A stretch of DNA of 64,000 nt from Candidatus Bathyarchaeota archaeon (lineage in GTDB: Archaea > Thermoproteota > Bathyarchaeia > Bathyarchaeales > Bathycorpusculaceae). Positions 1-64,000 of the stretch are shown here, one piece after another. Location of the stretch: positions 124,001 through 188,000 of the forward strand of contig JAOULW010000001.1 of assembly GCA_029881805.1 (NCBI GenBank), given 5' to 3'. The position numbers were made by a program, and so were the translations under genes. Positions within the stretch are counted from its first letter, which is position 1. Every line of letters starts with the position of its first letter. The notes under the pieces are model-generated. The model was given only the letters and a program-made list of their open reading frames with translations, ran no database searches and was not told the DNA's origin.

Positions 1-249
1 AAAAATATCCTATTCTTTCCTTTTCGGTTCCGAATTTTGCGTTCAGAAGTTGAAAGAGATACGCTCGAATTCTGTTGTATGTGTTGTACGTTTTACTATT
101 CATCTCACGCTGTTTTGAAAATGTGTTGCACCTACTTGCTTTTAACAATATTGAAAATATGTGTTTAGAAGCGAGTTCCATGTTCGTAGATTTGGGGAAA
201 AAGTTATAGCTAGGTCGTTTTTATGAATTGTGCCTTGTAGGAGATAAGA
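1..249. other. AT-rich leader region without a recognisable gene
   Basis: I see no credible coding sequence or structured RNA here. The stretch is AT-rich and ends in the short leader of the glycosyltransferase at 250. A promoter may lie inside it, but no TATA-like box is convincing enough to name. Confidence 0.4.
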
Positions 250-2757
250 TTGAAATCGGTTGAGATAATCCTTCAACTCCTATTCTTTATGTTTTGCCTA
301 TCTTCTTTAGGTGAACCTTTGAGAATTTTCATTCGAAGATTTTCCAGGATTTTCAACGGTCTAGATTTTCTGCAAATACTTCTACTCGATGTCTACCTAG
401 GCGGTTTTCTTTTGTATATTATCGCTGTTATTCCATTGCATCTTTTTAATCTGATTACACTATATACAGTCACTATTCTATGCATTATAGTTACCTTATA
501 TGTTCATCGAAGAAAATTCAGGAGCTTTATTCAGAATTTACATTTACATCTTAAATTTGCACCGCAAAGCCATCGTTTAATTGAGATTGGCTTGGTCGCT
601 TCAATGTTTCTGTTTAGCCTTTTTGTACAAACCTTCTCGTTTAATTATCTTATATTTGGAAGTGTCCGCGATACTTCCATTCATTCGTTATTTGTTCAAG
701 TAATCATGGAAAACAACCAAGTACCAGAAACAGTGTACCCTTATTCTACTGCGGGGATCGTTTATCCTCAAGGACATAGTCCAATAGCAGCCTATTCCGT
801 TTTCATTTTAAATTATTCCCCACCCCAAGCAATTTTTTACTTAACGTCCCTTTTTAATGCACTTACAATACTTGGCGCCTATTTTTTGGGCAAAACTTTA
901 TCTGGACGATGGAATCTAAGCTTGAGTTTGGTATTTGTATTTACTTTTCTCGCTTTCTGGCCTAGATATATAACTTGGGGAAGTAACGCGATGGTTGTAA
1001 GTTTTCCATTCTATTTTATCTGTCTGAGTCTCTTTCCTTTTCTCGCTAAAGAAAAATTAAGTATAAAAACAATCTTGGCGATTGGCTTTCTCTTCGGCTA
1101 TTTGTCGGTTTTGCATCTGCAAGTGTATGAAGTGCTGATTGCTGCCTTATATGTGGTGGGGTTCTACATCATACTCAAGAGAAATAATCGCAGATGCCTC
1201 TCATTTATAATAATTTCTTTCATAAGCCTACTGGTTTTAAGCCCATTTATTTATAGGGCATTAATTTTCTATTCATATCCCTATCACAACATTGGGCTAC
1301 CAGCCGATGTCGAAATTCCGTCTTCTCAACTTGGGTTTTCACTAATCTTGTCAGGTCTCAGTTCGTTATTTGAACTCATCGCTGTTAACACCCACCTCAG
1401 AATTGCTTCATTCGCCCTATTTTTTGTAAGCGTGTTAATAATAGTGTATTTTCGCAGAAAAGAGAGGTTTAGACAAACTAATGAACTTACCAAGCTAGGC
1501 ATAGCTACTCTTCTTGGAGAATTACTTATCTTTCTTTTTGGCTCGTTTTCTCCCTACAATCTGCCCTTTTATCCCCAACCATTGCTGCTATACTTTTCGT
1601 TCTATTTCTTTGTCGCAGTCTTCATTTGTGCTTTATACTACTCTATTCATTTTTATTTGTCGAAGAAAATTCTCTCAAAAGCACTTGAACCTGAACTTAA
1701 GAAAAGAAAGTTTTTAGCCGTAACACTTTCCTCATTATTGTTTGTCGGGATATTTTCCCCCTTTCTATATCAAAATATATTTGTTGACGTTGAGGGAATT
1801 GGGGGGTCTTACTCTGTTTTTAGTGTGACTACAGAGCAAGACCTTCGTCTGCTCTTGTGGACTAAGGAGAATCTGGACAAAGATGCCACAATATTAGTCA
1901 ACACATTCCAGAGTGGAACCTTTATCCCGAGCGTTTCCAATCGTAAAGTTGTGTTTCCGCCTTCTGCGGAATCATACTCTGTTTCTTACCAAAAGCTTGT
2001 GACTTTGCTAGAAAACGACATTCTTAATGCGACTGCATTTGATCTGATGGATCACTTAGAAATAACGCATGTTTATGTTGGAGCAGGAGTTAGCTCTTGG
2101 GACAACTGGTCGCATAAATGGAACTCCAGACTGTTTCTTGGAAATCCAAACTTTGAATTAGAGAAAAACTTTGGCAATGCTTTCCTCTTTCAATTAAATT
2201 ACATTAATATGAGCATAATTTTTCTAGATGAATTTGAATATGCCTTTTGGGGTCAAAACGGATGGCAAACGTATTTTCTTGGAAATGGTTTAGGAACTGT
2301 AACATTAGCACCCAACTTCGGATATAATGTTTCAAAGTGTTTGAGAATAAACACACAAGTAGTTCCTACAGTGGCGGAAAGAGAGTATGCCCGTTGGGTT
2401 GGTAGAGAAATTTTTGTATTGAACAACTCTCGCGTCACCCTTTCGTTCTATTTCAACGCGACTGAAGGCTTTCACGACAGAGACACATTTGCAGTTATGG
2501 TTTCCAACACTTATCGCAATCAATCAATGGTGCTTGCCACACCCAATGGAATTTATGAGAACGGTAAATATGCTATCTCTTTAGGCGGGTTCGAAGGTTT
2601 TGTCCAGGAGTTAGATTTGAGTGAAACATGGCATCAAATTTTCGATTCGCCTTTGCCCAACCTTTTTATTTTGGAGATCGCAAATTACGATTTTGATGGT
2701 ATTGAAAATGTGGCTTACATCGACAACATCACAATTACATCTACACCCAATACTTAG
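250..2757 (+). CDS. Polytopic membrane glycosyltransferase-like protein (GT-C fold)
   Basis: An 835-aa protein with roughly a dozen hydrophobic segments in residues 1-510, then a soluble outer domain. The first extracytoplasmic loop carries RDTSIHSLF followed by a proline-rich segment, the layout seen in GT-C enzymes such as ArnT/PMT-like and DUF6541-type proteins that use lipid-linked sugars. Residues about 640-835 look like a beta-sandwich with several N-glycosylation sequons, probably a carbohydrate-binding or surface domain. The start is a TTG preceded by GTAGGAGATAAGA, a good ribosome site. A GT2 enzyme and a broken methyltransferase follow on the same strand, so this is probably a surface-glycan locus. 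Sugar and acceptor cannot be read from the sequence. Confidence 0.7.
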   Translation: MKSVEIILQLLFFMFCLSSLGEPLRIFIRRFSRIFNGLDFLQILLLDVYLGGFLLYIIAVIPLHLFNLITLYTVTILCIIVTLYVHRRKFRSFIQNLHLHLKFAPQSHRLIEIGLVASMFLFSLFVQTFSFNYLIFGSVRDTSIHSLFVQVIMENNQVPETVYPYSTAGIVYPQGHSPIAAYSVFILNYSPPQAIFYLTSLFNALTILGAYFLGKTLSGRWNLSLSLVFVFTFLAFWPRYITWGSNAMVVSFPFYFICLSLFPFLAKEKLSIKTILAIGFLFGYLSVLHLQVYEVLIAALYVVGFYIILKRNNRRCLSFIIISFISLLVLSPFIYRALIFYSYPYHNIGLPADVEIPSSQLGFSLILSGLSSLFELIAVNTHLRIASFALFFVSVLIIVYFRRKERFRQTNELTKLGIATLLGELLIFLFGSFSPYNLPFYPQPLLLYFSFYFFVAVFICALYYSIHFYLSKKILSKALEPELKKRKFLAVTLSSLLFVGIFSPFLYQNIFVDVEGIGGSYSVFSVTTEQDLRLLLWTKENLDKDATILVNTFQSGTFIPSVSNRKVVFPPSAESYSVSYQKLVTLLENDILNATAFDLMDHLEITHVYVGAGVSSWDNWSHKWNSRLFLGNPNFELEKNFGNAFLFQLNYINMSIIFLDEFEYAFWGQNGWQTYFLGNGLGTVTLAPNFGYNVSKCLRINTQVVPTVAEREYARWVGREIFVLNNSRVTLSFYFNATEGFHDRDTFAVMVSNTYRNQSMVLATPNGIYENGKYAISLGGFEGFVQELDLSETWHQIFDSPLPNLFILEIANYDFDGIENVAYIDNITITSTPNT

Positions 2758-2783
2758 TTTTAAACGCTAAATGAGGAAAACTA

Positions 2784-3638
2784 ATGGAAATGTCCTCAGA
2801 AAAGCCCAAGGTTTCAATAATAATACCCACTTATAACTCGGAAGGCACACTTTCAGAGTGCCTCAAGGCAGTGTTTAATCAGAGTTACCCTTTCTATGAA
2901 GTTATTATTGTTGACAACTTCAGCAATGACGGTACCGTAAGGATTGCCGAGGAGTTTCAAGTTAAAATTTTACGGCAAAAATGCAACCCCGCATTGGCTA
3001 GAAACATTGGAATAGTCAATTCCACGGGCAAGTACATGCTTTTTCTGGACTCCGACCAAATATTATCTACACTAGTCATTAGTGAATGCATTGAAAAGTG
3101 TGAAAGTGAGGGGGCGGGCATGGCGCGCATTCCAGAAATTTTCACCGGAAAAGGCTTCTGGAGCTCTTGCTCCGCTGTTTGGAAAAATTATTACATTGAT
3201 ATCGAGAAGCTGAATACTATCGTGGATGACATAACCCTCGGTGAACCACGCTTTTTCCTTAGAGAACACGTTACACGTGTGGGAATGCTCGATGCCCGAC
3301 TATTCTGGGGCGAAGACTATGAACTCTATACCCGACTGAAAAAGATGAACATCCGAGAATCTTCGTGCAAATCCAAGTTATATCATTACGAACCTGCATC
3401 AGTCAAGGATATAATAGTTAAGAATTTACATTACGGAAAATCTGTGCGTGCCTTCCTGCAGAAGACTAGAGAACTAGTCTTCCCGTTACTATTCAGAAAC
3501 GCGTTGCTAACTTTTATGAAGGTTTTTAGAGACTTCAAGAAAACTCCTTCCATTATTGTGGGGTGCGCTATCCTTCTCTGTGTGAAAACATGTTCTATGA
3601 CTATGGGTTTAATAACTGGATTTCTGGAGATTTTCTAA
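2784..3638 (+). CDS. Family 2 glycosyltransferase
   Basis: A 284-aa protein with the GT-A nucleotide-binding start VSIIIPTYNSEGTL (near residue 10), a Val-Asp-Asn turn after the second strand, and the metal-binding DSD in LFLDSDQ. FWGEDYELYTRL resembles the acceptor-side ED motif of GT2 enzymes. The C-terminus has one or two hydrophobic segments and is probably membrane-associated. The ATG at 2784 is preceded by GAGG at suitable spacing. It sits 26 bp after the GT-C gene and directly abuts the broken methyltransferase, so the three were probably one transcript for surface glycan or lipid-linked sugar synthesis. The sugar donor is unknown. Confidence 0.85.
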   Translation: MEMSSEKPKVSIIIPTYNSEGTLSECLKAVFNQSYPFYEVIIVDNFSNDGTVRIAEEFQVKILRQKCNPALARNIGIVNSTGKYMLFLDSDQILSTLVISECIEKCESEGAGMARIPEIFTGKGFWSSCSAVWKNYYIDIEKLNTIVDDITLGEPRFFLREHVTRVGMLDARLFWGEDYELYTRLKKMNIRESSCKSKLYHYEPASVKDIIVKNLHYGKSVRAFLQKTRELVFPLLFRNALLTFMKVFRDFKKTPSIIVGCAILLCVKTCSMTMGLITGFLEIF

Positions 3639-4458
3639 ATGAAAACTAGGGATAAAAACCTGCAAGAATACTACATGACTTGTAAAGACTATTTCGTTGA
3701 ATTAGACAAAAAAGATTTTGATTTCTGGTTTTCAGCATATCACTCCACCTTAAGAGGAAGAAATAGATGGATTCTAGATGTAGGGTGCGGAACTGGTCAA
3801 GTTGTTGACAAGTTCACGCATGAGAATCTTGATGCGGTTGGCATAGATATTTCGCCTATTGGAATACGAATTGCTTCCAAGAGAACTAGGGGGATTTTTC
3901 GTAGTAGCAGGTGCAAGTAACCTTCCATTTCGAGACGATTTTTTTGCGTCCGTAGGATTCTATGATTTTCTAGAACACACTTATGATCCATAGACTTGTT
4001 TAAATGAAATGGTAAGGGTCCTGATGTATGACGGAAAACTCGTTGCATTGTGCCCAAATTTCTTGCGAGTAATAGGTCTAAGTCGCCCATATCACTGGCA
4101 CATGAGAGGCTATAACCAGAAGATGTTAAATCTCTACGATTTGCTTCGAAAAGCTGTTATCTCTAGACTGGTTCCTCAGAAAATGGGTTTCGAATTTATG
4201 CAGCCACTATTAGACCCTAAAGGGCGAGGTGGAGACATCGACGCGGTCTGCATAACCAACCCAATTGACCTAAAATTTTATGTGAGGAAGGCGGGTGCCA
4301 AAGTAGTAAAAGAATCTGCGATCCCGAATCACACGAATGGAGCTGTTAGGAAATTCGCAGAGTTACGTATCATTAGAAGTGCTTCCAGTTTTTACTTTCT
4401 CGTAGGAATTAAAATGACCTCTCAAGAAATGAAGGAGGCAATCATGGCGAAAAAGTAA
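3639..4458 (+). pseudogene. Disrupted SAM-dependent methyltransferase
   Basis: The first frame (3639-3920) carries an N-terminal segment and the SAM-binding motif I ILDVGCGTGQVVDKF, followed by VGIDISPIGI. A one-base frameshift near 3885-3897 then ends that frame. The next frame continues the same protein (FFVVAGASNLPFRDDFF, YDFLEHTYDP), meets an in-frame TAG at 3991-3993, and resumes with CLNEMVRVL and KLVALCPNF, which match the post-motif III region, to 4458. Two independent lesions argue for a decayed gene and not a single base error. TAG is used as the ordinary terminator of many genes here, so read-through as an amino acid is unlikely. It follows a GT2 gene with no gap and was probably a glycan-modifying enzyme. 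Confidence 0.8.
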
Positions 4459-4552
4459 AGGCGCTGAAAGGCGTGATTTCACACTAGTTTTTCTTTCCAA
4501 TCTGTGAACAAAATGTTTTATTGCGCCTCAAGAAAAATAAAGTTGAGCAAAC

Positions 4553-5767
4553 TTGGATTCACTTACTTACGTGCAGAATACATTCCGCGACTATTATGCT
4601 AATAATTTCTCTTTACAATCTGCTCTTCAAATGATTGAGAAAAGAGAATTTGGCTTCGCTTCTTTCGACGGTTGGATGCTTCGCCACAGAAGCTTCAAAA
4701 CCAAAAACGAATTGACAATGTTTCTGCAAGATTTCGCCCCGCATGACGCATATTTTTCCTGCGCCTATTATGAAGAACCTGAGGCTGAGATGGAGAGAAA
4801 GGGCTGGTTGGGTGCTGATCTTGTCTTTGACATTGACGCAGATCACATCCCTACGCAGTGCAGCAAAATCCATGACGAATGGACTTGTGGCAATTGTGCT
4901 TTTTCTGGAAAAGGTATAACACCTGAAAAATGTCCTAAATGCGGTAACGAGAGGTTTGATACGCGCACTTGGCCCTGCGAAGTCTGCCTAGATTCAGCGA
5001 AAACTGAAACTGTGAAGCTACTTGACTTTTTGATGCGCGATTTCGGCTTTTCTGATAAAGAAATCCGAGTGTTCTTTTCGGGGCATCGCGGCTATCATAT
5101 CCATGTTGAAAATGAAGCGGCCAGAAGCCTCAACTCTATGGCTCGCAAGGAAATTGTTGATTATGTTACTGGTTTGGGTCTGGACATTACCTATTTCGGT
5201 CTGAGCGATAGAAAAATTTTGCAGGGCCCTAGCACAAAGGATCAGGGTTGGCGAGGACGAATCGCAAGAAGCGCATACGATTTTGTTCGAAACGCAAATG
5301 AAGACGATTATAAGAATGCGGGATTACAGACTAACGTTGAACTATTAATTAGGAACAAAAAAGCGCTCTTGAAAAGTCTAGATGGTGTTGGAACGTGGAG
5401 TACCGTCAAAGGCGTCGCATTTGGAACATGGAAAAGACTAGTGGAGCATTCAATAGGTTCTATTTCGGCCAAAGTGGATACCGCAGTCACGACCGACGTT
5501 CACCGTCTAATAAGGCTGGCTGACACACTGCATGGCAAAACGGGCTTGAAAAAAGTCGAATTTGCCCTGTCAGCGGTATCTACTTTTGACCCATTCAAAA
5601 GTGCAATAGCTTTTAAGGCTGGAACAGCAAAGGTTATTGTCTCTGACGCCCCCAAATTTAGACTTGACAACGAAATATTTGGGCCGTATAAATGTAAAAA
5701 GATTGAATTGCCAACAGCAGCAGCTTTACTGCTTGTTTGTAAAGGTAGGGCAAAGGTCGTAGAGTAA
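4553..5767 (+). CDS. priS: DNA primase small (catalytic) subunit PriS
   Basis: A 404-aa archaeal/eukaryotic primase catalytic subunit that makes RNA/DNA primers with PriL (not in this window). The catalytic aspartates are in FDIDAD (D93, D95, D97). A Cys-rich zinc insertion spans about residues 103-145, and the nucleotide-binding SGHRGYHIHV lies near 176-185. The TTG start gives the normal N-terminus for the family; the upstream ribosome site is weak. The stop codon touches the start of the GINS gene at 5768, a coupling of primase and GINS that is common in archaea. Length is normal for the family. Confidence 0.96.
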   Translation: MDSLTYVQNTFRDYYANNFSLQSALQMIEKREFGFASFDGWMLRHRSFKTKNELTMFLQDFAPHDAYFSCAYYEEPEAEMERKGWLGADLVFDIDADHIPTQCSKIHDEWTCGNCAFSGKGITPEKCPKCGNERFDTRTWPCEVCLDSAKTETVKLLDFLMRDFGFSDKEIRVFFSGHRGYHIHVENEAARSLNSMARKEIVDYVTGLGLDITYFGLSDRKILQGPSTKDQGWRGRIARSAYDFVRNANEDDYKNAGLQTNVELLIRNKKALLKSLDGVGTWSTVKGVAFGTWKRLVEHSIGSISAKVDTAVTTDVHRLIRLADTLHGKTGLKKVEFALSAVSTFDPFKSAIAFKAGTAKVIVSDAPKFRLDNEIFGPYKCKKIELPTAAALLLVCKGRAKVVE

Positions 5768-6316
5768 ATGTATAATGATTTATATACAGCTTGGAAGCAA
5801 GAACTTGGAAATGAAGAACTTGGAAAACTTCCTTCCGATTTTTACACCAAAATCGCCGAATATTTGAAAAAACTCAGAGAGGAAGACAGAATGCTTGACA
5901 AGAGAACAACAAAAGCGACCCTTCTCAAAAAGGAGGAAAAAAACGCTAAACGAATGCTTCGTGAACTCGTACAGATCCGCTACAAGAAGCTGGTGGTTAA
6001 TTCAGCAAAAGGCAAAATAATTTCTACCGGTTTTTTGACAGCCGAGGAGGAGAGGATTTACGCGGGTCTCATGCCTCTTCCTGAAGCCTGCAAGAATTTT
6101 CTCAAGAACCTAATCCACGGACGTGTCCCAAAGATGGATGTAAAACAAGAGCGGAGAAGAGCGGTTTTCCGTTTCTTAAAGGACATTCCCGCAATAGTCG
6201 GTGCAGACATGAAAGTTTATGGACCCTTCAAGACCGAAGATATTGCAGCGTTGCCAATAGAAAACGCAAAGATACTAATGAGGCAAGGCTTGGCCGAAAA
6301 AGTCGAAGCTGATTGA
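5768..6316 (+). CDS. gins15: GINS complex subunit, Gins15 (Sld5/Psf1-like) type
   Basis: A 182-aa protein with an alpha-helical A domain (residues 1-125, basic, with YKKLV and LTAEEERIY) followed by a C-terminal beta-rich B domain (about 135-180: KVYGPFKTEDIAALPIENA). A-then-B order is the mark of the Gins15/Gins51 branch. With Gins23 it forms the archaeal GINS that joins MCM and the GAN/Cdc45 nuclease into the CMG-like helicase. Its ATG starts on the base after the PriS stop, so the two are translated from one message. The partner subunit is encoded at 13088-13651 beside MCM. Confidence 0.92.
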   Translation: MYNDLYTAWKQELGNEELGKLPSDFYTKIAEYLKKLREEDRMLDKRTTKATLLKKEEKNAKRMLRELVQIRYKKLVVNSAKGKIISTGFLTAEEERIYAGLMPLPEACKNFLKNLIHGRVPKMDVKQERRRAVFRFLKDIPAIVGADMKVYGPFKTEDIAALPIENAKILMRQGLAEKVEAD

Positions 6317-6336
6317 CTATAACGGAAGGAATTTAC

Positions 6337-7458
6337 TCAGGAAGCTTGGTTCAAATCGGAAAATCGGTGCTTTTTTTGGTCAGTTTTCCAGTTTCTGATT
6401 CTTTTCCAAAGGGTTCGACTCCCAATAATTATTAATGGATAGGATATAATCCATGTGATTGAGTATAGCATGCCATAATAGTCATGGAAATTCTGCGCTT
6501 CAGGAGAAGGCCAACCATAATCTATTGCAAGCAGGAAAAGTGTAATTATCCTAAAAACGTTGATAAAAAAGGTCACTACAGCACCTGCTGAAAAGTAGAT
6601 TATCCTGTGCTTCCAGGAAATATCAGTTTTCTTCAGAAATATTAAGATTGTAACAGTATAGATTAAGAGGCTTTCAATACCTGAACATGGCCAAGCGATT
6701 CCAAATCCAATAGATTCACCTTGTGGGCTAGTAACACTTAACCGTGGATAGGAGCCTTGTATGGGATCATTGAGTATGAAAATCATGCTCGTTGTGTATC
6801 CCATTAGATTGAAAACGTTTGCGGCAAGCCTGGCTGTTGTAGGAACAAGAATCTGCAATGGTGTGAATTTTCCAAACGGATATAGGTTGTCTATTGTGAA
6901 TAGTATCCCTATAGTACCTGCAAAGAATGTAGAAATCGAGAAATCTGTTAAGCCGCCTATCCCATATGCCAATAGAACTATTAAGCCAAGAAACACTGAA
7001 AAAACCATATATTCAGTTGAAACTGGTATAGAACTTGCATGCACATCCTTTAAAGGGTCGTTTGGTGAGATATTCTGTTTGGCTAAATCCTCAATTATTG
7101 CGTTTAATCCACAATAGTTAGCAACAATTACGTATATGGTGGGAAGTAAAAGAACTATAATGAGCAAAGCTGTTCTCATGGATTTTAATCTGTTCACCTT
7201 GTTTTTTTGAAGTTTTTCCCAACATAGTATGATCTCCAAAACAACTAACCACGAGAAGAAAAGTAGGAATGTTCTTCCCTGAAATGTCTTTTCAAAGGAC
7301 CATGCATACAAAGAATATAGTATGAAGAGTGGTGGTATAAACGAGAGGATAGGTAAGAGTCTTGTTAGGACGTTAACATTTCTCTTTACTCTCTGCAAAA
7401 TGTCCAGCATCAATGGCTCTCCTATCCTTTTAAAATCGACATAATGTCTAACACTCAT
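6337..7458 (-). CDS. Archaeosortase/exosortase family membrane transpeptidase
   Basis: A 373-aa protein with about eight transmembrane helices and the three family signatures: Cys258 in AWPCSGIES, Arg303 in NVFRIITLF and His325 in NFHDYYG, the proposed catalytic triad of exosortases and archaeosortases. These enzymes cleave a C-terminal tripartite signal (short motif, helix, basic tail) on surface proteins and pass them to a lipid anchor. The start may instead be Met17. It faces the GINS gene convergently and is not in an operon with any protein having a clear PGF- or PEF-type C-terminal signal. The large anchored protein at 30682 is a possible substrate, but it lacks a known sorting motif. 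Confidence 0.85.
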   Translation of the reverse strand: MSVRHYVDFKRIGEPLMLDILQRVKRNVNVLTRLLPILSFIPPLFILYSLYAWSFEKTFQGRTFLLFFSWLVVLEIILCWEKLQKNKVNRLKSMRTALLIIVLLLPTIYVIVANYCGLNAIIEDLAKQNISPNDPLKDVHASSIPVSTEYMVFSVFLGLIVLLAYGIGGLTDFSISTFFAGTIGILFTIDNLYPFGKFTPLQILVPTTARLAANVFNLMGYTTSMIFILNDPIQGSYPRLSVTSPQGESIGFGIAWPCSGIESLLIYTVTILIFLKKTDISWKHRIIYFSAGAVVTFFINVFRIITLFLLAIDYGWPSPEAQNFHDYYGMLYSITWIISYPLIIIGSRTLWKRIRNWKTDQKKHRFSDLNQAS

Positions 7459-7639
7459 TTAAAAGTGATGTTTAGTGCTACAAAATTGATCCCATGCGTT
7501 AGAATTAAAATCTAGAATTGCGGCTAAGTTGACTAGACGTTGTGAATGATATAACCAACGCTGAAATGGAAGAAATCTCGGAAATTCTTTAATAGAGAAA
7601 ACTGTTAATGTGGTCATTAAATTGAGGATGATGAAATAA

Positions 7640-7861
7640 ATGAATTTGAAAGAGGGTTTCATGGGCGGTTTTCTTGTATTGGGATTCGTAATTTTCACAA
7701 TTGGTCTTATAGCTGGAATGTTAACAATTGCCATGATACCTGTGAAAACAGATTTTGCGACGGTATTTATGATTTTTGTGCTTGGATTTATGACAGGAAT
7801 GATTACGATTGCCTTAGTGCTGGTGATAATGAACTTTACTGAATTGACCAAGAAATCCTAG
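7640..7861 (+). CDS. Small two-helix membrane protein
   Basis: A 73-aa protein made almost entirely of two hydrophobic helices (residues about 8-32 and 41-65) separated by a short VKTDFAT loop, with a basic tail ending KKS. I recognise no family. The ATG follows GAGGATGATGAAATAA, which supplies a plausible ribosome site. Hydrophobic pattern and codon use favour this strand over the overlapping antisense frame. It stands alone between the archaeosortase (divergent) and the eL42 operon. Confidence 0.6.
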   Translation: MNLKEGFMGGFLVLGFVIFTIGLIAGMLTIAMIPVKTDFATVFMIFVLGFMTGMITIALVLVIMNFTELTKKS

Positions 7862-7930
7862 TAGTTTGTTCTAATTCAAAAAACCCACATGTAAACAAGT
7901 TTGTAAGACTTGGTTAATTAGAGTAGCGAA

Positions 7931-7940
7931 AAAGTATAAG
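7931..7940 (+). promoter_or_regulatory. TATA box for the eL42-eS27-aIF2alpha-Nop10-PAC2 operon
   Basis: The sequence AAAGTATAAG lies about 45 bp before the eL42 start, in the right place for an archaeal TATA element giving a short leader. It is the only clear AT-rich box between the preceding gene and this operon. Confidence 0.5.
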
Positions 7941-7982
7941 AGTATGCGTGTTTTCTTTTACGCAAAGCTGGTTAGTGACGAC

Positions 7983-8258
7983 ATGAACGTTCCAAAAGAG
8001 ATTAGAACGTATTGCCCCAAATGTAAAGTGCATCAGATTCACACGGTTAGCCTCTACAAAGCTGGGAAGCGGAGGGCCTTGGCCAAAGGAGAGCGTCACC
8101 ATAATAGGGAAAAGAAGGGGTATGGTGGACAGAAGTATCCGCTCCAGAAAAAGTTTGCAAAAACAACCAAAAAGCAAACATTGAAACTTAAGTGCAAAGT
8201 CTGTGGTTACATGAGACATAAAGATGGCGTGCGATTGAGAAAGTTGCTAATTGTCTAA
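7983..8258 (+). CDS. rpl44e: Large-subunit ribosomal protein eL42 (L44e)
   Basis: A 91-aa zinc-ribbon ribosomal protein. The sequence starts MNVPKEIRTYCPKCKVHQ, continues with the basic KAGKRRALAKGERHH and QKYPLQKKFAKTTKKQ segments, and ends with the second zinc pair in LKCKVCGY. The frame is open 13 codons upstream, but the ATG at 7983 matches the conserved N-terminus and is chosen. It is the first gene of an operon running through eS27, aIF2 alpha, Nop10 and a PAC2 chaperone, the standard archaeal order. Confidence 0.96.
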   Translation: MNVPKEIRTYCPKCKVHQIHTVSLYKAGKRRALAKGERHHNREKKGYGGQKYPLQKKFAKTTKKQTLKLKCKVCGYMRHKDGVRLRKLLIV

Positions 8259-8275
8259 TTGGGGAGGTTGGTGTT

Positions 8276-8473
8276 GTGACAGAGTGGGAAAAGCTGATTC
8301 CAAAACCTCGAAGCAATTTTCTTCGAGTAAAATGTCTACAGTGTGGAAACGAGCAAATAGTCTTCAGTAACGCCGTAAATAAAGTCAACTGTAATGTCTG
8401 TGGAACTGAACTCGCAGAGCCTTCTGGTGGAAAAGCGAAAATCAAGGGCGAAATAATCGCAGTTTTTGAATAG
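8276..8473 (+). CDS. rps27e: Small-subunit ribosomal protein eS27
   Basis: A 65-aa zinc-finger ribosomal protein. Two Cys pairs, VKCLQCGNEQIVF and CNVCGTELAEPSGGKA, form the C4 zinc site. The GTG start at 8276 is preceded by the strong ribosome site GGGGAGG. It sits 17 bp after eL42 and 13 bp before the preferred aIF2 alpha start, consistent with one ribosomal operon. Confidence 0.96.
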   Translation: MTEWEKLIPKPRSNFLRVKCLQCGNEQIVFSNAVNKVNCNVCGTELAEPSGGKAKIKGEIIAVFE

Positions 8474-8486
8474 AGATGAGTTTAGA

Positions 8487-9275
8487 ATGGCATTCAGAAA
8501 ACAAGAATGGCCCGAAGTTGGAGATTTGGTAATAGCGACCATTGATACAGTTACAGATTATGGTGCCTATGCAAAATTGGATGAATATGACAAAAAAGGG
8601 TTATTGCACATCTCTGAGATATCCTCTTCTTGGATTCGGAACATTCGCGATTTTGTTCGTGAAGGGCAAAAAACTGTTCTGAAAGTCTTGCGTGTAGACG
8701 TAGAGAAAGGTCACGTGGATTTGTCTCTCAGAAGAGTTACAAAAAGAGAAAAAATCGAGAAAGTAATGTTCTGGAAAAAAGAGAGAAAAGCTGAAGTCCT
8801 GCTTCGAAGCGTCGCAGAAAAAACTGGTCAATCGATAGAGAACGTGTATGAGAAGGTCGCGGACCCCGTGGAAAAAGAATATGGGTTATATGAAGGTCTC
8901 GAAAAAGTTGCGAAAGAAGGCGCGGAAGTTCTAACAAAAATAGGCGTCCCAGAGGAATTTGCATCGGTTCTTGCCGAAGTTGCTCGAGAAAGAATACGTT
9001 TGCCAACGGTTAAGGTGAAAGGCATAGTCGAGGTACGATGCGCGAAACCCAATGGGGTAAAAATCATTAAAGACGCATTTTTAAACGCGAAAAAAGCCGA
9101 AAAATCCCGCGACGTAAAACTTCGCTTTTATGTTGTGGCTACACCAAAATACTGCATTGAGGTTCTTGCAGAAAATTATAAGCGTGCAGAAGGGATTTTG
9201 CAGAAAGTTGCCCAAAACATAGTGTCAAACATTGTGAAGGCTGGGGGGCAAGGCACCTACCGAAGGGAAAAGTGA
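8487..9275 (+). CDS. eif2a: Translation initiation factor aIF2 subunit alpha
   Basis: A 262-aa alpha subunit of the heterotrimeric aIF2 that delivers initiator tRNA. It has an N-terminal S1 fold (EWPEVGDLVIATI, YGAYAKLDEY, GLLHISEIS, about residues 5-85), a central helical domain and a C-terminal alpha-beta domain. The frame is open from a TTG at 8466, overlapping eS27, but the ATG at 8487 has GAGATGAG at proper spacing and gives the usual N-terminus, so I chose it. Its TGA overlaps the Nop10 ATG by one base (9275), so translation is probably coupled. Confidence 0.95.
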   Translation: MAFRKQEWPEVGDLVIATIDTVTDYGAYAKLDEYDKKGLLHISEISSSWIRNIRDFVREGQKTVLKVLRVDVEKGHVDLSLRRVTKREKIEKVMFWKKERKAEVLLRSVAEKTGQSIENVYEKVADPVEKEYGLYEGLEKVAKEGAEVLTKIGVPEEFASVLAEVARERIRLPTVKVKGIVEVRCAKPNGVKIIKDAFLNAKKAEKSRDVKLRFYVVATPKYCIEVLAENYKRAEGILQKVAQNIVSNIVKAGGQGTYRREK

Positions 9276-9445
9276 TGGGTTGGCTTTTAAGAAAATGCGG
9301 GCAATGTGAAAAATACACATTAAAACAGGATAAATGTCCGTACTGCGGTGAAAAAGTCCGAGTGCCTCATCCACCCAAATTTTCGCCTGATGACAAATAC
9401 CTTAGGTATAGGATGGCTTTGAAAAGGGAGGCTTCTACAAAATGA
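9275..9445 (+). CDS. nop10: H/ACA ribonucleoprotein protein Nop10
   Basis: A 56-aa protein, short enough to be missed by length cut-offs. It begins MGWLLRKCGQCEKYTL, has the second zinc pair CPYCGEKVRVPHPPKF and then SPDDKYLRYRMALKRE, the conserved Nop10 pattern. Nop10 binds Cbf5 in the box H/ACA particle that makes pseudouridine in rRNA. The ATG overlaps the aIF2 alpha stop by one base, and the TGA overlaps the next ATG at 9442, so both junctions are coupled. The order aIF2 alpha-Nop10-PAC2 is conserved in archaea. Confidence 0.95.
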   Translation: MGWLLRKCGQCEKYTLKQDKCPYCGEKVRVPHPPKFSPDDKYLRYRMALKREASTK

Positions 9446-10215
9446 AAGAAACATTCATTAAGGAACTTGTAAAAGTTGAGTTGAACAGCCCTGTTTTGAT
9501 TGAGGGGCTCCCAGGATTAGGTCTTGTTGGTAAGATTGCAATTCGCTATCTAGTTAAACAATTAAAGGCTGAGCGGTTCGCGTATCTTTATTCCCCTCAT
9601 TTTCCATATTTCGTGCTCGTTAATAAGAAAGGAAGTGTTCGGCTTCTACGTGGAACTTTTCACTTTTGGAAGAATAAACGAGGAAATAATGACCTCATAT
9701 TTTTTACAGGCGATAGTCAAGCACAAACAATTGAGGGGCAGTATGAAATTTCTGACCGCATCCTAGGCTTCGCTAAACAACACGGTGTGAAGACAGTTGT
9801 CACTATAGGTGGTTACCGAGTAGAGGCGGGGGACAAGCCCGGAGTTATTGCGGCAGCTTCAAATGAGGGGTTATTGAACAAGGCCTTAGGAGCAGGAGCC
9901 AACGTAAGTCCAACAGGAAGCCCTATCGTTGGAACTGCCGGCTTAATAATGGGTTTAGCTCGTTTTCAAAAAATTGAAGCTGTTTGCCTTCTCGGTGAAA
10001 CCAGAGGATATTTGCCGGACCCAAAGGCTACCAAAAGCGTTTTGGAAGTGTTAAAAACGATGCTCGATGTTGATGTAAATTTGGCTGATTTGGACGAGGA
10101 TATTGTTAAGGCAGAGAAGATGGTTACCCGTTTACAGAAAATTGAGGAAAAAAGAGCTCTGCAATCCGAGGAGTTACGAAAGAAAGAGGATAAAAAAATA
10201 ACTTATATTTCATGA
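9442..10215 (+). CDS. PAC2 family proteasome assembly chaperone-like protein
   Basis: A 257-aa protein of the PAC2 family, related to archaeal PbaA/PbaB. Signatures are VLIEGLPGLGLVGKIAI near residues 18-34, FFTGDSQAQTIEGQYE, VVTIGGYRVE and VSPTGSPIVGTAGLIMGL. The last 35 residues form a charged helix, as is usual. Members assist 20S proteasome assembly or act as ATP-independent chaperones. Its start overlaps the Nop10 stop (ATGA), and it is the last gene of the ribosomal/Nop10 operon. Confidence 0.88.
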   Translation: MKETFIKELVKVELNSPVLIEGLPGLGLVGKIAIRYLVKQLKAERFAYLYSPHFPYFVLVNKKGSVRLLRGTFHFWKNKRGNNDLIFFTGDSQAQTIEGQYEISDRILGFAKQHGVKTVVTIGGYRVEAGDKPGVIAAASNEGLLNKALGAGANVSPTGSPIVGTAGLIMGLARFQKIEAVCLLGETRGYLPDPKATKSVLEVLKTMLDVDVNLADLDEDIVKAEKMVTRLQKIEEKRALQSEELRKKEDKKITYIS

Positions 10216-10450
10216 AAACGCTAGAAGGTCAACTTTTCCTTTGCTATGTCGACAATTTTTCAAGCAATATTTGTTGTGTAGTGGGATTATTTTTGTTAAA
10301 CACTGATTCCAAATATTTCTGTACGGTTCTAACTTTTAATCGACTATAGGAATAATAATCACTAAATTGCTTAGTTTTTGTGACATACAAAGCGTCTTAC
10401 TTTTGTCTTCCATTTATTTATCAGCAAAATTTGAGTCAGGAGGATAATAT

Positions 10451-11008
10451 ATGCGGCTACTTAGGAAAAAGAAAGGGTTGAGCACTGTAGTGACTACGTT
10501 GATAATTCTGGTAGTATCCGTACTATTAGCAACCATCGTAACATATTATGCAATAAACGTGACCACAACACGAGTGCAAGAAGAAGCATTGCATCCTCAT
10601 AAGCAACATGTCTGGTATAATACTTCAGGATGGGCTCAAGCGGCCATAGTCATCGTGAACACCGGTGGAAGAGATGTTGTCCTCGACATGATCTCAGTGC
10701 GGGGACAAGAATGCAATTGGACAAACATTTACTATTGGAGAACAAATAACGTTACAGTCTCCAACGACCTAGAGGTGACTTCAACAAACATCACGGGCAC
10801 AACCTTCGACATCACTGTTCAGGGAGCAGTGCGAACTTTTCAACAAACTACAGATGATCTAACCTTGAAATCTGGTTGGACAATTGTTGTTTACATAATG
10901 AACCCTGACAGCATAGCCTTGAATGATGTAGGTATACCAGTGGGCATAACAGTATTCACTGCGAACGCTCAATATAAAAAAGAAGCCATTGTTGAGGCAG
11001 CGCAATAG
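10451..11008 (+). CDS. Type IV pilin/archaellin-like secreted protein
   Basis: A 185-aa protein with a class III (prepilin) signal: basic MRLLRKKKG, then LSTVVTTLIILVVSVLLAT. Cleavage after the Gly by a FlaK/PibD-type peptidase would leave the hydrophobic helix as the assembly core. The rest is a beta-rich, sequon-containing head (NTSG, NVTV, NITG). The start has a strong AGGAGG at about 10438, and ATTTATTTATC upstream can serve as a TATA box. No pilus ATPase or platform gene is nearby, so it is an orphan. It could be an adhesion pilin, an archaellum-like subunit or a sugar-binding pilin. Confidence 0.8.
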   Translation: MRLLRKKKGLSTVVTTLIILVVSVLLATIVTYYAINVTTTRVQEEALHPHKQHVWYNTSGWAQAAIVIVNTGGRDVVLDMISVRGQECNWTNIYYWRTNNVTVSNDLEVTSTNITGTTFDITVQGAVRTFQQTTDDLTLKSGWTIVVYIMNPDSIALNDVGIPVGITVFTANAQYKKEAIVEAAQ

Positions 11009-11011
11009 CAA

Positions 11012-11030
11012 CGTCTTCTTTTTCTATTAG
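11012..11030. terminator. T-rich stretch between the pilin and mcm genes
   Basis: The pyrimidine-rich run CGTCTTCTTTTTCTATTAG just after the pilin stop is the kind of oligo-T tract that ends archaeal transcripts. It lies between convergent genes (pilin plus strand, mcm minus strand). Confidence 0.35.
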
Positions 11031-11048
11031 AGATCCATCAGCAGAGTT

Positions 11049-13085
11049 TTACGTTTTCTTTAAGTAGCCCTCCCTAGGCTCGTAGATTGTTCCTTCGCGC
11101 AACAATTGCCCAATTAGGCGTTCCGCCTCACCTCTTGAAGTTTGATATTTTATTTCTAGTTCGTTCAAAAGCGCTGTTTTTTCAGCCATTCCCGTTTCTT
11201 TTTCCATTTCTATCACTGTGGATAGCACTATTTGCAGTTTGTCTCTTACACTTTTAGGTTTCCCAGTCATTATGATGTCTATGTCTATTTTGTAAGAGGT
11301 CAGATCTATTCCCACTTCTTCGAGTGATTTTTTCATTATATTGATGGCGGCTTCTGCATCCTCGGCTTGAATTTCTTTTCTGAGAGCTGCGCGTGCTCTT
11401 GCCTCCGTTATACGCACAAGAGATTCGAGTTGACGTGCCGTTATTGCAACTGGCGAGCCTTCAGATTCGCTCGCAGACCGCATTGCCAAGTAGAAATCGT
11501 TGAGGCGGTTTAGTGCTTCTTGGGTTAAGACCGGCCTAATTCCTTTGGCATAGCTCACATATTTGCGCAATAGCTCCAACGATATTGGCGGTTCCACGGG
11601 ACTTAGCCTTTTTCTGTGAATTTCCAGAATGTGCTCTGACATCTTGCTATCAGTTTCCTTATTTGGCACATCCTTCAAAACGAAGATTAAATCAAATCTT
11701 GAAAGTATCGTGACGGGCAATGAGATGTTCTCGGCCACAGTACGATGCGGTTCATATCTTCCTAATGCTGGGTTGGCTGCGGCAAGTATCGCGGTTCTTG
11801 CGTTAAGTGTGGCGACAATACCGCCTTTTGCAACTGAAACTGTGTGCTGTTCCATAGCTTCGTGAATGGCGACCCTGTCTTCTGGGCGCATTTTGTCCAT
11901 CTCATCAATGCATGCAATTCCCTTGTCAGCCAATACCAGCGCCCCCGCTTCAAGAGTCATCCCTCCACCTCTTTCACGCAAGACAGCAGCAGTCAAACCA
12001 GCCGCGGTTGTTCCACGTCCAGAAGTGTATAATCCTCGCGGTGCTACTCTTGCAACGTATTGCAGAAGCTGTGATTTCGCCGTTCCCGGGTCCCCTATGA
12101 GAAGAGCGTTCATTTCCCCTCTAATTGTTATGTCTGGGAGGGTTTTTGGCACGCCGCCGAATAGAAGATACATTATCGATTCTTTTATATGGTCATATCC
12201 GTAGATGGAGGGCGCAATTGAATTCATAATTTTCCTGTGAATCCACGGGTCTTTTGAAAGTTCAAGGATTTTTTCCTCTTCTTCAGGCGATGGAAGCGCT
12301 ATGTCTGGTTCTTTGCCCAAAATTTCAACAGAATTCGCATCTAAGTGTAAAATGAACGTTCGGAGTTTTCCTACTCTCGGAAGTGTGGGCGCAGCGGCAC
12401 GAACAATTCCAACTGTGGAAATGTGATCACCCGGCCTTGCAATGTCAACAATTTCGCTTCCCACTAGCTTGACATGCAATGTTCGGGGAAGCTGTCCTGG
12501 CGGAAGGTCCTCGGGTCTCTCTTGAACGCGAAGGTCTTGGGAGTCTATGAAAGCAGACTCTTCCTGAAGAAAATCGAAGGGGCCTTTTCCTCTGCATGAT
12601 GGGTCTGTGCATTCAAAAGGCGCTCTCAGGAATTGTCCTGTTTGAATTATGTACGTCGTTGTTCCGCAGCGTTTGCACTTGAATGCTGCCCGCATCACCA
12701 TGGGACGTACAGGTGTTGAACGCACAATTATGCCTTCGACCAAAACAAGTCTTCCAATGTGATCTGAGCCAAGTTTTCGCAACTGTGTAGCTTCTAACAA
12801 CCGCACAATTCTGACAGTTATTGTTTCTAACTCCTCTGCATATTCCGGTTCTTCTATCTGCAATTGTGAATAAGCTCCGTTATTTGCGTGTTTCAGATAC
12901 TCCTCTGGTTTTTCTAAAAGTTCCTCAGCAAGCTTTTGGTCAAATGCTAGGACGTGTTCAAAATCTACTGCTAGCGATGTTTTACCTGCAACTGCCATCT
13001 GTGAAATTCTTTGACGGTATTTCTGTGTCTTAAAAAACTCCATGAAACGCTCTTGCGGGTCTATGACTTCCAATTCTTCAGTCAT
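11049..13085 (-). CDS. mcm: Replicative helicase MCM
   Basis: A 678-aa single archaeal MCM, normal length. The N-terminal domain has the zinc site CKRCGTTTY with ECTDPSC about 20 residues later. The AAA+ core has Walker A GDPGTAKSQ, the helix-2 insert region around GLTAAVLRERGGG, Walker B in CIDEMDKM and the arginine finger in LSRFDLIF. A winged-helix-like C-terminus follows. The start lies two bases after the gins23 stop on the same strand, so helicase and GINS subunit are co-expressed. With GINS and a Cdc45-like nuclease it forms the replicative unwinding complex. Confidence 0.97.
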   Translation of the reverse strand: MTEELEVIDPQERFMEFFKTQKYRQRISQMAVAGKTSLAVDFEHVLAFDQKLAEELLEKPEEYLKHANNGAYSQLQIEEPEYAEELETITVRIVRLLEATQLRKLGSDHIGRLVLVEGIIVRSTPVRPMVMRAAFKCKRCGTTTYIIQTGQFLRAPFECTDPSCRGKGPFDFLQEESAFIDSQDLRVQERPEDLPPGQLPRTLHVKLVGSEIVDIARPGDHISTVGIVRAAAPTLPRVGKLRTFILHLDANSVEILGKEPDIALPSPEEEEKILELSKDPWIHRKIMNSIAPSIYGYDHIKESIMYLLFGGVPKTLPDITIRGEMNALLIGDPGTAKSQLLQYVARVAPRGLYTSGRGTTAAGLTAAVLRERGGGMTLEAGALVLADKGIACIDEMDKMRPEDRVAIHEAMEQHTVSVAKGGIVATLNARTAILAAANPALGRYEPHRTVAENISLPVTILSRFDLIFVLKDVPNKETDSKMSEHILEIHRKRLSPVEPPISLELLRKYVSYAKGIRPVLTQEALNRLNDFYLAMRSASESEGSPVAITARQLESLVRITEARARAALRKEIQAEDAEAAINIMKKSLEEVGIDLTSYKIDIDIIMTGKPKSVRDKLQIVLSTVIEMEKETGMAEKTALLNELEIKYQTSRGEAERLIGQLLREGTIYEPREGYLKKT

Positions 13086-13087
13086 TT

Positions 13088-13651
13088 CTATTCGCCCTCA
13101 TACTTCACTATTTGTGTTCGCCATTCATGAATAAGCCCATAAAGTCGCTCATAGAGAAATCTTTCTTCATGCGCAAAATTCTTTAGAATGTGTTCTGTTT
13201 GGGCTGGTGCCGAAGCAAGTGAAACAATTTTCTTCAACCTCGAATTCACGACGTCCTGCGTTAAATGCGTAATTTTTTCGTACTCTCTCATTTTTTCTGG
13301 AGATTTGGCGGCTTCCTTCTTCAAATCTACTAAATATCTTCGAAGCTTAGGATAGAAATTCTGTGGAAGTTTGACTATATGTCCAACTGCTTGAACGCGT
13401 TCTGTCCATTGTATCTTGTAAAGCCTAGTCGCGTCCAAGCGTTCTTCTTCGCGAAAACGTGCAATTCCAGACTTTTCGAGCTCTTGGGCTACCCAAAATG
13501 GGATGTCGTATTCATTTCCTTCTTCAAATGGACCGACAATTAGTCCGGCAAGCTTGATTTCTGGACAATTTCTATTCGCAATAACCTTTACAAGGGAATT
13601 TTCAAAAGTGAACTCCATGTTTTTAATCTTCATTGAAACTGTTTTCGACAT
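13088..13651 (-). CDS. gins23: GINS complex subunit, Gins23 (Psf2/Psf3-like) type
   Basis: A 187-aa protein with a beta-rich B domain first (LAGLIVGPFEEGNEYDIPFW, about residues 34-53) and the alpha-helical A domain after it, the reverse of Gins15 and the mark of the Gins23 branch. The frame opens 18 codons earlier (13705), but the ATG at 13651 follows AAGGGGTAAA and fits the family N-terminus, so it is preferred. A TATA-like TTTTATATC lies about 45 bp upstream. It is the first gene of a gins23-mcm operon, while the partner Gins15 is beside priS at 5768. Confidence 0.88.
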   Translation of the reverse strand: MSKTVSMKIKNMEFTFENSLVKVIANRNCPEIKLAGLIVGPFEEGNEYDIPFWVAQELEKSGIARFREEERLDATRLYKIQWTERVQAVGHIVKLPQNFYPKLRRYLVDLKKEAAKSPEKMREYEKITHLTQDVVNSRLKKIVSLASAPAQTEHILKNFAHEERFLYERLYGLIHEWRTQIVKYEGE

Positions 13652-13797
13652 TTTACCCCTTCTCGCCCCTTCAAAGCTACTGTTAAAGAGAAGATATAAA
13701 AACAATAGTTTAAAAACTTAGATTAGTGAGTTTAAGAAATTCGGAATTGCGAAACTCAGCTGTTTGTGCAAAGGTTAAGGCATTAGATTGTTCTAGG

Positions 13798-15045
13798 TTA
13801 TGGCCATAGTCCCAGCGTTTTCATTGCCTCAGCCACTCTTCCAACGCCCAGCATTAATGCTGCGGTTCTCATGTCGCTTTCCTCTTGTTTTGCTGTCTTG
13901 TAGACATCATTGAAAGCTTTGACCATTTTTGTTTCTAATTTATTGTTTACCTTTTCCAAAGTCCAGTGTTCACGCGTTAAATTTTGAACCCATTCGAAAT
14001 AACTTGCCGTGACCCCACCCGAGTTGGCTAAAATACCTGGAATGAGCATTATCTTTTTTTCTTGAAGGGCTTTATCTGCTTCGGGAGTTGTAGGTCCGTT
14101 TGCTCCTTCTGCTACTATCTTGGCTTTTATCTCGCCCGCATTGGTCCCGGTTATTTGATTCTCCAAGGCAGCAGGTATTAGTATGTCGCATCTTGTCTTG
14201 AGCAATTCTTCGTTTGTTATGTTTATGCATCCCTTGTAGTTAATAACAGACCCTGTCTTTGATTTATGTTCGTATATTTTATAGGGGTTCAATCCCTTCG
14301 GGCAGTGGATTCCACCCACAGAGTCGCTCACTGCTACAATTTTGCAGCCAATGTCATGCGCAATTTTAGCCGCGTTCCAGCCAACATTACCATAGCCTTG
14401 AACGGCCACAGTGGCGTTCTTAAGCTTTAACCCTAGAAGTTTGGCTGCCTCTCTTGCACAAATGACAACACCATGAGAAGTGGCTTCCTCTCTTCCTTCA
14501 GATCCTCCTATGCTGAGTGGTTTTCCAGTAACACATTCGGGAACGCTGTATCCCTTGAACTGGCTGTATGTGTCCATTATCCACGCCATTGTTTGGGCAT
14601 CTGTGTAAACGTCTGGTGCAGGCACATCACGATATGGCCCGATAAAATCTAGAAGTAGACTAGTGTACCTTCTTGTAAGTCTTTCCAATTCGCCTCTGGA
14701 CATTTCTTTAGGGTTGCAGCATACTCCGCCCTTTGCCCCGCCATATGGAATATCTACGACGGCACATTTCCACGTCATCCACATTGCTAACGCTGTTACT
14801 TCATCAAGTGTAACATTAGGATGATATCGGATGCCTCCTTTGAAGGGTCCTCTTGCGTCCCAGTGCTGTACTCGACAACCTCTGAAGACATCTATTCGTC
14901 CATCGTCCATTCTTACCATTATAGAGACGACTAGCGACCTTTTTGGATGTCTCAGCATTTCGTGTAATTCTGTCTGAAGATTTAGCTTTTCAGCAGCTAT
15001 CCTTAACTGCTCGCATGCGACTGCCAGTGCTGTCTTCTCGCTCAT
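13798..15045 (-). CDS. gdhA: Glutamate dehydrogenase
   Basis: A 415-aa Glu/Leu/Phe/Val dehydrogenase that interconverts 2-oxoglutarate plus ammonium with glutamate using NAD(P)H. Key segments are GPFKGGIRYHPNV with a substrate lysine, the catalytic-lysine region DIPYGGAKGGV, and the nucleotide-binding GYGNVGWNAA with AVSDSVGG after the next strand. A TATA-like box lies at 15087-15101, and GGAAG precedes the ATG. It lies just downstream of the Nuo-like/glutamate synthase operon, from which it is separated by about 195 bp with its own promoter, so the two routes to glutamate are neighbours but probably separately expressed. Confidence 0.95.
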   Translation of the reverse strand: MSEKTALAVACEQLRIAAEKLNLQTELHEMLRHPKRSLVVSIMVRMDDGRIDVFRGCRVQHWDARGPFKGGIRYHPNVTLDEVTALAMWMTWKCAVVDIPYGGAKGGVCCNPKEMSRGELERLTRRYTSLLLDFIGPYRDVPAPDVYTDAQTMAWIMDTYSQFKGYSVPECVTGKPLSIGGSEGREEATSHGVVICAREAAKLLGLKLKNATVAVQGYGNVGWNAAKIAHDIGCKIVAVSDSVGGIHCPKGLNPYKIYEHKSKTGSVINYKGCINITNEELLKTRCDILIPAALENQITGTNAGEIKAKIVAEGANGPTTPEADKALQEKKIMLIPGILANSGGVTASYFEWVQNLTREHWTLEKVNNKLETKMVKAFNDVYKTAKQEESDMRTAALMLGVGRVAEAMKTLGLWP

Positions 15046-15086
15046 AATAATTCAGCTTCCTTTTTCAACATCTATTTCGTCGATTT

Positions 15087-15101
15087 CTTTATAATAAAGT
15101 T
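15087..15101 (-). promoter_or_regulatory. TATA box for glutamate dehydrogenase
   Basis: Read on the minus strand, AACTTTATTATAAAG lies about 45-55 bp before the gdhA start and is the best TATA candidate in the intergenic stretch. I see no other gene or repeat in 15046-15240. Confidence 0.45.
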
Positions 15102-15240
15102 TAAGCTTAGAAGCATTTTTACTTTGTCTGCTGTTGCAGCTTTTTGTATAGAAGCTATCAATAACGCGTACGCTCAGCTAGGGATACGAAGTCTATTGAT
15201 TCTGTTGTGTTGAAGAGTTATTCTTGACTTCTGATATAAC

Positions 15241-16812
15241 CTAGCCTAAGATCTTTTCCACTTCTTCTTTGTCTGCATCGATGACATAGCTAATTCCTGA
15301 TATTCGTGCAGCTTCTGGAGTTAAAGCTACTAAGTCGTCTCGGCTGATTAGATTAGTTGCAAATTTTCTGGCGCCACACATAAGCTGTTTCAATCCTTGA
15401 GCCAATCTCTGATTATATGTGTAGATTCCAATTGCTCCTAAAGGTATGCTTTCGAACTTTTCTTTGACTTCAGTTCTTAATCTGCCTGCTTCAACGAAAA
15501 CCGCGTCGATTGTATTTCCATATCTGCCGTAGTATACTGGAAGATTGCCCTCTTTTATCCGATTGCCCACGTTCTTACCTACCATTGCCGCGGTGAGAGG
15601 CGCTCTAGCCATGCCTACGAGTTTAACATAGGGTGCACCTAAGGCCAGTGCCTTGAAGATGTGATCCTCTAAGGTGACGCCACCAGCAAAGGCTATACTA
15701 GGTACATAATCTCCTCTTTTTGCAAGTCTGTCTGCGTATTGATATGTTAGTGACCAAATTTCCACGCTTGGTATTCCCCATTCATTCATCATACGCCAAG
15801 GGCTCATTCCGGTTCCACCGCCTGCGCCGTCTATAGTAAGCAGATCTATTCCTGCCTCAGATGAGAACTTGACAGCCCTTGCAACGTCTGCAGGTCGATA
15901 TGCACCTGTTTTCAGGAAAACATGCTTTGCACCTAGGCTTCTGAGCTCTTTCACCCTTTCGATGAACGCCTCTCTTGTGACCATGCCGACTCTGGAGTGT
16001 CTTTCGAATTCTGTAAAGTGCCTTCTTTTGAACGCTTCTATAATGTCTGGGTTTTCCGGATCTGGGAGAACTATGTATCCCCGTTTCTTAAGTAGCTGCG
16101 CTTTTTTAAGATCTTTGATCTTAACTTCACCACCAATGTCTTTGGCGCCTTGACCCCATTTCAGTTCAACGGCATCTACTTCCAGATCTGAAATAGCGTA
16201 TTCAAGGACTCCAAGTCTTGTATCTTCTATGTTGGACTGTACAACGATGGCTCCATATCCTTCTTCCCTGAATTTTTTATAGGTTTTTACTCGCCATTCC
16301 AATTCAGGTGAGTGAACTACCTTTCCTTTATCGAGTTTTGAGTCGACGTCCATGCCGCATACATTTTCTCCTATCACTTGCATAGTTCCTGAGACTGCCG
16401 CTCCGATTGCTAACTCTTCCCAGTTATCTTTAGCGATCTTTGTTGACCCGAGGGCGCACGTGAACCATGGAATTTTCAGCTTTATGCCTTTGCCTTGACC
16501 AATGCGAGTCTCTAAATCAACGTTGGGAAATATGGCTTTGTCACTATCGGCTTCGATTCCAACAGCTCCTACTGTTGTTCCCATGATGTTGAAGTGGGAA
16601 AGATTCACTGGGTAGTTCTTTTGAGAGCCTGTGGTGATGATGCCGAAGGGTGCTGGGTAGATGACTTCACTGCCTCTTATTGCAGATTTGGCGACTTCGC
16701 AGGACCCTGGGCATCCATCTACGCAGGTGACGCAAAGTCCACTAACAGGAGATCTTTCTGTTCTATTCTTTGTCAGGGTTGCTGCACTTGCATTTGGGTT
16801 TGAGTACGTCAT
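15241..16812 (-). CDS. FMN-binding glutamate synthase family protein (divergent, no glutaminase domain)
   Basis: A 523-aa protein with the TIM-barrel FMN domain of glutamate synthase: ELKWGQGAKDIGGEVK (canonical LSQGAKPGEGG), LKTGAYRPADVARAV and TIDGAGGGTGMSP. It lacks the N-terminal glutamine amidotransferase domain, and the usual Cys-rich 3Fe-4S segment (CHxNxCPVG) is not present after the barrel. Instead the N-terminus has CVTCVDGCPGSC (C-x2-C-x4-C-x3-C), which may hold a cluster. The ATG at 16812 is preceded by AAAGGAGG and overlaps the upstream stop, so it is chosen over the earlier in-frame ATG. It is the last gene of a NuoE-NuoF-HoxU-like operon, which suggests NAD(P)H-driven reduction. 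True substrates are inferred. Confidence 0.78.
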   Translation of the reverse strand: MTYSNPNASAATLTKNRTERSPVSGLCVTCVDGCPGSCEVAKSAIRGSEVIYPAPFGIITTGSQKNYPVNLSHFNIMGTTVGAVGIEADSDKAIFPNVDLETRIGQGKGIKLKIPWFTCALGSTKIAKDNWEELAIGAAVSGTMQVIGENVCGMDVDSKLDKGKVVHSPELEWRVKTYKKFREEGYGAIVVQSNIEDTRLGVLEYAISDLEVDAVELKWGQGAKDIGGEVKIKDLKKAQLLKKRGYIVLPDPENPDIIEAFKRRHFTEFERHSRVGMVTREAFIERVKELRSLGAKHVFLKTGAYRPADVARAVKFSSEAGIDLLTIDGAGGGTGMSPWRMMNEWGIPSVEIWSLTYQYADRLAKRGDYVPSIAFAGGVTLEDHIFKALALGAPYVKLVGMARAPLTAAMVGKNVGNRIKEGNLPVYYGRYGNTIDAVFVEAGRLRTEVKEKFESIPLGAIGIYTYNQRLAQGLKQLMCGARKFATNLISRDDLVALTPEAARISGISYVIDADKEEVEKILG

Positions 16813-16813
16813 A

Positions 16814-17488
16814 CTATTTTTCCTCCTTTTGTACACACTTTCCACATGATTCTAGTGTACACATGACTTGTTCGTAACGTTCCAAACATTGTGGAGTTAT
16901 TATTAGACAAGAGTTGCAGAGATCTCCTGGGGACTTTGTCCCGCGACATTGTAAGGTTACTATTGGACAGATATACATACATGCTCCGCAGTTTCGACAG
17001 ATGTCACTGGACTCACGGAATGGAGTGATAACCTCTCGTTTTTGACCTCTGCCAACAAAACCTATAGCTCCTCCACTCATCTGCTCAGCGCACATTCGAA
17101 TACATAATCCGCATAATATACAATCTTTATTTTCCATCTTAAACCTGACTTTTTCTAATCCAATTTTGGAGGCTAAATCCTGTAGGGTTTTCGAGTTCGG
17201 GCATCTTGCAATCATCAATTCCAGCAGTAATTTTCGCCTTTTTACAACTTTGTCTGAATTAATTTTGACTTCTATTCCATCTTTGATGGGGTATAAACAA
17301 GAAGCTACAAGTCTTGTCCTTCTTCCATCTTTTACTTCTACCATGCATAATCGGCAGGCACCATAAGGAGTTAAATCCTCGTGGTAGCAAAGGGTCGGAA
17401 TTTCAAATCCATAGAATCTTGCAACTTCCAGTATGGTTGAGCCTTCTTCTGCTTGAACTTTTGTTCCGTCAATTATGAGGGTTACCAT
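16814..17488 (-). CDS. HoxU/NuoG-N-terminal-like iron-sulfur subunit
   Basis: A 224-aa electron-transfer subunit. The N-terminal plant-type ferredoxin domain has the [2Fe-2S] ligands in LCYHEDLTPYGACRLCMVEV and a later Cys in SCLYP. Two 4Fe-4S motifs follow, CILCGLCIRMC and CRNCGACMYICP. The last 45 residues add extra cysteines (LCNSCLIITPQC, CTLESCGKC) that may bind another cluster. The molybdopterin or H-cluster domain found in NuoG or hydrogenases is missing, so it is a wire and not a catalytic subunit. The ATG at 17488 lies after the NuoF-like stop and has AAGGTGTGA before it, so the longer frame is rejected. It probably links NuoF to the glutamate synthase. Confidence 0.85.
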   Translation of the reverse strand: MVTLIIDGTKVQAEEGSTILEVARFYGFEIPTLCYHEDLTPYGACRLCMVEVKDGRRTRLVASCLYPIKDGIEVKINSDKVVKRRKLLLELMIARCPNSKTLQDLASKIGLEKVRFKMENKDCILCGLCIRMCAEQMSGGAIGFVGRGQKREVITPFRESSDICRNCGACMYICPIVTLQCRGTKSPGDLCNSCLIITPQCLERYEQVMCTLESCGKCVQKEEK

Positions 17489-17499
17489 TCTATCACACC

Positions 17500-19347
17500 T
17501 TATCTTACTGTTATTGCTATAAATGGACATGAATCTCGACATATTCCACATCTAATACATTTAGTTGGATCTATCACGTGAAGCTTTTTTTGCTCACCTT
17601 GTATGGCTTGTTGAGGACAGAGCTTTAAACAAGCGCCGCACCCAGTGCATTTATCTTCAAGAATTGTATATTCAATCAGGCTCCTGCAAACGCCCGCAGG
17701 ACATCTTTTTTCTTTCACATGAGCCTGGTACTCTTCACCAAAGTATCTAAGAGTTGACAAAACCGTGTTCGGAGACGTTTGACCAAGACCACAGAGGGAA
17801 AAGTCTTTTATCATTTCCGCTAATTCTTGGAGAAGACCTAGATCTTCCCCCCTTCCCCTACCTTCAGTTATACCGGTCAAAATTTCTAGCATTCTCTTGA
17901 TTCCTTCACGGCAAGGAACGCATTTCCCGCATGATTCATACTGTAGGAAGTCTAGGAAATATCGCGCCACGTCGACCATACAAGTATTTTCATCCATCAC
18001 TATCATTCCACCTGATCCCATCATCGAGCCTGCCTCAGTTAACTTGTCAAAGTCCACAGGTAGATCAAGCAGTTCTTCCGGTATGCAACCCCCAGAAGGG
18101 CCTCCTGTTTGGACTGCTTTAATCTTCTTTCCTTCAGGTACCCCTCCACCTACATCATAAATGATTTGTTTGAGGGGAGTTCCCATAGGAACTTCGATAA
18201 GTCCAGTGTTGTTGACTTTCCCGACTAGAGAGAACACCGCTGTTCCTTTACTCTTTCCAGTCCCTGTTTTTGCGTACCAATCTGCACCATTATTGACAAT
18301 GAGTGGTATACACGCCCAAGTCTTAACGTTATTCAGATTAGTGGGTTTGTTCCATAATCCCCGCTCGACCGTATGGATATATTTGGCTCTCGGTTCACCC
18401 ATTCTGCCTTCTATTGAAGCGACAAGTGCAGAAGATTCACCACATACAAACGCACCTCCCCCGCGAACTATTTTGATGTCAAAGTCGAACCCATAATTGA
18501 GTATGTTCTTTCCAAGAAATCCATATTCTTTTGCCTGGTCTATTGCTATCTGAAGGTGTTTTAGTGCCAGAGGATATTCTGCGCGAACGTATAAGAAACC
18601 CTGATTTGCCCCTATAGCGTAAGCTCCGATAATCATACCTTCCAGAATGCTGTGAGGATTGGCCTCCATCAAGCTTCTATCACTGAAAGCCCCCGGGTCT
18701 CCTTCATCGCCATTTCCAATTACGAATTTAATGTCTCCTGAAGCTTCACGGCAAGTTCTCCATTTTCTCCCTGTTGGGAAGCCTCCTCCGCCAAGGCCGC
18801 GCAGTCCGGATTTTTCAACAGCATTAATAATTTCCTCTTGAGACATGTTTGAAATAGCTTTAGCTAGAGCCTGATAACCACCCACGGCAATGTAGTCAAG
18901 TATGTTTGTCGGGTCGATTCGTCCATTGTTTGCGAGGATTCGTCGAGTCTGCATTTTGTAAAATGGGACTTCATGTTCATGCTGAACCTTTTGTCCTGTT
19001 GTTGAATCTTGATAAAGAAGACGATCAACAAACTCCCCGTTAAGCAAGGTTTTCGAAACGATTTCATTTACATCAGTTGCCTTTACTTGCTGATAGAAGA
19101 TTTCTTTTGGTCCTATTACAACGACAGGGCCTCTTTCACAGAATCCGTGACAACCAGTTTGCTTGCTTTCTACTTTGATTTCCAGAGATTGTTTTCTTAT
19201 TTCTTCTTTAAAAGTCTCTAAAACATCTAGACTACCACGTGCTCGGCAACCAGTTCCAACACATACTCTCACATATTGCTTGTTTGGGTCTCTTTGGTTT
19301 AGCAAAGAGTTTTGAAGGGCTTGAAGTTCTTGACAGGTTCTAATCAT
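17500..19347 (-). CDS. NuoF/HymB/HndC-like NAD(P)H-oxidising flavoprotein subunit
   Basis: A 615-aa protein in four parts: an N-terminal thioredoxin-like [2Fe-2S] domain ([10 protein letters not shown], then CHGFCERG), the FMN- and NADH-binding NuoF core ([41 protein letters not shown]), the 4Fe-4S motif [12 protein letters not shown], and a C-terminal 2[4Fe-4S] ferredoxin domain ([24 protein letters not shown]). This is the architecture of HymB/HydB subunits in electron-bifurcating hydrogenases and formate dehydrogenases. No hydrogenase or formate dehydrogenase is nearby; the downstream partner is a glutamate synthase. It overlaps the NuoE-like gene by 8 bp. Confidence 0.92.
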
Positions 19348-19858
19348 CTTCTTTTTTTCCTTGAATCTGCTTCAACACCTTACCAGCTCTTGTCGGAGTC
19401 ATTTTGTCAAAATAGCTTTCACCGATGACCATAACTGGTGCTAATGCGCATGCGCCGAGACAGCGGACTGATTGAATTGTGAATTTCAAATTACCAGTAG
19501 TTTCACCATCTTTTATGCCTAGCTCGTTTTCAATAGCCTCTAGAACTCGACTCGAACCTCTCAGATAGCATGCTGTTCCCAGACAGACACGAATGAGATG
19601 CTTACCCCTTGGTGTCAGATGAAATGCATCATAGAAAGAGGCTACGCCGTATACTTGAATCATAGGGATTTCAAGTTTTTTGGATACATACTTCAACGCC
19701 CAAGTAGGGAGATAACCATATAGATTCTCGATTTCTTGTAATATCGCAATTAGTGCTGATTTTTCACCAGAATAGCTTCCAATAATTGCGTCTATCTTAC
19801 CATATTCGAGATTAAGTTCCACAGATTTTTGCTCGGCATCCATATTGGATACACACAC
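19340..19858 (-). CDS. NuoE/HymA-like [2Fe-2S] thioredoxin-fold subunit
   Basis: A protein of up to 172 aa with a helical N-terminal region ([16 protein letters not shown]) and the four cluster ligands [10 protein letters not shown] and CLGACALAP, typical of NuoE/HndA. It pairs with NuoF to form the NAD(P)H-oxidising unit. The frame opens at a GTG (19858); the ATG at 19843 is an alternative, and neither has a strong ribosome site. It is the first gene of a four-gene operon ending in the glutamate synthase. A TATA-like box and a 14-bp dyad lie upstream. Confidence 0.9.
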
Positions 19859-19878
19859 GCATACGCTATGAGGAAACC

Positions 19879-19892
19879 TTTACATTTGTAAA
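19879..19892 (-). promoter_or_regulatory. 14-bp dyad (TTTACA-TT-TGTAAA) in the leader of the Nuo-like operon
   Basis: A perfect inverted repeat, TTTACATTTGTAAA, lies between the TATA-like box (19921-19936, read AAATCTTTAAAAGCCC on the minus strand) and the first start codon. This is the usual place for an archaeal repressor site just downstream of the transcription start. The size suits a helix-turn-helix dimer. The regulator is unknown. Confidence 0.5.
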
Positions 19893-20156
19893 CTTTTCAA
19901 GGATATGCACATATCAAAATGGGCTTTTAAAGATTTCTTTTGGAGTTGTCATCTTTGAACATTCTAGTTTGACAAAATCAAAGTTCCTACTTCAAAACAA
20001 ACAACTTGCGAAGACGCCATATTCCTGAGTTTCTTGAGAAAGAATGACCTCTCCTGAAAAATAATGACCGCCAACAGAACTTTCAATGAAAAACTGAGTT
20101 TATTTTTTTTGACAAACTTAAATATTCGCTTAGAAACTACCTTCCGAGGTACGTTC

Positions 20157-21572
20157 ATGAGTTCACACGTAGAGGAGTTAATGGATAAGGCTATCTGGCA
20201 CGGATTGAAAATTGGAGCAAGCTTCGTGGAAGCAAAGAGCGAAGATGCCATAACAAGAAGAATCGAGGCCGTTAACAAAGAAATCCGGACGGTCTCAGAA
20301 ATCCACAATATTGGAATTGGTGTAAGAGTCTTCTATAATAAAGGAAACGGCTTCTCCTTTTCCAACATTCTTGACCAAGAAAACATCGCCAATGCGGTTG
20401 AAACAGCCATGAAAATAGCCAAGGCGTCAACGAAAAAAACATTACTTAAACTAAAACTTGCAACAGTTAAACCTGTCACGAATAAACAAGTCACAAATGT
20501 AAGCAAGCATCCGAGAGATGTTTCACTTGATGAAAAGAAAGATCTATGCTTAAGACAGTGCAAAGTAGCCATGGGAAAAAGTAAACTAATAGCAAACGTT
20601 ACAAGCATGTTTGCAGAATATCATGGAACAATTCACTATTCAAATAGCGAAGGAACAAGAGTTTCCTACGAGCCTTTGCTAATTGGTTTGGGGGTTTCTT
20701 GTGTAGCTAAAAAAGGTGAAACAATAGTCGATGCCAGAGATCGACATGGTGGAAGTGTTGGATTAAACACATTCGAAGAGGAAATGCACACTCCTGAAAA
20801 AATGGCTGAAAATGCAGCCGATTGGGCCATAGAAAAACTAAAGGCAAAGGCTGCCCCAGCTGGAAAATTTGAGTCATTTATTGATCCAAGACTCGCTGGA
20901 GTGCTGGCTCATGAATCCTTTGGACATTTATCTGAAGCAGACGGCGTCATCATCGGGATGACACCTTTAGCAGGAAAAATTGGTCAGAAACTTGGCACAG
21001 AAATGGTAACAATAATTGATGAAGGTTTACCAAGAAAAGGAGGTTATAACATATATTTCGATGATGAAGGAGTACCCTGTGATCGCGTTGAAATTCTAAA
21101 AAAAGGAACATTGAATAGCTATCTCCATAGCAGGGAGACAGCGCACAGACTTAAGATGAAGCCAACTGGAAACGCGAGAAGCCAAGATTACTCTTTTGAA
21201 CCCATAGTGAGGATGCGAAACACCTACTTCGACGTTGGAGATTGGAAATCTGAAGAAGCTCTCGATGAACTGGAAGAAGGAATCTATGCGATAGACACAG
21301 CAGGAGGACAAGTTGAAGCCACTGGCACCTTCCTGTTTAAGGCCGTGAGAGGATACTGGGTTGAAAAGGGAGAAATAAAGTATCCGCTACGTGACGTGGC
21401 ATTAACTGGAAACATCCTGGAATTTCTTAAAAACGTCGTTGCGGTTTGCAATGATTTAGAAATATCCAGTACTCCGTTCGGTGGATGCGGAAAAATGGAG
21501 CAGAGAGCTTTGGTTGGTTCAGGTGGACCGCATATCAAGGTGAGAGATGTTCTGTTTGGAGGTGTCCGCTGA
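20157..21572 (+). CDS. tldD: TldD family metalloprotease subunit
   Basis: A 471-aa protein of the TldD/PmbA family. The zinc motif HESFGHLSEADG (HExxxH) lies in the middle, and a conserved GGCGK segment in STPFGGCGKMEQ lies near the C-terminus. TldD pairs with TldE to form a heterodimeric peptidase acting on unfolded or small peptides. The frame is open 31 codons upstream, but the ATG at 20157 gives the family N-terminus and lies about 30 bp after the box CTTAAATATTCG, so a short or leaderless message is likely. The partner gene follows with one base between. Confidence 0.93.
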   Translation: MSSHVEELMDKAIWHGLKIGASFVEAKSEDAITRRIEAVNKEIRTVSEIHNIGIGVRVFYNKGNGFSFSNILDQENIANAVETAMKIAKASTKKTLLKLKLATVKPVTNKQVTNVSKHPRDVSLDEKKDLCLRQCKVAMGKSKLIANVTSMFAEYHGTIHYSNSEGTRVSYEPLLIGLGVSCVAKKGETIVDARDRHGGSVGLNTFEEEMHTPEKMAENAADWAIEKLKAKAAPAGKFESFIDPRLAGVLAHESFGHLSEADGVIIGMTPLAGKIGQKLGTEMVTIIDEGLPRKGGYNIYFDDEGVPCDRVEILKKGTLNSYLHSRETAHRLKMKPTGNARSQDYSFEPIVRMRNTYFDVGDWKSEEALDELEEGIYAIDTAGGQVEATGTFLFKAVRGYWVEKGEIKYPLRDVALTGNILEFLKNVVAVCNDLEISSTPFGGCGKMEQRALVGSGGPHIKVRDVLFGGVR

Positions 21573-21573
21573 T

Positions 21574-23025
21574 ATGGAAGAACTACTGGAAATAGGGAAA
21601 AAAGCCATTAACCACGCTAAAGAACTTGGTACAGATGAAGCTGAGATATTTCTTTACGGACAAAATCTTACATCTGTAAAATTTGCAAGCGGCATTTTTG
21701 CCTCCAGAGGAGGTGCGGTAAAAGGAATAAAAGGCGCATTTGTACGAATGGCTGAACCGTGGATCAAGAAGAAAGGGCTTCCGATGATAACCAGTGGGAT
21801 TAAGGCAGGGGTCGGGGTAAGAGCCGTGATAAAAAAGGCAATAGGATTCGCCAGCGTCTCAAGCTTGGAAGAGAATAAAGTTCTTGCAGCAGTAGAAGAA
21901 GCCACCAAAATAGCCAGAATTAGACCACCCGATCCAAATTGGGCTTATTTACCTGAAGCTAAAGAGCCAAAAGGACGGAGCGGGATCTTTGACAAAAGGA
22001 TTTCAGAATTGGGCGTGGAAGAAATACTGGACTTGTGTGCTGATTGTTGTGTAACCATGGGGGATCATGATAAGAAAATTACTCAAGCAATTGCAATGCT
22101 TTCTGCTGCTCACGGGTCGTTTGCAGTTGTGAACACGAATGGAATTAGTGTCTCTGATCATGGGACAACTTTTGTGGCTTATTTTGGTGCAAAGGCAAAG
22201 TCGGGAAGCGAAGAAGTATCAAGTAGCGATTTCCTCAGTTGCAGAGCCTTCACTGAAAACTTGCAATCTACCGCTCTTAATACTTCCAAAAGAGCTATTG
22301 AATGTTTTGGTAAAAGGTCGCTGCATGAAAAGTATGTTGGCCCTGTTTTGTTTGAAAACATGAGTTGGAGTGAACTGTTTTCAAGAATTTTCACTTATGG
22401 AATCTCAGCTTCGAACGTGCAAGAAAATCGCTCCGTATATAAGGGAAAAATAGGCGAGCGCGTTGCAAACGAGGCAGTCTCCATAGTGGATGATGGAACA
22501 ATGCCTGAAGGCTTTGGAACAGCGAAAATAGATGATGAAGGCTTCCCTAAAAAGAAAACTGCAATAATCGAAAAAGGTGTTCTCGTTGACATTTTATATG
22601 ACAATTACGCTGCAAAACGCGACAAATGCGAGAGCACTGGAAATGCAAGCAGACAGGGATGGGTTGCACCGCCATATGCTAATCAACCGGTAATTAAGCC
22701 ATCGAATCTTATGCTGATACCGTGTAAAGGCAAGCTTGAAGAACTGGTAAGCGAAATGAAAGACGGTGTACTCTTAAAAGGTTCTTTGATAGGGGCTCAC
22801 CATTCGAATGCTATGACAGGTGATTTCTCTGTGACTGCCGAAAACGCCTTTCGAATAGAGGATGGAGAAGTTAAGTATCCGCTAAAAGCTTGCACAGTCG
22901 CTGGAAACCTCTACACGGCCCTAGGCTCTGTGAAAGCCATTGGAAATGACGTTAGAGACTTTGGATTTCTTGGAAACACTATATGTCCATCGCTTGTTAT
23001 AGACAAAATCGTCGTCTCAGCTTAG
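21574..23025 (+). CDS. pmbA: TldE/PmbA family protein
   Basis: A 483-aa partner of TldD. It has the same beta-rich N-terminal and Gly-rich C-terminal folds (SVKAIGNDVRDFGFLGN at the end) but no HExxxH motif, as expected for the non-catalytic TldE subunit. The ATG at 21574 follows the TldD stop by one base and has GGAGGTG upstream, so the longer frame overlapping TldD is rejected. The pair functions as a TldDE peptidase. No peptide substrate gene is recognisable nearby. Confidence 0.92.
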   Translation: MEELLEIGKKAINHAKELGTDEAEIFLYGQNLTSVKFASGIFASRGGAVKGIKGAFVRMAEPWIKKKGLPMITSGIKAGVGVRAVIKKAIGFASVSSLEENKVLAAVEEATKIARIRPPDPNWAYLPEAKEPKGRSGIFDKRISELGVEEILDLCADCCVTMGDHDKKITQAIAMLSAAHGSFAVVNTNGISVSDHGTTFVAYFGAKAKSGSEEVSSSDFLSCRAFTENLQSTALNTSKRAIECFGKRSLHEKYVGPVLFENMSWSELFSRIFTYGISASNVQENRSVYKGKIGERVANEAVSIVDDGTMPEGFGTAKIDDEGFPKKKTAIIEKGVLVDILYDNYAAKRDKCESTGNASRQGWVAPPYANQPVIKPSNLMLIPCKGKLEELVSEMKDGVLLKGSLIGAHHSNAMTGDFSVTAENAFRIEDGEVKYPLKACTVAGNLYTALGSVKAIGNDVRDFGFLGNTICPSLVIDKIVVSA

Positions 23026-23109
23026 AATCCGCTTTGCTTTCTTGCACCGTCAAATAGCATTTATTAACAATCCTGCCAATTTATTGCTATGCTAAGGAGG
23101 CTTGACTGC

Positions 23110-24081
23110 TTGAGTTTTGAAATGTGGGCCGAAAAATACAGGCCAAAAGCCTTGGACGATATGGTTGATCAGAAAGAAATAGTCGAACGCCTGAAGAGCT
23201 TTGTCAAATCAAGAAACGTGCCACATTGTATTTTCGCGGGACCGCCAGGAACTGGAAAAACCACTGCTGCGCTTTGTTTGGCTAGAGACCTTTACGGTGA
23301 AGTCTATAGGGAGCACATTATGGAGTTGAACGCTAGCGACGAAAGAGGCATCAACGTTGTGCGGGAAACTGTGAAAACTTTTGCGAGAGTTCGTTCTATT
23401 GGGGAAATTCCTTTTAAAATTATGATTTTAGATGAGTCCGATAATATGACGACCGACGCTCAACAAGCCTTAAGACGAACAATGGAACGCTACACCGAAA
23501 CATGCAGATTCATTCTTATCGCAAACTACAGCGGAAAAATAATAGAACCTATTCAATCCCGATGCGCGCCTTTCCGCTTCACATTTTTACCTAGAGAAGA
23601 ACATGACGAATATCTGAAACACATCGCAGAACATGAGCACATTAAACTTTTAGAGGACGGGCTAGATGCGATTTTTGAGGTTTGTGGCGGAGACTTAAGA
23701 AAGGCAATAAATACGCTACAAGCCGCAGCTTCATTAAACAAGCCCGTGGACGCCAAAGTTGTCTATTCAATCGCTGGAAGGGCACATCCGGCTGATGTGC
23801 AGAAGATGATAGAAATGGCCGTTAAGGGTAACTTTCTAGAAGCAAGGAAGCAACTACGCGGCATGATTCAGAAATATGGGGTGGCTGGAAGCGACATAAT
23901 CCGGCAAATTCATTTAGAGATTTTTAAAGTTGAAATTCCTGAACCGTTGAAGATAAAACTGGCTGACGTTGTAGGCGAAATTGATTACCGGCTTGTGGAA
24001 GGTGCAGACGAAGAGGTCCAGCTGAGTGCTTTGTTGGCTAGACTTGTTGAGGCTGGCTACGAACTAAAAAAGGCAAGCTAG
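23110..24081 (+). CDS. rfcS: Replication factor C small subunit
   Basis: A 323-aa AAA+ clamp-loader subunit. Motifs are WAEKYRPKALDDMVDQ (RFC box II), Walker A GPPGTGKTT, Walker B ILDESDNM and the sensor/arginine SRC in IQSRCAPFRF. It loads PCNA together with RFC large. AGGAGG at 23095-23100 sits nine bases before a TTG at 23110, which gives the usual N-terminus, so I prefer this start to the ATG at 23089. A TATA-like GCATTTATTAA lies about 45 bp upstream. Its stop directly precedes the GTG of the large subunit. Confidence 0.95.
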   Translation: MSFEMWAEKYRPKALDDMVDQKEIVERLKSFVKSRNVPHCIFAGPPGTGKTTAALCLARDLYGEVYREHIMELNASDERGINVVRETVKTFARVRSIGEIPFKIMILDESDNMTTDAQQALRRTMERYTETCRFILIANYSGKIIEPIQSRCAPFRFTFLPREEHDEYLKHIAEHEHIKLLEDGLDAIFEVCGGDLRKAINTLQAAASLNKPVDAKVVYSIAGRAHPADVQKMIEMAVKGNFLEARKQLRGMIQKYGVAGSDIIRQIHLEIFKVEIPEPLKIKLADVVGEIDYRLVEGADEEVQLSALLARLVEAGYELKKAS

Positions 24082-25350
24082 GTGCAAAGTTTGTATGCAG
24101 CTTGGACGCTTAAACATAAGCCGACATCTCTAGCCCAAGTTGTTGGGAACAAGGAAGCGATTCAGAAATTCGTCGATTGGGTGAAATCGTGGGAAAAGGG
24201 CGTCCCAAAAAAGAGGGCAGCTTTCTTTTATGGACCACCGGGCATCGGAAAAACTGTTACTGTTGAGGCGTTCGCCAACGACTCTCGTATGGAGCTTGTG
24301 GAGAAAAATGCAAGTGACTACCGAACAGAAGATGCTATAAATCGTTTTGCTGGTTTAGCCTCACAGTACGGGTCGCTGTTTGGCGTAAAACGAATAGTTC
24401 TTCTAGACGAGTTGGACGGACTAACCGGGACAGCAGACAGAGGTGGAGTAAAAGCAATAACTGACATTGCAAAAAATGCCCAGGTTCCAATAGTTTTGAT
24501 TGCCAACAATGCTTATGATCCGCGCTTCTCAAATCTTCGCAACTACTGCCTTCTAATACAGTTTAAGAAGCCGCCAGCAGGCGAAGTTATGAAACACTTA
24601 AGGCGTATATGTGAAAGTGAAGAAATTCAAGTCGAGGAAAACGCGCTGAAATTTATTGCTCAACGCTCAGAAGGGGACGTTCGCTCGGCTGTAAATGACT
24701 TTCAAGCTTTGGCTCAAGGCAAAAGAAAGCTAATTTATGAGGATGTTTCTTGGCTTGCTTACCGCGATAGGCAAGAATCGATTTTCAGCGTTTTGAGGAT
24801 GATAATTTATGGAAGGACTTGCAGTAGCGCAAAGCGGGCAGTAGACATGGCAGACGTGGATATCGACATGCTTTTTGAATGGATATACGAAAATGCCCCC
24901 GCGCATTTAACCGACCCCCATGATTTGGTTAGGGCTATGGATTCGCTTTCGATGGCCGATGTTTATCGCGGCAGAATCCGTTCCACTCGAGATTGGAGTT
25001 TTACACGTTATGTAATTGACTTCATGACTGCAGGTGTGGCAATGGCTAGGCAAAATACTAAAGCCAGTGGGTGGATACCGTTCAAGTTCCCTCAACGCAT
25101 ACAAATGTTGTCAAGATCTAAGGCTCAACGCGCAATGCAGCTAAATATAGGTTACAAGATTAAGCGGAAATGTCATATTTCTGCCGTCAGAGCCTCAAAG
25201 GAGTTTCTTCCATATCTACGAATTATCTTTAAAAATAACGCGGAGATGGCTGCCGGGCTCGCTAAATGGCTTGATTTAGACCAGAAAATGATTGAGCACC
25301 TGGCTAGCAGTGAAGAAAAAGCTAAGGCAATTGCTGAGCTGGTAAGGTAA
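24082..25350 (+). CDS. rfcL: Replication factor C large subunit
   Basis: A 422-aa AAA+ protein with WTLKHKPTSLAQVVGN, Walker A GPPGIGKTVTVEAFA and Walker B VLLDELDGLTG, followed by a collar domain rich in helices. One large subunit combines with four small subunits to load PCNA. The GTG start immediately follows the small-subunit stop. Many archaeal large subunits end in a PCNA-binding (PIP) tail; here the protein ends ...AKAIAELVR and I see no PIP box, so the length is on the short side for the family. Confidence 0.94.
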   Translation: MQSLYAAWTLKHKPTSLAQVVGNKEAIQKFVDWVKSWEKGVPKKRAAFFYGPPGIGKTVTVEAFANDSRMELVEKNASDYRTEDAINRFAGLASQYGSLFGVKRIVLLDELDGLTGTADRGGVKAITDIAKNAQVPIVLIANNAYDPRFSNLRNYCLLIQFKKPPAGEVMKHLRRICESEEIQVEENALKFIAQRSEGDVRSAVNDFQALAQGKRKLIYEDVSWLAYRDRQESIFSVLRMIIYGRTCSSAKRAVDMADVDIDMLFEWIYENAPAHLTDPHDLVRAMDSLSMADVYRGRIRSTRDWSFTRYVIDFMTAGVAMARQNTKASGWIPFKFPQRIQMLSRSKAQRAMQLNIGYKIKRKCHISAVRASKEFLPYLRIIFKNNAEMAAGLAKWLDLDQKMIEHLASSEEKAKAIAELVR

Positions 25351-25391
25351 AAAGAAACGGGAGTCTTGGGTTTAGTCATAAAATGCATTAT

Positions 25392-25718
25392 TTAATGGAT
25401 CTTGCTTCCTTCTGCAATGTCCCTTTCAGGCTGTAAAACGATGACGTTGCCTTTTTCGTCTTCTGCAGCGAGAATCATGCATTGGGATTCTATACCCATG
25501 AGCTTTCGGCGTTGAAGGTTCAAAAGAAAGGCGCATTTTCTACCCGCAAGTTCCTCTGGTTTGTACCATTGTAAAAGCCCTGCCACCGCTTGTCTTTTCT
25601 CCGTGCCAAAATCAACAATCATTCTTATGAGATTCCGTGAACCCGAGATTTGATTTGCCTCTATTATTTTTCCAACACGAAAATCAAGCTTTTGGAACTC
25701 TTCAAACGATATCTCCAT
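25392..25718 (-). CDS. EMAPII/Arc1-like tRNA-binding domain protein (MetRS beta-like)
   Basis: A 108-aa OB-fold tRNA-binding protein, matching the stand-alone C-terminal domain of methionyl-tRNA synthetase and CsaA-like proteins. Signatures are FQKLDFRVGKIIEANQISGS at the start and the chain KCAFLLNLQRRKLMGIESQCMILAA. It probably binds tRNA in trans to a synthetase that lacks the domain. No methionyl-tRNA synthetase is in this window. It lies just downstream of the HD hydrolase on the same strand. Confidence 0.9.
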   Translation of the reverse strand: MEISFEEFQKLDFRVGKIIEANQISGSRNLIRMIVDFGTEKRQAVAGLLQWYKPEELAGRKCAFLLNLQRRKLMGIESQCMILAAEDEKGNVIVLQPERDIAEGSKIH

Positions 25719-25762
25719 ACTTCACAACCGCCATTCTTCCATTCTTCGAGCAGTGACAACTA

Positions 25763-26482
25763 TTAAGTTTTTTGTGCCTTTCTTTTGCGTTTTATTTTTC
25801 TGACGGTCTCTGCCACTCCTTTCCAGCCTTCGCCTTTCTTTGAATGAACTATTTCGAAAGCTTCCTTTGAGGTCAATTTGGGCAGTTCTTCGTGTGTGGC
25901 TCTTCTTGTGAGATATTTTGCTGCATTTAAAACGTCGCCGTTTAATCGTGAATCTACTAAATCCGCTAGATGGCAAATCAGAGCTTCAACTGTGTGCGGT
26001 CTGATTGGACCGTAATTTCCATGGTGTGCCGAGACCACGTGAACCAGCTCTAAGGGAAAGTCTCTACGAACAAGCTCCGAAATTACTATGGATAGATGAT
26101 CCAAATAATCAGCCAAACCTGTTGAACTGTAGCTTCCATTCTCATCCACGGCGTATGTAACAGGCTTAAAAATGTCATGCAATAAGACACCTGCTATCAC
26201 GGTGTCTCGGTTTGCCTTTCCATCGTATACATTCTCAACGGAATCGCATATTGCTGACGCAATGTTAGTTGTTGAAACAATGTGCTCTAAATACCCGCCT
26301 GGATAGCAATGGTGATGTGACAATCCAGCGGGTGATATGTCGAGAGGCAGGCTTGAATAAGTTTTTCCGTTCACTTCGAATGTTGGGTTCTCCAGTAAAC
26401 GAATGACTTTTTTTCGGAGGTTTTTGTCCCGAATTCTATTCGCCAGCGCTTTAAGTTTAGGATGAAGCACTCTACGTTTCAC
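25763..26482 (-). CDS. HD domain metal-dependent phosphohydrolase
   Basis: A 239-aa HD-superfamily protein. Metal ligands appear as the His cluster in HHHCYPGGYLEHIVST, the HD pair in GVLLHDIFKP, and SAHHGNYGP with the Asp in HLADLVDSRL. The pattern resembles the HD domain of YhaM-type 3'-5' exoribonucleases, but the N-terminal OB fold of YhaM is absent. The C-terminal 25 residues are strongly basic (IKRKRKAQK), suggesting nucleic acid contact. It starts at a GTG and is flanked by endonuclease V and a tRNA-binding protein, so an RNA or nucleotide substrate is plausible but unproven. Confidence 0.82.
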   Translation of the reverse strand: MKRRVLHPKLKALANRIRDKNLRKKVIRLLENPTFEVNGKTYSSLPLDISPAGLSHHHCYPGGYLEHIVSTTNIASAICDSVENVYDGKANRDTVIAGVLLHDIFKPVTYAVDENGSYSSTGLADYLDHLSIVISELVRRDFPLELVHVVSAHHGNYGPIRPHTVEALICHLADLVDSRLNGDVLNAAKYLTRRATHEELPKLTSKEAFEIVHSKKGEGWKGVAETVRKIKRKRKAQKT

Positions 26483-26508
26483 TTCTTAATTGTTTATTGA
26501 TTTGGATG

Positions 26509-27177
26509 TTATTGATTTTTTCGCTTCTCTGTCGAGGCTGTCTCATGAGCTTTCAAAACTGGTTCTGGAATGCGACGGTTCAGTGTGCAATGCTTGACGA
26601 TTTTGATGGCAGTATTTAATGAAACCATGTGCCCCACACTAACATAAACTGGCTTACAACCACGCTTTGTTGTAATTACTGCACCAACAATCTCGTCTTT
26701 GTTTTTCAGAAACGCAACGTTATCATTATTTCCTCGTTCTTTCACTTCACCGAACAACCTACTCTTTGCAACTCCAATAGTCGGTCTATTGATGACTAAT
26801 CCGAAATGGCTTGCAAATCCGCAACGATAGGGATGCGCAAAACCTTGACCGTCAACTAGAAAGACATCCGGCTGCACCTTCAACTTCCTAGTGCAAGCAA
26901 CCGCCGGCGGGATTTCTCTGAAGGAAAGCAATGTTGGAACGTAAGGGAATTGAGTCTTGCAAAAGCTAGTTCGTGATTCTATAAGCCTAAGAGAGTCGTA
27001 AGCCAAAACCGCCACGGCACCAATCGACATTCCTTTGACATAGGCCAAATCAACACCTGCAACGTAGCGAATATTTTTTGGCAATTTATCCTCAAAAATG
27101 ACTTGTCTGGCTAATCTTGACTGAGCTTCATGAGCCTTCTTAATGGAAAATCCAGATTTGACGCCAGCAAGATCCAT
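26509..27177 (-). CDS. nfi: Endonuclease V (deoxyinosine/inosine 3' endonuclease)
   Basis: A 222-aa endonuclease V, which cuts one phosphodiester 3' to deoxyinosine (or inosine in RNA). The catalytic Asp is in VAGVDLAY; further signatures are PYVPTLLSFREIPP, FLVDGQGFAHPYRCG and ASHFGLVINRPTIGVAKSRL. The frame opens at 27225, inside the translin-like gene, but the ATG at 27177 follows that gene's stop by a few bases and has AAAGGT upstream, so it is preferred. It is probably co-transcribed with the translin-like gene. Confidence 0.95.
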   Translation of the reverse strand: MDLAGVKSGFSIKKAHEAQSRLARQVIFEDKLPKNIRYVAGVDLAYVKGMSIGAVAVLAYDSLRLIESRTSFCKTQFPYVPTLLSFREIPPAVACTRKLKVQPDVFLVDGQGFAHPYRCGFASHFGLVINRPTIGVAKSRLFGEVKERGNNDNVAFLKNKDEIVGAVITTKRGCKPVYVSVGHMVSLNTAIKIVKHCTLNRRIPEPVLKAHETASTEKRKNQ

Positions 27178-27181
27178 TAAT

Positions 27182-27835
27182 CTAACCTTTTCGGGCTTGT
27201 GCTTTTCTCCTCTGCAGATTTTCAAAATGCTTCAAATATTTCTCTAACGAGTCTCTCCTCACTTCTTGCGTCACGTCGCCACGCGTAGTTTCGATAATTC
27301 TTCTCGCGATGTCACACTTTCTTCTTAGTCCTGGAACAAGCATGTAAGCCTCATCCATGGCCATAAGTTCAATGTAAATTTCATCCATTGTCTGCAAACA
27401 TCGTTCGGCTTCTTTTACACTTCCTTTGCGCAACGCATCCAAGGTCAAACGCCTATATTCGCCTATAACGTCAGCTAATCCAAGTACGTAATCAACTGAA
27501 GGCACCATAATTTCCTCGGGCGTGATAAAATTCCCTTCTTCAATCAAATGAAGAAATATACTTGCTTCCGAAAACTCTTGACGTGCAGCATTGTACAAAC
27601 CACTATAAATAATGTCCGGATATGTGGCTGCCGCCTCATTAAGCTTCGAAATGATCTCTCTGACCGTTTCGATGAGCTTTTTTGCCTCCTTTAACTTTTC
27701 TTGATGAGCCAAAAGTATCGCTTGCTTTGACAGACTTGTTGTTTTTCGCATGGTTTTTTGAAGATTTTCTCGCACTTTTTCCTTTTCTTTCAGTTCTTTT
27801 CTTATTCCTTCTAATGTAATCTTCAATGAAGGCAT
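27182..27835 (-). CDS. Translin-like protein
   Basis: A 217-aa all-helical protein matching archaeal translin homologues: a charged N-terminal helix with REKxLKxxR-type spacing (LKEKEKVRENLQKTMRKTT), then GLYNAARQEFSEASIFLHLIE, VLGLADVIGEYRRLTLDAL and a basic C-terminus. Translin octamers bind single-stranded nucleic acid; archaeal members can act as RNases. The neighbour endonuclease V starts four bases after this gene, suggesting linked expression and perhaps a shared nucleic-acid repair or RNA role. Confidence 0.9.
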   Translation of the reverse strand: MPSLKITLEGIRKELKEKEKVRENLQKTMRKTTSLSKQAILLAHQEKLKEAKKLIETVREIISKLNEAAATYPDIIYSGLYNAARQEFSEASIFLHLIEEGNFITPEEIMVPSVDYVLGLADVIGEYRRLTLDALRKGSVKEAERCLQTMDEIYIELMAMDEAYMLVPGLRRKCDIARRIIETTRGDVTQEVRRDSLEKYLKHFENLQRRKAQARKG

Positions 27836-27947
27836 AAAACCAGCACCTTTATTAGCTTAGAATATTAGGATGGATAAGTATTTTATTATATCGAGACTGC
27901 CTACTAAAAAAGTGGAGATAATAAACGGCCAATTCTTTGTCGTGTTG

Positions 27948-28145
27948 CTATGTCGCTTGCGGTGGCGGTTCTTTCCATTTCTCTACGAGCAGTTTGATGT
28001 CTCCAAGTTTGAAGCTTACTTTGACAAATACAGAGTCGACGCCTTTAAATGGAAACATGCTGTCTTCGGCGAAGTCTTTCGGTAGGTAAATCAGGAATTT
28101 GCCGTCTTTCCTTCTGAACAAACGTCCTCGTCCTTCATTAACCAT
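27948..28145 (-). CDS. Conserved small protein, possible DNA-binding swapped-hairpin type
   Basis: A 65-aa basic protein starting MVNEGRGRLFRRKDGKFLIY with LPKDFAEDSMFPF and a beta-rich rest ending in a Pro-rich tail. The short strand-loop-strand pattern with LPKD recalls AbrB/SpoVT-like DNA-binding domains, but I cannot confirm the family. It has its own promoter: GGTTTAAATAAAC on the minus strand at 28202-28214, inside an inverted repeat. The size, clear promoter and sensible composition support a real gene over the antisense frame. Confidence 0.65.
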   Translation of the reverse strand: MVNEGRGRLFRRKDGKFLIYLPKDFAEDSMFPFKGVDSVFVKVSFKLGDIKLLVEKWKEPPPQAT

Positions 28146-28197
28146 TTTTTGTTGACACTCCGATTCAAGTTTTGGTTAAAGATTAAGTTAATCTAAA

Positions 28198-28223
28198 GAG
28201 AAGTTTATTTAAACCTTCTTCTC
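28198..28223 (-). promoter_or_regulatory. TATA box framed by an inverted repeat upstream of the 65-aa gene
   Basis: GAGAAG (28198-28203) and CTTCTC (28218-28223) are inverted copies on either side of an AT-rich core that reads GGTTTAAATAAAC on the minus strand, a good archaeal TATA box. A dimer bound to the repeat would block TBP. The gene's own product is a candidate autoregulator. Confidence 0.45.
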
Positions 28224-28290
28224 AGTAAATTCACAAAAGATTCGTCTGCCTTATTTATTGCTGAAAATTTTGAATCATTTGCAAGAAATA

Positions 28291-29253
28291 TTACGCGTTA
28301 CCAAATCTTCTAGGCACCTCAAGTCTACTCAACAATACAACGCGGCTTTCTTCCGACTCATCAATGACATTATATCCAATTTCTTTCGCCAACCTCGTTG
28401 CAAATTCATATATTTCCTCATAGTTTGGCATGTTTTCAAAGCCCAAACGCAGTCTAGAAAACCCAACGTGCATGTAAGCCTTGGGTTCAACATACGTTGG
28501 GTTGGCCTTCTCAATCAGTTTAGCATAGCCTTCCACATTTTTCATGTTTGACTTATGTACTAGTGTTATGCGAATTACACTGGGGCATTTGAAGCTTGGC
28601 AAGAGCTGCAAAGTCTCGTTTAATTTTTCCCAAGCTTTCGGAATCTGGGGACGGCAGATATGTTTAAATGATTTTTCATCTGGAGCACAGACTGAAACAT
28701 AAAACTGTGTTGGCTCCTCACTTAATTTTGTTAGTTCTGAGGGGACAGTTCCGTTAGACACGAGGAATGTGGTGAGTCCTCTAATGTGGAAGGCTTGAAT
28801 TAATTCGCCTATAGAGCTGTAGAGTGTTGGTTCTCCTGTGAGACTTATAGCCGCGTGCTTGGGAGTTAAAGCTTCTTCGAGTTTTTTCTTGTCTGTTTTA
28901 GGATTGCCTTTGTATCCACTTAGGATTTTAAGTTGCTCCTTGATGCTTCCCTCGACAATTTCTTCTGGAGAGTCCCATGTTGGTAGCCGCATTTCATCCC
29001 AAGCTATTTGAAGGTCACTACTTTGGGCTCTCCAACAAAATAAGCATTGTTGTGTGCAGTAAAAAAGCGCGGGCGTCATTTGAATGCATTGATGCGTCTT
29101 TATCCCGTAAAATTTCTGTTTGTAGCACGGTCTATTATGGATTAGAGTTTCATAAAGCCATCTACACCTTTTAACAGCAGAATGCCTGCCAACAAAGTGG
29201 TACTTCTGTTTTTTCATTGCTTCGATAAGTGGCGAGGGAACCAGAGTCTCCAA
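28291..29253 (-). CDS. taw1: tRNA 4-demethylwyosine synthase (TYW1/Taw1), radical SAM
   Basis: A 320-aa radical SAM enzyme that condenses pyruvate with N1-methylguanosine-37 of tRNA-Phe to make the tricyclic imidazopurine core of wyosine. The radical-SAM motif is CTQQCLFCWRA (C-x3-C-x2-C). Family signatures include KCRWLYETLIHNRPCYKQKFYGI-type N-terminal cysteines and AISLTGEPTLYSSIGELI and VEPKAYMHVG. It is a single gene with no flavodoxin domain, as in archaea. The Trm5 that makes its substrate is encoded at 33497. Confidence 0.94.
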   Translation of the reverse strand: METLVPSPLIEAMKKQKYHFVGRHSAVKRCRWLYETLIHNRPCYKQKFYGIKTHQCIQMTPALFYCTQQCLFCWRAQSSDLQIAWDEMRLPTWDSPEEIVEGSIKEQLKILSGYKGNPKTDKKKLEEALTPKHAAISLTGEPTLYSSIGELIQAFHIRGLTTFLVSNGTVPSELTKLSEEPTQFYVSVCAPDEKSFKHICRPQIPKAWEKLNETLQLLPSFKCPSVIRITLVHKSNMKNVEGYAKLIEKANPTYVEPKAYMHVGFSRLRLGFENMPNYEEIYEFATRLAKEIGYNVIDESEESRVVLLSRLEVPRRFGNA

Positions 29254-29322
29254 AGTCTGTCACTCTCAAATTTCTACTCGTAGTTTATTAAGAAAAAGGA
29301 AAACAGTGCAATAAAAGCAGTC

Positions 29323-30513
29323 TTATTTCTTAAAACAGAATTCGATTTCTCGAAATTCAGCGCAGAGTTCAGCAACGTCCTTCTTAATGTTTTCCGGATT
29401 TTCTTCGTCGAACACAGTTCTCTTGATTAACTCAGCTATTTTCTGCATCTCTCTTTCCTTCATACCTCGTCTTGTGACTTCACATGTTCCAATTCTAATG
29501 ACGCAATCAGAAACTATGTTTGCTTTTTGAAGCTTTTCTGCGACAGCTCTTGCATGTTTATCTCCGCCAAAATCTAATATAACCTGATGTGACTTAGTGA
29601 ATCCTAAATGTTGACAAATTACAGGAAAACCGCAATCTTGCAGAGCTTTGGCTAAGACTTGTGAGTTGCGAATTACTTGTTTTGCGTAGGCTTTGCCGAA
29701 TTTCTTCATTTCAGCCAAAGCCAGAGTCAATGCCGCAATGCGATTCCAGTGAGCGTTGTCAACGAAGGCAGGGTAAATTTTCTCCTTGATAAGTTCCCCA
29801 TGTTCCTTATCTGCCAATACTATTCCTCCTTGAGGGCCAAAAAACGTCTTGTGTGTTGAACCGAATAATGCGCATGCGCCTTCGCTTAATGGAGCTTGGA
29901 ATTCTTCACCTGCAATCAGCCCCATAATATGCGACCCGTCAAAACCAACGCATGCACCATTTTCACGTGCAATTTCAGCTAACTCTTTGACTGGGTGAGG
30001 AAAAGTGATTAGACTAGCACCGAAAATCACCATCTTAGGTTTAACATGAGATATAATCTCTTTTGCTTCGTGAACCTTTATGTTCATGTCGATCTTCGAG
30101 AAAGGAAAAGGTACAGTCCTGAGGTCAAACAGTTCCGCTAATCCATCTTTCCACAGTCCCGGGTATCCGCCATCTTCGGGAGAAACACACATAATGGTGT
30201 CCCCTTTTTTTGTAAAGTTAGCTATGACGATTAGGTCTGCGATATGCCCGGAGAGGGGGCGCAAGTCTGCAGTTTCGGCTTTAAAAACTTCTCTCGCAAT
30301 TTTTTCGCCAAACTGTTCTATCTCATCGGTGAAACGTGTACCCATATAAAAGCGATCTCTGGCGGTGTAACGGTTTCCAAAATCTGACGAAAGAAGCCCT
30401 CTGACAGCTGGACTCATGACATTTTCAGAGGGAATTAGATTCAAGCATTGTTTTCCACGCCACTCTTCGTGTCTCTCAGCTAGGTCTAGAATGTCGTCGA
30501 TCAAATTCTTCAA
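29323..30513 (-). CDS. glyA: Serine hydroxymethyltransferase
   Basis: A 396-aa PLP enzyme converting serine and tetrahydropterin to glycine and the methylene form. The PLP lysine is in FGSTHKTFFGPQGG, the active-site start is LNLIPSENVMSPAVRG, and VGFDGSHIMGLI holds the cofactor-ring Asp and His. The C-terminal 60 residues diverge from bacterial GlyA, as is usual in archaea that use methanopterin-like carriers. It stands alone with a start at 30513 and an AT-rich upstream region. Confidence 0.93.
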   Translation of the reverse strand: MKNLIDDILDLAERHEEWRGKQCLNLIPSENVMSPAVRGLLSSDFGNRYTARDRFYMGTRFTDEIEQFGEKIAREVFKAETADLRPLSGHIADLIVIANFTKKGDTIMCVSPEDGGYPGLWKDGLAELFDLRTVPFPFSKIDMNIKVHEAKEIISHVKPKMVIFGASLITFPHPVKELAEIARENGACVGFDGSHIMGLIAGEEFQAPLSEGACALFGSTHKTFFGPQGGIVLADKEHGELIKEKIYPAFVDNAHWNRIAALTLALAEMKKFGKAYAKQVIRNSQVLAKALQDCGFPVICQHLGFTKSHQVILDFGGDKHARAVAEKLQKANIVSDCVIRIGTCEVTRRGMKEREMQKIAELIKRTVFDEENPENIKKDVAELCAEFREIEFCFKK

Positions 30514-30681
30514 GCCTCATAGTTCAGGCATTACTGTTCTTTAGGTATTTTAAGTTGTTTTTGACAATACCCTTCCTTTTTGGCTTTTCGGCTTGGTTTC
30601 ATTCGCATAAAAGGTAAAGTTTAAAATGTTCCCGGTATTAGAAGTGTTCACAATTTAGAAGCTAGCTAAGAGGGAAAGTAT

Positions 30682-32763
30682 TTGCCAAAATCTTCGCTTG
30701 GAAAGATCAAGCCCCTAACATTTTTGCTGATTATTGTAGTATCAACAACGTTGACACTTTCCTTCTTGCCCCAAGCAAAAGCGGAGACAACGATAATATC
30801 CCTAACTCCTTCCCCTGGATACGTTGAGGCCGTCGTTCAACTAGTTGCCAACATAAGTACGGCAAACGGAACATACCTTATACAATTTGACGAAGAAAAT
30901 GTTACCGAAGGAGTTGCGACAGAAAATAACGTGAATGCATCGTTTAACGTCCCTCACGCACCAGAGGGCGTCCATAACGTAACGATAGTTGATGTGACCG
31001 CAGCAGAAAATTACACAGTAACTTTTACAGTTTTAACCTCATATTCCTTCGAACCAATTCTCCCTGACTTGCCAACTCTACTTCAACAAGGGGCTAATGT
31101 AACAGTCTCAATAAACATGACTGGAGGGCAGTCAAATTACACTTACCCTGTTGTCGAGGTTCGGGATCCCTCGGGCACAAAATATGAAGTTTTAAAAAAC
31201 ATTACTACAACTGTCGCTGGGGACTTTTACGATAATTTCACTTATCCAAACGACTGTTCCAATGGCGCAAACACCAACTTCACTGGATATTACAGAATAA
31301 ATTTCAACGCGACAAACGTTGGCGAATTCTTCATAGGATTAACAAACTCTAGTCAATATCATAGGGGCGACGTTGTAAATGTTAAAGCCGTTGATTACTA
31401 CCCTCCTAGCGAAAACGTAACGCTTACTGTTAAATTTGAAGAGGAAATAATCGACACTGTAAACTCTAGCGCAATAGACGGCATTGTCGATATAAACTGG
31501 GCAGTACCTTTAGACGCCACTATTGGAAACTACAACATCAGCGTCGCTCCAATTCCAGAATCCAAGAAAAACGCGAGTGACATTCAAATCTTCCAAGTTC
31601 CAGGGTTTAAAGCAGACATTACAACACTTAACTTGGCCGACAGACCTGTGTCCAGTGTTTTCGTCAGAACATACGATCTATCTTCAAAGATCTATTATAA
31701 TGCCACAAGCCAAGCTAACGGGTCGGCCATCCTTTGGCTTGAGCCAGGCAATCACAGCTGCGAAGCATTTCTCAAAGATGTGAAAGTCGGCGAAATTAAC
31801 ATAACAGTTGAAAAAGAAGAACAGGTGGATTTCACGTGCCAATTGACTACCTTAAACATAAACGTGATAGATGCCCAGAATACTAGTATTCCTCAGGTTG
31901 CCATAAACGTAAGTTATAACTATACTACAAATTTGGGTGGACAAGAGAACAAAACGGGTCAAGACTATGGCGAAACTAATATTACGGGAATTTTGCAGCT
32001 GTATTCTTCGCTTCCAAATGTCACTTACATGATAAACGCTTCACGTTATGGTGAGATCTTCAATCAGGACAATAACACATTGTACAATTTGCCTGCAACA
32101 CCCTACTTCAATGCGACGATATTCTGCCCCGCAAGAACTTTGCAAGTCAATGTTACTGATGGAAAAAACCAACCTATCTCGGATGTTGCTGTGAAAGTCC
32201 ACGAGCACATGGGCGGATTGCAGTACATTGAACAGACGGGCACCGGTGGAACGACTGTTTTGAGTTGCACGTTCGGCAGATATTCTATTAGAGTTTATTT
32301 AAACGAGATACTGCTAAACGAGACCACTGTAGATTTGTTCGAAAACCAGAACCTATCCATAATTTGCAACCTTTACGGTCTAGATGTTTCAATAAGCATT
32401 GTTGACTATTTTGGGCAACCAATTTCGAACGTTAATGTAACATTGCAACGGGAAGGTCTAACAGCGCTCTCTGATCAGACGCAGTCTGACGGTAAGGCTA
32501 CATTCAATAACATTGTTGGCGGCGATCTTCAAATAGCGGTTTATCTGCTTGGTCAAACACAACCATATACTACAAATAGCTTTCTCGTGGATAGTTCAGA
32601 GATGATTCAGATCAAAATCGAGCGATACGTAATGTTAGTAGGCTTTTTTGTCGAGACAAGTCAGTTTACAACGGCAATAATAATAGTAGTAACGGTCATT
32701 TTGATACTTATGATAGAGGTTTACGGAAAGAGACGTTCTAGACCAGAAAAAAGTGAAAGCTAA
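30682..32763 (+). CDS. Large secreted, C-terminally anchored surface protein with Ig/carboxypeptidase-regulatory-like repeats
   Basis: A 693-aa protein with an N-terminal Sec signal (basic start, LTFLLIIVVSTTLTLSFL, then AKAETT), an extracellular part made of successive beta-sandwich modules, and a C-terminal helix (ATIIIVVTV-type, about residues 664-682) with a basic tail KRRSRPEKSES. The later modules repeat a pattern of a strand, QPISxVxVxV and a Gly-x-T turn (IDAQNTSIPQVAINV, TDGKNQPISDVAVKV, VDYFGQPISNVNVTL), as in CarboxypepD_reg domains. More than twenty N-glycosylation sequons are visible. Start TTG at 30682 follows AGAGGGAAAG. The C-terminus could be a stop-transfer helix or an archaeosortase signal; no known sorting motif precedes it. 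Confidence 0.8.
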   Translation: MPKSSLGKIKPLTFLLIIVVSTTLTLSFLPQAKAETTIISLTPSPGYVEAVVQLVANISTANGTYLIQFDEENVTEGVATENNVNASFNVPHAPEGVHNVTIVDVTAAENYTVTFTVLTSYSFEPILPDLPTLLQQGANVTVSINMTGGQSNYTYPVVEVRDPSGTKYEVLKNITTTVAGDFYDNFTYPNDCSNGANTNFTGYYRINFNATNVGEFFIGLTNSSQYHRGDVVNVKAVDYYPPSENVTLTVKFEEEIIDTVNSSAIDGIVDINWAVPLDATIGNYNISVAPIPESKKNASDIQIFQVPGFKADITTLNLADRPVSSVFVRTYDLSSKIYYNATSQANGSAILWLEPGNHSCEAFLKDVKVGEINITVEKEEQVDFTCQLTTLNINVIDAQNTSIPQVAINVSYNYTTNLGGQENKTGQDYGETNITGILQLYSSLPNVTYMINASRYGEIFNQDNNTLYNLPATPYFNATIFCPARTLQVNVTDGKNQPISDVAVKVHEHMGGLQYIEQTGTGGTTVLSCTFGRYSIRVYLNEILLNETTVDLFENQNLSIICNLYGLDVSISIVDYFGQPISNVNVTLQREGLTALSDQTQSDGKATFNNIVGGDLQIAVYLLGQTQPYTTNSFLVDSSEMIQIKIERYVMLVGFFVETSQFTTAIIIVVTVILILMIEVYGKRRSRPEKSES

Positions 32764-32876
32764 ACCCAGAATAAGGAGTTTAAGAGAAAAAAGTTTATAT
32801 CAACTCTTTCGAAATATGTTATTAGGCAAAAGTGACTGCAACAGTGAAGTTTTGTTAAATAAACTATCTAAAGGTT

Positions 32877-33173
32877 GTGCATGTATTGGCGCAAGTGAAA
32901 CCTTGTTCTCCAACATGTAGATTCTTCAAATGTACAGAGGATGCTGCAGTTTACCGCCAAGGCGGCGTATGGTGCAGATTGACCGAAGAAATGTGCAATG
33001 TTGCAAGCTGTGGATATGCCATTTGCATTAAAAGGCGACTGCTTCCTAGAGGAATCTGTGGAGAAACCGTGAAAAGGAAAACCATTGAAAAAGAACCTGA
33101 AGATGTAATCGGTCCTGCAGTGAAACTTCGCGGAAGAACTCTTCGCAGAATTGGTGACAAAGAAGTCTTCTGA
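32877..33173 (+). CDS. Small Cys-rich protein (unknown function)
   Basis: A protein of about 98 aa with seven cysteines in the first 60 residues, grouped as CSPTCRFFKC, WCRLTEEMCNVASCGYAIC and GICGE, which could build one or two metal sites. The last 40 residues are charged and basic. GTG starts at 32877 and 32895 and a TTG at 32886 are all possible. A good TATA-like AAAGTTTATATCAAC lies about 80 bp upstream. It precedes convergent Rpo12 and I do not recognise its family. Confidence 0.65.
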   Translation: MHVLAQVKPCSPTCRFFKCTEDAAVYRQGGVWCRLTEEMCNVASCGYAICIKRRLLPRGICGETVKRKTIEKEPEDVIGPAVKLRGRTLRRIGDKEVF

Positions 33174-33240
33174 TTACACCATTAGAGCCCTAAACGATTA
33201 GCCTTTGCGATTTGAGTAGCTTAATCCCTAAACTACCACT

Positions 33241-33408
33241 CTATTTAGCTGGAGTACGCTTAACCACTGGCGGCTTTATCTTTTTCAAAATTCTATAGCC
33301 ACAGACTATACACTTTATTTCTCCGCCTCGAAGTTCCAATTCTTCTGAAGGAACTCTCGCTCCGCATCGCACGCATTCATAAGCAATTCCAGCTGCGATT
33401 TTCTCCAT
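33241..33408 (-). CDS. rpo12: DNA-directed RNA polymerase subunit Rpo12 (RpoP)
   Basis: A 55-aa zinc-ribbon subunit of archaeal RNA polymerase, equivalent to eukaryotic Rpb12. It has YECVRCGARVPSEELELRGG and IKCIVCGYRILKKIKPP, ending VVKRTPAK, the typical tail. The ATG at 33408 is preceded by GAGGAAAG. It is convergent to the Cys-rich gene on the left and divergent from trm5 on the right. It is short enough to be lost in length-filtered gene calling. Confidence 0.95.
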   Translation of the reverse strand: MEKIAAGIAYECVRCGARVPSEELELRGGEIKCIVCGYRILKKIKPPVVKRTPAK

Positions 33409-33496
33409 GGATCTTTCCTCGTTCTACAAAGGAAAGTCCCTTGTGCTTTTAAATGTTTCCAGGCACCTGTATACTTCCTAGTTAGAGGGGAAAAAC

Positions 33497-34351
33497 TTGA
33501 AGAGGCGTTTGAGGAAAATTCTTTCTGATAATATTCCGTGCGAGGATTTACCCAATATTCATAATTCCTATGACGTTGTTGGAGACATAGCCGTTATACG
33601 TTTAACAAAGGCTTCCAGTAAGTATAACCAAGCTATTGCGGGAGCAATTCTGGAGGTTCATAAGAGCATTAAAACAGTGTTGGCTCAAACAGGTCCTGTA
33701 CACGGAGCTTTCAGACTTAGAAGATTAGAACAAGTTGCAGGCGAAAATAAAACGACGACTATTCACAAGGAATCCGGGTGCTTGTTTAATGTTGATATTG
33801 AGAAATGCTATTTTTCGCCAAGACTTTTTCATGAACGAATGCGAATTGCGAAATTGGTCAAGACTGGTGAAGTCGTTGTGAACATGTTTGCTGGAGTAGG
33901 TTGTTTTTCCATAATTATTGCCACCTGTTCACATGCTAAAAAAGTGTATTCGATTGATGTTAACCCCGCGGCAGTTCGACACATGCAAGAAAATGTGAGA
34001 ATAAACAGGGTCTATGGGAAGGTTTTTCCAATGTTTGGCGATGCAAAGGAAATTATCGAAAAAAAGCTACGGCGCGTCGCCGGCAGAGTTCTCATGCCCT
34101 TACCTGAAAAGGCACTCGAATATTTTCCTTATGCGCTCCTAGCTCTTAAAGAGGCTGGAGGGTGGATACACTATTACGATTTTGAACATGCTAGGAAAAA
34201 AGAGAATCCAATTGAGAAAGTTAAGCTGAAAGCAACCAAAAAACTTGAAAGTCTAAATGCGAAATTTGAAATTCCTCTTGGACGAGTTGTTAGAAAAACC
34301 GGACCAAATTGGCATCAAATCGCTCTTGACATCAACGTGCGTCCCACGTAG
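33497..34351 (+). CDS. trm5: tRNA (guanine-37-N1) methyltransferase, Trm5 family
   Basis: A 284-aa class I SAM methyltransferase with the Trm5 pattern: N-terminal VVGDIAVIRL, then EKCYFSPRLFHERMRIA, SAM motif VVNMFAGVGCFSI, YSIDVNPAAV, and the catalytic-loop MPLPEKALEYF, closer to the N/D-LPxxA loop of Trm5 than to the glycine loop of Taw2. It methylates G37 in tRNA, the step that feeds TYW1 (28291). TTG at 33497 has GAGGGG in front. The following gene encodes a Trm112-like protein, but Trm5 itself is not known to need Trm112. Confidence 0.88.
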   Translation: MKRRLRKILSDNIPCEDLPNIHNSYDVVGDIAVIRLTKASSKYNQAIAGAILEVHKSIKTVLAQTGPVHGAFRLRRLEQVAGENKTTTIHKESGCLFNVDIEKCYFSPRLFHERMRIAKLVKTGEVVVNMFAGVGCFSIIIATCSHAKKVYSIDVNPAAVRHMQENVRINRVYGKVFPMFGDAKEIIEKKLRRVAGRVLMPLPEKALEYFPYALLALKEAGGWIHYYDFEHARKKENPIEKVKLKATKKLESLNAKFEIPLGRVVRKTGPNWHQIALDINVRPT

Positions 34352-34451
34352 AAAGCTTGGACATCGGAAAGAATTCATGGAAAAGTGATTTGACTCCGCT
34401 AGGTAGCTTGAAGATTTTCTGAAAACGTTTTATACTTTGAGGAAAAAATAC

Positions 34452-34748
34452 ATGGCGGAGAGGATAAATATCAAGAAGAGACTTATGGATATACTCGCAT
34501 GTCCAATCGATAAATATCATCCACTTGAACTGCACATTTTTGAAGAAAAAGACGAGATAGTTGAAGGCATCATTATCTGCCCAAAATGTTTAAGATGGTA
34601 TCCGATACGCGATGAAATCCCTGAAATGCTGCCAGACGAGCTACGAAAAGAAAAGGAAGATTTGCCCTTTCTGAAAAAATGGAAAAACAAAATCCCAGAG
34701 AAAATTCTTTCGGAAGGCAAACCCTTCAACGTCAAAAGCGGCACATGA
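34452..34748 (+). CDS. Trm112-like zinc-binding activator protein
   Basis: A 98-aa protein with RLMDILACPIDKYHPLEL and a second Cys pair in IICPKCLRWYPIRDEIPEML, the Trm112/YcaR pattern. Trm112 proteins bind and activate several methyltransferases acting on tRNA, rRNA and release factors. The frame opens at a TTG (34437), but the ATG at 34452 has GAGG nine bases upstream and is preferred. It follows trm5 by about 100 bp on the same strand. Which methyltransferase it serves is not shown by the sequence. Confidence 0.88.
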   Translation: MAERINIKKRLMDILACPIDKYHPLELHIFEEKDEIVEGIIICPKCLRWYPIRDEIPEMLPDELRKEKEDLPFLKKWKNKIPEKILSEGKPFNVKSGT

Positions 34749-34832
34749 AAATCTTGACTTCACAGCCGAGTTCAAAGCGTTCATTCTTCATGTTCAATTG
34801 ATGTAAATGTAAATAGCTCTATGTCTCGGTGG

Positions 34833-35936
34833 TTAGTGAAATATTTCTGAGATTTCTTTCAACTTTATGTGAATTGGTATTTCGTATGGGCATTTTGATT
34901 CGCAATCGCCACAACTGTCGCATATTTCTGCTTTGACATTGAGGCCACTATAGAGCTTTTGAGCCCAACTTTTAAGCTTGTACATTCGGTATAAATCGTA
35001 GAATCTCAACATTGCTGGTATGTTTAGTTTTTGTGGGCATGGCAAACAAAGACCGCAGTCTCGGCAGTACTTCTCTTCGAGTTCAACAAATGGGAACGTT
35101 TTTTCTCTTGGTTCCGGTTTGCTTAGTTCTTCTTCTGCCTTTATTGCTAATTCCACTTCTTGAACGCTTTTGAACCCTGGGATGATTGTGGAAATGTCTT
35201 GTGAAATTATGAATCCTAAAGCATTGCGAACTTTTGAATGATTGTCCTCTCCAAGGAAGGCTCTTAGTTCTGGCTCTTCTGAGAAAAATGAAAGTGAGGG
35301 CTTGTACCTCCAGGTCATCATGTTTGCGACTTTGAATGCAAAGGGTTTCATAATCACAACACCCACATCTTGTTTCTTGGCAACTGGCAACAGTTCCTCT
35401 GTTGCTTGGGGTGTCATTATGTTTAGGGGAACAAGAACCGCGTCAAACTCTCCAGTCGCTATGGCCTTAACTAGAATGTTGGGTCTGTGGCTCGAAATTC
35501 CGATGAAATCTATTAATCCCTCTTTCTTTGCTTTTTTGCATGTTTGAAGAACCCCATCGGTTCCAATCGCTTTCTTGAGTGTCGTTTCGTCATCGATTCC
35601 ATGAAGCTGAAGTATGTCAATTTTGTCCGTCTTTAGTTTTTGAAGACTTTCTTTAATATGCTTTGAAGACTCTTTCTTAGTTCTAGAGCCGATCTTAGTG
35701 GCTATTACGCGACCGTCTTTTATGTTCTGTAAGGCTAAACCAAGTTTTTCCTCGCTGTCACCGTAGTTTCTTGCAGTGTCAAAGTAGTTTATTCCCAGCT
35801 CATAGGCATGCTGAACTAAGCTAGCAGCCTCTTCAGTCTTGAGGCCGGGAAGCCACATGGCGCCAAATCCGATAACACTAACGTTCAGATTTGTTCTCCC
35901 AAGCTTTCTTTTTTCCACGCAACCAACACCAACCAT
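34833..35936 (-). CDS. Aldo/keto reductase with C-terminal iron-sulfur domain
   Basis: A 367-aa protein. Residues 1-270 form the AKR barrel with GFGAMWLPG, FDTARNYGDSE (Asp and Tyr), IATKIGSR (Lys) and LQLHGID (His), the catalytic tetrad. The C-terminal 90 residues add two 4Fe-4S motifs, CRDCGLCLPCP and CDSCGDCESKCP. The first has a C-x2-C-x2-C-x2-C spacing, one residue tighter than usual before the last Cys. Such proteins may take electrons from ferredoxin in place of NADPH. It lies 6 bp from the DUF1028-TPR gene on the same strand. Confidence 0.88.
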   Translation of the reverse strand: MVGVGCVEKRKLGRTNLNVSVIGFGAMWLPGLKTEEAASLVQHAYELGINYFDTARNYGDSEEKLGLALQNIKDGRVIATKIGSRTKKESSKHIKESLQKLKTDKIDILQLHGIDDETTLKKAIGTDGVLQTCKKAKKEGLIDFIGISSHRPNILVKAIATGEFDAVLVPLNIMTPQATEELLPVAKKQDVGVVIMKPFAFKVANMMTWRYKPSLSFFSEEPELRAFLGEDNHSKVRNALGFIISQDISTIIPGFKSVQEVELAIKAEEELSKPEPREKTFPFVELEEKYCRDCGLCLPCPQKLNIPAMLRFYDLYRMYKLKSWAQKLYSGLNVKAEICDSCGDCESKCPYEIPIHIKLKEISEIFH

Positions 35937-35942
35937 CCAAGT

Positions 35943-36881
35943 TCAAATCTGCAGCTTCTCTAGAAGACTTTCGGGTATTTTAGTGATTCCCAGCTTAGAA
36001 AGTTGTTTGATTACTGTACTCATTTTTGGGTTTATGTCTAAAGCTTTTCTTAAAGCGTTAACTGCTTCACTTGTTCTTTCAAGTCTTAAATACATTAGCC
36101 CTAAATCTAAGTATGCATCGTCGTTTCTAGGGTTAATTTTTAAGGCTTCTTTTATACATAAAACCGCTCTCTCAGGGTCGCCTCCGGTGAATTTTGATTC
36201 CGCATCATCAATTAAGTAGTAGACTCGGTGAATCTTCAGCAGCCGTTTCAGTTCTTTAATAGGATCTGGGTTGTCCTCAACTCTTAATTCGATGAATTTG
36301 TCCCCATAGTTTCCTCTTCCCGCGTTTTTTCTTACAACTAGTAATGCTGCTGATTGTCTTCCCCTAGCATCTCCACCTGCTTTTTCGCCCGCTTCCAAAG
36401 CTACAACGAGTCTGTTGGCTAAATCGCCTTTTGTGAATTCAAACTTCCTAGTCATCTTTTCCACGACATGTCTGTTCGCGAGGATATTGCCTTGTGCTGA
36501 GTAACACTTTCCAACTTTGCTCCCAGCCCACTTCAAACACTTAGTGCCCGTATATGCGGCAGCATTACCTTCAGCATCCACTATGCCCAACTGCCTATGT
36601 TCTCTTCCTTCATCTGCGCTCGTGAGTCTCGCAATGACTTCCTTACAGGTCAGTCCTTCCTTCAACAATTGCAGTCCTCGTGGACCATAAGAAACATTGG
36701 CAAAGGATTGGGTTGCAATGGCGCCAACATCAGCTTCAGCCCATGGAACTATGGGTCCTACTGAGAAATAGCGTGACTGAACAGCAACTCCTAAATCCCC
36801 AGTCGAGTGGTCGTATGCAACAATAGAATACGTAGGTACTAGGCACGTTATCTTATTCGATAAATCAATGTTGCGCTTCAT
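35943..36881 (-). CDS. DUF1028 family protein with C-terminal TPR repeats
   Basis: A 312-aa protein. Residues 10-210 are DUF1028 (TYSIVAYDHSTGDLGVAVQS, GAIATQSFANVSYGPRGL, GRQSAALLVV), an Ntn-hydrolase-like fold of uncertain activity. Residues about 225-300 form two TPR units (KFTGGDPERAVLCIKEALKI, DAYLDLGLMYLRLERTSEA). The fusion suggests a scaffolded hydrolase. It is 6 bp upstream of the aldo/keto reductase and about 60 bp downstream of the Gfo/Idh gene, so it is probably in the same transcript as the nucleotide-sugar genes. The biochemical role is unknown. Confidence 0.85.
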   Translation of the reverse strand: MKRNIDLSNKITCLVPTYSIVAYDHSTGDLGVAVQSRYFSVGPIVPWAEADVGAIATQSFANVSYGPRGLQLLKEGLTCKEVIARLTSADEGREHRQLGIVDAEGNAAAYTGTKCLKWAGSKVGKCYSAQGNILANRHVVEKMTRKFEFTKGDLANRLVVALEAGEKAGGDARGRQSAALLVVRKNAGRGNYGDKFIELRVEDNPDPIKELKRLLKIHRVYYLIDDAESKFTGGDPERAVLCIKEALKINPRNDDAYLDLGLMYLRLERTSEAVNALRKALDINPKMSTVIKQLSKLGITKIPESLLEKLQI

Positions 36882-36940
36882 AGTGTGAAATGTGTTTAGG
36901 GTTTCTATAATATTTTTGCAATTAGAATGAATGCAGTGCC

Positions 36941-37888
36941 CTAATGTAGTTTCACTACGCTGCTAGTCGCTGAAGATTTTAGTGTTGCCTCAGTAATTTG
37001 CAGTGCCTTCAAGCCATCCATGCTTGTTATTAGCGGTTTTTCTTTTTTCAAAACGCACTTTGCGAAGTGTTGGAGTTCAAGTTTTAGGGGTTCCTTCCAT
37101 GGGTATCTCGGCTGCACTTTTTCCTTTGCATCTTCAATCGTTAGTTCCTGCGTAATGTAGTCAAGCGTCATTATGGCCTTGCTACCTGTAACCACCAGAG
37201 TTCTCGTCTTATACGGCGTTAACCAGTTAGATTCGATGAAGGCGCTCTTTCCCCCTCTAAAGGTGAGCATTATCTGAGCGTAATCCTCAAACTTCCCATG
37301 TTTCATGCTTCCAGTTCTTGCATAAACAGCAAGAGGTTCTTCTTCAAAGACATATCTTATTATGTCTATGTCATGGATTGCCGTGTCTTTAACAACTCCA
37401 ATATCCCCTATTCTTTCTGGCCACTCAGATACTCTTCTTGCAGTGGCGCATACGAGTTCGCCGATTGTTTTGTTTTCAATAGCCTTTTTTATGTACTGTA
37501 TTCCTGGGATAAATCGCATTAGAAAACCGACTGTAAGGTGTAACCCTTCCCTTTCAGCCGTTTTAAATAACCTCTCCGCCTGTTTTACGTTTTCTGCCAT
37601 TGGTTTTTCAACTAGAACATGCTTTCCAGCTTTCAAAGTCTTCATCGCCTCTTTTGCAAGATTCGTCGACCACGTGCAGATGCTTACCGCTTCAATATCC
37701 TCGCGTTTTAGCATTTTTACTGTGCTAGTGTAGGGCTTTACGCTGAACTGTTCAGCCACATTTTTCGCCCTTTCTGCATCTATGTCGCAGACAGCCAAAA
37801 GCTCCGTTTCTTCTAGCTCTTTGAAAACTCTTGCGTGATTTTTTCCCCAAAATCCTGTTCCTATGACTGCTACTCCCAGTTTTTTCAT
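36941..37888 (-). CDS. Gfo/Idh/MocA family oxidoreductase
   Basis: A 315-aa NAD(P)-dependent sugar dehydrogenase-like protein: Rossmann motif VAVIGTGFWGKNHARVF, the signature VLVEKPMAENV containing the catalytic Lys, and the C-terminal alpha-beta domain with DIDIIRYVFEEEP. The ATG at 37888 overlaps the upstream stop (ATGA), so it is preferred to the ATG three codons earlier. Its place after a UDP-sugar dehydrogenase-like gene matches WlbA-type 3-dehydrogenases in the biosynthesis of acetamido sugars, but the substrate is inferred. Confidence 0.88.
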   Translation of the reverse strand: MKKLGVAVIGTGFWGKNHARVFKELEETELLAVCDIDAERAKNVAEQFSVKPYTSTVKMLKREDIEAVSICTWSTNLAKEAMKTLKAGKHVLVEKPMAENVKQAERLFKTAEREGLHLTVGFLMRFIPGIQYIKKAIENKTIGELVCATARRVSEWPERIGDIGVVKDTAIHDIDIIRYVFEEEPLAVYARTGSMKHGKFEDYAQIMLTFRGGKSAFIESNWLTPYKTRTLVVTGSKAIMTLDYITQELTIEDAKEKVQPRYPWKEPLKLELQHFAKCVLKKEKPLITSMDGLKALQITEATLKSSATSSVVKLH

Positions 37889-39276
37889 TTCTTCCAAACT
37901 CCTCTTCCCAAACCCCGATATACAAAACCTTCTTTTTCAACTTTATCTGCCTCGGCTATTCCTGCGAGATCAACAATCGCAGCCGGTATTTTCATAACCA
38001 TTTTGATCTTCTTCAAGTTCAAGTGTTTAAACTGGTCATGTCCGGTTAATATTATTATGCAGTCTACTCCTTCCACAGCTTCTGTTAGGTTCTTCTTGAA
38101 AGGAAATGATATGTCTGTGAGTTCCTTGTCCGAAAAATGCGGATCATGAAGGCTGACTTTTGCACCTTTAGCTTTTAGCATTGTGGCAAGCTCCTTCGCT
38201 GCGGTTCTAGGGGGGCTTTTGATATTTGCGACTCGCCCGATTCCCAATATTGCGATTCTTGCTCTTCTTAATGTTTTTCTGCAGTCTTTTAATCCGCTGT
38301 GAGTTAGGCTGATTGCATGTTTAATCATTTCACTGTTTATTTTTTCGCCGAGTGTGACGATTCTTAGTTTCGTGCCTAGATTCTCTGCGTCTTCAAGTAA
38401 AATATAGGCTTCTTTTTGAGTGGTTGTCGCAAGTGTCGGAAATGGAAGGGCGTCATAAGCTCTGTTGCTTGAGAGTTTACGAACTTCGAGGTAGTCTAAG
38501 CCTGCTTTTTCGCAGAAAAAAGCAATTTCGTTAGCAAGGGAAACGTTCACGTTTCCTTGCACCGCTTCAAACAGTGCAGCTACTTCTGCATTTTTTATGT
38601 TTTCTGTTTTTTTAATTTCTTTTTTTGAAACGTTTCCTAAAATGACCGAAGCGGAGTTCAAGGTAGTCTTTTCGGGCGCTGCAATCACTCTCTCATAATT
38701 CATCAGCGATCCTAAAGATTGCGTATTTAGCATTGGAATTGGGCTATAGGCTAAACCGAAATCAATTTCAACCTTGAATCCCGAATTGTTTTCCAAGATC
38801 TCTCTAATTCTGCCCTCTGTAAAACCAAATCCGACAATACTCACAACAATAACCAATGAGCCACGGCGGAGGCTTGAGCCTACTTGTTTACAAGCGTTTT
38901 CCATGATTGAGTAATCAGTCTTTTTCTTTGCATCGACATTAACAGGGATTGCTATAACAATGACGTCGCTTTTAGAAACAGCGTTCTTAGTTTCGCTTGT
39001 AGCATTTAATTGCCCGGTTTTTGCCCAAGTTTTCAATTTGGATTCTATTTCATATCCCAAAAAGGGAGCTTTTCCTTTGGCAAGGAGGTTCACTATCGTT
39101 TGGTCCGCGTCCACGCATATGACTTTGAATCCAGCTTCGGCAAAAAGGTATGTGTGGAGAACGCCAACTTGCCCGCACCCTATTATGCTGACCGTGTATT
39201 TTCCGCGTTTTTCTGCTGTATCCATATCTTCGGATCTTGCATGCAATACTGACGATGACATGTTTGCGTGCTCCAT
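37885..39276 (-). CDS. UDP-sugar dehydrogenase-like protein lacking the catalytic cysteine
   Basis: A 463-aa protein with the three-domain UDP-glucose/UDP-ManNAc dehydrogenase layout: Rossmann start VSIIGCGQVGVLHTYLF, the central helix region with AEVAALFEAVQGNVNVSLANE, and a C-terminal Rossmann domain with IAILGIGRVANIKSPPRTA. The loop that normally holds the nucleophile (GGHCxPxDP) is replaced by FPTLATTTQKEAYILL, with no Cys. Full oxidation to the acid therefore seems unlikely; it could stop at another stage or be an epimerase-like or regulatory paralogue. Its stop overlaps the Gfo/Idh start, and it lies after phosphosugar mutase and pyrophosphorylase genes. Confidence 0.82.
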   Translation of the reverse strand: MEHANMSSSVLHARSEDMDTAEKRGKYTVSIIGCGQVGVLHTYLFAEAGFKVICVDADQTIVNLLAKGKAPFLGYEIESKLKTWAKTGQLNATSETKNAVSKSDVIVIAIPVNVDAKKKTDYSIMENACKQVGSSLRRGSLVIVVSIVGFGFTEGRIREILENNSGFKVEIDFGLAYSPIPMLNTQSLGSLMNYERVIAAPEKTTLNSASVILGNVSKKEIKKTENIKNAEVAALFEAVQGNVNVSLANEIAFFCEKAGLDYLEVRKLSSNRAYDALPFPTLATTTQKEAYILLEDAENLGTKLRIVTLGEKINSEMIKHAISLTHSGLKDCRKTLRRARIAILGIGRVANIKSPPRTAAKELATMLKAKGAKVSLHDPHFSDKELTDISFPFKKNLTEAVEGVDCIIILTGHDQFKHLNLKKIKMVMKIPAAIVDLAGIAEADKVEKEGFVYRGLGRGVWKK

Positions 39277-39299
39277 AACGCCAATTTTTTTCGTAATGC

Positions 39300-40676
39300 T
39301 TAATCTTTCAGATTTTTAATTATCTTTTCAAGTTTTAAACAGTATTTCTTGACGAGTTTTAGTGCCTTCTCTTTGTTTTGTGCTTCGGCGTATAGCCTGT
39401 AAATGGGTTCTGTTCCGCTTGGCCTTACTAGGATGGCGCTTTTGTCTTCAAACCATATTTTTACGCCATCAATTGTGCTTATGTTTAATCCCTTTACTTG
39501 AGCAGCTAACTCTTCTAACACTTTCGCTTTTAGTTTCTCTGGGCACTCAACTTTGCCTTTCTCAATAGAATACCTTGGCAGTTCTTCAATGAGCTTAGAA
39601 AGCTTTTGTCCAGTTTTTGCCATGATTTCCAAAATCAGAGCTGTTGCCATCGCTCCATCCCTTACTGACTGGTGAGGACCATAAAAGATTCCGCCATTTT
39701 CTTCTCCACCAAGCTTTGCTTTCAATTTTTTCATTGTCTGAGAAACGGTGACGCTTCCCACTTTGGTCCATACGATTTCTCCGTTATAGGCGTCTGCGAT
39801 GTCCTTAACAAGCGTAGAGGAGCTCACTGGCGTAACGATTTTTTCGCTTGGATTGGCTTTTAAGAAGAATTTTTCGACCAAGGCGAAGGTTTTGTCTCCC
39901 CAGTAGATTTCTCCTCGTTCATCGACGAAGACTGAGCGGTCAGCATCACCGTCATAAGCTACGCCCAAATTAGCTTTTACCGCTTTTATAGTTGTAGCCA
40001 ATTCCCGCAAGTTTTCTGGACGGGGTTCAGGAAGCCTTCCAGGAAATGTGCCGTCAATATTTGCGTTTATAGTCGTGACTTTGCAGCCTAAATCTCGAAG
40101 CAAGTATGGTGCAGTTAGGCTACCCACACTGTTAGCTGCATCAACAACGACATGAAAATTTTTCTTGGCGATTTCAGAGCTATCTACATGTTTCTTTATT
40201 GCTTCTATGTACTCGCCAATTATTCCAGGCATTTCGAGTACTGTTCCTATTTTGTTCCATTCTGTAAAGCGTATTTTCTCGTCAAAGAATGCGTCTTCAA
40301 TTTTAATCTCCTGGGCGCGAGAAAGCTCTATTCCATCATTCCACACAACCTTTATCCCATTGTATTCCGGTGGGTTGTGTGAAGCAGTTATTATCACTGC
40401 CCCGTTTGTCTTGTGATTTTTCACGGCATATTGCAATGTGGGTGTAGGCACCATTCCAGCGAATAAAACGTCGCATCCAGTTGCGTTTAAACCAGAGATG
40501 ACGGCCTTTGCAAGCATGGGGCCGCTTGTTCTGGCGTCATATCCTACTATAAGCTTTCCTTTCTTGAAGAATGTTCCTATCGCGCTCCCAATTTTAATCG
40601 CCATTTCAGGAGTTAATTCCTTGTTGACGACTCCGCGAATTCCGTTCGTTCCAAATAAGCGTCTTGAGCTTAGCAT
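39300..40676 (-). CDS. Phosphoglucosamine/phosphomannomutase family protein
   Basis: A 458-aa alpha-D-phosphohexomutase. N-terminal LFGTNGIRGVVNKELTPE, the phosphoserine loop ITASHNPPEYNGIKV, the metal loop YDGDADRSVF and the C-terminal phosphate-binding VRPSGTEPIYRLYAEA are all intact. It interconverts 6- and 1-phosphates of glucosamine, mannose or glucose. Placed between the sugar-1-phosphate nucleotidyltransferase and the UDP-sugar dehydrogenase-like gene, it supplies the sugar-1-phosphate of the pathway. The exact sugar is not determined; GlmM-like or ManB-like are both possible. Confidence 0.92.
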   Translation of the reverse strand: MLSSRRLFGTNGIRGVVNKELTPEMAIKIGSAIGTFFKKGKLIVGYDARTSGPMLAKAVISGLNATGCDVLFAGMVPTPTLQYAVKNHKTNGAVIITASHNPPEYNGIKVVWNDGIELSRAQEIKIEDAFFDEKIRFTEWNKIGTVLEMPGIIGEYIEAIKKHVDSSEIAKKNFHVVVDAANSVGSLTAPYLLRDLGCKVTTINANIDGTFPGRLPEPRPENLRELATTIKAVKANLGVAYDGDADRSVFVDERGEIYWGDKTFALVEKFFLKANPSEKIVTPVSSSTLVKDIADAYNGEIVWTKVGSVTVSQTMKKLKAKLGGEENGGIFYGPHQSVRDGAMATALILEIMAKTGQKLSKLIEELPRYSIEKGKVECPEKLKAKVLEELAAQVKGLNISTIDGVKIWFEDKSAILVRPSGTEPIYRLYAEAQNKEKALKLVKKYCLKLEKIIKNLKD

Positions 40677-40690
40677 GGTACTTTTCCCTT

Positions 40691-41788
40691 TTAGATAATG
40701 TTTTCTGGCGTTAATACGCTTTCAGAAATCTCCTTGGCTGGGCAAATCGAAACTTTTTTGGCAAGTGCCATGCCATCCTTGATTTTGACATGGTCGCCGA
40801 CGATACAGCCTTTTCCGATTTTTACTTCTTTCCCTATGTTTGCGCCTTCCCCGATTACAGCTCCGTTTATTGATGAGGAGTCACCTATCGAAGTATTCTG
40901 AAAAATTACGGAGTCTCGTATGTGAACATTTTTTCCAACGATGACATGGCGTCCTAAAATCGTGTAGGGTCCAATAACCGATTTTTCGCCTATTGAAACT
41001 TCTTTGTCGAAAGCCACGGGGTTTTTTACTTCCACTTTTTTTCTTTCTTCAAATTTTTGTGAGGTATCAAAAGGGTTTAACAAAGTTTTGTTTATCTCTA
41101 AGTAGTCTTCGGGTTCGCCTATGTCACTCCATAAGCCATCAAACATGTGCCCGTAAAGCTTGCCATCTTCAGCCAGGGTTGGAAAAACTTCTCGTTCAAG
41201 GGAGACTGCACGGTTTTCCGGGATATACTTGAAGATTTCTGGGTGAAGGACGTAGACACCGGCATTTATAAAATTGCTTGGAGCGGTTTCGCTCGGCGGT
41301 TTCTCAACAAATCTTCTTATGCGGTTGTTTTCGTCTAATTCGGCAACTCCATATCTGGTTGGGTCTTCAACTCTGTGAAGAGCAATTGTCGCCACAGCCT
41401 TTTTCTTTTTATCTATTTTCACAATTTCTTTATAGTTTACGTCTGCAAATATGTCACCATTCAAGACCAGAAAGGGAAAGTCGTGGTCAAGAAGTTTTTC
41501 AGCCTTTTTTACTGGACCGCCCGTTCCCAAGGGTTTCCCCGGCGGGTCTCGCGAATAGGTGATGCGTACTCCACATCTTGGGATTCTGTACTGTTTCAGC
41601 AAAAATTCGGTTTGATGATTAACTGCAAGTATCGCATCTGTAACGTCGTTCTTTGCAAGTCTTTCGAATGTCCATTGCAGCAATGGTTTGTTGACTATTG
41701 GGAAGAGAGTTTTTGGTCTTGTGCAGCTTAATGGTCTTAGCCTTGTGCCGAAGCCTCCAGCGAGAATCAAAGCTTTCAACGATTTCAC
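40691..41788 (-). CDS. Sugar-1-phosphate nucleotidyltransferase with left-handed beta-helix tail
   Basis: A 365-aa NDP-sugar pyrophosphorylase. The N-terminal nucleotidyltransferase has LILAGGFGTRLRPLSCTRPK, GTGGPVKKAEKLL and LVLNGDIFADV; the C-terminal 110 residues form hexapeptide repeats (KSVIGPYTILGRHVIVGKNV-like). It activates a sugar-1-phosphate to UDP-, GDP- or dTDP-sugar. It is the first gene of the minus-strand sugar cluster (41788 down to about 34833). Mannose-1-phosphate guanylyltransferase-like sequence is the closest feel, but glucose or GlcNAc donors are possible. Confidence 0.92.
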   Translation of the reverse strand: MKSLKALILAGGFGTRLRPLSCTRPKTLFPIVNKPLLQWTFERLAKNDVTDAILAVNHQTEFLLKQYRIPRCGVRITYSRDPPGKPLGTGGPVKKAEKLLDHDFPFLVLNGDIFADVNYKEIVKIDKKKKAVATIALHRVEDPTRYGVAELDENNRIRRFVEKPPSETAPSNFINAGVYVLHPEIFKYIPENRAVSLEREVFPTLAEDGKLYGHMFDGLWSDIGEPEDYLEINKTLLNPFDTSQKFEERKKVEVKNPVAFDKEVSIGEKSVIGPYTILGRHVIVGKNVHIRDSVIFQNTSIGDSSSINGAVIGEGANIGKEVKIGKGCIVGDHVKIKDGMALAKKVSICPAKEISESVLTPENII

Positions 41789-41845
41789 CGTTTTGAACTA
41801 CAAACTTATATTCGGTTGCCTTTTAATAAAATGGTTTCGTGAAGG

Positions 41846-42613
41846 GTGAAAGCCTTGAAGGTTATGCTTCATGAAATGAGCTGGGCCGAAGCCAAAGAAT
41901 ATTTCGCTAAAAATGATATTGCAATTTTGCCGGTGGGTTCTAATGAGCAGCATGGGCCGCAGAATCCCCTTGGAACAGATCATTTGATAGCAAAGGCTAT
42001 AGCTGAAGAAACGGCCAAGCGCATTGGGATTTTGTGTTTGCAGGTCATTCCTTTCGGTGTAAGCTCTCACCACAAACAATTTTGGGGAACCATCCACGTA
42101 TCGCCAGAAACATTGAAAAACTATGTCAAAGAAGTATGCTTGGCGCTCAACTATTATGGTGTTAGAAAGGTTGTGATAGTTAATGGGCATGGCGGCAACT
42201 TAGGCGCTCTTATGGAAGTTGCCAGAGAGCTTAGAGAGAAAGGAATCTTTGTGTCTGTTTTCCAGTGGTGGCCTATTACTGGTAAGCTTTTGCCTGAGCT
42301 TTTCACGCCGGAAGAGCGGAGGCATGCGTGTGCTGAGGAAACTTCGTTGAATTTGACTCTGCATCCAAACATTGTTGACATGAGTAAAGCCGTGGACGAG
42401 GAGCCACGCGAGCATAAAGTGCGAGTTGAAGGTGTGACGCTTGCTCTGGACACTGTTGATTATACAGATTCTGGAGTTTTTGGCAAATCAACCATAGCTT
42501 CAGCGGAAAAAGGCAAAAAGGTTTTTGAAGCCGTAATCAGCGAACTAGTTAAACATGTAAATCTTCTCAGAGAAGCCAAAATTGAAGATTTGATGCAGAA
42601 GTCCAAAGTCTAG
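41846..42613 (+). CDS. Creatininase family amidohydrolase-like protein
   Basis: A 255-aa protein of the creatininase/FAPy-hydrolase family. Metal ligands are seen in ILPVGSNEQHGPQNPLGTDH (Glu, His, Asp-His), VIVNGHGGNLGAL and the later Glu in HACAEETS. Related archaeal members (ArfB, MftE) act in flavin/F420 biosynthesis or on formamides. Start candidates are GTG 41846, TTG 41855 (GGGTGA just upstream) and ATG 41864. It is divergent from the sugar operon and stands alone, so no context assigns the substrate. Confidence 0.88.
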   Translation: MKALKVMLHEMSWAEAKEYFAKNDIAILPVGSNEQHGPQNPLGTDHLIAKAIAEETAKRIGILCLQVIPFGVSSHHKQFWGTIHVSPETLKNYVKEVCLALNYYGVRKVVIVNGHGGNLGALMEVARELREKGIFVSVFQWWPITGKLLPELFTPEERRHACAEETSLNLTLHPNIVDMSKAVDEEPREHKVRVEGVTLALDTVDYTDSGVFGKSTIASAEKGKKVFEAVISELVKHVNLLREAKIEDLMQKSKV

Positions 42614-42630
42614 AATCTGTGGCTGAATTG

Positions 42631-43947
42631 TCAGCAGTCGTAGCTGTTTCCGTAGTTTACTACGCCTTCGAGTATGTCTTTAACGTCGACGAAATCATCG
42701 TAGTTTAAGTCTCTTCGTTGATCCCATGGAGGATATATTGGGGCTTCTTTGTAATTTCCATAGTGCTGTACTAGGAGCATAAGGTCTTTTGTTTCCACAA
42801 AGCAGTTAGCGTCGACATCGCCTGGTCCTCTATAGTCTATGCTGTTTTGGAACATGGCCAGTAATGCTGGTTGTTTTGGGTAGCCGCTTGTGTTCCATGC
42901 CTGCCAGAACTCGTGGAACGTGTCGCAAGGTGTTGTATGCATAATGTTCCATATCCGCTGGAACCCATCAGAGAAACTGTCGTAGTACCATGGGTCGCTG
43001 TCGTTCTGTGAATCAAAAACGTCCCACAAAGCCCCAGCAACACGACCTTCAACCTCATCACCGTCATCCCAGCCAGCAGAACACCAATGAGGAGTTTCAA
43101 GGTTTATGTCTGTATAATGTGTTCCATTTGACCATGTAAATACTGGATTATCATATACAACTAGCGGAAAGAAATTAGCCCAACCTTCAGTCCAAGCAGT
43201 TGTCGAATTGCTGGTCGTAGTAAACCAATGGTCTTCCATAGACTGGGGAATATATCCATAGAGGCTATACATAACATGATGACCGTATTCATGAAGAATT
43301 ATACTTGGCCACCAACAAGCCCAATCGGGAAGATGTATCTCCCCACCAGGATGGTAATGCGGCCAAGTCTCATAAGGCCAGCGAGCAATTGCTTGTGGGG
43401 TATTATAACTCACTGCGTTGCTCAAGTAATACCACCCACGAGTTAGACCTAAATGATATGAAAAAATCCACCAAGCCCCTCTCTGACTGTATTGTGTTGC
43501 AATGTTTCCAATGTAAAATTCACCATCTGGGCGATTGCCAAATGTTTGGGTTTGAGCGGAATATACAACGCTAGCAGGGGTAACTACTCGTGTTGCTGGA
43601 GATGTAGCGTTTACAGTGGCAATAATATCGAGTCCGTCCTCTCCTGGTCCATCGTTATTTACTATAGGACCAATAGTAAAGTATCCATTGTAATCGGTGT
43701 AATCCGCTCCAAGATAAACTGTGCCTGTTGCTTCTTCATCATATATCTCCACTCTTGCGTTTGTAATGGGCAAAACATGAGTTGTATTGAACCAATACCA
43801 CCAATAACCTGTCACAGTTATTGTACCTGTTTGGAGCGGCTCAGTAACCTTTAACGGATTGGGTTTGGGTCGAAAAGTTGGAACATAAGCTTCGGTATTT
43901 AGGAACATCAGCGCAAGTGTAATTCCGAGCAAACAGTATTTTTTCAT
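42631..43947 (-). CDS. Secreted putative zinc metalloprotease with C-terminal dockerin
   Basis: A 438-aa exported protein: signal peptide MKKYCLLGITLALMFLNTEA, an N-terminal beta-sandwich (IDEA-like, residues about 45-150), then a zinc site SIILHEYGHHVMYSLYG and, further on, the candidate third ligand in TEGWANFF, as in gluzincins. The C-terminal 65 residues hold two F-hand calcium repeats, DVDANCFVETKDLMLL and DLNYDDFVDVKDILEG, the dockerin type I pattern. Dockerins bind cohesins, but no cohesin is seen in this window. It is probably an anchored or complexed extracellular protease. Confidence 0.82.
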   Translation of the reverse strand: MKKYCLLGITLALMFLNTEAYVPTFRPKPNPLKVTEPLQTGTITVTGYWWYWFNTTHVLPITNARVEIYDEEATGTVYLGADYTDYNGYFTIGPIVNNDGPGEDGLDIIATVNATSPATRVVTPASVVYSAQTQTFGNRPDGEFYIGNIATQYSQRGAWWIFSYHLGLTRGWYYLSNAVSYNTPQAIARWPYETWPHYHPGGEIHLPDWACWWPSIILHEYGHHVMYSLYGYIPQSMEDHWFTTTSNSTTAWTEGWANFFPLVVYDNPVFTWSNGTHYTDINLETPHWCSAGWDDGDEVEGRVAGALWDVFDSQNDSDPWYYDSFSDGFQRIWNIMHTTPCDTFHEFWQAWNTSGYPKQPALLAMFQNSIDYRGPGDVDANCFVETKDLMLLVQHYGNYKEAPIYPPWDQRRDLNYDDFVDVKDILEGVVNYGNSYDC

Positions 43948-44036
43948 CGACCACTCAATTTCGTATTGATTTTCCCACTATTTAAGATTGTTTGTTTCAA
44001 ATCTTGAACTCGATAACAACTATCAGTATCAATGAA

Positions 44037-44612
44037 TCATGGTAGTATAATAGTTTCGGGATTGTTGTAGACCACAATTTTGTCTTCCAGTATCTGAACA
44101 TATAAAGAAGCTTCGCTTTTATAGAATGTTGATGATGTCTCCCACCATATTACTGTTGCAGTTATTACTCCGAATCCTACTTCAGTCGCCTTTATTTTTA
44201 TGTTGGTACCTACGGAAGTATTTGCTGGAAGAGTTATTGTCCATGTCAAATTCCCATCAGTAAGATCGATTCCTTGCGAACCAATGGGAGTCCATGTTAC
44301 GTTTGGCCATATACCTTGACCAATATAGATAGGCGAAAGCTCGATCTGTACTCTAGCATTGGACATTTCCTTTCTTGAGGTCACGCTCACTGTTACATTA
44401 GCTTCACTACCTGGTCCTAAAGGTTCCGTAAAATTCGAGATGCTGAGATTTACCATAATCATCGAGTTGTCACCAATAGGAAAAGTTGGAATATCTGGGG
44501 ATACTCCTGGAGAGAAGTACTCCACAATTTCCGACCAAGGTAGGGCAACCACTGCAGTGAAAATTAAACAGGCAATGATTACACCCGCTAGTCCTACAAC
44601 CAATAATTTCAT
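44037..44612 (-). CDS. Membrane-anchored extracellular protein with a CARDB/Ig-like domain
   Basis: A 191-aa protein with one N-terminal helix (VVGLAGVIIACLIFTAVVAL) and a single beta-sandwich outside, with repeated NxT/S sequons (NLSISNFT, NVTVSV, NLTWTI, NTSVGT). The pattern of 'G-x-E-A-N-V-T-V' and 'P-A-N-T-S-V-G-T' resembles CARDB-type domains. The helix is probably an uncleaved anchor or signal. The neighbour on the right is a membrane-bound wHTH regulator on the same strand, which might control it. No enzyme activity is evident. Confidence 0.65.
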   Translation of the reverse strand: MKLLVVGLAGVIIACLIFTAVVALPWSEIVEYFSPGVSPDIPTFPIGDNSMIMVNLSISNFTEPLGPGSEANVTVSVTSRKEMSNARVQIELSPIYIGQGIWPNVTWTPIGSQGIDLTDGNLTWTITLPANTSVGTNIKIKATEVGFGVITATVIWWETSSTFYKSEASLYVQILEDKIVVYNNPETIILP

Positions 44613-44690
44613 TTCTTATCACTACTAGAAAAAGACATATTGGAATACTTAAAACAATGCTTTTGTACGGTTTGTACAAAATCTTGTACA

Positions 44691-45137
44691 CTATGTTTTC
44701 TCTCGCCACGCTTTTATAGTTTCATACCAAGACGTGATTATGCCTAAGACTCCAAATATCAATGCAAAAATGCTGGAAAGACTAACCCGTTCAAAACCCA
44801 ACAAATACACAATATACAATATTAGAAGCGTAGTAAACAATGTTGCATAAAACACGTATCTAGGAAGCAAAACCGCCCCTATTCTTACAAACTGTTTTAA
44901 AACACCAATTTTTACCTCTTTCACCAATTCATAATCTCCGTGCTTTTTCTCCACTAACCCCAAACCTACCAACTTGTCTAAATGATAGACAGCTAATGTC
45001 GGGCTAGAAAAATCTAGAGCCCGCTGAACCTCACGCACACCAACATTACTCGAAGACTTCAGAATATACAAGTACACACGTAACGTGTTCCCTTTCAACT
45101 CTGCTGAAATGCGCTCCTCGTCAACAGAACCACTCAA
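44691..45137 (-). CDS. Winged helix-turn-helix regulator with C-terminal transmembrane segments
   Basis: A 148-aa protein. Residues 10-75 form an ArsR-like wHTH (NTLRVYLYILKSSSNVGVREVQ, SPTLAVYHLDKLVGLGLVEKK, then a wing DYELVKEV). Residues about 85-140 contain two hydrophobic helices ending in a basic tail (KAWREKT). Such one-component membrane regulators probably sense an envelope signal. It is 79 bp upstream of the anchored surface protein on the same strand, making that gene a candidate target. Confidence 0.85.
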   Translation of the reverse strand: MSGSVDEERISAELKGNTLRVYLYILKSSSNVGVREVQRALDFSSPTLAVYHLDKLVGLGLVEKKHGDYELVKEVKIGVLKQFVRIGAVLLPRYVFYATLFTTLLILYIVYLLGFERVSLSSIFALIFGVLGIITSWYETIKAWREKT

Positions 45138-45245
45138 ACTTTAGACCTCTTGAGTCAGTTCACCTCTGACTTAGTCTTCAAAACTTTTAACCTTTTAACT
45201 TTGAAAATTCAGTATTTAGCGCAAAAATCCAACTTCCGAGCCAAC

Positions 45246-46790
45246 TTATTCCCACTCTATCGTTGCTGGAGGTTTGTGCGTTATGTCGTAGACAACTCGA
45301 GTTACCTCTGGTACTTCATTAGTTATCCTCGTTGAGATTCTTTCCAGCACGGTATAGGAGATTTTTGCAAAGCTAGCAGTCATTGCTTCCCGGCTTTCCG
45401 CAGCTCTGACCGCGACAACATATCCATAAGCTCTGGCGTCGCCTCTGACGCCCGTAGCCTTAGTGTCTGTCAAAACAACAAAATATTGCCACAAGTTCTC
45501 CTCTAAGCCACTTTTTTCGATTTCTTCTCTCACAATCTTGTCTGCCTTCTTTGCAATTCTTACCTTTTCCTCAGTCAACTCTCCAATAATTCTGACAGCT
45601 AAGCCTGGACCCGGAAACGGCTGTCTAAAAACTATTTCTTTCGGCAGTTCAAGCATTTTCGCGACTTTTCTAACTTCATCCTTGTACAAGTCTCGAAGCG
45701 GTTCCACTATTCTTTTGAATTTGATTATGGATGGCAAACCAGCGACGTTGTGATGCGTTTTAATCTTGTCAGAGAATTTTCTGAAACCTGACTCAATTCT
45801 GTCCGGGTATATTGTTCCCTGAATTAGATATTCTGCCCCCGTTTTTTCCGAGATTTCTTCGAAAACGCGTATGAATTCCTCGCCAATAATCTTTCTTTTC
45901 TTTTCAGGGTCAACTACGCCCTTCAACTTTTCTAAAAATCTCTTCTGCGCCTGAGCTATTATGAGGTACATTTTGAATTCTTGGAAGACATTTTTCACGA
46001 ATTCTGGTTCGCCTTCTCGCATGAATCCGTGGTCAACGAAAACTGCTGTAAGCCTGTTGTCTATTGCCTTCGCAGCAAGAACAGTCGCCACGCTTGAGTC
46101 TATGCCTCCGCTGAGGGCTATTATGGCTCTTCCTTCGCCAACCTCCCTTCTTATTTCTTCCACCATTTTTTCTATGATGTCTTCCATTTTCCAGTTGACT
46201 TCGCATTTGCAGACTGCAAAGATGAAGTTGCGGAGCATTTGCGCGCCATTTTTTGTGTGAACAACTTCAGGGTGCCATTGTAATCCGTGGATTGGCTTAT
46301 CCTTATGCTTGAAGGCTGCAACTGGACAATTTTCCGTGTGAGCCAAGACTTCATATTGGGAAGGAATTGCCGAAACAGTGTCGCCGTGGCTCATCCAAAC
46401 TTTCTCTTTTGCGTTTAAGTCCTTTAGTACATCTACAGGTTTGTCAATTGTAACATAAGCGATTCCGTATTCCCTCTGACTTGCTGGCTCAACTTTTCCT
46501 CCGATTATTTGCGCTATGAGTTGATGGCCATAGCACAAACCCAAAGTCGGCAAACCCTGTTCTAAAATCTGGGGGTCGGGTCTCGGCGCATTTGGCTCAT
46601 AAACGCTTGCTGGTCCTCCAGAAAGAATCAAGCCTTTTATGTTAAATTTTGCGCCTAAGGTTTTGATTTCTTCTGGTTTTATGTCGTGAGCTACTATTTC
46701 TGAGTAAACTCCATTTTCTCTGATTCTTCTCGCTATGAGATGGCAGTATTGCCCGCCGAAGTCAAGCACAAGTACAGTGTCATATTTCAT
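45246..46790 (-). CDS. guaA: GMP synthase (glutamine-hydrolysing), single-chain
   Basis: A 514-aa enzyme converting XMP to GMP. The N-terminal class I glutaminase has the nucleophile Cys in GLCYGHQL and His/Glu in HPEVVHT. The ATP pyrophosphatase domain has ALSGGIDSSVAT and VFVDHGFMREGE, and the C-terminal dimerisation region ends VVYDITHKPPATIEWE. Both domains are in one polypeptide, as in bacteria and some archaea; many euryarchaea split them. It lies just left of glutamine synthetase on the same strand with a separate AT-rich leader. Confidence 0.96.
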   Translation of the reverse strand: MKYDTVLVLDFGGQYCHLIARRIRENGVYSEIVAHDIKPEEIKTLGAKFNIKGLILSGGPASVYEPNAPRPDPQILEQGLPTLGLCYGHQLIAQIIGGKVEPASQREYGIAYVTIDKPVDVLKDLNAKEKVWMSHGDTVSAIPSQYEVLAHTENCPVAAFKHKDKPIHGLQWHPEVVHTKNGAQMLRNFIFAVCKCEVNWKMEDIIEKMVEEIRREVGEGRAIIALSGGIDSSVATVLAAKAIDNRLTAVFVDHGFMREGEPEFVKNVFQEFKMYLIIAQAQKRFLEKLKGVVDPEKKRKIIGEEFIRVFEEISEKTGAEYLIQGTIYPDRIESGFRKFSDKIKTHHNVAGLPSIIKFKRIVEPLRDLYKDEVRKVAKMLELPKEIVFRQPFPGPGLAVRIIGELTEEKVRIAKKADKIVREEIEKSGLEENLWQYFVVLTDTKATGVRGDARAYGYVVAVRAAESREAMTASFAKISYTVLERISTRITNEVPEVTRVVYDITHKPPATIEWE

Positions 46791-46862
46791 CGCGCATCTT
46801 TCCCGCGACTTGAATAAGCTTCATTTTTGCTACAATAACTTAACAATTTAAGGTTGCTAGTG

Positions 46863-48254
46863 CTATGTGTAAAGATATTTTTGCAATTCCCAATTTGTCA
46901 CTTGGCTTCCATTGTTTGGTATGTGAGGCTCGTACTCTTTCCACTCTTGCATTTTAAGCTCCATGTACTTCTCTGCGTTTTCTCTGCCTAAGGCTCGTAT
47001 GCAGATTTCGTCGCTTTGCCATTCTTCTAAAGCCTCTTTCAGCGAGGCCGGCAAAACTTTGATTCCAAGTTCTTCCCGTTTGGCTTCACTTAAGTGATAA
47101 ACGTTCACATCTACAGGTTCGCCCGGGTCAATCTTCTTTCTAATGCCATCAAATCCTGCCTCAAGCGCCACAGTATAAGCAAGATAGGGATTACACAGTG
47201 GGTCTGGGCATCTGAACTCTATTCTAGCTTCTCTCTCCTTTCCAGGGAAATATTCTGGCACCCTTATCAGGGCTGAGCGGTTTTTCTTGCTCCATGCAAC
47301 ATAAACTGGAGCTTCATAACCTGGAACCAGTCTTTTGTAACTGTTAACCGTGGGTGCCACAATGGCGCAGAGCGCCTTTGCATGTTCCAGGATACCGCCA
47401 ATGAAGTATCTGCATTTTTGTGAAATGTTTGCGTAACCTTTTGAATCATAAAGGTGATTCTCGCCTGATTTAGGGTCGAATAGTCCCATGTGGATGTGCA
47501 TGCCGCTGCCCGCTTTGCCGAACCATGGTTTTGGCATGAAAGTCGCTATCCATTTGTATCTTCTATCTGCCACAGCTTTGGCTGCAAATTTGTAGCGCAT
47601 AATGTTGTCAGATGTGGTCAAAGGATCCGAATATCTGAACGTAATTTCGTTCTGGGCTGAGCCCGCCTCATGATGCTGTCGTTCGACGGTAATCCCCATA
47701 CCGGATAAAGCGTTAGACAAATCCATTCGGTAGGATTCTGTGACATCGCGGTCAGGCGCTATGTCAAAATATCTTTGCTTGTCTATGAGATGGTTTTCAA
47801 CCGGGTAAACTTCACCTTTTTCGTTTTTCTCCACAAGATAGAATTCTAGTTCGGCGGCGGCCGTTGTCTCATATCCTTCTGCCAATGCCTTTTTCGTGGC
47901 TTTTTGGCAAATGAGTCTTGAGTCATTTTCGAATCGTTTACCATCAGGTCGGTGAATGTTACACACAAAGCTCACGACGCTTTTGTCATAGAAGTAGTAG
48001 GGGCAAACTGTAAACGTGGATGGGTCTGGCTTCATGACCATGTCGCTTTCTTCTATGTTCACTCCGCCGATTATGGAGGAACCGTCAAAGCCCACGCCTT
48101 CTGTGAGCGCGTTTTTCGCTTCTTCGGTTGGGATTGTTCTGCCTTTGAAGAATCCGAGCAGGTCTGTGAAGTGAAGGAGGATGTAATCAGCGTTTTTCAT
48201 GAGCTTCTCGCATGTATCAAAGTCTCTGATTGCTTGTGTTTTGTCGTTTATCAT
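46863..48254 (-). CDS. glnA: Glutamine synthetase, type I
   Basis: A 463-aa GS-I enzyme making glutamine from glutamate, ammonium and ATP. Key segments are GVGFDGSSIIG, AAAELEFYLVE, RQHHEAGSAQNEITFRY (metal and glutamate sites), KAGSGMHIHMGLF, VPGYEAPVYVAWSKKNRSAL and IEFRCPDPLCNPYLAY. The Tyr of the adenylylation loop region is kept (NVYHLSEAK), but the surrounding motif of regulated bacterial enzymes is not. It is divergently transcribed from an Lrp family regulator with a shared control region. The product feeds GMP synthase next door. Confidence 0.95.
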   Translation of the reverse strand: MINDKTQAIRDFDTCEKLMKNADYILLHFTDLLGFFKGRTIPTEEAKNALTEGVGFDGSSIIGGVNIEESDMVMKPDPSTFTVCPYYFYDKSVVSFVCNIHRPDGKRFENDSRLICQKATKKALAEGYETTAAAELEFYLVEKNEKGEVYPVENHLIDKQRYFDIAPDRDVTESYRMDLSNALSGMGITVERQHHEAGSAQNEITFRYSDPLTTSDNIMRYKFAAKAVADRRYKWIATFMPKPWFGKAGSGMHIHMGLFDPKSGENHLYDSKGYANISQKCRYFIGGILEHAKALCAIVAPTVNSYKRLVPGYEAPVYVAWSKKNRSALIRVPEYFPGKEREARIEFRCPDPLCNPYLAYTVALEAGFDGIRKKIDPGEPVDVNVYHLSEAKREELGIKVLPASLKEALEEWQSDEICIRALGRENAEKYMELKMQEWKEYEPHIPNNGSQVTNWELQKYLYT

Positions 48255-48308
48255 TGTGGCTGTTCTCCTTGCTATGCGAATTTACAATTTATGGAGTTGT
48301 TTCTCTAA

Positions 48309-48358
48309 ATATAAAAACTTTATTTCCAAAAATGGAAGCAAATGTTAAATATATAGTA
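48309..48358. promoter_or_regulatory. Divergent glnA/lrp control region with a central dyad
   Basis: A TATA-like box for glnA (AATATAAAAAC at 48309-48319, minus strand) and one for the Lrp gene (GTTAAATATATAGTA at 48344-48358, plus strand) face outward. Between them TTCCAAAAATGGAA (48324-48337) is a perfect 5-bp inverted repeat with a 4-base centre. A dimeric regulator such as the adjacent Lrp could control both genes from this one site. Confidence 0.55.
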
Positions 48359-48396
48359 AGGTAATTGAATGTTTGTGCAGTATGGAGTGGTTGCTG

Positions 48397-48840
48397 ATGC
48401 ATTTGGATGAAACAGATGTCAAAATATTGAAGTCGTTGACTTTTGACGCTAGACTGTCATCAAGACAAATAGCCGGGCAATGCAATGTCTCTGTCGGCAC
48501 TGTCTTATCGAGAATAAGAAAGATGGAGAAAGAAGGCGTATTAAAGGGCTATTCTGTGTTGCTGGATCACGAAAAGCTCGGGTACGAGTTGACGATTCTC
48601 ACGGAAATAACAGTTTCTAAGGGAAGGCTTTTGGAGATGGAAAACGAAATTGCAAGATATCCAAACGTGTGCAGCGTGTACGACGTTACAGGATTAACTG
48701 ATGCGGTCATCATTGCAAAGTTCAAAAATAGAGATGAACTAAGCAAGTTCACGAAACGCTTGTTAGCATTACCGTACGTGGAAAGAACAAATACTCACGT
48801 CGTATTAACGACAATAAAAGAGGATTTCCGCATAATCTAA
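48397..48840 (+). CDS. Lrp/AsnC family transcriptional regulator
   Basis: A 147-aa regulator. The N-terminal HTH reads LDETDVKILKSLTFDARLSS, RQIAGQCNVSVGTVLSRIRK, and EGVLKGYSVLLD; the C-terminal RAM ligand-binding domain has EITVSKGRLLEME, VCSVYDVTGLTDAVIIAKF and the end VVLTTIKEDFRI. The frame opens at 48373, but the ATG at 48397 has GGAGTGG seven bases upstream and gives the family N-terminus. Divergence from glnA suggests that it senses an amino acid such as glutamine and regulates nitrogen assimilation. Confidence 0.92.
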   Translation: MHLDETDVKILKSLTFDARLSSRQIAGQCNVSVGTVLSRIRKMEKEGVLKGYSVLLDHEKLGYELTILTEITVSKGRLLEMENEIARYPNVCSVYDVTGLTDAVIIAKFKNRDELSKFTKRLLALPYVERTNTHVVLTTIKEDFRII

Positions 48841-48842
48841 CA

Positions 48843-48864
48843 ACACTTTCCTTTTTTCTTCTTA
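48843..48864 (+). terminator. T-rich terminator after the Lrp gene
   Basis: The pyrimidine tract CACTTTCCTTTTTTCTTCTTA follows the stop codon directly, a typical archaeal oligo-T terminator. The tRNA-Leu gene starts about 65 bp farther on. Confidence 0.4.
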
Positions 48865-48914
48865 GCCATTCGAAGCAAGATTTAATTTCAACCACAAATT
48901 AGAAGATAGAAGGG

Positions 48915-49202
48915 TCAAATTCCCAAAGCGGGGGTTGCCAAGCATGGCCAAAGGCGTAGCCCTGAGGCGGCTATCCCGCAGGGGTTCGTGGGTTCAAATC
49001 CCACCCCCCGCACCACCGAATTCGGGGCGTTCCCGGCCCCGCTTCTCGTTTCTGCTCCCTGCAGCCGCCCTATCGCTTCAATCAGGGCGTTCTCGGATAC
49101 CCTGCTGATGTTCAACCCCACCTGCCTAGCGGTTTTCAGGACTCCCCTGTCGATGTACAGGCAGGTCGATTTTCTTTCGCTCATGTTGCCATTCATCCCC
49201 AC
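48915..49202 (-). pseudogene. Probable int(N) remnant: RHH domain reading antisense through the tRNA
   Basis: A 95-codon frame. Residues 7-45 are a ribbon-helix-helix/CcdA-like domain (KSTCLYIDRGVLKTARQVGL, NISRVSENALIEAIGRLQG); then a linker; residues about 63-92 (VGFEPTNPCG, ASGLRLWPC) are the antisense translation of the tRNA-Leu, with a stop just past it. Archaeal SSV-type integrases often start with such an RHH segment and run through a tRNA-derived attP before the catalytic domain; integration splits the gene and leaves int(N) at the tRNA. That fits this frame, and no catalytic domain remains. The promoter/operator at 49219 suggests leaderless expression. An alternative is a stand-alone antitoxin gene that happens to overlap. 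Confidence 0.6.
48928..49012 (+). tRNA. tRNA-Leu (anticodon GAG), CCA encoded in the DNA
   Basis: Acceptor strands GCGGGGG (48928-48934) and CCCCCGC (49005-49011) pair fully, followed by A and an encoded CCA (49013-49015). The anticodon loop CTGAGGC closed by TAGCC/GGCTA gives anticodon GAG (leucine, CUC/CUU). A class II variable arm (TCCCGCAGGGG) and a perfect T arm (GTGGG-TTCAAAT-CCCAC) are present, and the D region starts TTGCCAAGC. No intron is seen. The GC-rich sequence that follows marks the edge of accessory DNA, and a minus-strand ORF reads through the gene. Confidence 0.96.
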
Positions 49203-49211
49203 ATGATGCCA

Positions 49212-49276
49212 TGCGCGCGGGGCTACTTATAGCCCCCTAAGGGAAAGGCCAGAGCGGTCTGCGGAGTAGGAATCAA
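49212..49276. repeat. Copy 1 of a 65-bp GC-rich promoter-like repeat
   Basis: Aligned with 54698-54764, this shares TGCGCG at the start, then CTTATAGCCCCCTAAGG, GCC-GAG-CGGTC with small gaps, and TAG-AATCA near the end. It is the upstream region of the RHH/int(N) frame. The second copy, 5.5 kb away, has no gene behind it. Confidence 0.65.
49219..49236 (-). promoter_or_regulatory. Operator overlapping the TATA box of the RHH/int(N) gene
   Basis: GGGGCTA (49219-49225) and TAGCCCC (49230-49236) are perfect inverted copies 4 bases apart. On the minus strand the centre reads TATAAG, a TATA box about 25 bp before the first ATG (49202), so the message would be nearly leaderless. RHH proteins commonly repress their own promoters through such short palindromes. 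Confidence 0.55.
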
Positions 49277-49404
49277 CAAAGCGATGACCTGTGCATGCTT
49301 GAAAGCGCGCGCCCAGGCTTCCTCCCTCAGCTGACATGTCTACGTCTGCGAAAGTTGCTGTTCTAAACTGTAGAATTAAAAGGCAGAGTTTCAGAATCTA
49401 GCAT
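49277..49404. other. Intergenic accessory DNA
   Basis: This short stretch moves from GC-rich to AT-rich composition and contains no recognisable gene. A weak TATA-like AATTAAAAGG lies near 49372 before the membrane-anchored protein. Confidence 0.35.
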
Positions 49405-50100
49405 GTGAGAAGAGATATGCAATTTTTGAGTTGGCTTACCAAAAACCCTAGACTGACTACTATTTGCATTTGTCTTGTTTTGCTCGTTCTAACGCCAATT
49501 TTCTACTGGACAATAATAGAAAGTCAAGAGGCACACGAGCTAGAGCCATCGATGATTCATTTCTTTCATTTCACAGAATTGCTTAGTAATGAGACTTTCA
49601 TGGACGTCTGGAACAAAACAAAGGATTTGGATGTTACGGCTGAATTTTCAAGGAATACCGACTATTCTGTTCTGGTCTACGCACACTATTATGCGTGTGG
49701 GGGGTTCTCCGGTGCTGAATGGTTTGTAGTTGCGTCAACTCTGGAGCCCGACAGCGAAGGAAATATCCACGAGCTAGTTCTGAGGCTTGACTATGAAAAC
49801 TCGACGCTCATAAAACCTTACCTACAGACTCACAGCTTCAATCTCACTTCTGTTGAAAACGGAACAAGGATAATAGAAGATTTCATGGCCCAAGACCCAT
49901 ATCAATACTGGTCCAACCCTAGAGAGGAAAACTTTCACGTTAATTATCCATTCTTGATTCTCTTCATTTTTCCAATCGACTACGGCATAACAGTTGTTTT
50001 GAACCTTAACACCGGGAAAGTTATGATAGCTGCTACGAGCGTCTGGATGGGGTATGGTTACCTAGTCTACCCAGAGAAAATATACGACGTAGGTTCTTAG
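49405..50100 (+). CDS. Membrane-anchored protein of unknown function
   Basis: A 231-aa protein with one N-terminal helix (LTTICICLVLLVLTPIFYW) and an outer domain rich in aromatic residues, with sequons (NET, NKT, NST, NLTS, NGTR). A second hydrophobic stretch near residues 182-197 (FLILFIFPIDYGITVVL) may be buried strand. The N-terminal GTG/ATG choice (49405 or 49414) is open. I recognise no family. It is followed by high-GC debris and two other membrane proteins on the same strand, so it may be cargo of the accessory region. Confidence 0.55.
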   Translation: MRRDMQFLSWLTKNPRLTTICICLVLLVLTPIFYWTIIESQEAHELEPSMIHFFHFTELLSNETFMDVWNKTKDLDVTAEFSRNTDYSVLVYAHYYACGGFSGAEWFVVASTLEPDSEGNIHELVLRLDYENSTLIKPYLQTHSFNLTSVENGTRIIEDFMAQDPYQYWSNPREENFHVNYPFLILFIFPIDYGITVVLNLNTGKVMIAATSVWMGYGYLVYPEKIYDVGS

Positions 50101-50158
50101 AGCAGAAACTGAAATCTTCGATGATTGAACCATAACCAGGGAGAACACCCGCTGGAAC

Positions 50159-50275
50159 TCATCTGCCTCTCCGCCAAGCCCCCAGCGACTCGAGCAGGAT
50201 CGCCTGTCCGCGAAGCGCGTCGCGCTCTTCCCCTGCGTTGAATAGATATCGCGACACACAAAGTCGCATATACAT
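50159..50275 (-). CDS. Mini-ORF A (38 aa) in GC-rich DNA, paralogue of mini-ORF B
   Basis: The frame reads MYMRLCVSRYLFNAGEERDA and then a Leu-rich, basic helix (GQAILLESLGAWRR). It shares RYLFN-x-EER and the upstream sequence with the plus-strand ORF at 50394, so the two diverge as an inverted pair. There is no good ribosome site. It may be a remnant of a longer high-GC gene and not a living one. The base composition differs sharply from the neighbouring chromosome. Confidence 0.35.
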   Translation of the reverse strand: MYMRLCVSRYLFNAGEERDALRGQAILLESLGAWRRGR

Positions 50276-50286
50276 CAGTTGGGGGT
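50238..50286. repeat. Left arm of a 49-bp imperfect inverted repeat
   Basis: Compared with the reverse complement of 50383-50431, about 36 of 49 positions agree, with no gaps: the outer TTGAATAGATA and the inner ATACATCAGT and GGGGT are nearly identical. The arms enclose 96 bp. Similarity extends outward (GCGCTCTT-CC on both sides), so the unit is either a MITE-like element or a diverged inverted duplication of one coding segment. Confidence 0.65.
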
Positions 50287-50382
50287 AGATATGTAGCGCC
50301 CGCAGACCGCAGCCTGCAGTGCCCCCTCATTACGGACAACCCTTCTGACCCTGAAAACCTGTCAAAACAGGCAACCATATGC

Positions 50383-50431
50383 ACCCCTGACTGATGTATG
50401 TGCAGCCTCGCGCCCCACGCTATCTATTCAA
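50383..50431. repeat. Right arm of the 49-bp imperfect inverted repeat
   Basis: Reverse-complement partner of 50238-50286. It contains the start of mini-ORF B. I see no target-site duplication and no transposase between or beside the arms. Confidence 0.65.
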
Positions 50432-50540
50432 TTATGAGGAAAGAGCGCTATGGGCGACAGCGACAAGGAAGGCCCTGGCCTGCATCGGGGTCAATCAACT
50501 CTGCTGGCTCCCGGGCGGACCGAAGGTTTACGGGTTGTAA
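50394..50540 (+). CDS. Mini-ORF B (48 aa) in GC-rich DNA, paralogue of mini-ORF A
   Basis: The frame starts MYVQPRAPRYLFNYEERALW, continues ATATRKALACIGVNQLCW and ends GGPKVYGL. The first 30 residues align with mini-ORF A (RYLFN, EER, a following Leu/Ala helix). The stop TAA is at 50538. The lack of a ribosome site and the GC-rich composition suggest imported and decaying DNA. No known family is recognised. Confidence 0.35.
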   Translation: MYVQPRAPRYLFNYEERALWATATRKALACIGVNQLCWLPGGPKVYGL

Positions 50541-50764
50541 TGATTTGCTTCATTAGGATGTTAAGCTACGAAACTTGTGTTTGCGATGTTGAGCGCGTGT
50601 ACTAGTGCGCAAAGTCAAATCCTTGTTGGACCATGTTGACAATTGTGGTGGGGAAAACGCGCTTTGCAGATTACTGCTTGTCTTCGGCTTTGTTGATTTT
50701 CTGATTATCCACAAGAAATAAGAATGGGTTTTCGTCCAAAGGTTAAATAGAGGTTAAAGTGTTT
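50541..50764. other. Intergenic stretch between accessory debris and a membrane protein gene
   Basis: GC content falls back to the chromosomal level. I see no coding sequence. AGAGGTTAAAG just before 50759 is a possible ribosome site for the next gene. Confidence 0.4.
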
Positions 50765-51808
50765 ATGAAAAAGGAAACTGTTTGGTTCATACCCTCTCTT
50801 GCGTTGGGCATTATTTGGTCGTTTCTTATTATGTATTTTTTTGACAGGGTTATAGGAGGCGGATTTTATGTCATAATTGTCTTTGTGGTATTTCCTCTTT
50901 GCATTGCATTATACGATATTCTGCAAAGAGGGAAGAAGAGCATTCAGATGACTTTTCTAGCAACTCTTATAGCATCGGGAGCTTTTCTTGGCGGATTAAA
51001 CCTCGGACTTTTTGAGTCCATGACCATATTAGAAGACAGCATAATCGACATATCAAACAGTGTTATTACACTTCACATCCGCAACACTGGGTTGTCCGAC
51101 ATACAAATAACAGAATTGACTTTCGTCAATATGGAATTCACCATTCGCCCATCAGACCTCAACCCCATTTACTTGCCTAGAGGAGCAGAGTCATATTTGC
51201 AAATCAATTATGCTGAAGAAAGGTTCTCATTGCACGATAAACTAGACTCAATAGGTGAACATTACAACTGGGAGAGAGACGACGGCCACTATACATCTAT
51301 CGTTGGCGCTACGCCACTTACATTTCACAATGGAAGCACATATTCAGTGACTTTCCACACAAACAGCTTATTCCATCACAGCTTTCCTTTGGAAGCAAGG
51401 CTTACGTCTGAAGAATCACTTGAATTATTTAAACAGTTCACTTTCAAAACAGATTCATATGTTGACATCACTCTCTATCTCAACAACACAGGAGCCACTG
51501 CATGCTATATCTATACAATTCAAATCGTAAATGTAACATTTCGTTTTAGACCTGCGCTTGCTGTCTGGATAGCGGAGGGAGAATACCCGCATTACTCCCC
51601 TGACTTAATTATAACAATATCCAGCGCACATGACAAAGGATTTGGCTATAAAATTTACGAAGGCTCATGGATGCACCAATACGAGATAACAGCCGAACCT
51701 ACACCAACTATATCCATGTTTCAAGAAAACGAGACCTACAAGCTTACATTTTTGACCATGGGAAATAAGTACTATGTATTCAACACAACCATAATAAGGT
51801 CACCTTGA
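50765..51808 (+). CDS. Membrane protein with N-terminal helices and a beta-rich outer domain
   Basis: A 347-aa protein. Three hydrophobic helices occupy residues 5-75 (FIPSLALGIIWSFLIMYFF and YVIIVFVVFPLCIALYDIL, then FLATLIASGAFLGGL), followed by an outer domain built of two similar beta units (VITLHIRNTGLSDIQITELTF and DITLYLNNTGATACYIYTI), the style of CARDB/DUF-type repeats. GTG 50759 or ATG 50765 may be the start; AGAGGT upstream favours the ATG. I do not recognise a family. It is followed by another membrane protein on the same strand. Confidence 0.6.
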   Translation: MKKETVWFIPSLALGIIWSFLIMYFFDRVIGGGFYVIIVFVVFPLCIALYDILQRGKKSIQMTFLATLIASGAFLGGLNLGLFESMTILEDSIIDISNSVITLHIRNTGLSDIQITELTFVNMEFTIRPSDLNPIYLPRGAESYLQINYAEERFSLHDKLDSIGEHYNWERDDGHYTSIVGATPLTFHNGSTYSVTFHTNSLFHHSFPLEARLTSEESLELFKQFTFKTDSYVDITLYLNNTGATACYIYTIQIVNVTFRFRPALAVWIAEGEYPHYSPDLIITISSAHDKGFGYKIYEGSWMHQYEITAEPTPTISMFQENETYKLTFLTMGNKYYVFNTTIIRSP

Positions 51809-51909
51809 AATCACGCGGGAAGGGAAAAATTGGCTTGGCGCCCGCTCTGAGATGTCCTTAGAGTTCAATTTAAGTAAGCGAAAAGTGATATGTGCTTGTG
51901 TGAGTTATC

Positions 51910-52599
51910 ATGTTTGGTCGTCTTGCGAAGGACCGAGTAGAATTGCTAGTTGTATTTTTTAGTGTGGTAGGTTTAGTGCTTGTTGTGTTAGGGGCTGTTG
52001 TAGAAATGCCTTACACTGTGAAGGAGACGTTCAACAACTATCCGTACAATCCTGTAAGTTTATGGGCGAACGAGACCATAACGCTGCGGCCAGGCGATTC
52101 CCGAATCTACAATTTAGATATCATAAACATGAACAACAGCATCATATACGTTCTAGTGGAAAGAACCACTAGCCCCATAATCATGGAAATAGATGGACCT
52201 TCTGGCGTGGGGTTTTATAACGTGAGTGAAAGAACCATTAACAGACAACATATATGGTACGCATCGCCAGTTAACCCGTTCGAATTTTACTGGACACCGA
52301 CATATAATACAGGATGGGATTTCGTTTTCTACAATCCATTTGACGTGACAGCCAACGTTACGCTTACAATACTCGATTACCGGTACAATGTAGAATGGCA
52401 GCGGAACGTGACCCACTACAGTCCGCCACTCGACAGAACATTCGCATATGGCGGAATCATCCTTGTGGCGATCGCTGTAATACCAACAGCATATGACCTC
52501 TACAAAACCAGAAAAGAAAAACAGAAAAAGGCGTTCTGGCAAGGAGAAGCGTACGCACAGAAAATGCGCGAACAAGAAGAAAAAGGAAAACTCAAGTAA
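51910..52599 (+). CDS. Two-helix membrane protein with an extracellular beta domain
   Basis: A 229-aa protein with helices near residues 10-31 (VELLVVFFSVVGLVLVVLGA) and 180-200 (YGGIILVAIAVIPTAYDLY) flanking an outer domain with sequons, and a charged cytoplasmic tail rich in Lys and Glu (KTRKEKQKKAF... QEEKGK). The layout resembles archaeal envelope proteins with an emp24-like or GOLD-like beta domain between helices, but this is only a topology comparison. It follows the 50765 gene by about 100 bp. Function is unknown. Confidence 0.6.
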   Translation: MFGRLAKDRVELLVVFFSVVGLVLVVLGAVVEMPYTVKETFNNYPYNPVSLWANETITLRPGDSRIYNLDIINMNNSIIYVLVERTTSPIIMEIDGPSGVGFYNVSERTINRQHIWYASPVNPFEFYWTPTYNTGWDFVFYNPFDVTANVTLTILDYRYNVEWQRNVTHYSPPLDRTFAYGGIILVAIAVIPTAYDLYKTRKEKQKKAFWQGEAYAQKMREQEEKGKLK

Positions 52600-52627
52600 T
52601 CATACCTAGCGCGCGTACTTTTGTGGT

Positions 52628-52783
52628 CTATGCGATGTTTCTGAGTATCGTCTCGGCCCCCTCGGACGCCCTGCCCCCGAGGTCCCCTATCCACGCGGGG
52701 TTGAAGTAGTTCCGCATGAACACGCTCGAGCTTATCAATGTCAAAGCTAGTGCTACTTTCCAATTTTTTAGTTTTTCAAACAA
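52628..52783 (-). CDS. Tiny membrane protein (51 aa), third gene of a mini-operon
   Basis: Frame from TTG 52783: a short basic start (FEKLKNWK), one hydrophobic helix (VALALTLISSSVFM), then RNYFNPAWIGDLGGRASEGA and an amphipathic end. AAAGGAAAC lies just upstream as a ribosome site. The 3' half is much richer in GC than the 5' half, so it may be a junction between chromosomal and imported sequence. It lies downstream of the zinc-ribbon mini-gene on the same strand. Family unknown. Confidence 0.45.
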   Translation of the reverse strand: MFEKLKNWKVALALTLISSSVFMRNYFNPAWIGDLGGRASEGAETILRNIA

Positions 52784-52836
52784 ACTGTTTCCTTTCTACT
52801 ATCGATCGCTGTTTGAATGGAACTTGCTTGCCTATT

Positions 52837-52998
52837 TCACTTTTTTGGATGATAACGCGGGAAGGAGCAATCAGCACAGATCTCTTTATTCGGTCCGCTA
52901 TCTTTGTGACCCATCTTACAGGGCAGATATTCTCCATTACTCGTTCTAGCTTGATAGTTGCATGGCTCACAACATCTCTTGGATTTCTCACTCGCCAT
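52837..52998 (-). CDS. Small zinc-ribbon-like protein (53 aa)
   Basis: Frame from ATG 52998: KRCCEPCNYQART, then YLPCKMGHKDSGPNK and ICADCSFPRYHPKK. Cysteines and His fall as CC-x2-C, C-x3-H, C-x2-C, enough for one or two zinc sites. The ATG overlaps the end of the upstream charged ORF by 11 bp, a sign of a compact operon. Neither frame in the other direction shows such a pattern. Known families I can recall do not match exactly. Confidence 0.55.
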   Translation of the reverse strand: MASEKSKRCCEPCNYQARTSNGEYLPCKMGHKDSGPNKEICADCSFPRYHPKK

Positions 52999-53132
52999 CT
53001 AAAACTTCTTTGAATTTCCTCGCGCGCTCAGACACTCGGATTTTTTCATCGCTTTTGTCCTTTTCTTTTCTAGCCTTCTCAGCTCTATCTCTTTCAGCCT
53101 TTTCAGCGCGATCAATCTCTTTTCTGCTCATT
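52988..53132 (-). pseudogene. Charged coiled-coil mini-gene with a one-base frameshift
   Basis: From ATG 53132, preceded by AGGGGATT, the frame runs MSRKEIDRAEK and then stops because of an A5 run at about 53100-53104 (written as T5 on the plus strand). With one base removed it continues AERDRAEKARKEKDKSDEKI to VLDGE, a repeat-like Lys/Glu/Arg helix in phase with the first part (RAEKAERDRAEKA). Either the base is an assembly error in a homopolymer or the gene is decayed. A TTG at 53116 could still express the last 42 residues. A TATA-like GAGTTTAAATCC lies upstream. Confidence 0.5.
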
Positions 53133-53250
53133 CAATCCCCTGATTCTGTATCTGTAGAAGAGGATTTAAACTCGTCGTTATCTGTCAATTTCTAAATCAG
53201 CACGCGCTGAGTGAGTGTGAGCGAGTAAGAGTGGTTGAGAGCGTTTAGTT

Positions 53251-53289
53251 TTTTGGGTTTGGGGTTCAAATTCCACCCAACCAACACCA
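53251..53289 (+). repeat. tRNA-3'-half-like remnant A
   Basis: TTGGGTTTGGGGTTCAAATT followed by CCACCCAACCAACACCA contains a T-loop core (GGGGTTCAAATTCC) flanked by inverted TTGGGT/ACCCAA and ends in ACACCA, like a tRNA tail. The 5' half of a tRNA cannot be folded. It lies 55 bp before the DUF457-like gene. Confidence 0.4.
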
Positions 53290-53344
53290 TCTTATCGCAA
53301 ATAATAAGAACTGAAGCACAGCAGGCTTCAAGTAGGTGAACACC

Positions 53345-53770
53345 ATGTTCATTGGGCACTTTGCTGTAGGTCTGGCTTTGAAAAGAGTGGGCAAGGCTCT
53401 CTCGTTGGGGCTATTGTTTATTGCCGTTCAACTCCCTGACCTGATCTATGGAGTCACCCTCCTGACTGGCGTGGAGAAAATCAACATCGTTGCAGGCACC
53501 AATCCACTCACTTCGGCTGAATACATCTTCTTTCCGTACTCCCACAGTTTAGTAGCCATTCTGCTCTGGGCAGGACTGGCTGCCCTCATATTCCTCATAG
53601 CCCCACTCAAGTCAAGCCTGCCCAAAAGCAAAACCGCACTAGTCATGGCAACGGCCGTACTGTCACATTTCACCTTTGACGTCATAGTCCACAACCTTGA
53701 CATAGATCTGCTCGGCAACGGCGCCTACAAAGTCGGCTTAGGCTTATGGAACTTTCCCCCACCTCCATAA
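53345..53770 (+). CDS. Membrane-bound metal-dependent hydrolase-like protein (YdjM/DUF457 type), short
   Basis: A 141-aa protein with MFIGHFAVGLALKR at the N-terminus, a buried acidic pair in QLPDLIYG, PYSHSLVAIL and SHFTFDVIVHNLD, the His/Asp pattern of the YdjM/DUF457 membrane hydrolase family, and about four helices. The family usually continues with one or two more helices; here it ends at GLWNFPPPP, suggesting truncation. The ATG at 53345 has TAGGTGA at ideal distance, so it replaces the GTG at 53336. It follows tRNA-like remnant A. Confidence 0.75.
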   Translation: MFIGHFAVGLALKRVGKALSLGLLFIAVQLPDLIYGVTLLTGVEKINIVAGTNPLTSAEYIFFPYSHSLVAILLWAGLAALIFLIAPLKSSLPKSKTALVMATAVLSHFTFDVIVHNLDIDLLGNGAYKVGLGLWNFPPPP

Positions 53771-53884
53771 GGAAAAGTGAAAAAGCGTAAACTTTTCATG
53801 TTTTTCTCGAACTAAATTCAACATTAAGAAGTAAGTTGCGACTTAAGGATAGCCTGCTTCTATTAGCTGGCGGAGCGAGCTTCT

Positions 53885-54607
53885 TCATTTGAGATTGGAA
53901 TCCTTGGCACATCGGAAACCCACGTTAAAATCCACCCAGTTCGCTGGAAGTGCATTTCTGTAGTATACCGTGCTGCAATACGGCCCCGAGTGCCAGCCAC
54001 CTCCACGGATCACCCGAAATTTTCCAGACCTAGGCCCTTGTGGATTCGCCGAAGGACTTGATGAGTAGTAGTTCCGATCGTAAAAGTCCAAGACCCACTC
54101 GACAACGTTTCCTTGCATATCATAAAGACCGAAACCGTTTGGCGGATAGCTACCAACCGCGACCGGACCCCCCTTGCCTGACTTTGTGTAGTTCCCACGG
54201 GAGGGATTAAGCGTGTTACCGTTAGGGTAGTTCATTCCCGCTAGTCCTCCCCTCGCAGCATATTCCCACTCGGCTTCGGTGGGAAGTCTCTTGCCACACC
54301 ACAGGGCATATTTGACGGCGTCGCTCCAACTTACTCCAATCACCGGATGGTTCTGGTAGTCTAGGCCACACCGGAAACCTTCCATATTCCAGAACTCTGG
54401 TAGTCGGTGTCCCGTTACTTCGCAGAACTTCAGGTATTTTGTGTTGGTTACCTCGTACTTGTCCATATAAAAGGTGTCAATGTATACTTTATGAACGGGA
54501 TTGTGATCCCCCTCTGAATCCGAGCCCATAAGGAACTCACCGCCGGGAATCAATGCAAGCTCCTCCGTAATATTGGTCATTTTCCGTTTCTTCTTTGAAT
54601 TACCCAT
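53885..54607 (-). CDS. Formylglycine-generating enzyme (SUMF1/EgtB) family protein
   Basis: A 240-aa FGE-sulfatase fold protein. Signatures are IPGGEFLMGSD, MDKYEVTNTKYLKF, HPVIGVSWSDAVKYALWCGK, RLPTEAEWEYAARGG, NGFGLYDMQGNVVEW and RGGGWHSGPY with VGFRCAKD at the end. Real FGEs oxidise a Cys in sulfatases to formylglycine using two cysteines late in the domain; here candidate cysteines are in PYCSTVYYRN and GFRCAKD, so the spacing does not match clearly. No sulfatase is in the window. It may be another member of this broad family (EgtB-like, PvdO-like or a retroelement-associated protein). It lies near duplicated and tRNA-like debris. Confidence 0.82.
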   Translation of the reverse strand: MGNSKKKRKMTNITEELALIPGGEFLMGSDSEGDHNPVHKVYIDTFYMDKYEVTNTKYLKFCEVTGHRLPEFWNMEGFRCGLDYQNHPVIGVSWSDAVKYALWCGKRLPTEAEWEYAARGGLAGMNYPNGNTLNPSRGNYTKSGKGGPVAVGSYPPNGFGLYDMQGNVVEWVLDFYDRNYYSSSPSANPQGPRSGKFRVIRGGGWHSGPYCSTVYYRNALPANWVDFNVGFRCAKDSNLK

Positions 54608-54697
54608 GAAATCGACCTCAGCAAAACTCTCTAGTTTACAATCTTTAAATAACTAACGCCACGCGGATAACTTTTTTGAACAACTACCACTCTTAAA

Positions 54698-54764
54698 TGC
54701 GCGGGCGGCTGCTTATAGCCCCCTAAGGAAAAAGCCGAGGCGGTCAGCTTGCATAGAATCACAA
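54698..54764. repeat. Copy 2 of the 65-bp GC-rich promoter-like repeat
   Basis: Matches 49212-49276: TGCGCG, then GCTTATAGCCCCCTAAGG, an AAGCCGAGGCGGTC segment, and TAGAATCA near the end. Its palindrome is imperfect (GCGGCTG versus TAGCCCC), and no start codon follows at the expected distance on the minus strand, so it looks like a promoter whose RHH gene has been lost. Confidence 0.65.
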
Positions 54765-55056
54765 CACGCGCATAACCATATTTGATGTGAGACAATGGGA
54801 AATTGTAAAAATCATCTGTGAAAATTCAGTTAAAAATCCTTTTTTTCCAAAAACTGAAAAGTACAGCGCTCAGCAATAGAAAGAATGTTGCGTCAACAAC
54901 GTTTCTTGCAACTTCTTAACTCACCACCACAGAATTCTATTTGTGATGAGTGAACTCCTCCCGAGTGGTCGATCGCTCACAAGTCTTGTATTCAAGATCA
55001 CCTTAGTCTAACTCGGTAAGTCAAAAAACACGAAAAGTCGATTAATCGTTAGGACT

Positions 55057-55106
55057 TCGGGAGATATCGCCACTTGGGCTGGGTCCAAATCCCAGCTACC
55101 CCACCA
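55057..55106 (+). repeat. tRNA-3'-half-like remnant B
   Basis: Contains GGGAGATATCGCCACTTGG, then a perfect T arm CTGGG-TCCAAAT-CCCAG (55079-55095), a 7-base acceptor-like strand CTACCCC and ACCA. The complementary 5' acceptor GGGGTAG is not found within 150 bp upstream, so it is a partial or rearranged tRNA. Confidence 0.5.
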
Positions 55107-55179
55107 CAATAAACCCCGCCGGACAGTTACTTCCGCAAATCATAGAAAAGGAATGCTCTGCTAAATGCGCCCGCAATAG

Positions 55180-55851
55180 CTAGTGAGTTTTAATGAACAG
55201 CTCCATCGGGAATGGCTGACCGTGCCCAGGGTACACGGTGTTGATTTGTAAGCGTTTCAGTTTTTCGATACTGTTATGCGCTGCAACTTTGTCATCTATA
55301 ATGGACCAGACCTCTGGTTTGGCTACATTGGCCAGCAGATCACCGCAGAACAGGTCGCCGCTGGCTGTCAGGATGCCTATTGAACCCTTTGAGTGCCCTG
55401 GAATATTAAGAACTTTAGCGTCGAATCCATATCCAGAGAAATCGTATCCCTCGTCGATATATAAATCGGGTTTAAACCTGTCCGATTTACTTAACCTGAA
55501 GAACAACCTAAAAATTATTCTGATGAGAATGTTCTGTTTGTTTCGATTCCATAACATGTCTCCGCGTTCGACCATTCCGGAATCGTCCTTGTGCATGGCT
55601 ATTTCTATACCGAATTTTTGCCGAAGGTACCCAGCATTACCGCAGTGGTCAAAATCACCATGAGTTAGTACGATCAGCTTGAGATTTCCAGGCAGGCAGC
55701 CCACGCTAACAAGTTCTTTTTCGATCGTGCCGCGTTTGTTGGTCCTCCCCGCATCGATCAGGATAAATCCATGGCTTGTTCTGACAAGGTAGCAATTGAC
55801 AGAGACATTAAAAACAAAAGGCATAGCGATAGTGTTAATCTCCAAAGTCAT
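55180..55851 (-). CDS. MBL-fold metallo-hydrolase
   Basis: A 223-aa metallo-beta-lactamase fold protein. The metal motif is LTHGDFDHCG, a form of HxHxDH in which the second His is Asp, a variant found in many MBL hydrolases. Later ligands are in IPGHSKGSIG, FCGDLL and YPGHGQPF. Family members hydrolyse thioesters, lactones or similar; the substrate is not defined here. It is flanked by tRNA-like remnants B and C, on the strand opposite to them, and has no obvious operon partner. Confidence 0.85.
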   Translation of the reverse strand: MTLEINTIAMPFVFNVSVNCYLVRTSHGFILIDAGRTNKRGTIEKELVSVGCLPGNLKLIVLTHGDFDHCGNAGYLRQKFGIEIAMHKDDSGMVERGDMLWNRNKQNILIRIIFRLFFRLSKSDRFKPDLYIDEGYDFSGYGFDAKVLNIPGHSKGSIGILTASGDLFCGDLLANVAKPEVWSIIDDKVAAHNSIEKLKRLQINTVYPGHGQPFPMELFIKTH

Positions 55852-55966
55852 TTGAGTCTCCTGTGTTCAAGGCGGTTATAACAGTGGGCGCATATTCAGT
55901 CTAAGTGTAAATCGAGATTTAAGGCTTGTTTGGCATGAACTTTCAAACAGAAAATGGGGGTTTGCT

Positions 55967-56000
55967 GGTGATATCGCCCCGGAGTAGTGGGTTCAAATCG
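55967..56000 (+). repeat. tRNA-3'-half-like remnant C
   Basis: GGTGATATCGCCCCGGAGTA is followed by GTGGGTTCAAATC, which is identical over 13 bases to the T-arm start of the tRNA-Leu at 48928. The 3' side of the stem is missing. It lies about 30 bp before the ArsC-like start. Confidence 0.4.
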
Positions 56001-56031
56001 ATTATTGCGCTTAGTTTGAGTGGTTGAGAGG

Positions 56032-56433
56032 ATGAAAGTTCTCTTTGTCTGTGCAGAAAATGCTGAAAGAAGTCAAATGGCAGAAGCCTTTGCCAACCAT
56101 TACGGTCAAGGGAAGATCGAGGCAACAAGTGCAGGCACTATGCCAAAGAGTGAGGTAAACCCTTTGGTTGCTGAAGCAATGCAAGAGAAGGGAATTGATG
56201 TGTCAAAGAATAGGCCAAGGCTCGTGACCAACAAGATGGTTCAAGAAGCAGATATGATAATTGTGATGGGATGCAACGCCCAAGGATTCTGTCCTGCGCC
56301 TCTGCTAAACAAAGTCGTGGATTGGGGAATTGAAGACCCAAAAGACAAACCAATAGAGAAAGTAAGAGAAATCAGAGACGAGATAGAAAGAAAAGTGAAG
56401 CAACTGATTGAAGAAAGCGAAACCAGAACTTAG
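56032..56433 (+). CDS. Low-molecular-weight phosphatase/arsenate reductase-like protein
   Basis: A 133-aa protein of the LMW-PTP/ArsC fold: FVCAENAERSQMAEAFANHY gives the P-loop (C-x2-N-x2-R-S), VSKNRPRLVT the substrate strand, and the catalytic Asp is in DWGIEDPKD. In thioredoxin-type arsenate reductases two more cysteines are required; Cys in MGCNAQGFCPA (two residues) may fill that role. It could reduce arsenate or remove phosphate from protein tyrosine. ATG 56032, after GAGTGG, is chosen over GTG 56020. It partly overlaps a longer reading of the peptidase gene, but not with the start preferred there. Confidence 0.82.
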   Translation: MKVLFVCAENAERSQMAEAFANHYGQGKIEATSAGTMPKSEVNPLVAEAMQEKGIDVSKNRPRLVTNKMVQEADMIIVMGCNAQGFCPAPLLNKVVDWGIEDPKDKPIEKVREIRDEIERKVKQLIEESETRT

Positions 56434-56491
56434 AGTTCCGTTGTCGGGAGAAATCTCCAACGAGTGTTCCGTTCAAATCTTACCTCCCCAT

Positions 56492-56502
56492 AGCCTTTAT
56501 AA
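56492..56502 (+). promoter_or_regulatory. TATA box deciding the start of the M28 peptidase
   Basis: CTTTATAAATT lies about 45 bp before GTG 56543, inside the longer open frame. A transcript starting 25 bp later could not include the upstream ATG at 56408, so the GTG start is supported. Confidence 0.55.
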
Positions 56503-56542
56503 ATTGTTAGGAACAATTGGTAGGAAAAGGAGAGCGTCTAGA

Positions 56543-57814
56543 GTGAAGTTTTTTGACGCCGGTTCAGCGTATCATTTCATGGAAAGGCTTGTCAAAGAAA
56601 TTGGAAACCGAGAATCAGGGACAGACTCAGAACGTCGAGCAGCACAACAAATCAAGGCATGGTTTGAAGAGTTTGAACTTGCCAACGTAAGAATGGAAGA
56701 GTTTGAGGTTCAGACGAGCCGCATTCTAAAAGAAGAGGTTTCGCTTCCAGACGGCACACAACTTGAATGCGCAGCAGTTGGAAATTCTCTATCAACTCCA
56801 CCACAAGGCATCGAAGGAGAAGTGGTCATGTTGGAGTCAACGTCTTCGGGAGCGCTAAAAAACATAGAGAATAAAATCGCTGCTTTAAGCGTAGTGCTCT
56901 ATGAAAAAGATTTCTGCAAAGTCATGAAAGCTGGGCCTCAAGCTTTGATCTATCCTTCGCGAACCCCATTGGCGCCTACTATCTACCGTTCTATCAGGGC
57001 TGAATATGTTGAAAAGCAAAACATCCCAGCCGTATCCATGGCTCACGATGATGTACTGAGCGTGTTGAAGGGCCCGAAGAGGCTCAAGATAATTACAGAA
57101 GTGCAGAGCGTAACCGCCAAGAGCCAAAACGTTCTGGGCGAAGTGCCAGGATCTCTCGAAGATGAAGATATACTTGTTGGTGGACACTATGACACTGTCC
57201 GAAGCGTTATGGGTGCGCATGATAATGCCGCTGGAACCGCAGTGATGCTCGAATTGGCAAGAATTTTCGCGCATGAAAAACTGAATCGCAAGCTGAGGAT
57301 AGTAGCATTTGGCTCTGAGGAACTTGGACTGCGCGGTTCCTTTCATCACGCTGAAAACCCTGATAACACCAAGAATCTCACGCTTTGCTTTGACTTCGAT
57401 GTCCATGGCATATTGCTGGGGACACTGAACGCCGTTGTTCTGGGACCAGAGGAGTTGAGGTCACTCCTGCGCTTCACAGCCAAAGAGCTTGGAATACCTC
57501 TCCAAGTTACCAACGAGTTGGGAATGGGAGGTTCAGACCACATGCCTCTAGCCTTTTATGGTGTTCCTTCTGTTATGCTATCACGCGCAGGAGGAGCCGC
57601 CCAAATAATGCACACAGAACTTGAAGACCTCCGTTGGTGCGGTTCAGACGCTTTCATCTCCATAGGTAAGTTGAGCCAAACTCTTTTGGAGCGTTTGCTA
57701 AGGGCTGAAGAGTTGCCATTTGAAAAAAAGGTTCCAAACGACATCACTAAAGCGATTGAGAAGAGATTCGAAGACTCAGGGATCAAAAAGAAAGCAAAAG
57801 AAGGAGTAGAGTAA
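56543..57814 (+). CDS. M28 family aminopeptidase
   Basis: A 423-aa dinuclear zinc peptidase. Metal ligands appear in VGGHYDTV, GAHDNAAGTAVML, SEELGLRGS (with the general-base Glu), CFDFDVHG and the late His in MHTELEDL. A protease-associated insert of about 110 residues lies between the N-terminus and the catalytic domain. The frame is open from 56408, overlapping the phosphatase-like gene, but those 45 codons do not resemble the family, and GTG 56543 has AAAGGAG and a TATA box (CTTTATAAATT) in front, so I use it. No signal peptide is seen, so it is probably cytoplasmic. Confidence 0.88.
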   Translation: MKFFDAGSAYHFMERLVKEIGNRESGTDSERRAAQQIKAWFEEFELANVRMEEFEVQTSRILKEEVSLPDGTQLECAAVGNSLSTPPQGIEGEVVMLESTSSGALKNIENKIAALSVVLYEKDFCKVMKAGPQALIYPSRTPLAPTIYRSIRAEYVEKQNIPAVSMAHDDVLSVLKGPKRLKIITEVQSVTAKSQNVLGEVPGSLEDEDILVGGHYDTVRSVMGAHDNAAGTAVMLELARIFAHEKLNRKLRIVAFGSEELGLRGSFHHAENPDNTKNLTLCFDFDVHGILLGTLNAVVLGPEELRSLLRFTAKELGIPLQVTNELGMGGSDHMPLAFYGVPSVMLSRAGGAAQIMHTELEDLRWCGSDAFISIGKLSQTLLERLLRAEELPFEKKVPNDITKAIEKRFEDSGIKKKAKEGVE

Positions 57815-57830
57815 GGGCATAGAAAAAGAA

Positions 57831-57885
57831 GGGTCTGCGGGAGACCTCTCCACTTACAGTGGTGTTCGAGTCCCACCTCCAACAA
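57831..57885 (+). repeat. tRNA-3'-half-like remnant D
   Basis: GGGAGACCTCTCCACTTACA, then GTGG-TGTTCGAGTC-CCAC (57859-57876), then CTCCAACA. The T-arm-like hairpin and tail resemble remnants B and F. The 5' half of a tRNA is not present. Confidence 0.4.
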
Positions 57886-57985
57886 TTTTTGGATACTTTC
57901 TACTACATCCTGAGGGCTATTTGGTCGACAACGGAAACTTTATCTTGAGTCAAAGACAATAAGAGCCTTCAATGGGTGATGACTT

Positions 57986-58141
57986 TTGCCTAAAATGTGC
58001 CCATTTGCATTTTCCACTGGAGTACCTGGGAAACGAGTAGTTGGCAAAGGAGTGCCAAGGGACTGCCAAGAAGATAAGTGTGCGTGGTGGACAGGCACAG
58101 AATGTGCTGTCTTGAGGGTTGCCAGAAACTTGGGAAAATAA
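57986..58141 (+). CDS. Cys-rich small protein (51 aa)
   Basis: From TTG 57986, with GGTGATG just upstream, the frame reads MPKMCPFAFSTGVPGKRVVG, then RDCQEDKCAWWTGTECAVLR and ends VARNLGK. Four cysteines in C-x21-C-x4-C-x7-C, with the strongly conserved look of CxxxxCAWW, suggest a metal- or iron-sulfur-binding site. It is clearly coding by composition but too short for length filters. The family is not known to me. It sits between remnant D and remnant E. Confidence 0.65.
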   Translation: MPKMCPFAFSTGVPGKRVVGKGVPRDCQEDKCAWWTGTECAVLRVARNLGK

Positions 58142-58408
58142 CCTTAATGTTGCTTGCATGCAGCTGACGAAATAAGGCAATCGAAGAAAGGGAGTTGCGA
58201 GAGATATCGTGGCTTAGGTTTACTGGAAGCTTCACAAGATTAGCCTTGAGTAGAAAATTACTACGTCTTCTCTTGCGTTTTTTGAAGAGTTTGGCTAGGT
58301 CAATGCCGATTACGCATTGAAAAATATCTCGCCTAAAATGGAATCCATTTCCTTCGCCTCAATAGACACGATAAAGGTTTTGAATCAAACCATCCGAATA
58401 ACTGTCAG
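58142..58408. other. Intergenic stretch with weak tRNA-like remnant E
   Basis: Around 58191-58230 the text GGAGTTGCGAGAGATATCGTGG resembles the AGATATCG core of remnants B and C but lacks a T arm. The rest is AT-rich with a possible TATA (CGATAAAGG) near 58370. No ORF of note. Confidence 0.35.
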
Positions 58409-59152
58409 ATGATTATCATGAAATTGACATACAACGACATATTCAAGCACTCAGATAGGTTGAACCCTATATCCGCCAAAACCTTACTGTCAGCAGGCAG
58501 ACTTGCCCAATTCAGACCGGAAAAGACTCTTCTAGACTTAGGTAGCGGCAAAGGTTTTCCCTCCTTACTTTGGGCAAGTACATTTGGCATCAAGATTGAA
58601 GGGTTCGACCTTAACAGAAAATATGTCAACTATGCCAACTCTTATGCCAAACTGCTCAACCTAGAACATATAGCAAAATATATGTGCCGGGATGTTAGGC
58701 GGCTGAAACCTAGTCACAAATATGATATAATAGCTTCTCTAGGAATCGGCATAACCGAAGTCTATGGCACTGCAAAAACAGCACTGGAAAACTTTAAGCT
58801 AATGACAAATCCAGGCGGCTTCTTAATGTTAGGAGAACCAGTTTGGCTGGTCAGACCGGTTCCTAAGACAGTGCAGAAAGCTTTAGAGACGCCTGAAGAA
58901 AATCTTTGCGCCAAGGTCGAGATGGAACACGTATTGGAGGACTGCGACTTTCAGGTGCAAGGATCCTTTGTATCAACCAAAGAAGATTGGGAATACTACA
59001 TAAGACCAGTACATGTTGCCATGCAAGAGATAATGAAAAGTCAACCAGAGTTGTCAAGCGAAAGTCAAGCAATAATGAAAGGCTTCCAGGCTGAACATAG
59101 GGCAGCTGGAAAACATTGGGATATGATTCTGTGGGTGGCCAAATCTAGTTGA
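58409..59152 (+). CDS. Class I SAM-dependent methyltransferase
   Basis: A 247-aa methyltransferase: motif I LLDLGSGKGFPSLLWAS, acidic strand FDLNRKYVNYA, motif II/III IIASLGIGITEVYG and NPGGFLMLGEPVW. The C-terminal third has aromatic segments (EDWEYYIRPVHV) that would shape a small-molecule pocket. The pattern resembles UbiE/Cyclopropane-type enzymes, and the substrate is unknown. Start ATG 58409 or 58418; neither has a good ribosome site, so a leaderless message is likely. It belongs to the accessory block. Confidence 0.82.
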   Translation: MIIMKLTYNDIFKHSDRLNPISAKTLLSAGRLAQFRPEKTLLDLGSGKGFPSLLWASTFGIKIEGFDLNRKYVNYANSYAKLLNLEHIAKYMCRDVRRLKPSHKYDIIASLGIGITEVYGTAKTALENFKLMTNPGGFLMLGEPVWLVRPVPKTVQKALETPEENLCAKVEMEHVLEDCDFQVQGSFVSTKEDWEYYIRPVHVAMQEIMKSQPELSSESQAIMKGFQAEHRAAGKHWDMILWVAKSS

Positions 59153-59466
59153 CGACGCTGCTGAAAAGAAATTATTACCTACCCCTTGCTTCTAGACAAA
59201 CACAAACAGAAAATGGATTTTCAGGCTAGATCAAGCTTATTGTTTCGATTTTCCATTTTCCTGCTTCAGAGTTACATGACTTGACAATAGTACAGGAGTT
59301 CGAGCGTGGATTTATTATGAGTCTCTCCAGCGTCTATGCTAATCTAAGCCCCTTTCGAAAAATCTTAATCAACTATTGTTAATACTGTTATCAGTGCACG
59401 CTTACACATTCTTGTGATTACTCGAGTTCTGGCGGGCTTCACGCGTGTTTATTTCTCTTTTTTGCT
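59153..59466. other. Intergenic stretch without a recognisable gene
   Basis: A 314-bp region between two converging genes (58409 on the plus strand, 59467 on the minus strand). Several T-rich tracts could act as terminators for both. I see no coding sequence, hairpin of note or repeat. Confidence 0.4.
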
Positions 59467-59931
59467 TTAGTCTTTTGGCACTTCAGTTCTTTCGAGCGCC
59501 CTCTTTGCTAGAGTTTCTCCAAGTTTTTTGCAGATTTTCTGATTCTCTTCGCTGGGTTCTCCTTGGGAGACTAGGCCGTCAGCTACTTTCTCCAGTCTGA
59601 AGGAGGAAATCATCTTTTCCAAGCTCAACAGAGCAGAGTTGCTGGCTCCGCCGCCTGAAGTGAAGGCTGCACTTGGTTTTCCAGCAACTTTTTCTCTTAT
59701 GCTCAAAGCTTTGTCAAAGAAGTCCTTAATGAGTCCAGCCATATAACTGAAGTAGTTTGGAGATCCGAAGGCTACAGCGTCACAAGAGACAAAGTCGTGA
59801 ACAGTTGCATAGTCAACACGCTTCACTTTAGCTGAGGCTCCCTCAACACTTTCAACGCCCTGAGCAATCCAGTTTGCTAGAGTCTCAGTTCTACCAGACC
59901 TGGAATAATACAAAACTAACACTTCAACCAT
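59467..59931 (-). CDS. Flavodoxin family protein
   Basis: A 154-aa flavodoxin-fold protein with the FMN phosphate loop VLYYSRSGRTETLANWIAQG, SCDAVAFGSPNYFSYMAG and FTSGGGASNSALLSLE, the WrbA-like pattern. It probably shuttles electrons or reduces quinones with FMN. It stands alone on the minus strand. Another flavodoxin-like protein is encoded at 60185, so the accessory block carries two flavoproteins. Confidence 0.88.
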   Translation of the reverse strand: MVEVLVLYYSRSGRTETLANWIAQGVESVEGASAKVKRVDYATVHDFVSCDAVAFGSPNYFSYMAGLIKDFFDKALSIREKVAGKPSAAFTSGGGASNSALLSLEKMISSFRLEKVADGLVSQGEPSEENQKICKKLGETLAKRALERTEVPKD

Positions 59932-60060
59932 GTCAAATCTCCCACATCATACTTTACCTCACTGCACAATATAATTCTAATCCCAAACCTGGCGGGCTCC
60001 CTGTAAGAACTTTCAAAAAAGCTGAGGCTTTGTATGCTTGCAAAAAGAGGCAATTGTGCA

Positions 60061-60106
60061 GGTAATATCTCACGGAGTGGTCGGTTCAAATTCACCCCAC
60101 CTCACA
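60061..60106 (+). repeat. tRNA-3'-half-like remnant F
   Basis: GGTAATATCTCACGGAGTGG, then TCGGTTCAAATTCA and CCCCACCTCACA, again a T-loop core (GGTTCAAATTC) with a partial stem (GTGG/CCAC) and a tail ending CACA. It lies 80 bp before the flavoprotein at 60185. Confidence 0.4.
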
Positions 60107-60184
60107 GGCCGACTGAACCTCTATAACTATTCAAAAAGATTATATTGAACATGCATCGTTTTTTCAACTGCTTGAGGAATAGTT

Positions 60185-60898
60185 TTGATCAAAGTAGTAG
60201 CCATTAATGGAAGCGCCAAAATGGAGAAGGGTAACACTGCACTGGTTCTGGCGCCCTTTATCGACGGCATGAAGAAAGCTGGGGCGTCTGTTGAACTATT
60301 TTATGCAAAGCGCCTTAATGTTAAACCTTGTACAGCTGAGTTTTATTGTTGGAATAAGAAGCCAGGTCAATGTCACATTGACGACAATATGCAGATGCTT
60401 TATCCCAAGCTACGCAGGGCCGGCATACTCGTGTTGGCCACACCTGTCTATATTCCTTTGCCGGGGGAGATGCAGAATCTGATTAATAGGCTGTGTCCTC
60501 TTTTTGAGCCTATTTTGGAGTTCCGAGAGGGTCGCACACGTGCTAGGTTTCATGCTGGAGTTAATATTCGCAAGATCGTCTTGGCGTCGACATGTGGTTG
60601 GTGGGAGATGGGTAATTTTGGCACTGTGCTTCGGATTGCTGAGGAGTTTGCAAAGGATGTGAATGCTGAATTTGCTGGTGCCGTCCTGCGTCCTCACGCT
60701 TATCTAATGCGTGGGAACGGGGAAAAAGTGAAGAATGTGACAGACGCGCTGAGGCAAGTTGGCTACGAGCTTGTGAGGAAAGGGCGAATGCCTAAGAAGC
60801 TCCTCGAGGTTACTGGTCAACCTCTCATTTCTGAAGAAGAGTACAGACGCAGTCTTAATGACGACTATGAAAAGGTGAAGAACAAGGAAAAAAGCTAG
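60185..60898 (+). CDS. NADPH-dependent FMN reductase/flavodoxin-fold protein
   Basis: A 237-aa protein. FMN-binding VVAINGSAKMEKGNTALVLA starts it, and ATPVYIPLPGEMQNLINRL is the second flavin contact. Between them CTAEFYCWNKKPGQC resembles the Cys-rich loop of iron-sulfur flavoproteins, but the spacing differs from the usual C-x2-C-x2-C, so cluster binding is uncertain. TTG at 60185 fits the N-terminus. It ends 4 bp into the convergent peptidase gene at 60895. Confidence 0.85.
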   Translation: MIKVVAINGSAKMEKGNTALVLAPFIDGMKKAGASVELFYAKRLNVKPCTAEFYCWNKKPGQCHIDDNMQMLYPKLRRAGILVLATPVYIPLPGEMQNLINRLCPLFEPILEFREGRTRARFHAGVNIRKIVLASTCGWWEMGNFGTVLRIAEEFAKDVNAEFAGAVLRPHAYLMRGNGEKVKNVTDALRQVGYELVRKGRMPKKLLEVTGQPLISEEEYRRSLNDDYEKVKNKEKS

Positions 60899-61821
60899 CC
60901 TTTTTGTTTACTGAATCTTTTTGTTTCAACATCTTTGATGAACTTGACTAGGGTGCTGAAGTATGTTTCTTGGTCATCATACATGGAAAGATGGCTTCCT
61001 TTTTCGCAAACGACAACGCGTGAATCAGGTATAAGTTCGCCCATCCTTTGGATGTCTTCCATGCGCATTGTGTCATAACGTCCTACTATGAGGAGCGTTG
61101 GAACTTTGATGTTTTTAATTTCATTCCATCTATTCCAATCTTTAAATGTGCCTGTGATAACGAACTCGTTCGGACCTTGCATAGTATTATACACGTCAGC
61201 ATTCAAATTCCTAAAGGCTCGCTGAAAAGGTTCAGGCCAAGGACTGAGGCGGCAAACATACTTCGAGTAAACTTGGCTTAGTAAGACATTTTGATATTCT
61301 TGTGCTCCATATTCTTCTTTAGCTTCGTACTTCTCCATAATCTTTCTAGTTTCTTGTGGAAGTTTCTGACGGAGCTCGTTAATATATTTAACATACGAGG
61401 CGATGCTTGCCGTCATATTCGATATGACCAAAGCTTTGATGTGCCTTTGATATTTCAGAACATATTCAATTCCTAACATTCCGCCCCACGATTGTCCATA
61501 CAAATAGAAGTTGTTTAAACCAAGAGTAACTCTCACTTGTTCTACTTCCTCCCGAAAACGGTCAATAGTCCACAGAGTCTTATCTTTTGGCTGGTCGGAA
61601 TAGGCAGATCCAAGCTGGTCGTAGTAGTAAAATTCAATTCCCGCCTGTGGCAAGAAATCTTCGAAGCATTCAAAGTATTCATGAGTGGCGCCAGGTCCTC
61701 CGTGTAGCGTAAGCATTTTTGTGTTGCTATTGCCTATTTTTTTCGTCCAAACATTATACTTACCGTCAACATGAATTATCTTAACACCGCCAGTTTTTAC
61801 TTCTCCATGAAAATTTTTCAT
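60895..61821 (-). CDS. pip: Proline iminopeptidase-like alpha/beta hydrolase
   Basis: A 308-aa alpha/beta hydrolase with TLHGGPGATHEYFECF (oxyanion region), the nucleophile Ser in GQSWGGMLGIEY, the Asp in VGRYDTMR and His in CEKGSHLSMYDD. The alignment feel is proline iminopeptidase (removes N-terminal proline). The protein overlaps the 3' end of the flavoprotein gene by 4 bp in convergent orientation. A TATA box is not obvious upstream. Confidence 0.9.
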   Translation of the reverse strand: MKNFHGEVKTGGVKIIHVDGKYNVWTKKIGNSNTKMLTLHGGPGATHEYFECFEDFLPQAGIEFYYYDQLGSAYSDQPKDKTLWTIDRFREEVEQVRVTLGLNNFYLYGQSWGGMLGIEYVLKYQRHIKALVISNMTASIASYVKYINELRQKLPQETRKIMEKYEAKEEYGAQEYQNVLLSQVYSKYVCRLSPWPEPFQRAFRNLNADVYNTMQGPNEFVITGTFKDWNRWNEIKNIKVPTLLIVGRYDTMRMEDIQRMGELIPDSRVVVCEKGSHLSMYDDQETYFSTLVKFIKDVETKRFSKQKG

Positions 61822-61925
61822 AACACCACAATACTATTGTTTCACATGAAAATTAATCCTTTTCCATACATTCTCGTGAAGCGCGTGCTTACGAGCTTAG
61901 TGTGAAATGTCTTGTATTGAATCGA

Positions 61926-62042
61926 ATTTATAAGGAAGTGTGTATATTATGGGGGGAGTAACGTTCTGTCGTCGACGAACAATAAGAAAAACACAGCAAC
62001 GTTACGCACCACGGTCAACAACAGAAAAAGGAGTGATGTAAA
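61926..62042 (+). promoter_or_regulatory. Alba promoter and structured leader
   Basis: ATTTATAAGG (61926-61935) is a TATA box about 105 bp before the Alba start. The leader then has inverted copies GTAACGTT (61958-61965) and AACGTTAC (61998-62005) that can form an 8-bp stem around an inner palindrome TCGTCGACGA (61969-61978). GGAGTGATG precedes the TTG start. The stem may steer translation of this abundant protein or bind Alba itself. Confidence 0.5.
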
Positions 62043-62330
62043 TTGACACAAAATTCAGGAGTCGTTTTCGTTGGAAAGAAACCTACAATGAGCTATGTTC
62101 TAGCAATCATCGCAAGCTTGTCAACATCTGATGCAAAAGAAATAACCCTAAAGGCCAGAGGAAGAGCAATCACAACAGCAGTGGATGTGGCTGAAATTGT
62201 TAGAAGTCGCTTCTTGAAAGACCTAAAGGTAGACAAGATCGAAATAGGAACAGAGGAGATACCGCCTAGAGAAGGCGAAAACAGAGCACGAATGGTTTCT
62301 ACAATGGAAATAACACTTGCCAAACAATGA
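62043..62330 (+). CDS. albA: Chromatin and RNA-binding protein Alba
   Basis: A 95-aa Alba: VVFVGKKPTMSYVLAIIASL at the N-terminus with the DNA-contact lysines, ITLKARGRAITTAVDVAEIV (central loop Arg) and IEIGTEEIPPREGENRARMV before the end. It coats DNA and RNA as a dimer. The start is TTG 62043, preceded by AAGGAGTGATG. The long leader contains an inverted repeat. It is a marker of TACK-type and some other archaea. Confidence 0.96.
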   Translation: MTQNSGVVFVGKKPTMSYVLAIIASLSTSDAKEITLKARGRAITTAVDVAEIVRSRFLKDLKVDKIEIGTEEIPPREGENRARMVSTMEITLAKQ

Positions 62331-62356
62331 GAATGTCAGCAAGAAACAATTTCTCT

Positions 62357-63133
62357 TCAACGTGCCAACGAATCACTGTACTGTGAAATGTCTGACTTCT
62401 GCAGAATTTCCCTTCTTTTGACTATTTCATCAAAATCGACAAAGTCTCCGCCGACTATCTTCAATTTAGCCTCAATTTTATTTCCCTTAACACTTATGAT
62501 ATTATAAGAATTGCAGAAAAAACCCCTCAGTTTTTCGCATGACACGCTACCTGCATGAACCACAAGCATGTCTTCCATTTTCCATCTCCATGGTCTGTGG
62601 CGGTGTCCGCAGAGAACCAAGTTCGCCTTTGACTTCGTTAGGCTTCTTAGCACGTCACCTGCATCGATAATCGTTATCTGATCTGCTCCTGTGTCTGGAA
62701 CTGGAATTATGTGGTGATGTATCGCTACTATCTTCACTTTATTCTTGTTTTTTTCAAGGGTTTTTTCAAGCCATAGGTTTTGTCTGTGGCCGACTTCGCC
62801 ATCGTCTCTGTCTGGTCTAGCTGAACTGAGAACTATTAATGCAGCATTATCGATTTCTGTTGTTTGTACAAACGAAAAGTACTCTTTAAAAAGCAAGTAG
62901 CCTGTTGAGCGATAGTCGTGGTTTCCACTTACAAATATTATCCTTTCAGATTTCAACTTTTTCAATTCTTTGGCAGCCATGTTGAACTCTGACATCAAAC
63001 CGTTTTCTGTCAAGTCACCTGTAACAAGCACAACGTCCGGATTCATTTCATTAATCTCTCTCAAAGCAGCTCTCAAGGTTTCTCCGCGAAACATAGGACC
63101 GCAGTGAACATCCGAAATTTGGGCTAGTAACAT
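62357..63133 (-). CDS. Metallophosphoesterase
   Basis: A 258-aa calcineurin-like phosphoesterase with all metal motifs: LAQISDVHCGPMF, VLVTGDLTENG, FVSGNHDYRST, IHHHIIP and LCGHRHRPWRW. It resembles CpdA/Icc cyclic nucleotide phosphodiesterases in size, but archaeal members may act on other phosphodiesters or nucleotides. It is 20 bp downstream of the DUF47 gene on the same strand, hinting at a phosphate-related theme. Confidence 0.9.
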   Translation of the reverse strand: MLLAQISDVHCGPMFRGETLRAALREINEMNPDVVLVTGDLTENGLMSEFNMAAKELKKLKSERIIFVSGNHDYRSTGYLLFKEYFSFVQTTEIDNAALIVLSSARPDRDDGEVGHRQNLWLEKTLEKNKNKVKIVAIHHHIIPVPDTGADQITIIDAGDVLRSLTKSKANLVLCGHRHRPWRWKMEDMLVVHAGSVSCEKLRGFFCNSYNIISVKGNKIEAKLKIVGGDFVDFDEIVKRREILQKSDISQYSDSLAR

Positions 63134-63153
63134 TGCATCACAAACGCGTTTAC

Positions 63154-63822
63154 CTACTCTCTGCTTGCAAGTATCACTATGTAGTCAGCTGTATCCGCGC
63201 ACATATCAGCAGCTTCCTCAATGAACTCGATCAAATGATCAAATATCACCATGGCCCCGCAGTTAATCTGCTCCCCATATTTTACGAACAAAGCCTTTGC
63301 TTTAAGATAAATTACATCAAGCTGATGTTCGATTCCCTCAACTTTCTCGGCTCCTCTTATTGCTTCGGCTGGGCTTACTGCAATTTTTTCAATGCTACCA
63401 CGCAGCGTTTGGGCGCATTCCACAAGTATCGAAGTCATGCGCACCGTGTTTTCACGTAGCTCTTTAGGGAGCTGGACATCCGCGAGCATTTCTACGCACC
63501 TTGCCGCGTCTTTAACGTGATCTGCGAGCGTATCGAGGCGTTTCACAAGGTGAAGTAGATCTTCCCGGTAATCAGCAAGTAAGGCTGCACCTTTGGACAG
63601 TTCCTTAAAAACTTCTTTTCGTAGCCTATCTACTTCTTCCTCTACCTTGAAAAGATTTTCAATGTATTGGGTCGCTTCTTTTCTCTTTAGCTCTGAAGCG
63701 CTTTTTACTGCTTGGTGAAGCAAGGTTACTGTGTCAAGGGCTTTCGTTATTTGCTCGTGGGCTAAGTCCAAACCTTTTGTTCTTCGTCGTCTCTCAAACC
63801 ATGCATAACTTCTCTTTTCCAA
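63154..63822 (-). CDS. DUF47/PhoU-like protein
   Basis: A 222-aa all-helical protein of the DUF47 (TIGR00153) family, with EEEVDRLRKEVFKELSKGA, HLVKRLDTLADHVKDAAR and FDHLIEFIEEAADMCADTA, paired E/D-x3-D motifs that bind metals as in PhoU. Such proteins usually pair with Pit phosphate transporters. No transporter is in the window; the upstream neighbour is a probable MoaE gene. The start ATG is 63822. Confidence 0.88.
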   Translation of the reverse strand: MEKRSYAWFERRRRTKGLDLAHEQITKALDTVTLLHQAVKSASELKRKEATQYIENLFKVEEEVDRLRKEVFKELSKGAALLADYREDLLHLVKRLDTLADHVKDAARCVEMLADVQLPKELRENTVRMTSILVECAQTLRGSIEKIAVSPAEAIRGAEKVEGIEHQLDVIYLKAKALFVKYGEQINCGAMVIFDHLIEFIEEAADMCADTADYIVILASRE

Positions 63823-63901
63823 ATTGTTACATCTCCTCTTGTATCATATTTTAATAATTTACTCTAATAATACTTTAAGCTTTCACGAAACTCTATTTAG
63901 G

Positions 63902-64000
63902 TTATTGCATTTTTGTCTCGTTTACCCAGTAGGCGGTTGTTTTGCCCTTCGCATCAATCTTGTATTCCTTTTTGAAAATTGGAGCTTCTTTTTTGTATCT
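63902..64000 (-). CDS. 3' end of a probable MoaE (molybdopterin synthase large subunit) gene
   Basis: Only the last 32 codons lie in the window: RYKKEAPIFKKEYKIDAKGK, then an aromatic YWVNE and the end TKMQ. The PIFKKE segment with a later WV resembles the MoaE C-terminus (PIWKKE...W). The gene runs off the right edge. The identification is tentative because the catalytic part is not visible. Confidence 0.45.
   Translation of the reverse strand, partial: RYKKEAPIFKKEYKIDAKGKTTAYWVNETKMQ

Follow-up and report, generated by a model that had tools for sequence, protein, structure and literature searches.

The window analysed here, a stretch of 64,000 nucleotides from a Candidatus Bathyarchaeota archaeon, is part of a 376-kb contig in a 2.2-Mb draft genome of 39 contigs. 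Around its tRNA-Leu(GAG) gene the following features were located, int(N) and int(C) denoting the N- and C-terminal pieces of a split integrase:

48373..48840, plus strand: gene of an Lrp/AsnC regulator, conserved host flank (Pfam, synteny)
48915..49202, minus strand: candidate int(N), an RHH domain with a tRNA-antisense tail, 95 aa, likely start ATG 49184
48928..49015, plus strand: tRNA-Leu(GAG), CCA encoded, probable rebuilt attB/attL
49053..49184, minus strand: RHH (CcdA-like) domain (Pfam, home-made profile, AlphaFold)
49203..49259, minus strand: promoter block, conserved also in the tRNA-His copies of this RHH clade (homologue comparison)
49219..49236, strandless: perfect dyad GGGGCTA-CTTA-TAGCCCC around the TATA box of the candidate int(N) (sequence)

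The tRNA-Leu(GAG) is entirely covered by the antisense 95-aa frame, which enters it from the tRNA 3' end and stops 13 bp past the tRNA 5' end, leaving an intact tRNA at the presumed attL; the first-pass annotation, made from the sequence alone, had described exactly this arrangement of an RHH frame running antisense over the whole tRNA and ending just beyond it. The N-terminal part of the frame matches Pfam CcdA (RHH) with 27.1 bits and an E value of 5.6e-6 (cut-off 22.4 bits), and our home-made RHH profile recognizes it with an iE of 1.6e-21, the rest of the 376-kb contig giving nothing better than 4.3. Neither PHROGs nor NCBIfam contained a match for the frame, and searching PDB with a profile of the RHH alignment was likewise negative. 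An AlphaFold model based on the alignment of homologues shows confident helices at residues 13–22 and 26–47 and a low-confidence tRNA-encoded tail. As judged from the homologues, translation probably starts at the ATG at 49184 and not at the GTG at 49202.

The TATA-like box of the frame on the minus strand lies within the perfect 7-bp dyad, and the GGGGCTA/TAGCCCC palindrome that had been reported around it was found to be exact. A 7-bp perfect dyad within 110 nt upstream is reached in 4 of 100 shuffles and is not rare by itself. The promoter block of about 57 bp is kept across the tRNA-His/Leu clade, with recognizable homology stopping shortly upstream of it, and the perfect dyad is present in the window copy only, most homologues having just GGGC-N8-GCCC around the TATA box. 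The earlier description of an intact autorepressor site is thereby not established, the promoter block being conserved but the perfect palindrome private to the window copy, and 49219–49236 might at best be regarded as a putative autorepressor site. As the RHH protein F55 of SSV1 is known to repress the SSV1 integrase operon (PMC8371274, PMC4158269), self-repression of the int(N)/integrase promoter by the RHH fragment is plausible by analogy.

In order to compare the locus with empty sites, 60 relatives were searched with the neighbouring Lrp gene. Of the own genome, contigs C10 and C22 were covered in full by base-by-base scans. In 11 relatives tRNA-Leu(GAG) is located downstream of the Lrp gene, 10 of them being identified by the first search and the last, G036, having a tRNA-Leu with an intron-like insertion that was overlooked by ARAGORN. 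An RHH frame at this tRNA-Leu is absent from all 11, so that the finding which the first-pass annotation had named as pointing to a stable host antitoxin gene, the frame beside tRNA-Leu in relatives without accessory DNA, was not made at this site. The comparison with sister genomes that it had suggested gave a near-empty site in G014, whose DNA is 76% identical to the window from glnA to exactly 49015 and matches again at 63155 in the DUF47 gene, with only 330 bp between the end of the tRNA-side match and this gene. Thus, the window contains about 14.1 kb of extra DNA beginning at the tRNA 3' end. The same two flanks are about 1 kb apart in G036, separated by cobalt-transport-like genes (named by eye from the sequence). 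The window tRNA-Leu encodes its CCA, which is absent in 8 of the 11 relatives at the same locus, and this would fit an element as the source of its 3' half.

The insert and its far flank contain the following features:

49016..63154, strandless: 14.1-kb insert relative to G014 (DNA comparison)
49405..50100, plus strand: cargo ORF of 231 aa, no Pfam match, 70% identical copy in the own genome (C20) near another integrase
50759..51808, plus strand: cargo ORF of 349 aa, no family above cut-off
51910..52599, plus strand: cargo ORF of 229 aa, its end convergent with int(C)
52640..52822, minus strand: int(C) pseudogene, catalytic-tyrosine region (SVFMRNYFNPAWIGDL) retained, two stops, other motifs gone
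53255..53289, plus strand: putative degenerate attR, T-arm/3' end of tRNA-Leu with CCA (GGGTTTGGGGTTCAAATTCCACCCAACCAACACCA)
55080..55106, plus strand: further degenerate tRNA 3' end (att remnant)
55987..55999, plus strand: further T-arm remnant
57859..57880, plus strand: further T-arm remnant
60080..60105, plus strand: further tRNA 3' end remnant
63154..63822, minus strand: DUF47/PhoU-like gene, opposite host flank, near tRNA-Leu in G014 and G036

The int(C) end of the element, which had not been obvious at first and for which a search within 49–61 kb had been proposed, was found in decayed form at 52640–52822 on the minus strand. A profile built from 21 int(C) proteins detects this region with an iE of 2.3e-7 as its sole match, the next one in the 376 kb having 5.6, and tblastn with the intact integrase of relative G030 against the contig aligns 52634–52771 on the minus strand (41% identity over 46 aa, E 1.2e-6). 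The remnant retains FMRNYFNPAWIGDL around the catalytic tyrosine including NYFNP, the upstream motifs are missing and the fragment itself is below Pfam detection; it is located on the strand and side expected for a split integrase. No intact integrase gene is present in the insert, only this remnant. At a distance of 433 bp beyond it, 53255–53289 is the top match of the contig to the tRNA-Leu 3' end outside of tRNA genes, with a score matched by none of 2000 simulated regions. The suspected repeat of the tRNA 3' end would thus be a degenerate and not an exact one, and the 376-kb contig contains no exact attR, only degenerate copies. Between int(C) and this putative attR there is about 230 bp too little room for a complete int(C), and the intervening stretch shows no integrase match. 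Contig-wide, 11 non-tRNA matches to the tRNA-Leu 3' end were obtained, of which five lie within the insert and on the correct strand (0.21 expected), a portion amounting to 1.9% of the search space (P ~1e-6). Because 53255–53289 is followed by four weaker tRNA 3' ends, likewise degenerate, the 14-kb insert looks as though elements had integrated at this tRNA several times in succession, the latest being nearest to tRNA-Leu. RHH remnants beside the older att remnants were not found.

As a side observation, the 229-aa ORF (L210, L211) is present in three copies in the own genome and in none of the 60 relatives, the L211 copy being located just downstream of a tRNA-Val. A pattern search of the genome for the tRNA-Leu 3' end retrieved only a second tRNA-Leu(CAG), on C16. 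On this contig (L107, about 2 kb) an isolated tRNA 3' end (GGGGTCCCACCCCCCGCACCA) lies about 1.3 kb downstream of the tRNA-Leu(CAG), and the flank following it resembles the DNA following tRNA-Leu(GAG) in G002 (L053).

To take a wider look at the RHH frame we collected its homologues. In the own genome and the 60 relatives (61 genomes) RHH frames enter tRNA-His, Leu, Gly, Thr, Arg, Pro, Ala, Ser, Val and Gln, in nearly all cases antisense. Of 50 RHH loci retrieved from public genomes, 29 overlap a predicted tRNA, the orientation being antisense in 26 and sense in 3, with two further copies at tRNA-Leu(GAG); close relatives are mostly found in Bathyarchaeota MAGs. A chance antisense frame at tRNA-Leu was ruled out as an explanation, since RHH recurs at about 30 tRNA loci. 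In a class-wide search RHH matches were obtained in 81 of 257 genomes and five frames of 356–394 aa represent whole RHH-att-recombinase genes. Intact proteins of this architecture were observed in G030 (364 aa), G023 (383 aa), G197, G154 and G228. The G030 protein exceeds the Pfam cut-offs both for CcdA (22.9 against 22.4) and for Phage_integr_3 (27.2 against 27.0); one catalytic subtype is also above the PF00589 cut-off and one member above that of a SAM-like domain. No intact integrase with the window's own RHH clade was found. Scans of viral contigs yielded nothing with the integrase or the A2 RHH alignment, and with the A1 RHH alignment a single locus cut off by its contig end.

Complete split pairs are present in three relatives. 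In G039 the int(N) (3974–3729, minus strand) is located at tRNA-Pro and the int(C) (7839–6961, minus strand) begins at 7803–7843, a 41-bp exact repeat of positions 35–75 of this tRNA. G001 has a pair at tRNA-Ala with a 43-bp exact repeat 13 kb away where int(C) begins, and G036 an antisense RHH int(N) at tRNA-Glu, again with a 43-bp exact repeat at the int(C) start. In these pairs the RHH frame is directly seen to form the N-terminal part of an integrase that is split at att, and the N-terminus of this wider group of integrases is, as predicted from the sequences, an RHH domain. Together with the intact fusions they bear out the original suggestion that the window carries the int(N) footprint of an SSV-type integrase.

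The RHH of the window is closest to copies at tRNA-His. In other genomes no int(C) was detected near these within the flank examined (up to 9 kb), and the tRNA-His paralogue of the own genome is accompanied, at a distance of 2 kb, by a decayed int(C) belonging to a second subtype, so that int(N) and int(C) partners may have been exchanged. An intact int(N) together with a decayed int(C) is thus seen at two tRNAs of the own genome, tRNA-Leu and tRNA-His. Several genomes are syntenic on the host side of the shared tRNA-His site but have unrelated DNA on the element side, an indication of repeated insertion. The RHH core of the clade is under purifying selection, with pairwise dN/dS values of 0.09–0.47, so that a retained solo function is conceivable. 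On the own contig C22 (75.1–77 kb; L013/L003) tRNA-His has the RHH int(N) at its 3' side, and we also observed that the gene of a 472-aa tyrosine recombinase reaches to within about 43 bp of its 5' side; at another locus (L002) 29 bp separate the end of a similar recombinase from the tRNA-like gene that follows.

Taken together we regard 48915–49202 on the minus strand as the int(N) of an SSV-type ('suicidal') tyrosine integrase with an RHH N-terminus that was split on insertion and whose int(C) has decayed about 3.5 kb away, a reading to which we give a probability of about 0.87. The near-empty site in G014 and the decayed int(C) likewise agree with the initial proposal that the frame marks one end of an integrated element. 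In the free element a single gene would have encoded the RHH domain, an att-encoded linker and the catalytic domain, and the att inside this gene would have recombined with the 3' half of tRNA-Leu. The element would thereby have been inserted and the tRNA rebuilt with the element's own 3' half, CCA included. int(N) and its promoter would have stayed beside tRNA-Leu, while int(C), stranded at the far end (~53.3 kb) and left without promoter or start, would have decayed. Further integrations at the same tRNA-Leu would have piled up to 63.15 kb. That int(N) and 52640–52822 were once one gene, and the order of the integration events, we infer from the arrangement of the locus. The present role of the RHH fragment would most likely be the repression of its own (integrase) promoter.

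It is highly improbable that the frame is a stand-alone host antitoxin or regulator gene of the CcdA/CopG type that abuts tRNA-Leu and whose antisense tail is open by chance, tRNA antisense strands being often stop-free. The dN/dS values of the RHH core (0.09–0.47), the conserved promoter block and the tRNA-His homologues in other genomes that have no int(C) within the examined flank of up to 9 kb could all be accommodated by such a gene, but the frame is missing at tRNA-Leu in 11 of 11 syntenic relatives and neither CcdB nor another recognized toxin is found among the neighbours (Lrp/AsnC, the tRNA and ORFs without a Pfam toxin match), for which reasons it was rejected. A host gene also does not account for RHH frames entering many different tRNAs, with 29 of 50 loci overlapping a predicted one, for RHH being the N-terminus of intact integrases or for element-side flanks that vary between genomes at the shared tRNA-His site.

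Compatible with the split integrase but unlikely in our opinion is that a true int(N), having lost its int(C), is now a functional solo gene acting as a repressor of related integrases or in superinfection immunity. The contrast between intact int(N) and decayed int(C) at tRNA-Leu and tRNA-His of the own genome would be explained in this way, as would the conserved promoter and the low dN/dS, but the same signals are expected of a fragment of recent origin in a clade that evolves within mobile elements, and a 45-codon domain stays stop-free far longer than one of 280 codons. Moreover, no orthologous pair of RHH copies derived from one shared insertion was found among those compared. We are similarly sceptical that the int(N) was part of a larger element whose true attR is located elsewhere, in which case the remnant at 52.64–52.82 kb would be derived from a different element inserted at this tRNA. 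The presence of several tRNA 3'-end remnants within the insert and the occurrence of one RHH clade with two int(C) subtypes in the own genome point in this direction, yet neither integrase profile finds a second int(C) match in the 376-kb contig, and the order, strand and spacing of the features agree with a single element of 4.3 kb.

The split-integrase mechanism as such is already known (PMC8371274). As in the suicidal integrases of the SSV and pT26-2 types (PF16795; PMC8371274), att lies within an integrase gene, insertion divides this gene into int(N) and int(C), the former runs antisense into the tRNA 3' half, the tRNA is rebuilt and the intact homologues described here have the PF16795 catalytic domain, but the N-terminal domain is a CcdA-like RHH. 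The text of this review contains neither 'ribbon' nor 'CopG' and mentions no RHH domain in integrases, and we found no papers on RHH-type suicidal integrases in the literature searched, which is not a proof of their absence. With the CcdA antitoxin and SSV1 F55 the fragment shares the RHH domain, and the F55 repression of the SSV1 integrase operon is the plausible analogue noted above, but here RHH is part of the integrase itself and has no CcdB-like partner. In contrast to the pNOB8-type, where the gene stays intact on insertion, the insert of the window holds only an int(C) remnant. Target switching has been described as confined to tRNAs within one arm class (the long-arm/short-arm rule, PMC8371274), and the proximity of the tRNA-Leu copy to the tRNA-His copies crosses this rule. 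What appears to be new is the RHH N-terminus, the use of both tRNA halves and a tRNA-Leu member nearest to tRNA-His members.

The use of both halves is seen in three 5'-half insertions with int(N) in sense orientation, located at tRNA-Met (L244, G008:C9; repeat of tRNA positions 1–43), tRNA-Lys (L151, G049:C24; 1–42) and tRNA-Val (L146, G046:C25; 5–28). Targeting of the tRNA 5' half has been called unique to the pTN3-like suicidal integrases (PMC8371274). These three members resemble the latter, unlike the window copy at the 3' half, and one RHH/int(C) family thus targets either half. Tandem elements at tRNA-Ala were observed in G154 (L241, G154:C4:97000-115000, at 4265–5311 and 14176–14395), where an int(N) is located at the tRNA and a whole RHH-att-integrase gene 9.9 kb away with a 46-bp exact copy of tRNA-Ala positions 33–78; at this tandem junction an intact 'suicidal' integrase gene is restored. 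Suicidal integrases are specific to archaea and their survival has been called paradoxical (PMC8371274). If true, tandem insertion regenerating the enzyme would help to explain their escape.

The locus leads to a widespread subfamily with a repressor-type DNA-binding N-terminus that targets many tRNAs, and the family offers concrete tests of regulation, target switching and escape. We would only tentatively propose, and with more doubt than confidence, a self-repressing family of RHH suicidal integrases in Bathyarchaeia and other archaea in which the stub is a working solo repressor or immunity factor and tandem insertion regenerates the enzyme. 'CcdA-family antitoxin' genes beside archaeal tRNAs may often be integrase stubs. 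A 337-aa RHH-recombinase fusion with no obvious tRNA-derived segment was also found on a contig binned as bacterial (L201; Bipolaricaulota MAG contig JAGXLQ010000070.1, 4740–5783), which may be a misbinned archaeal contig. Finally, a sister class of split integrase was observed on the own contig C24 (L144, 148–522 and 10499–11431) and at L154 and L157, with a cysteine-pair N-terminal domain (VCxVC...GYLQH) in place of RHH; its members are located at the 5' half of tRNA-Thr, tRNA-Val and tRNA-Arg and have 40-bp repeats.

Follow-up and report, generated by a model that had tools for sequence, protein, structure and literature searches.

Three very small open reading frames lie packed on one strand of an archaeal chromosome: do they form an operon, or do they have separate origins? 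The question arises in a 64,000-nucleotide stretch of the Candidatus Bathyarchaeota archaeon assembly GCA_029881805.1, hereafter called the window (genome G000, contig C10 in our numbering). The original prediction, made from the sequence of the window, described a mini-operon of a frameshifted charged coil, a zinc ribbon and a one-helix membrane peptide, and proposed that it might be a small defence or regulatory unit or the cargo of a mobile element. Here we compare the three frames and their surroundings with related genomes.

Layout of the three frames

Three short frames of 47, 53 and 51 aa are indeed present on the minus strand (Table 1), and a TATA-like sequence, in keeping with the one TATA box proposed for the set, is found ~30 nt upstream of the coil ATG. 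The head-to-tail overlap holds for the coil and ribbon frames, which share 11 nt, and fails for the third frame, whose TTG start is separated from the ribbon stop codon by a gap of 53 nt. The coil had been regarded as frameshifted at a run of five A residues at about 53100–53104. A frameshift at this point is ruled out because no such run exists there: runs of at least five A residues on the minus strand between 52601 and 53400 occur at 52764–52769, 52772–52776, 52841–52846, 53041–53046 and 53249–53254. The coil frame is uninterrupted from its ATG through SERARKFKEVL, and the change of frame sits instead at the junction of coil and ribbon.

Table 1. Features of the locus, in window coordinates
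Feature	Position	Strand	Remarks
tRNA-Leu (GAG), integration target	48928–49015	+	
int(N)-like frame	48915–49202	−	CcdA-type domain (PF07362, E 5.6e-6), then translated tRNA 3′ end (VRGVGFEPTNPCGIAASG)
Integration island	49016–62040	.	~13 kb; right edge between 60.1 kb (last relic) and 62.0 kb (from G029) or 63.2 kb (from G014)
Third frame ("membrane peptide" of the original prediction)	52783–52628	−	51 aa, TTG start
C-terminal remnant of SSV-type tyrosine integrase	52637–52735	−	ISSSVFMRNYFNPAWIGDL...; inside the 51-aa frame 52628–52783
Zinc-type ("ribbon") frame	52998–52837	−	53 aa; CC-x2-C, CxxGH, CxxC and H by eye
Coil frame	53131–52988	−	47 aa, 66% K/E/R/D; fewer repeats than in G095
Leader	53132–53201	−	70 nt before coil ATG; TATA-like GAGTTTAAATC at 53163–53173
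Decayed tRNA-Leu 3′-end copy, attR-like	53255–53289	+	Score 39
Decayed tRNA 3′-end copy	55080–55107	+	Score 36; T-arm and CCA recognisable by eye
Decayed tRNA 3′-end copy	55972–55999	+	Score 31
Decayed tRNA 3′-end copy	60071–60105	+	Score 30

Coil and ribbon are one frame in a related genome

Homologues with preserved frames had been named as a check on the original prediction, and one is found in G095, a genome of the same order and another family. It matches the ribbon at 71% identity (E 1.4e-22), with paired cysteines, and the matching region closes a 156-aa frame that opens with a charged coil. Coil and ribbon are thus unsplit in G095, which argues against a set of three genes. The G095 coil consists of a 54-bp repeat (18 residues) in 4.8 copies; the window coil retains both ends with fewer repeats, its last residues, given above, facing SERARIFEEVL in G095. 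Comparison of the two places the frame change of the window near 52990–53000, and neither window half contains an additional stop or change of frame. As judged from this comparison, we conclude that the coil and ribbon frames are the two halves of one small-protein gene with its own putative archaeal promoter, read in this assembly as two overlapping frames. Given the strength of the G095 match and the conserved leader described below, we take both frames to be beyond chance.

The 53 codons of the ribbon pair differ at the first position in 11 cases, at the second in 10 and at the third in 19, and the NG86 method gives a dN of 0.212, a dS of 0.951 and a dN/dS of about 0.22. These values, from a single pair of 53 codons with a high dS, fit purifying selection on the ribbon tip. 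In the 156-aa protein a single helix is predicted for residues 3–113, with block-mean pLDDT values of 91–98 to residue 90 and lower values beyond. The structure predicted for the ribbon is poor, with an AlphaFold pLDDT of 57 for the ribbon alone and block means of 42–53 within the full G095 protein; the spacing of its Cys and His residues suggests that it binds zinc, as a prediction accompanied by a poor fold model.

The leader and its likeness to a chaperonin leader

The window leader aligns with the leader of the G095 coil-ribbon gene with a score of 55, whereas 3929 random 70-mers taken from other loci score at most 35. There are three copies of this leader in G095: the first precedes the coil-ribbon gene, the second lies 961 bp further along, and the third is upstream of a gene for a chaperonin (PF00118 match, 3e-53). 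The window leader aligns with the chaperonin-side copy with a score of 55 as well. By eye, the leader ATG upstream of the chaperonin starts a short frame out of register with that of the chaperonin. The G095 copies are 92–135 nt long (L002:1104–1195, L002:2065–2199 and L099:1485–1619); the first two lie on either side of the coil-ribbon gene, and a short coding start, DVRAQIEE, is shared by the second and third.

A leader search in 11 genomes returned strong copies in G095 only. In the window's own genome the only matches had E 0.575, and even the leader of the window itself was missed. Since no good copy was found there, either the link with the chaperonin is weak or the search is insensitive. 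That the coil-ribbon gene and the chaperonin have a common promoter of a stress type is a fair guess from these alignments and not a result. Upstream of the coil leader, positions 53208–53262 show a 55-nt GT-rich similarity of 80% to L021:1501–1555 on contig C25 of the same genome, which may reflect low complexity.

An integrase end within the third frame

The third frame had been read as a membrane peptide. The usual cut-off for 19-residue hydropathy is about 1.6; the best value in this frame is 1.11, and we rejected a membrane peptide in favour of an integrase end. A search of 100 genomes, the window's own among them, yielded matches to the frame in 19 at E up to 0.1. The matches occupy 24 rows, two of them from the window's own genome, and 16 of the 24 fall in open frames of 265–392 aa; in translated examples the match lies at the C-terminus of an integrase frame. 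Several of these integrase frames appear by eye to start with a translated tRNA end. Among the full-length relatives, L030, L035 and L027 score above the PF16795 cut-off and L036 below it; the 51-aa frame itself has no Pfam match. The remnant of 33 aa is 76% identical to an integrase on G029:C157, and the DNA is 77% identical, with differences mostly at third positions. This G029 integrase matches PF16795 and bears 55 nt of the same tRNA-Leu at 98%. The full-length integrase has nothing that corresponds to the hydrophobic stretch of the 51-aa frame. We conclude from these homologies that the 51-aa frame, too, goes beyond chance, and that it is an integrase end and not a membrane gene.

The rest of the integrase catalytic region was not found nearby in the island. 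Leaving aside the tRNA-derived start, the island contains one other integrase match at E <0.01, at 57052–56900 (28% to L030, E 0.003); it runs antisense to an M28 peptidase gene and was treated as chance. The intact integrase L030, used as a query against phages, led nowhere. Elsewhere in the window's own genome, L022:1498–1602 (G000:C20) is a second decayed integrase C-terminus with an internal stop, and L039 (G000:C24:10562–11014) is a 318-aa open frame above the PF16795 cut-off and possibly an intact integrase.

The third frame has no counterpart in G095 at E up to 0.1. One PF16795 remnant occurs in that genome, on a different contig from the coil-ribbon gene, and no integrase remnant was detected in ~15 kb to the left and 8 kb to the right of the gene, where the only matches had E 0.39–0.43. 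The coil-ribbon gene is therefore not tied to integrases, because its G095 copy has no integrase remnant nearby.

An integration island at tRNA-Leu(GAG)

The suggestion that the frames are the cargo of an element has held up: they sit inside a tRNA-Leu integration island with integrase remnants. The window was scanned for matches to the tRNA 3′ end, with windows over the tRNA excluded. At a score of at least 30, a cut-off chosen after the scores had been seen, four sites were found, all on the + strand of the island (6 of 128 overlapping windows), against none of 505 windows outside it on the + strand and none of 633 on the − strand. The best score outside the island on the + strand is 24. The int(N)-like frame at the left border runs into the tRNA, as the int(N) of a suicidal integrase should.

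Seventeen tRNA-Leu loci from relatives, together with two further stretches, served for comparison. On the left flank, glnA is found beside the tRNA in 7 of the 17 loci and lrp in 8, many of the stretches being too short to reach glnA. On the right flank 16 loci were compared, L079 being omitted as its contig stops at the tRNA. The right-flank genes (window 62.0–64.0 kb) occur in the same order in three of them, G014, G002 and G029, and were unseen in the other 13. Both flanks are syntenic in G014 and G002; G029 has neither lrp nor glnA in the stretch examined. The G014 counterpart of the gene at window 63157 lies only 336 bp from tRNA-Leu, with 3.9 and 9.8 kb intervening in G002 and G029, respectively. 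From the synteny of the flanks and the 336-bp spacing it follows that about 13 kb (49.0 to ~62.0 kb) is extra in the window. The site in relatives is thus empty or differently filled; that the right-flank genes were unseen near the tRNA in 13 of the 16 loci weighs against this account.

The first of the tRNA relics lies just beyond the coil-ribbon gene. The gene thus occupies the stretch from the integrase stub to the right end, where the middle part of the integrase would be expected. Islands of this kind are known; excerpts of PMC6563490 describe arrays of elements that re-use one site. The integrases, the TATA-type leader and the neighbouring genes all point to an archaeal origin.

Several further observations concern this region and its relatives. 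Positions 50759–51808 encode a 349-aa island protein which, besides itself, has three short, weak matches (E 1.7e-4 to 9.8e-4) in 256 genomes. In G017, one of the 13 loci without the right-flank genes, the genes next to the tRNA (L091) match window positions 16940–19795 instead (16.9–19.8 kb), 30 kb to the left of the window tRNA-Leu, pointing to a rearrangement or to another element. Each of the tRNA-Leu matches at G060:C1:7487–8157 and G020:C11:282516–282928 is broken at a single point, by about 584 bp in the first and 301 bp in the second, which may represent large tRNA introns. The contigs of G033 (L079) and G022 (L097) end exactly at tRNA-Leu or a partial copy of it, as expected for insertions with a common attachment site.

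Distribution of the coil-ribbon family

A search with the 53-aa ribbon in 100 genomes, its own included, had hits at E up to 1 in 18, with strong matches only in its own genome and G095. The weaker matches (E 0.01–1, 16 further genomes) were rejected: many carry internal stops, none survived at E up to 0.001 when the class was searched with a profile, and the best-looking of them, L004, falls in no listed gene. The two-member profile matched 2 of 256 genomes of the class (E up to 0.001); among 398 genomes sampled from the phylum, the window's own genome alone matched.

Searches of Pfam, PHROGs and NCBIfam with the three window frames gave no match at E up to 1, and the same holds for the two-row ribbon profile against the PDB. 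The G095 protein has weak coil-type matches only, below cut-off (Pfam, E 0.066 and worse; NCBIfam, E 0.62; PADLOC, E 0.0068). A small defence unit finds no backing in PADLOC, which gave no match at E up to 0.01 for eight window frames tested; the regulatory unit suggested alongside it could still apply. No further family member was detected in viral contigs searched by protein, profile and pattern, in phages searched with the G095 protein or in plasmids searched with the ribbon. Genome contigs searched by profile and pattern returned nothing, and as the two known members were missed too, this silence is uninformative. In the libraries searched, the coil-ribbon family is an orphan by sequence, new but small, and literature searching cannot find it by its sequence.

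Discussion

Taken together, we favour, with a probability of about 0.7, the view that a split small-protein gene lies inside a dead SSV-type element at tRNA-Leu(GAG). The anatomy of the locus is the firmest part of this account, and we hold it with high confidence. The coil-ribbon gene would take the place of the part of the integrase that runs from the right attachment site to the catalytic-tyrosine end, and the 51-aa frame would be the surviving end of that integrase. From its place beside the intact tRNA, the dead element would be the most recent of the insertions lined up at tRNA-Leu(GAG).

What the protein does can be put forward only tentatively. A long charged α-helix, its length varied via the 54-bp repeat, would serve as a spacer and bear a C-terminal tip predicted to bind zinc. 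Expression would proceed from a promoter of the kind found before the chaperonin gene and may accordingly be a response to stress, and the protein might then bind nucleic acid or a protein partner. We consider this the most likely role, though less likely than not. A bolder version, in which the coil-ribbon gene acts as a stress cassette that brings its own promoter, is coregulated with the chaperonin and spreads between archaeal genera, and in which its landing in int(C) locked the element in the chromosome permanently, strikes us as improbable.

The state of the window copy is what the closest alternatives turn on. The break in its frame may mean that this copy is dead, in which case the leader and the two halves would persist because the break is recent. 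Its short coil, its frame broken relative to G095 and its setting among decayed tRNA ends and integrase stubs all speak for a pseudogene, whereas the freedom of both halves from further stops or frame changes and the conservation of the leader speak against one; we give this reading serious weight, at somewhat less than even odds. Less probable, and in our judgement unlikely, is that fission of the ancestral gene left coil and ribbon as two true genes in the lineage of the window, translationally coupled via their overlap. Both frames are open and have their own ATG, the ribbon starting just ahead of the coil stop, and the ribbon bears the mark of purifying selection, though this is measured across the whole divergence from G095. 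However, no good ribosome site precedes the ribbon ATG by eye, and a recent frame break or an assembly error would give the same picture in what is one assembly only.

The three-gene defence or regulatory operon with a membrane peptide, as originally conceived, draws on the common strand and tight packing of the frames. We regard it as very improbable: the third frame holds an integrase end, its hydrophobic stretch is foreign to the full-length integrase, PADLOC offers no model at E up to 0.01 for the eight window frames, and G095, whose PF16795 remnant is on another contig, has no counterpart of the third frame at E up to 0.1. A split gene within a dead element accounts for the locus better. 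On that reading, the locus adds to the known archaeal protein families a small one whose leader is conserved and whose size gene callers overlook, gives an example of a single gene resembling a mini-operon, and preserves clear traces of SSV-type elements having inserted repeatedly at a single tRNA gene.

Likeness to known systems

Single charged α-helices of the ER/K type form a known class of protein element. The coil-ribbon protein resembles them in its 18-residue repeat rich in K, E, R and D and in its one predicted helix, and differs in adding a C-terminal cysteine-rich tip. It also recalls Brz of Halobacterium salinarum, which, as characterised in excerpts of PMC2253796, is likewise a very small archaeal protein with a zinc-finger-type motif; in the coil-ribbon protein, in contrast, a long charged helix precedes the zinc-type part, and the likeness is one of description and not of compared sequences.

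The closest parallel for the locus as a whole is with elements that carry suicidal, SSV-type integrases (PF16795, Phage_integr_3). According to excerpts of PMC8371274, the attachment site of these elements lies within both the integrase gene and a tRNA gene, and integration splits the integrase gene into int(N) and int(C). Two parts of this plan are seen here: the remnant matches full-length integrases, three of which pass the PF16795 cut-off; and the attachment site lies within the integrase gene and in a tRNA gene, as illustrated by the tRNA-Leu segment in the G029 integrase and by the int(N)-like frame of the window. The layout from attL (whole tRNA) to attR (tRNA 3′ end) is less plain, the attR-like copy being decayed and three more copies lying to its right. 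What sets the window apart from other SSV-type elements is that its int(C) is cut to a 33-aa stub, with the coil-ribbon gene in its place.
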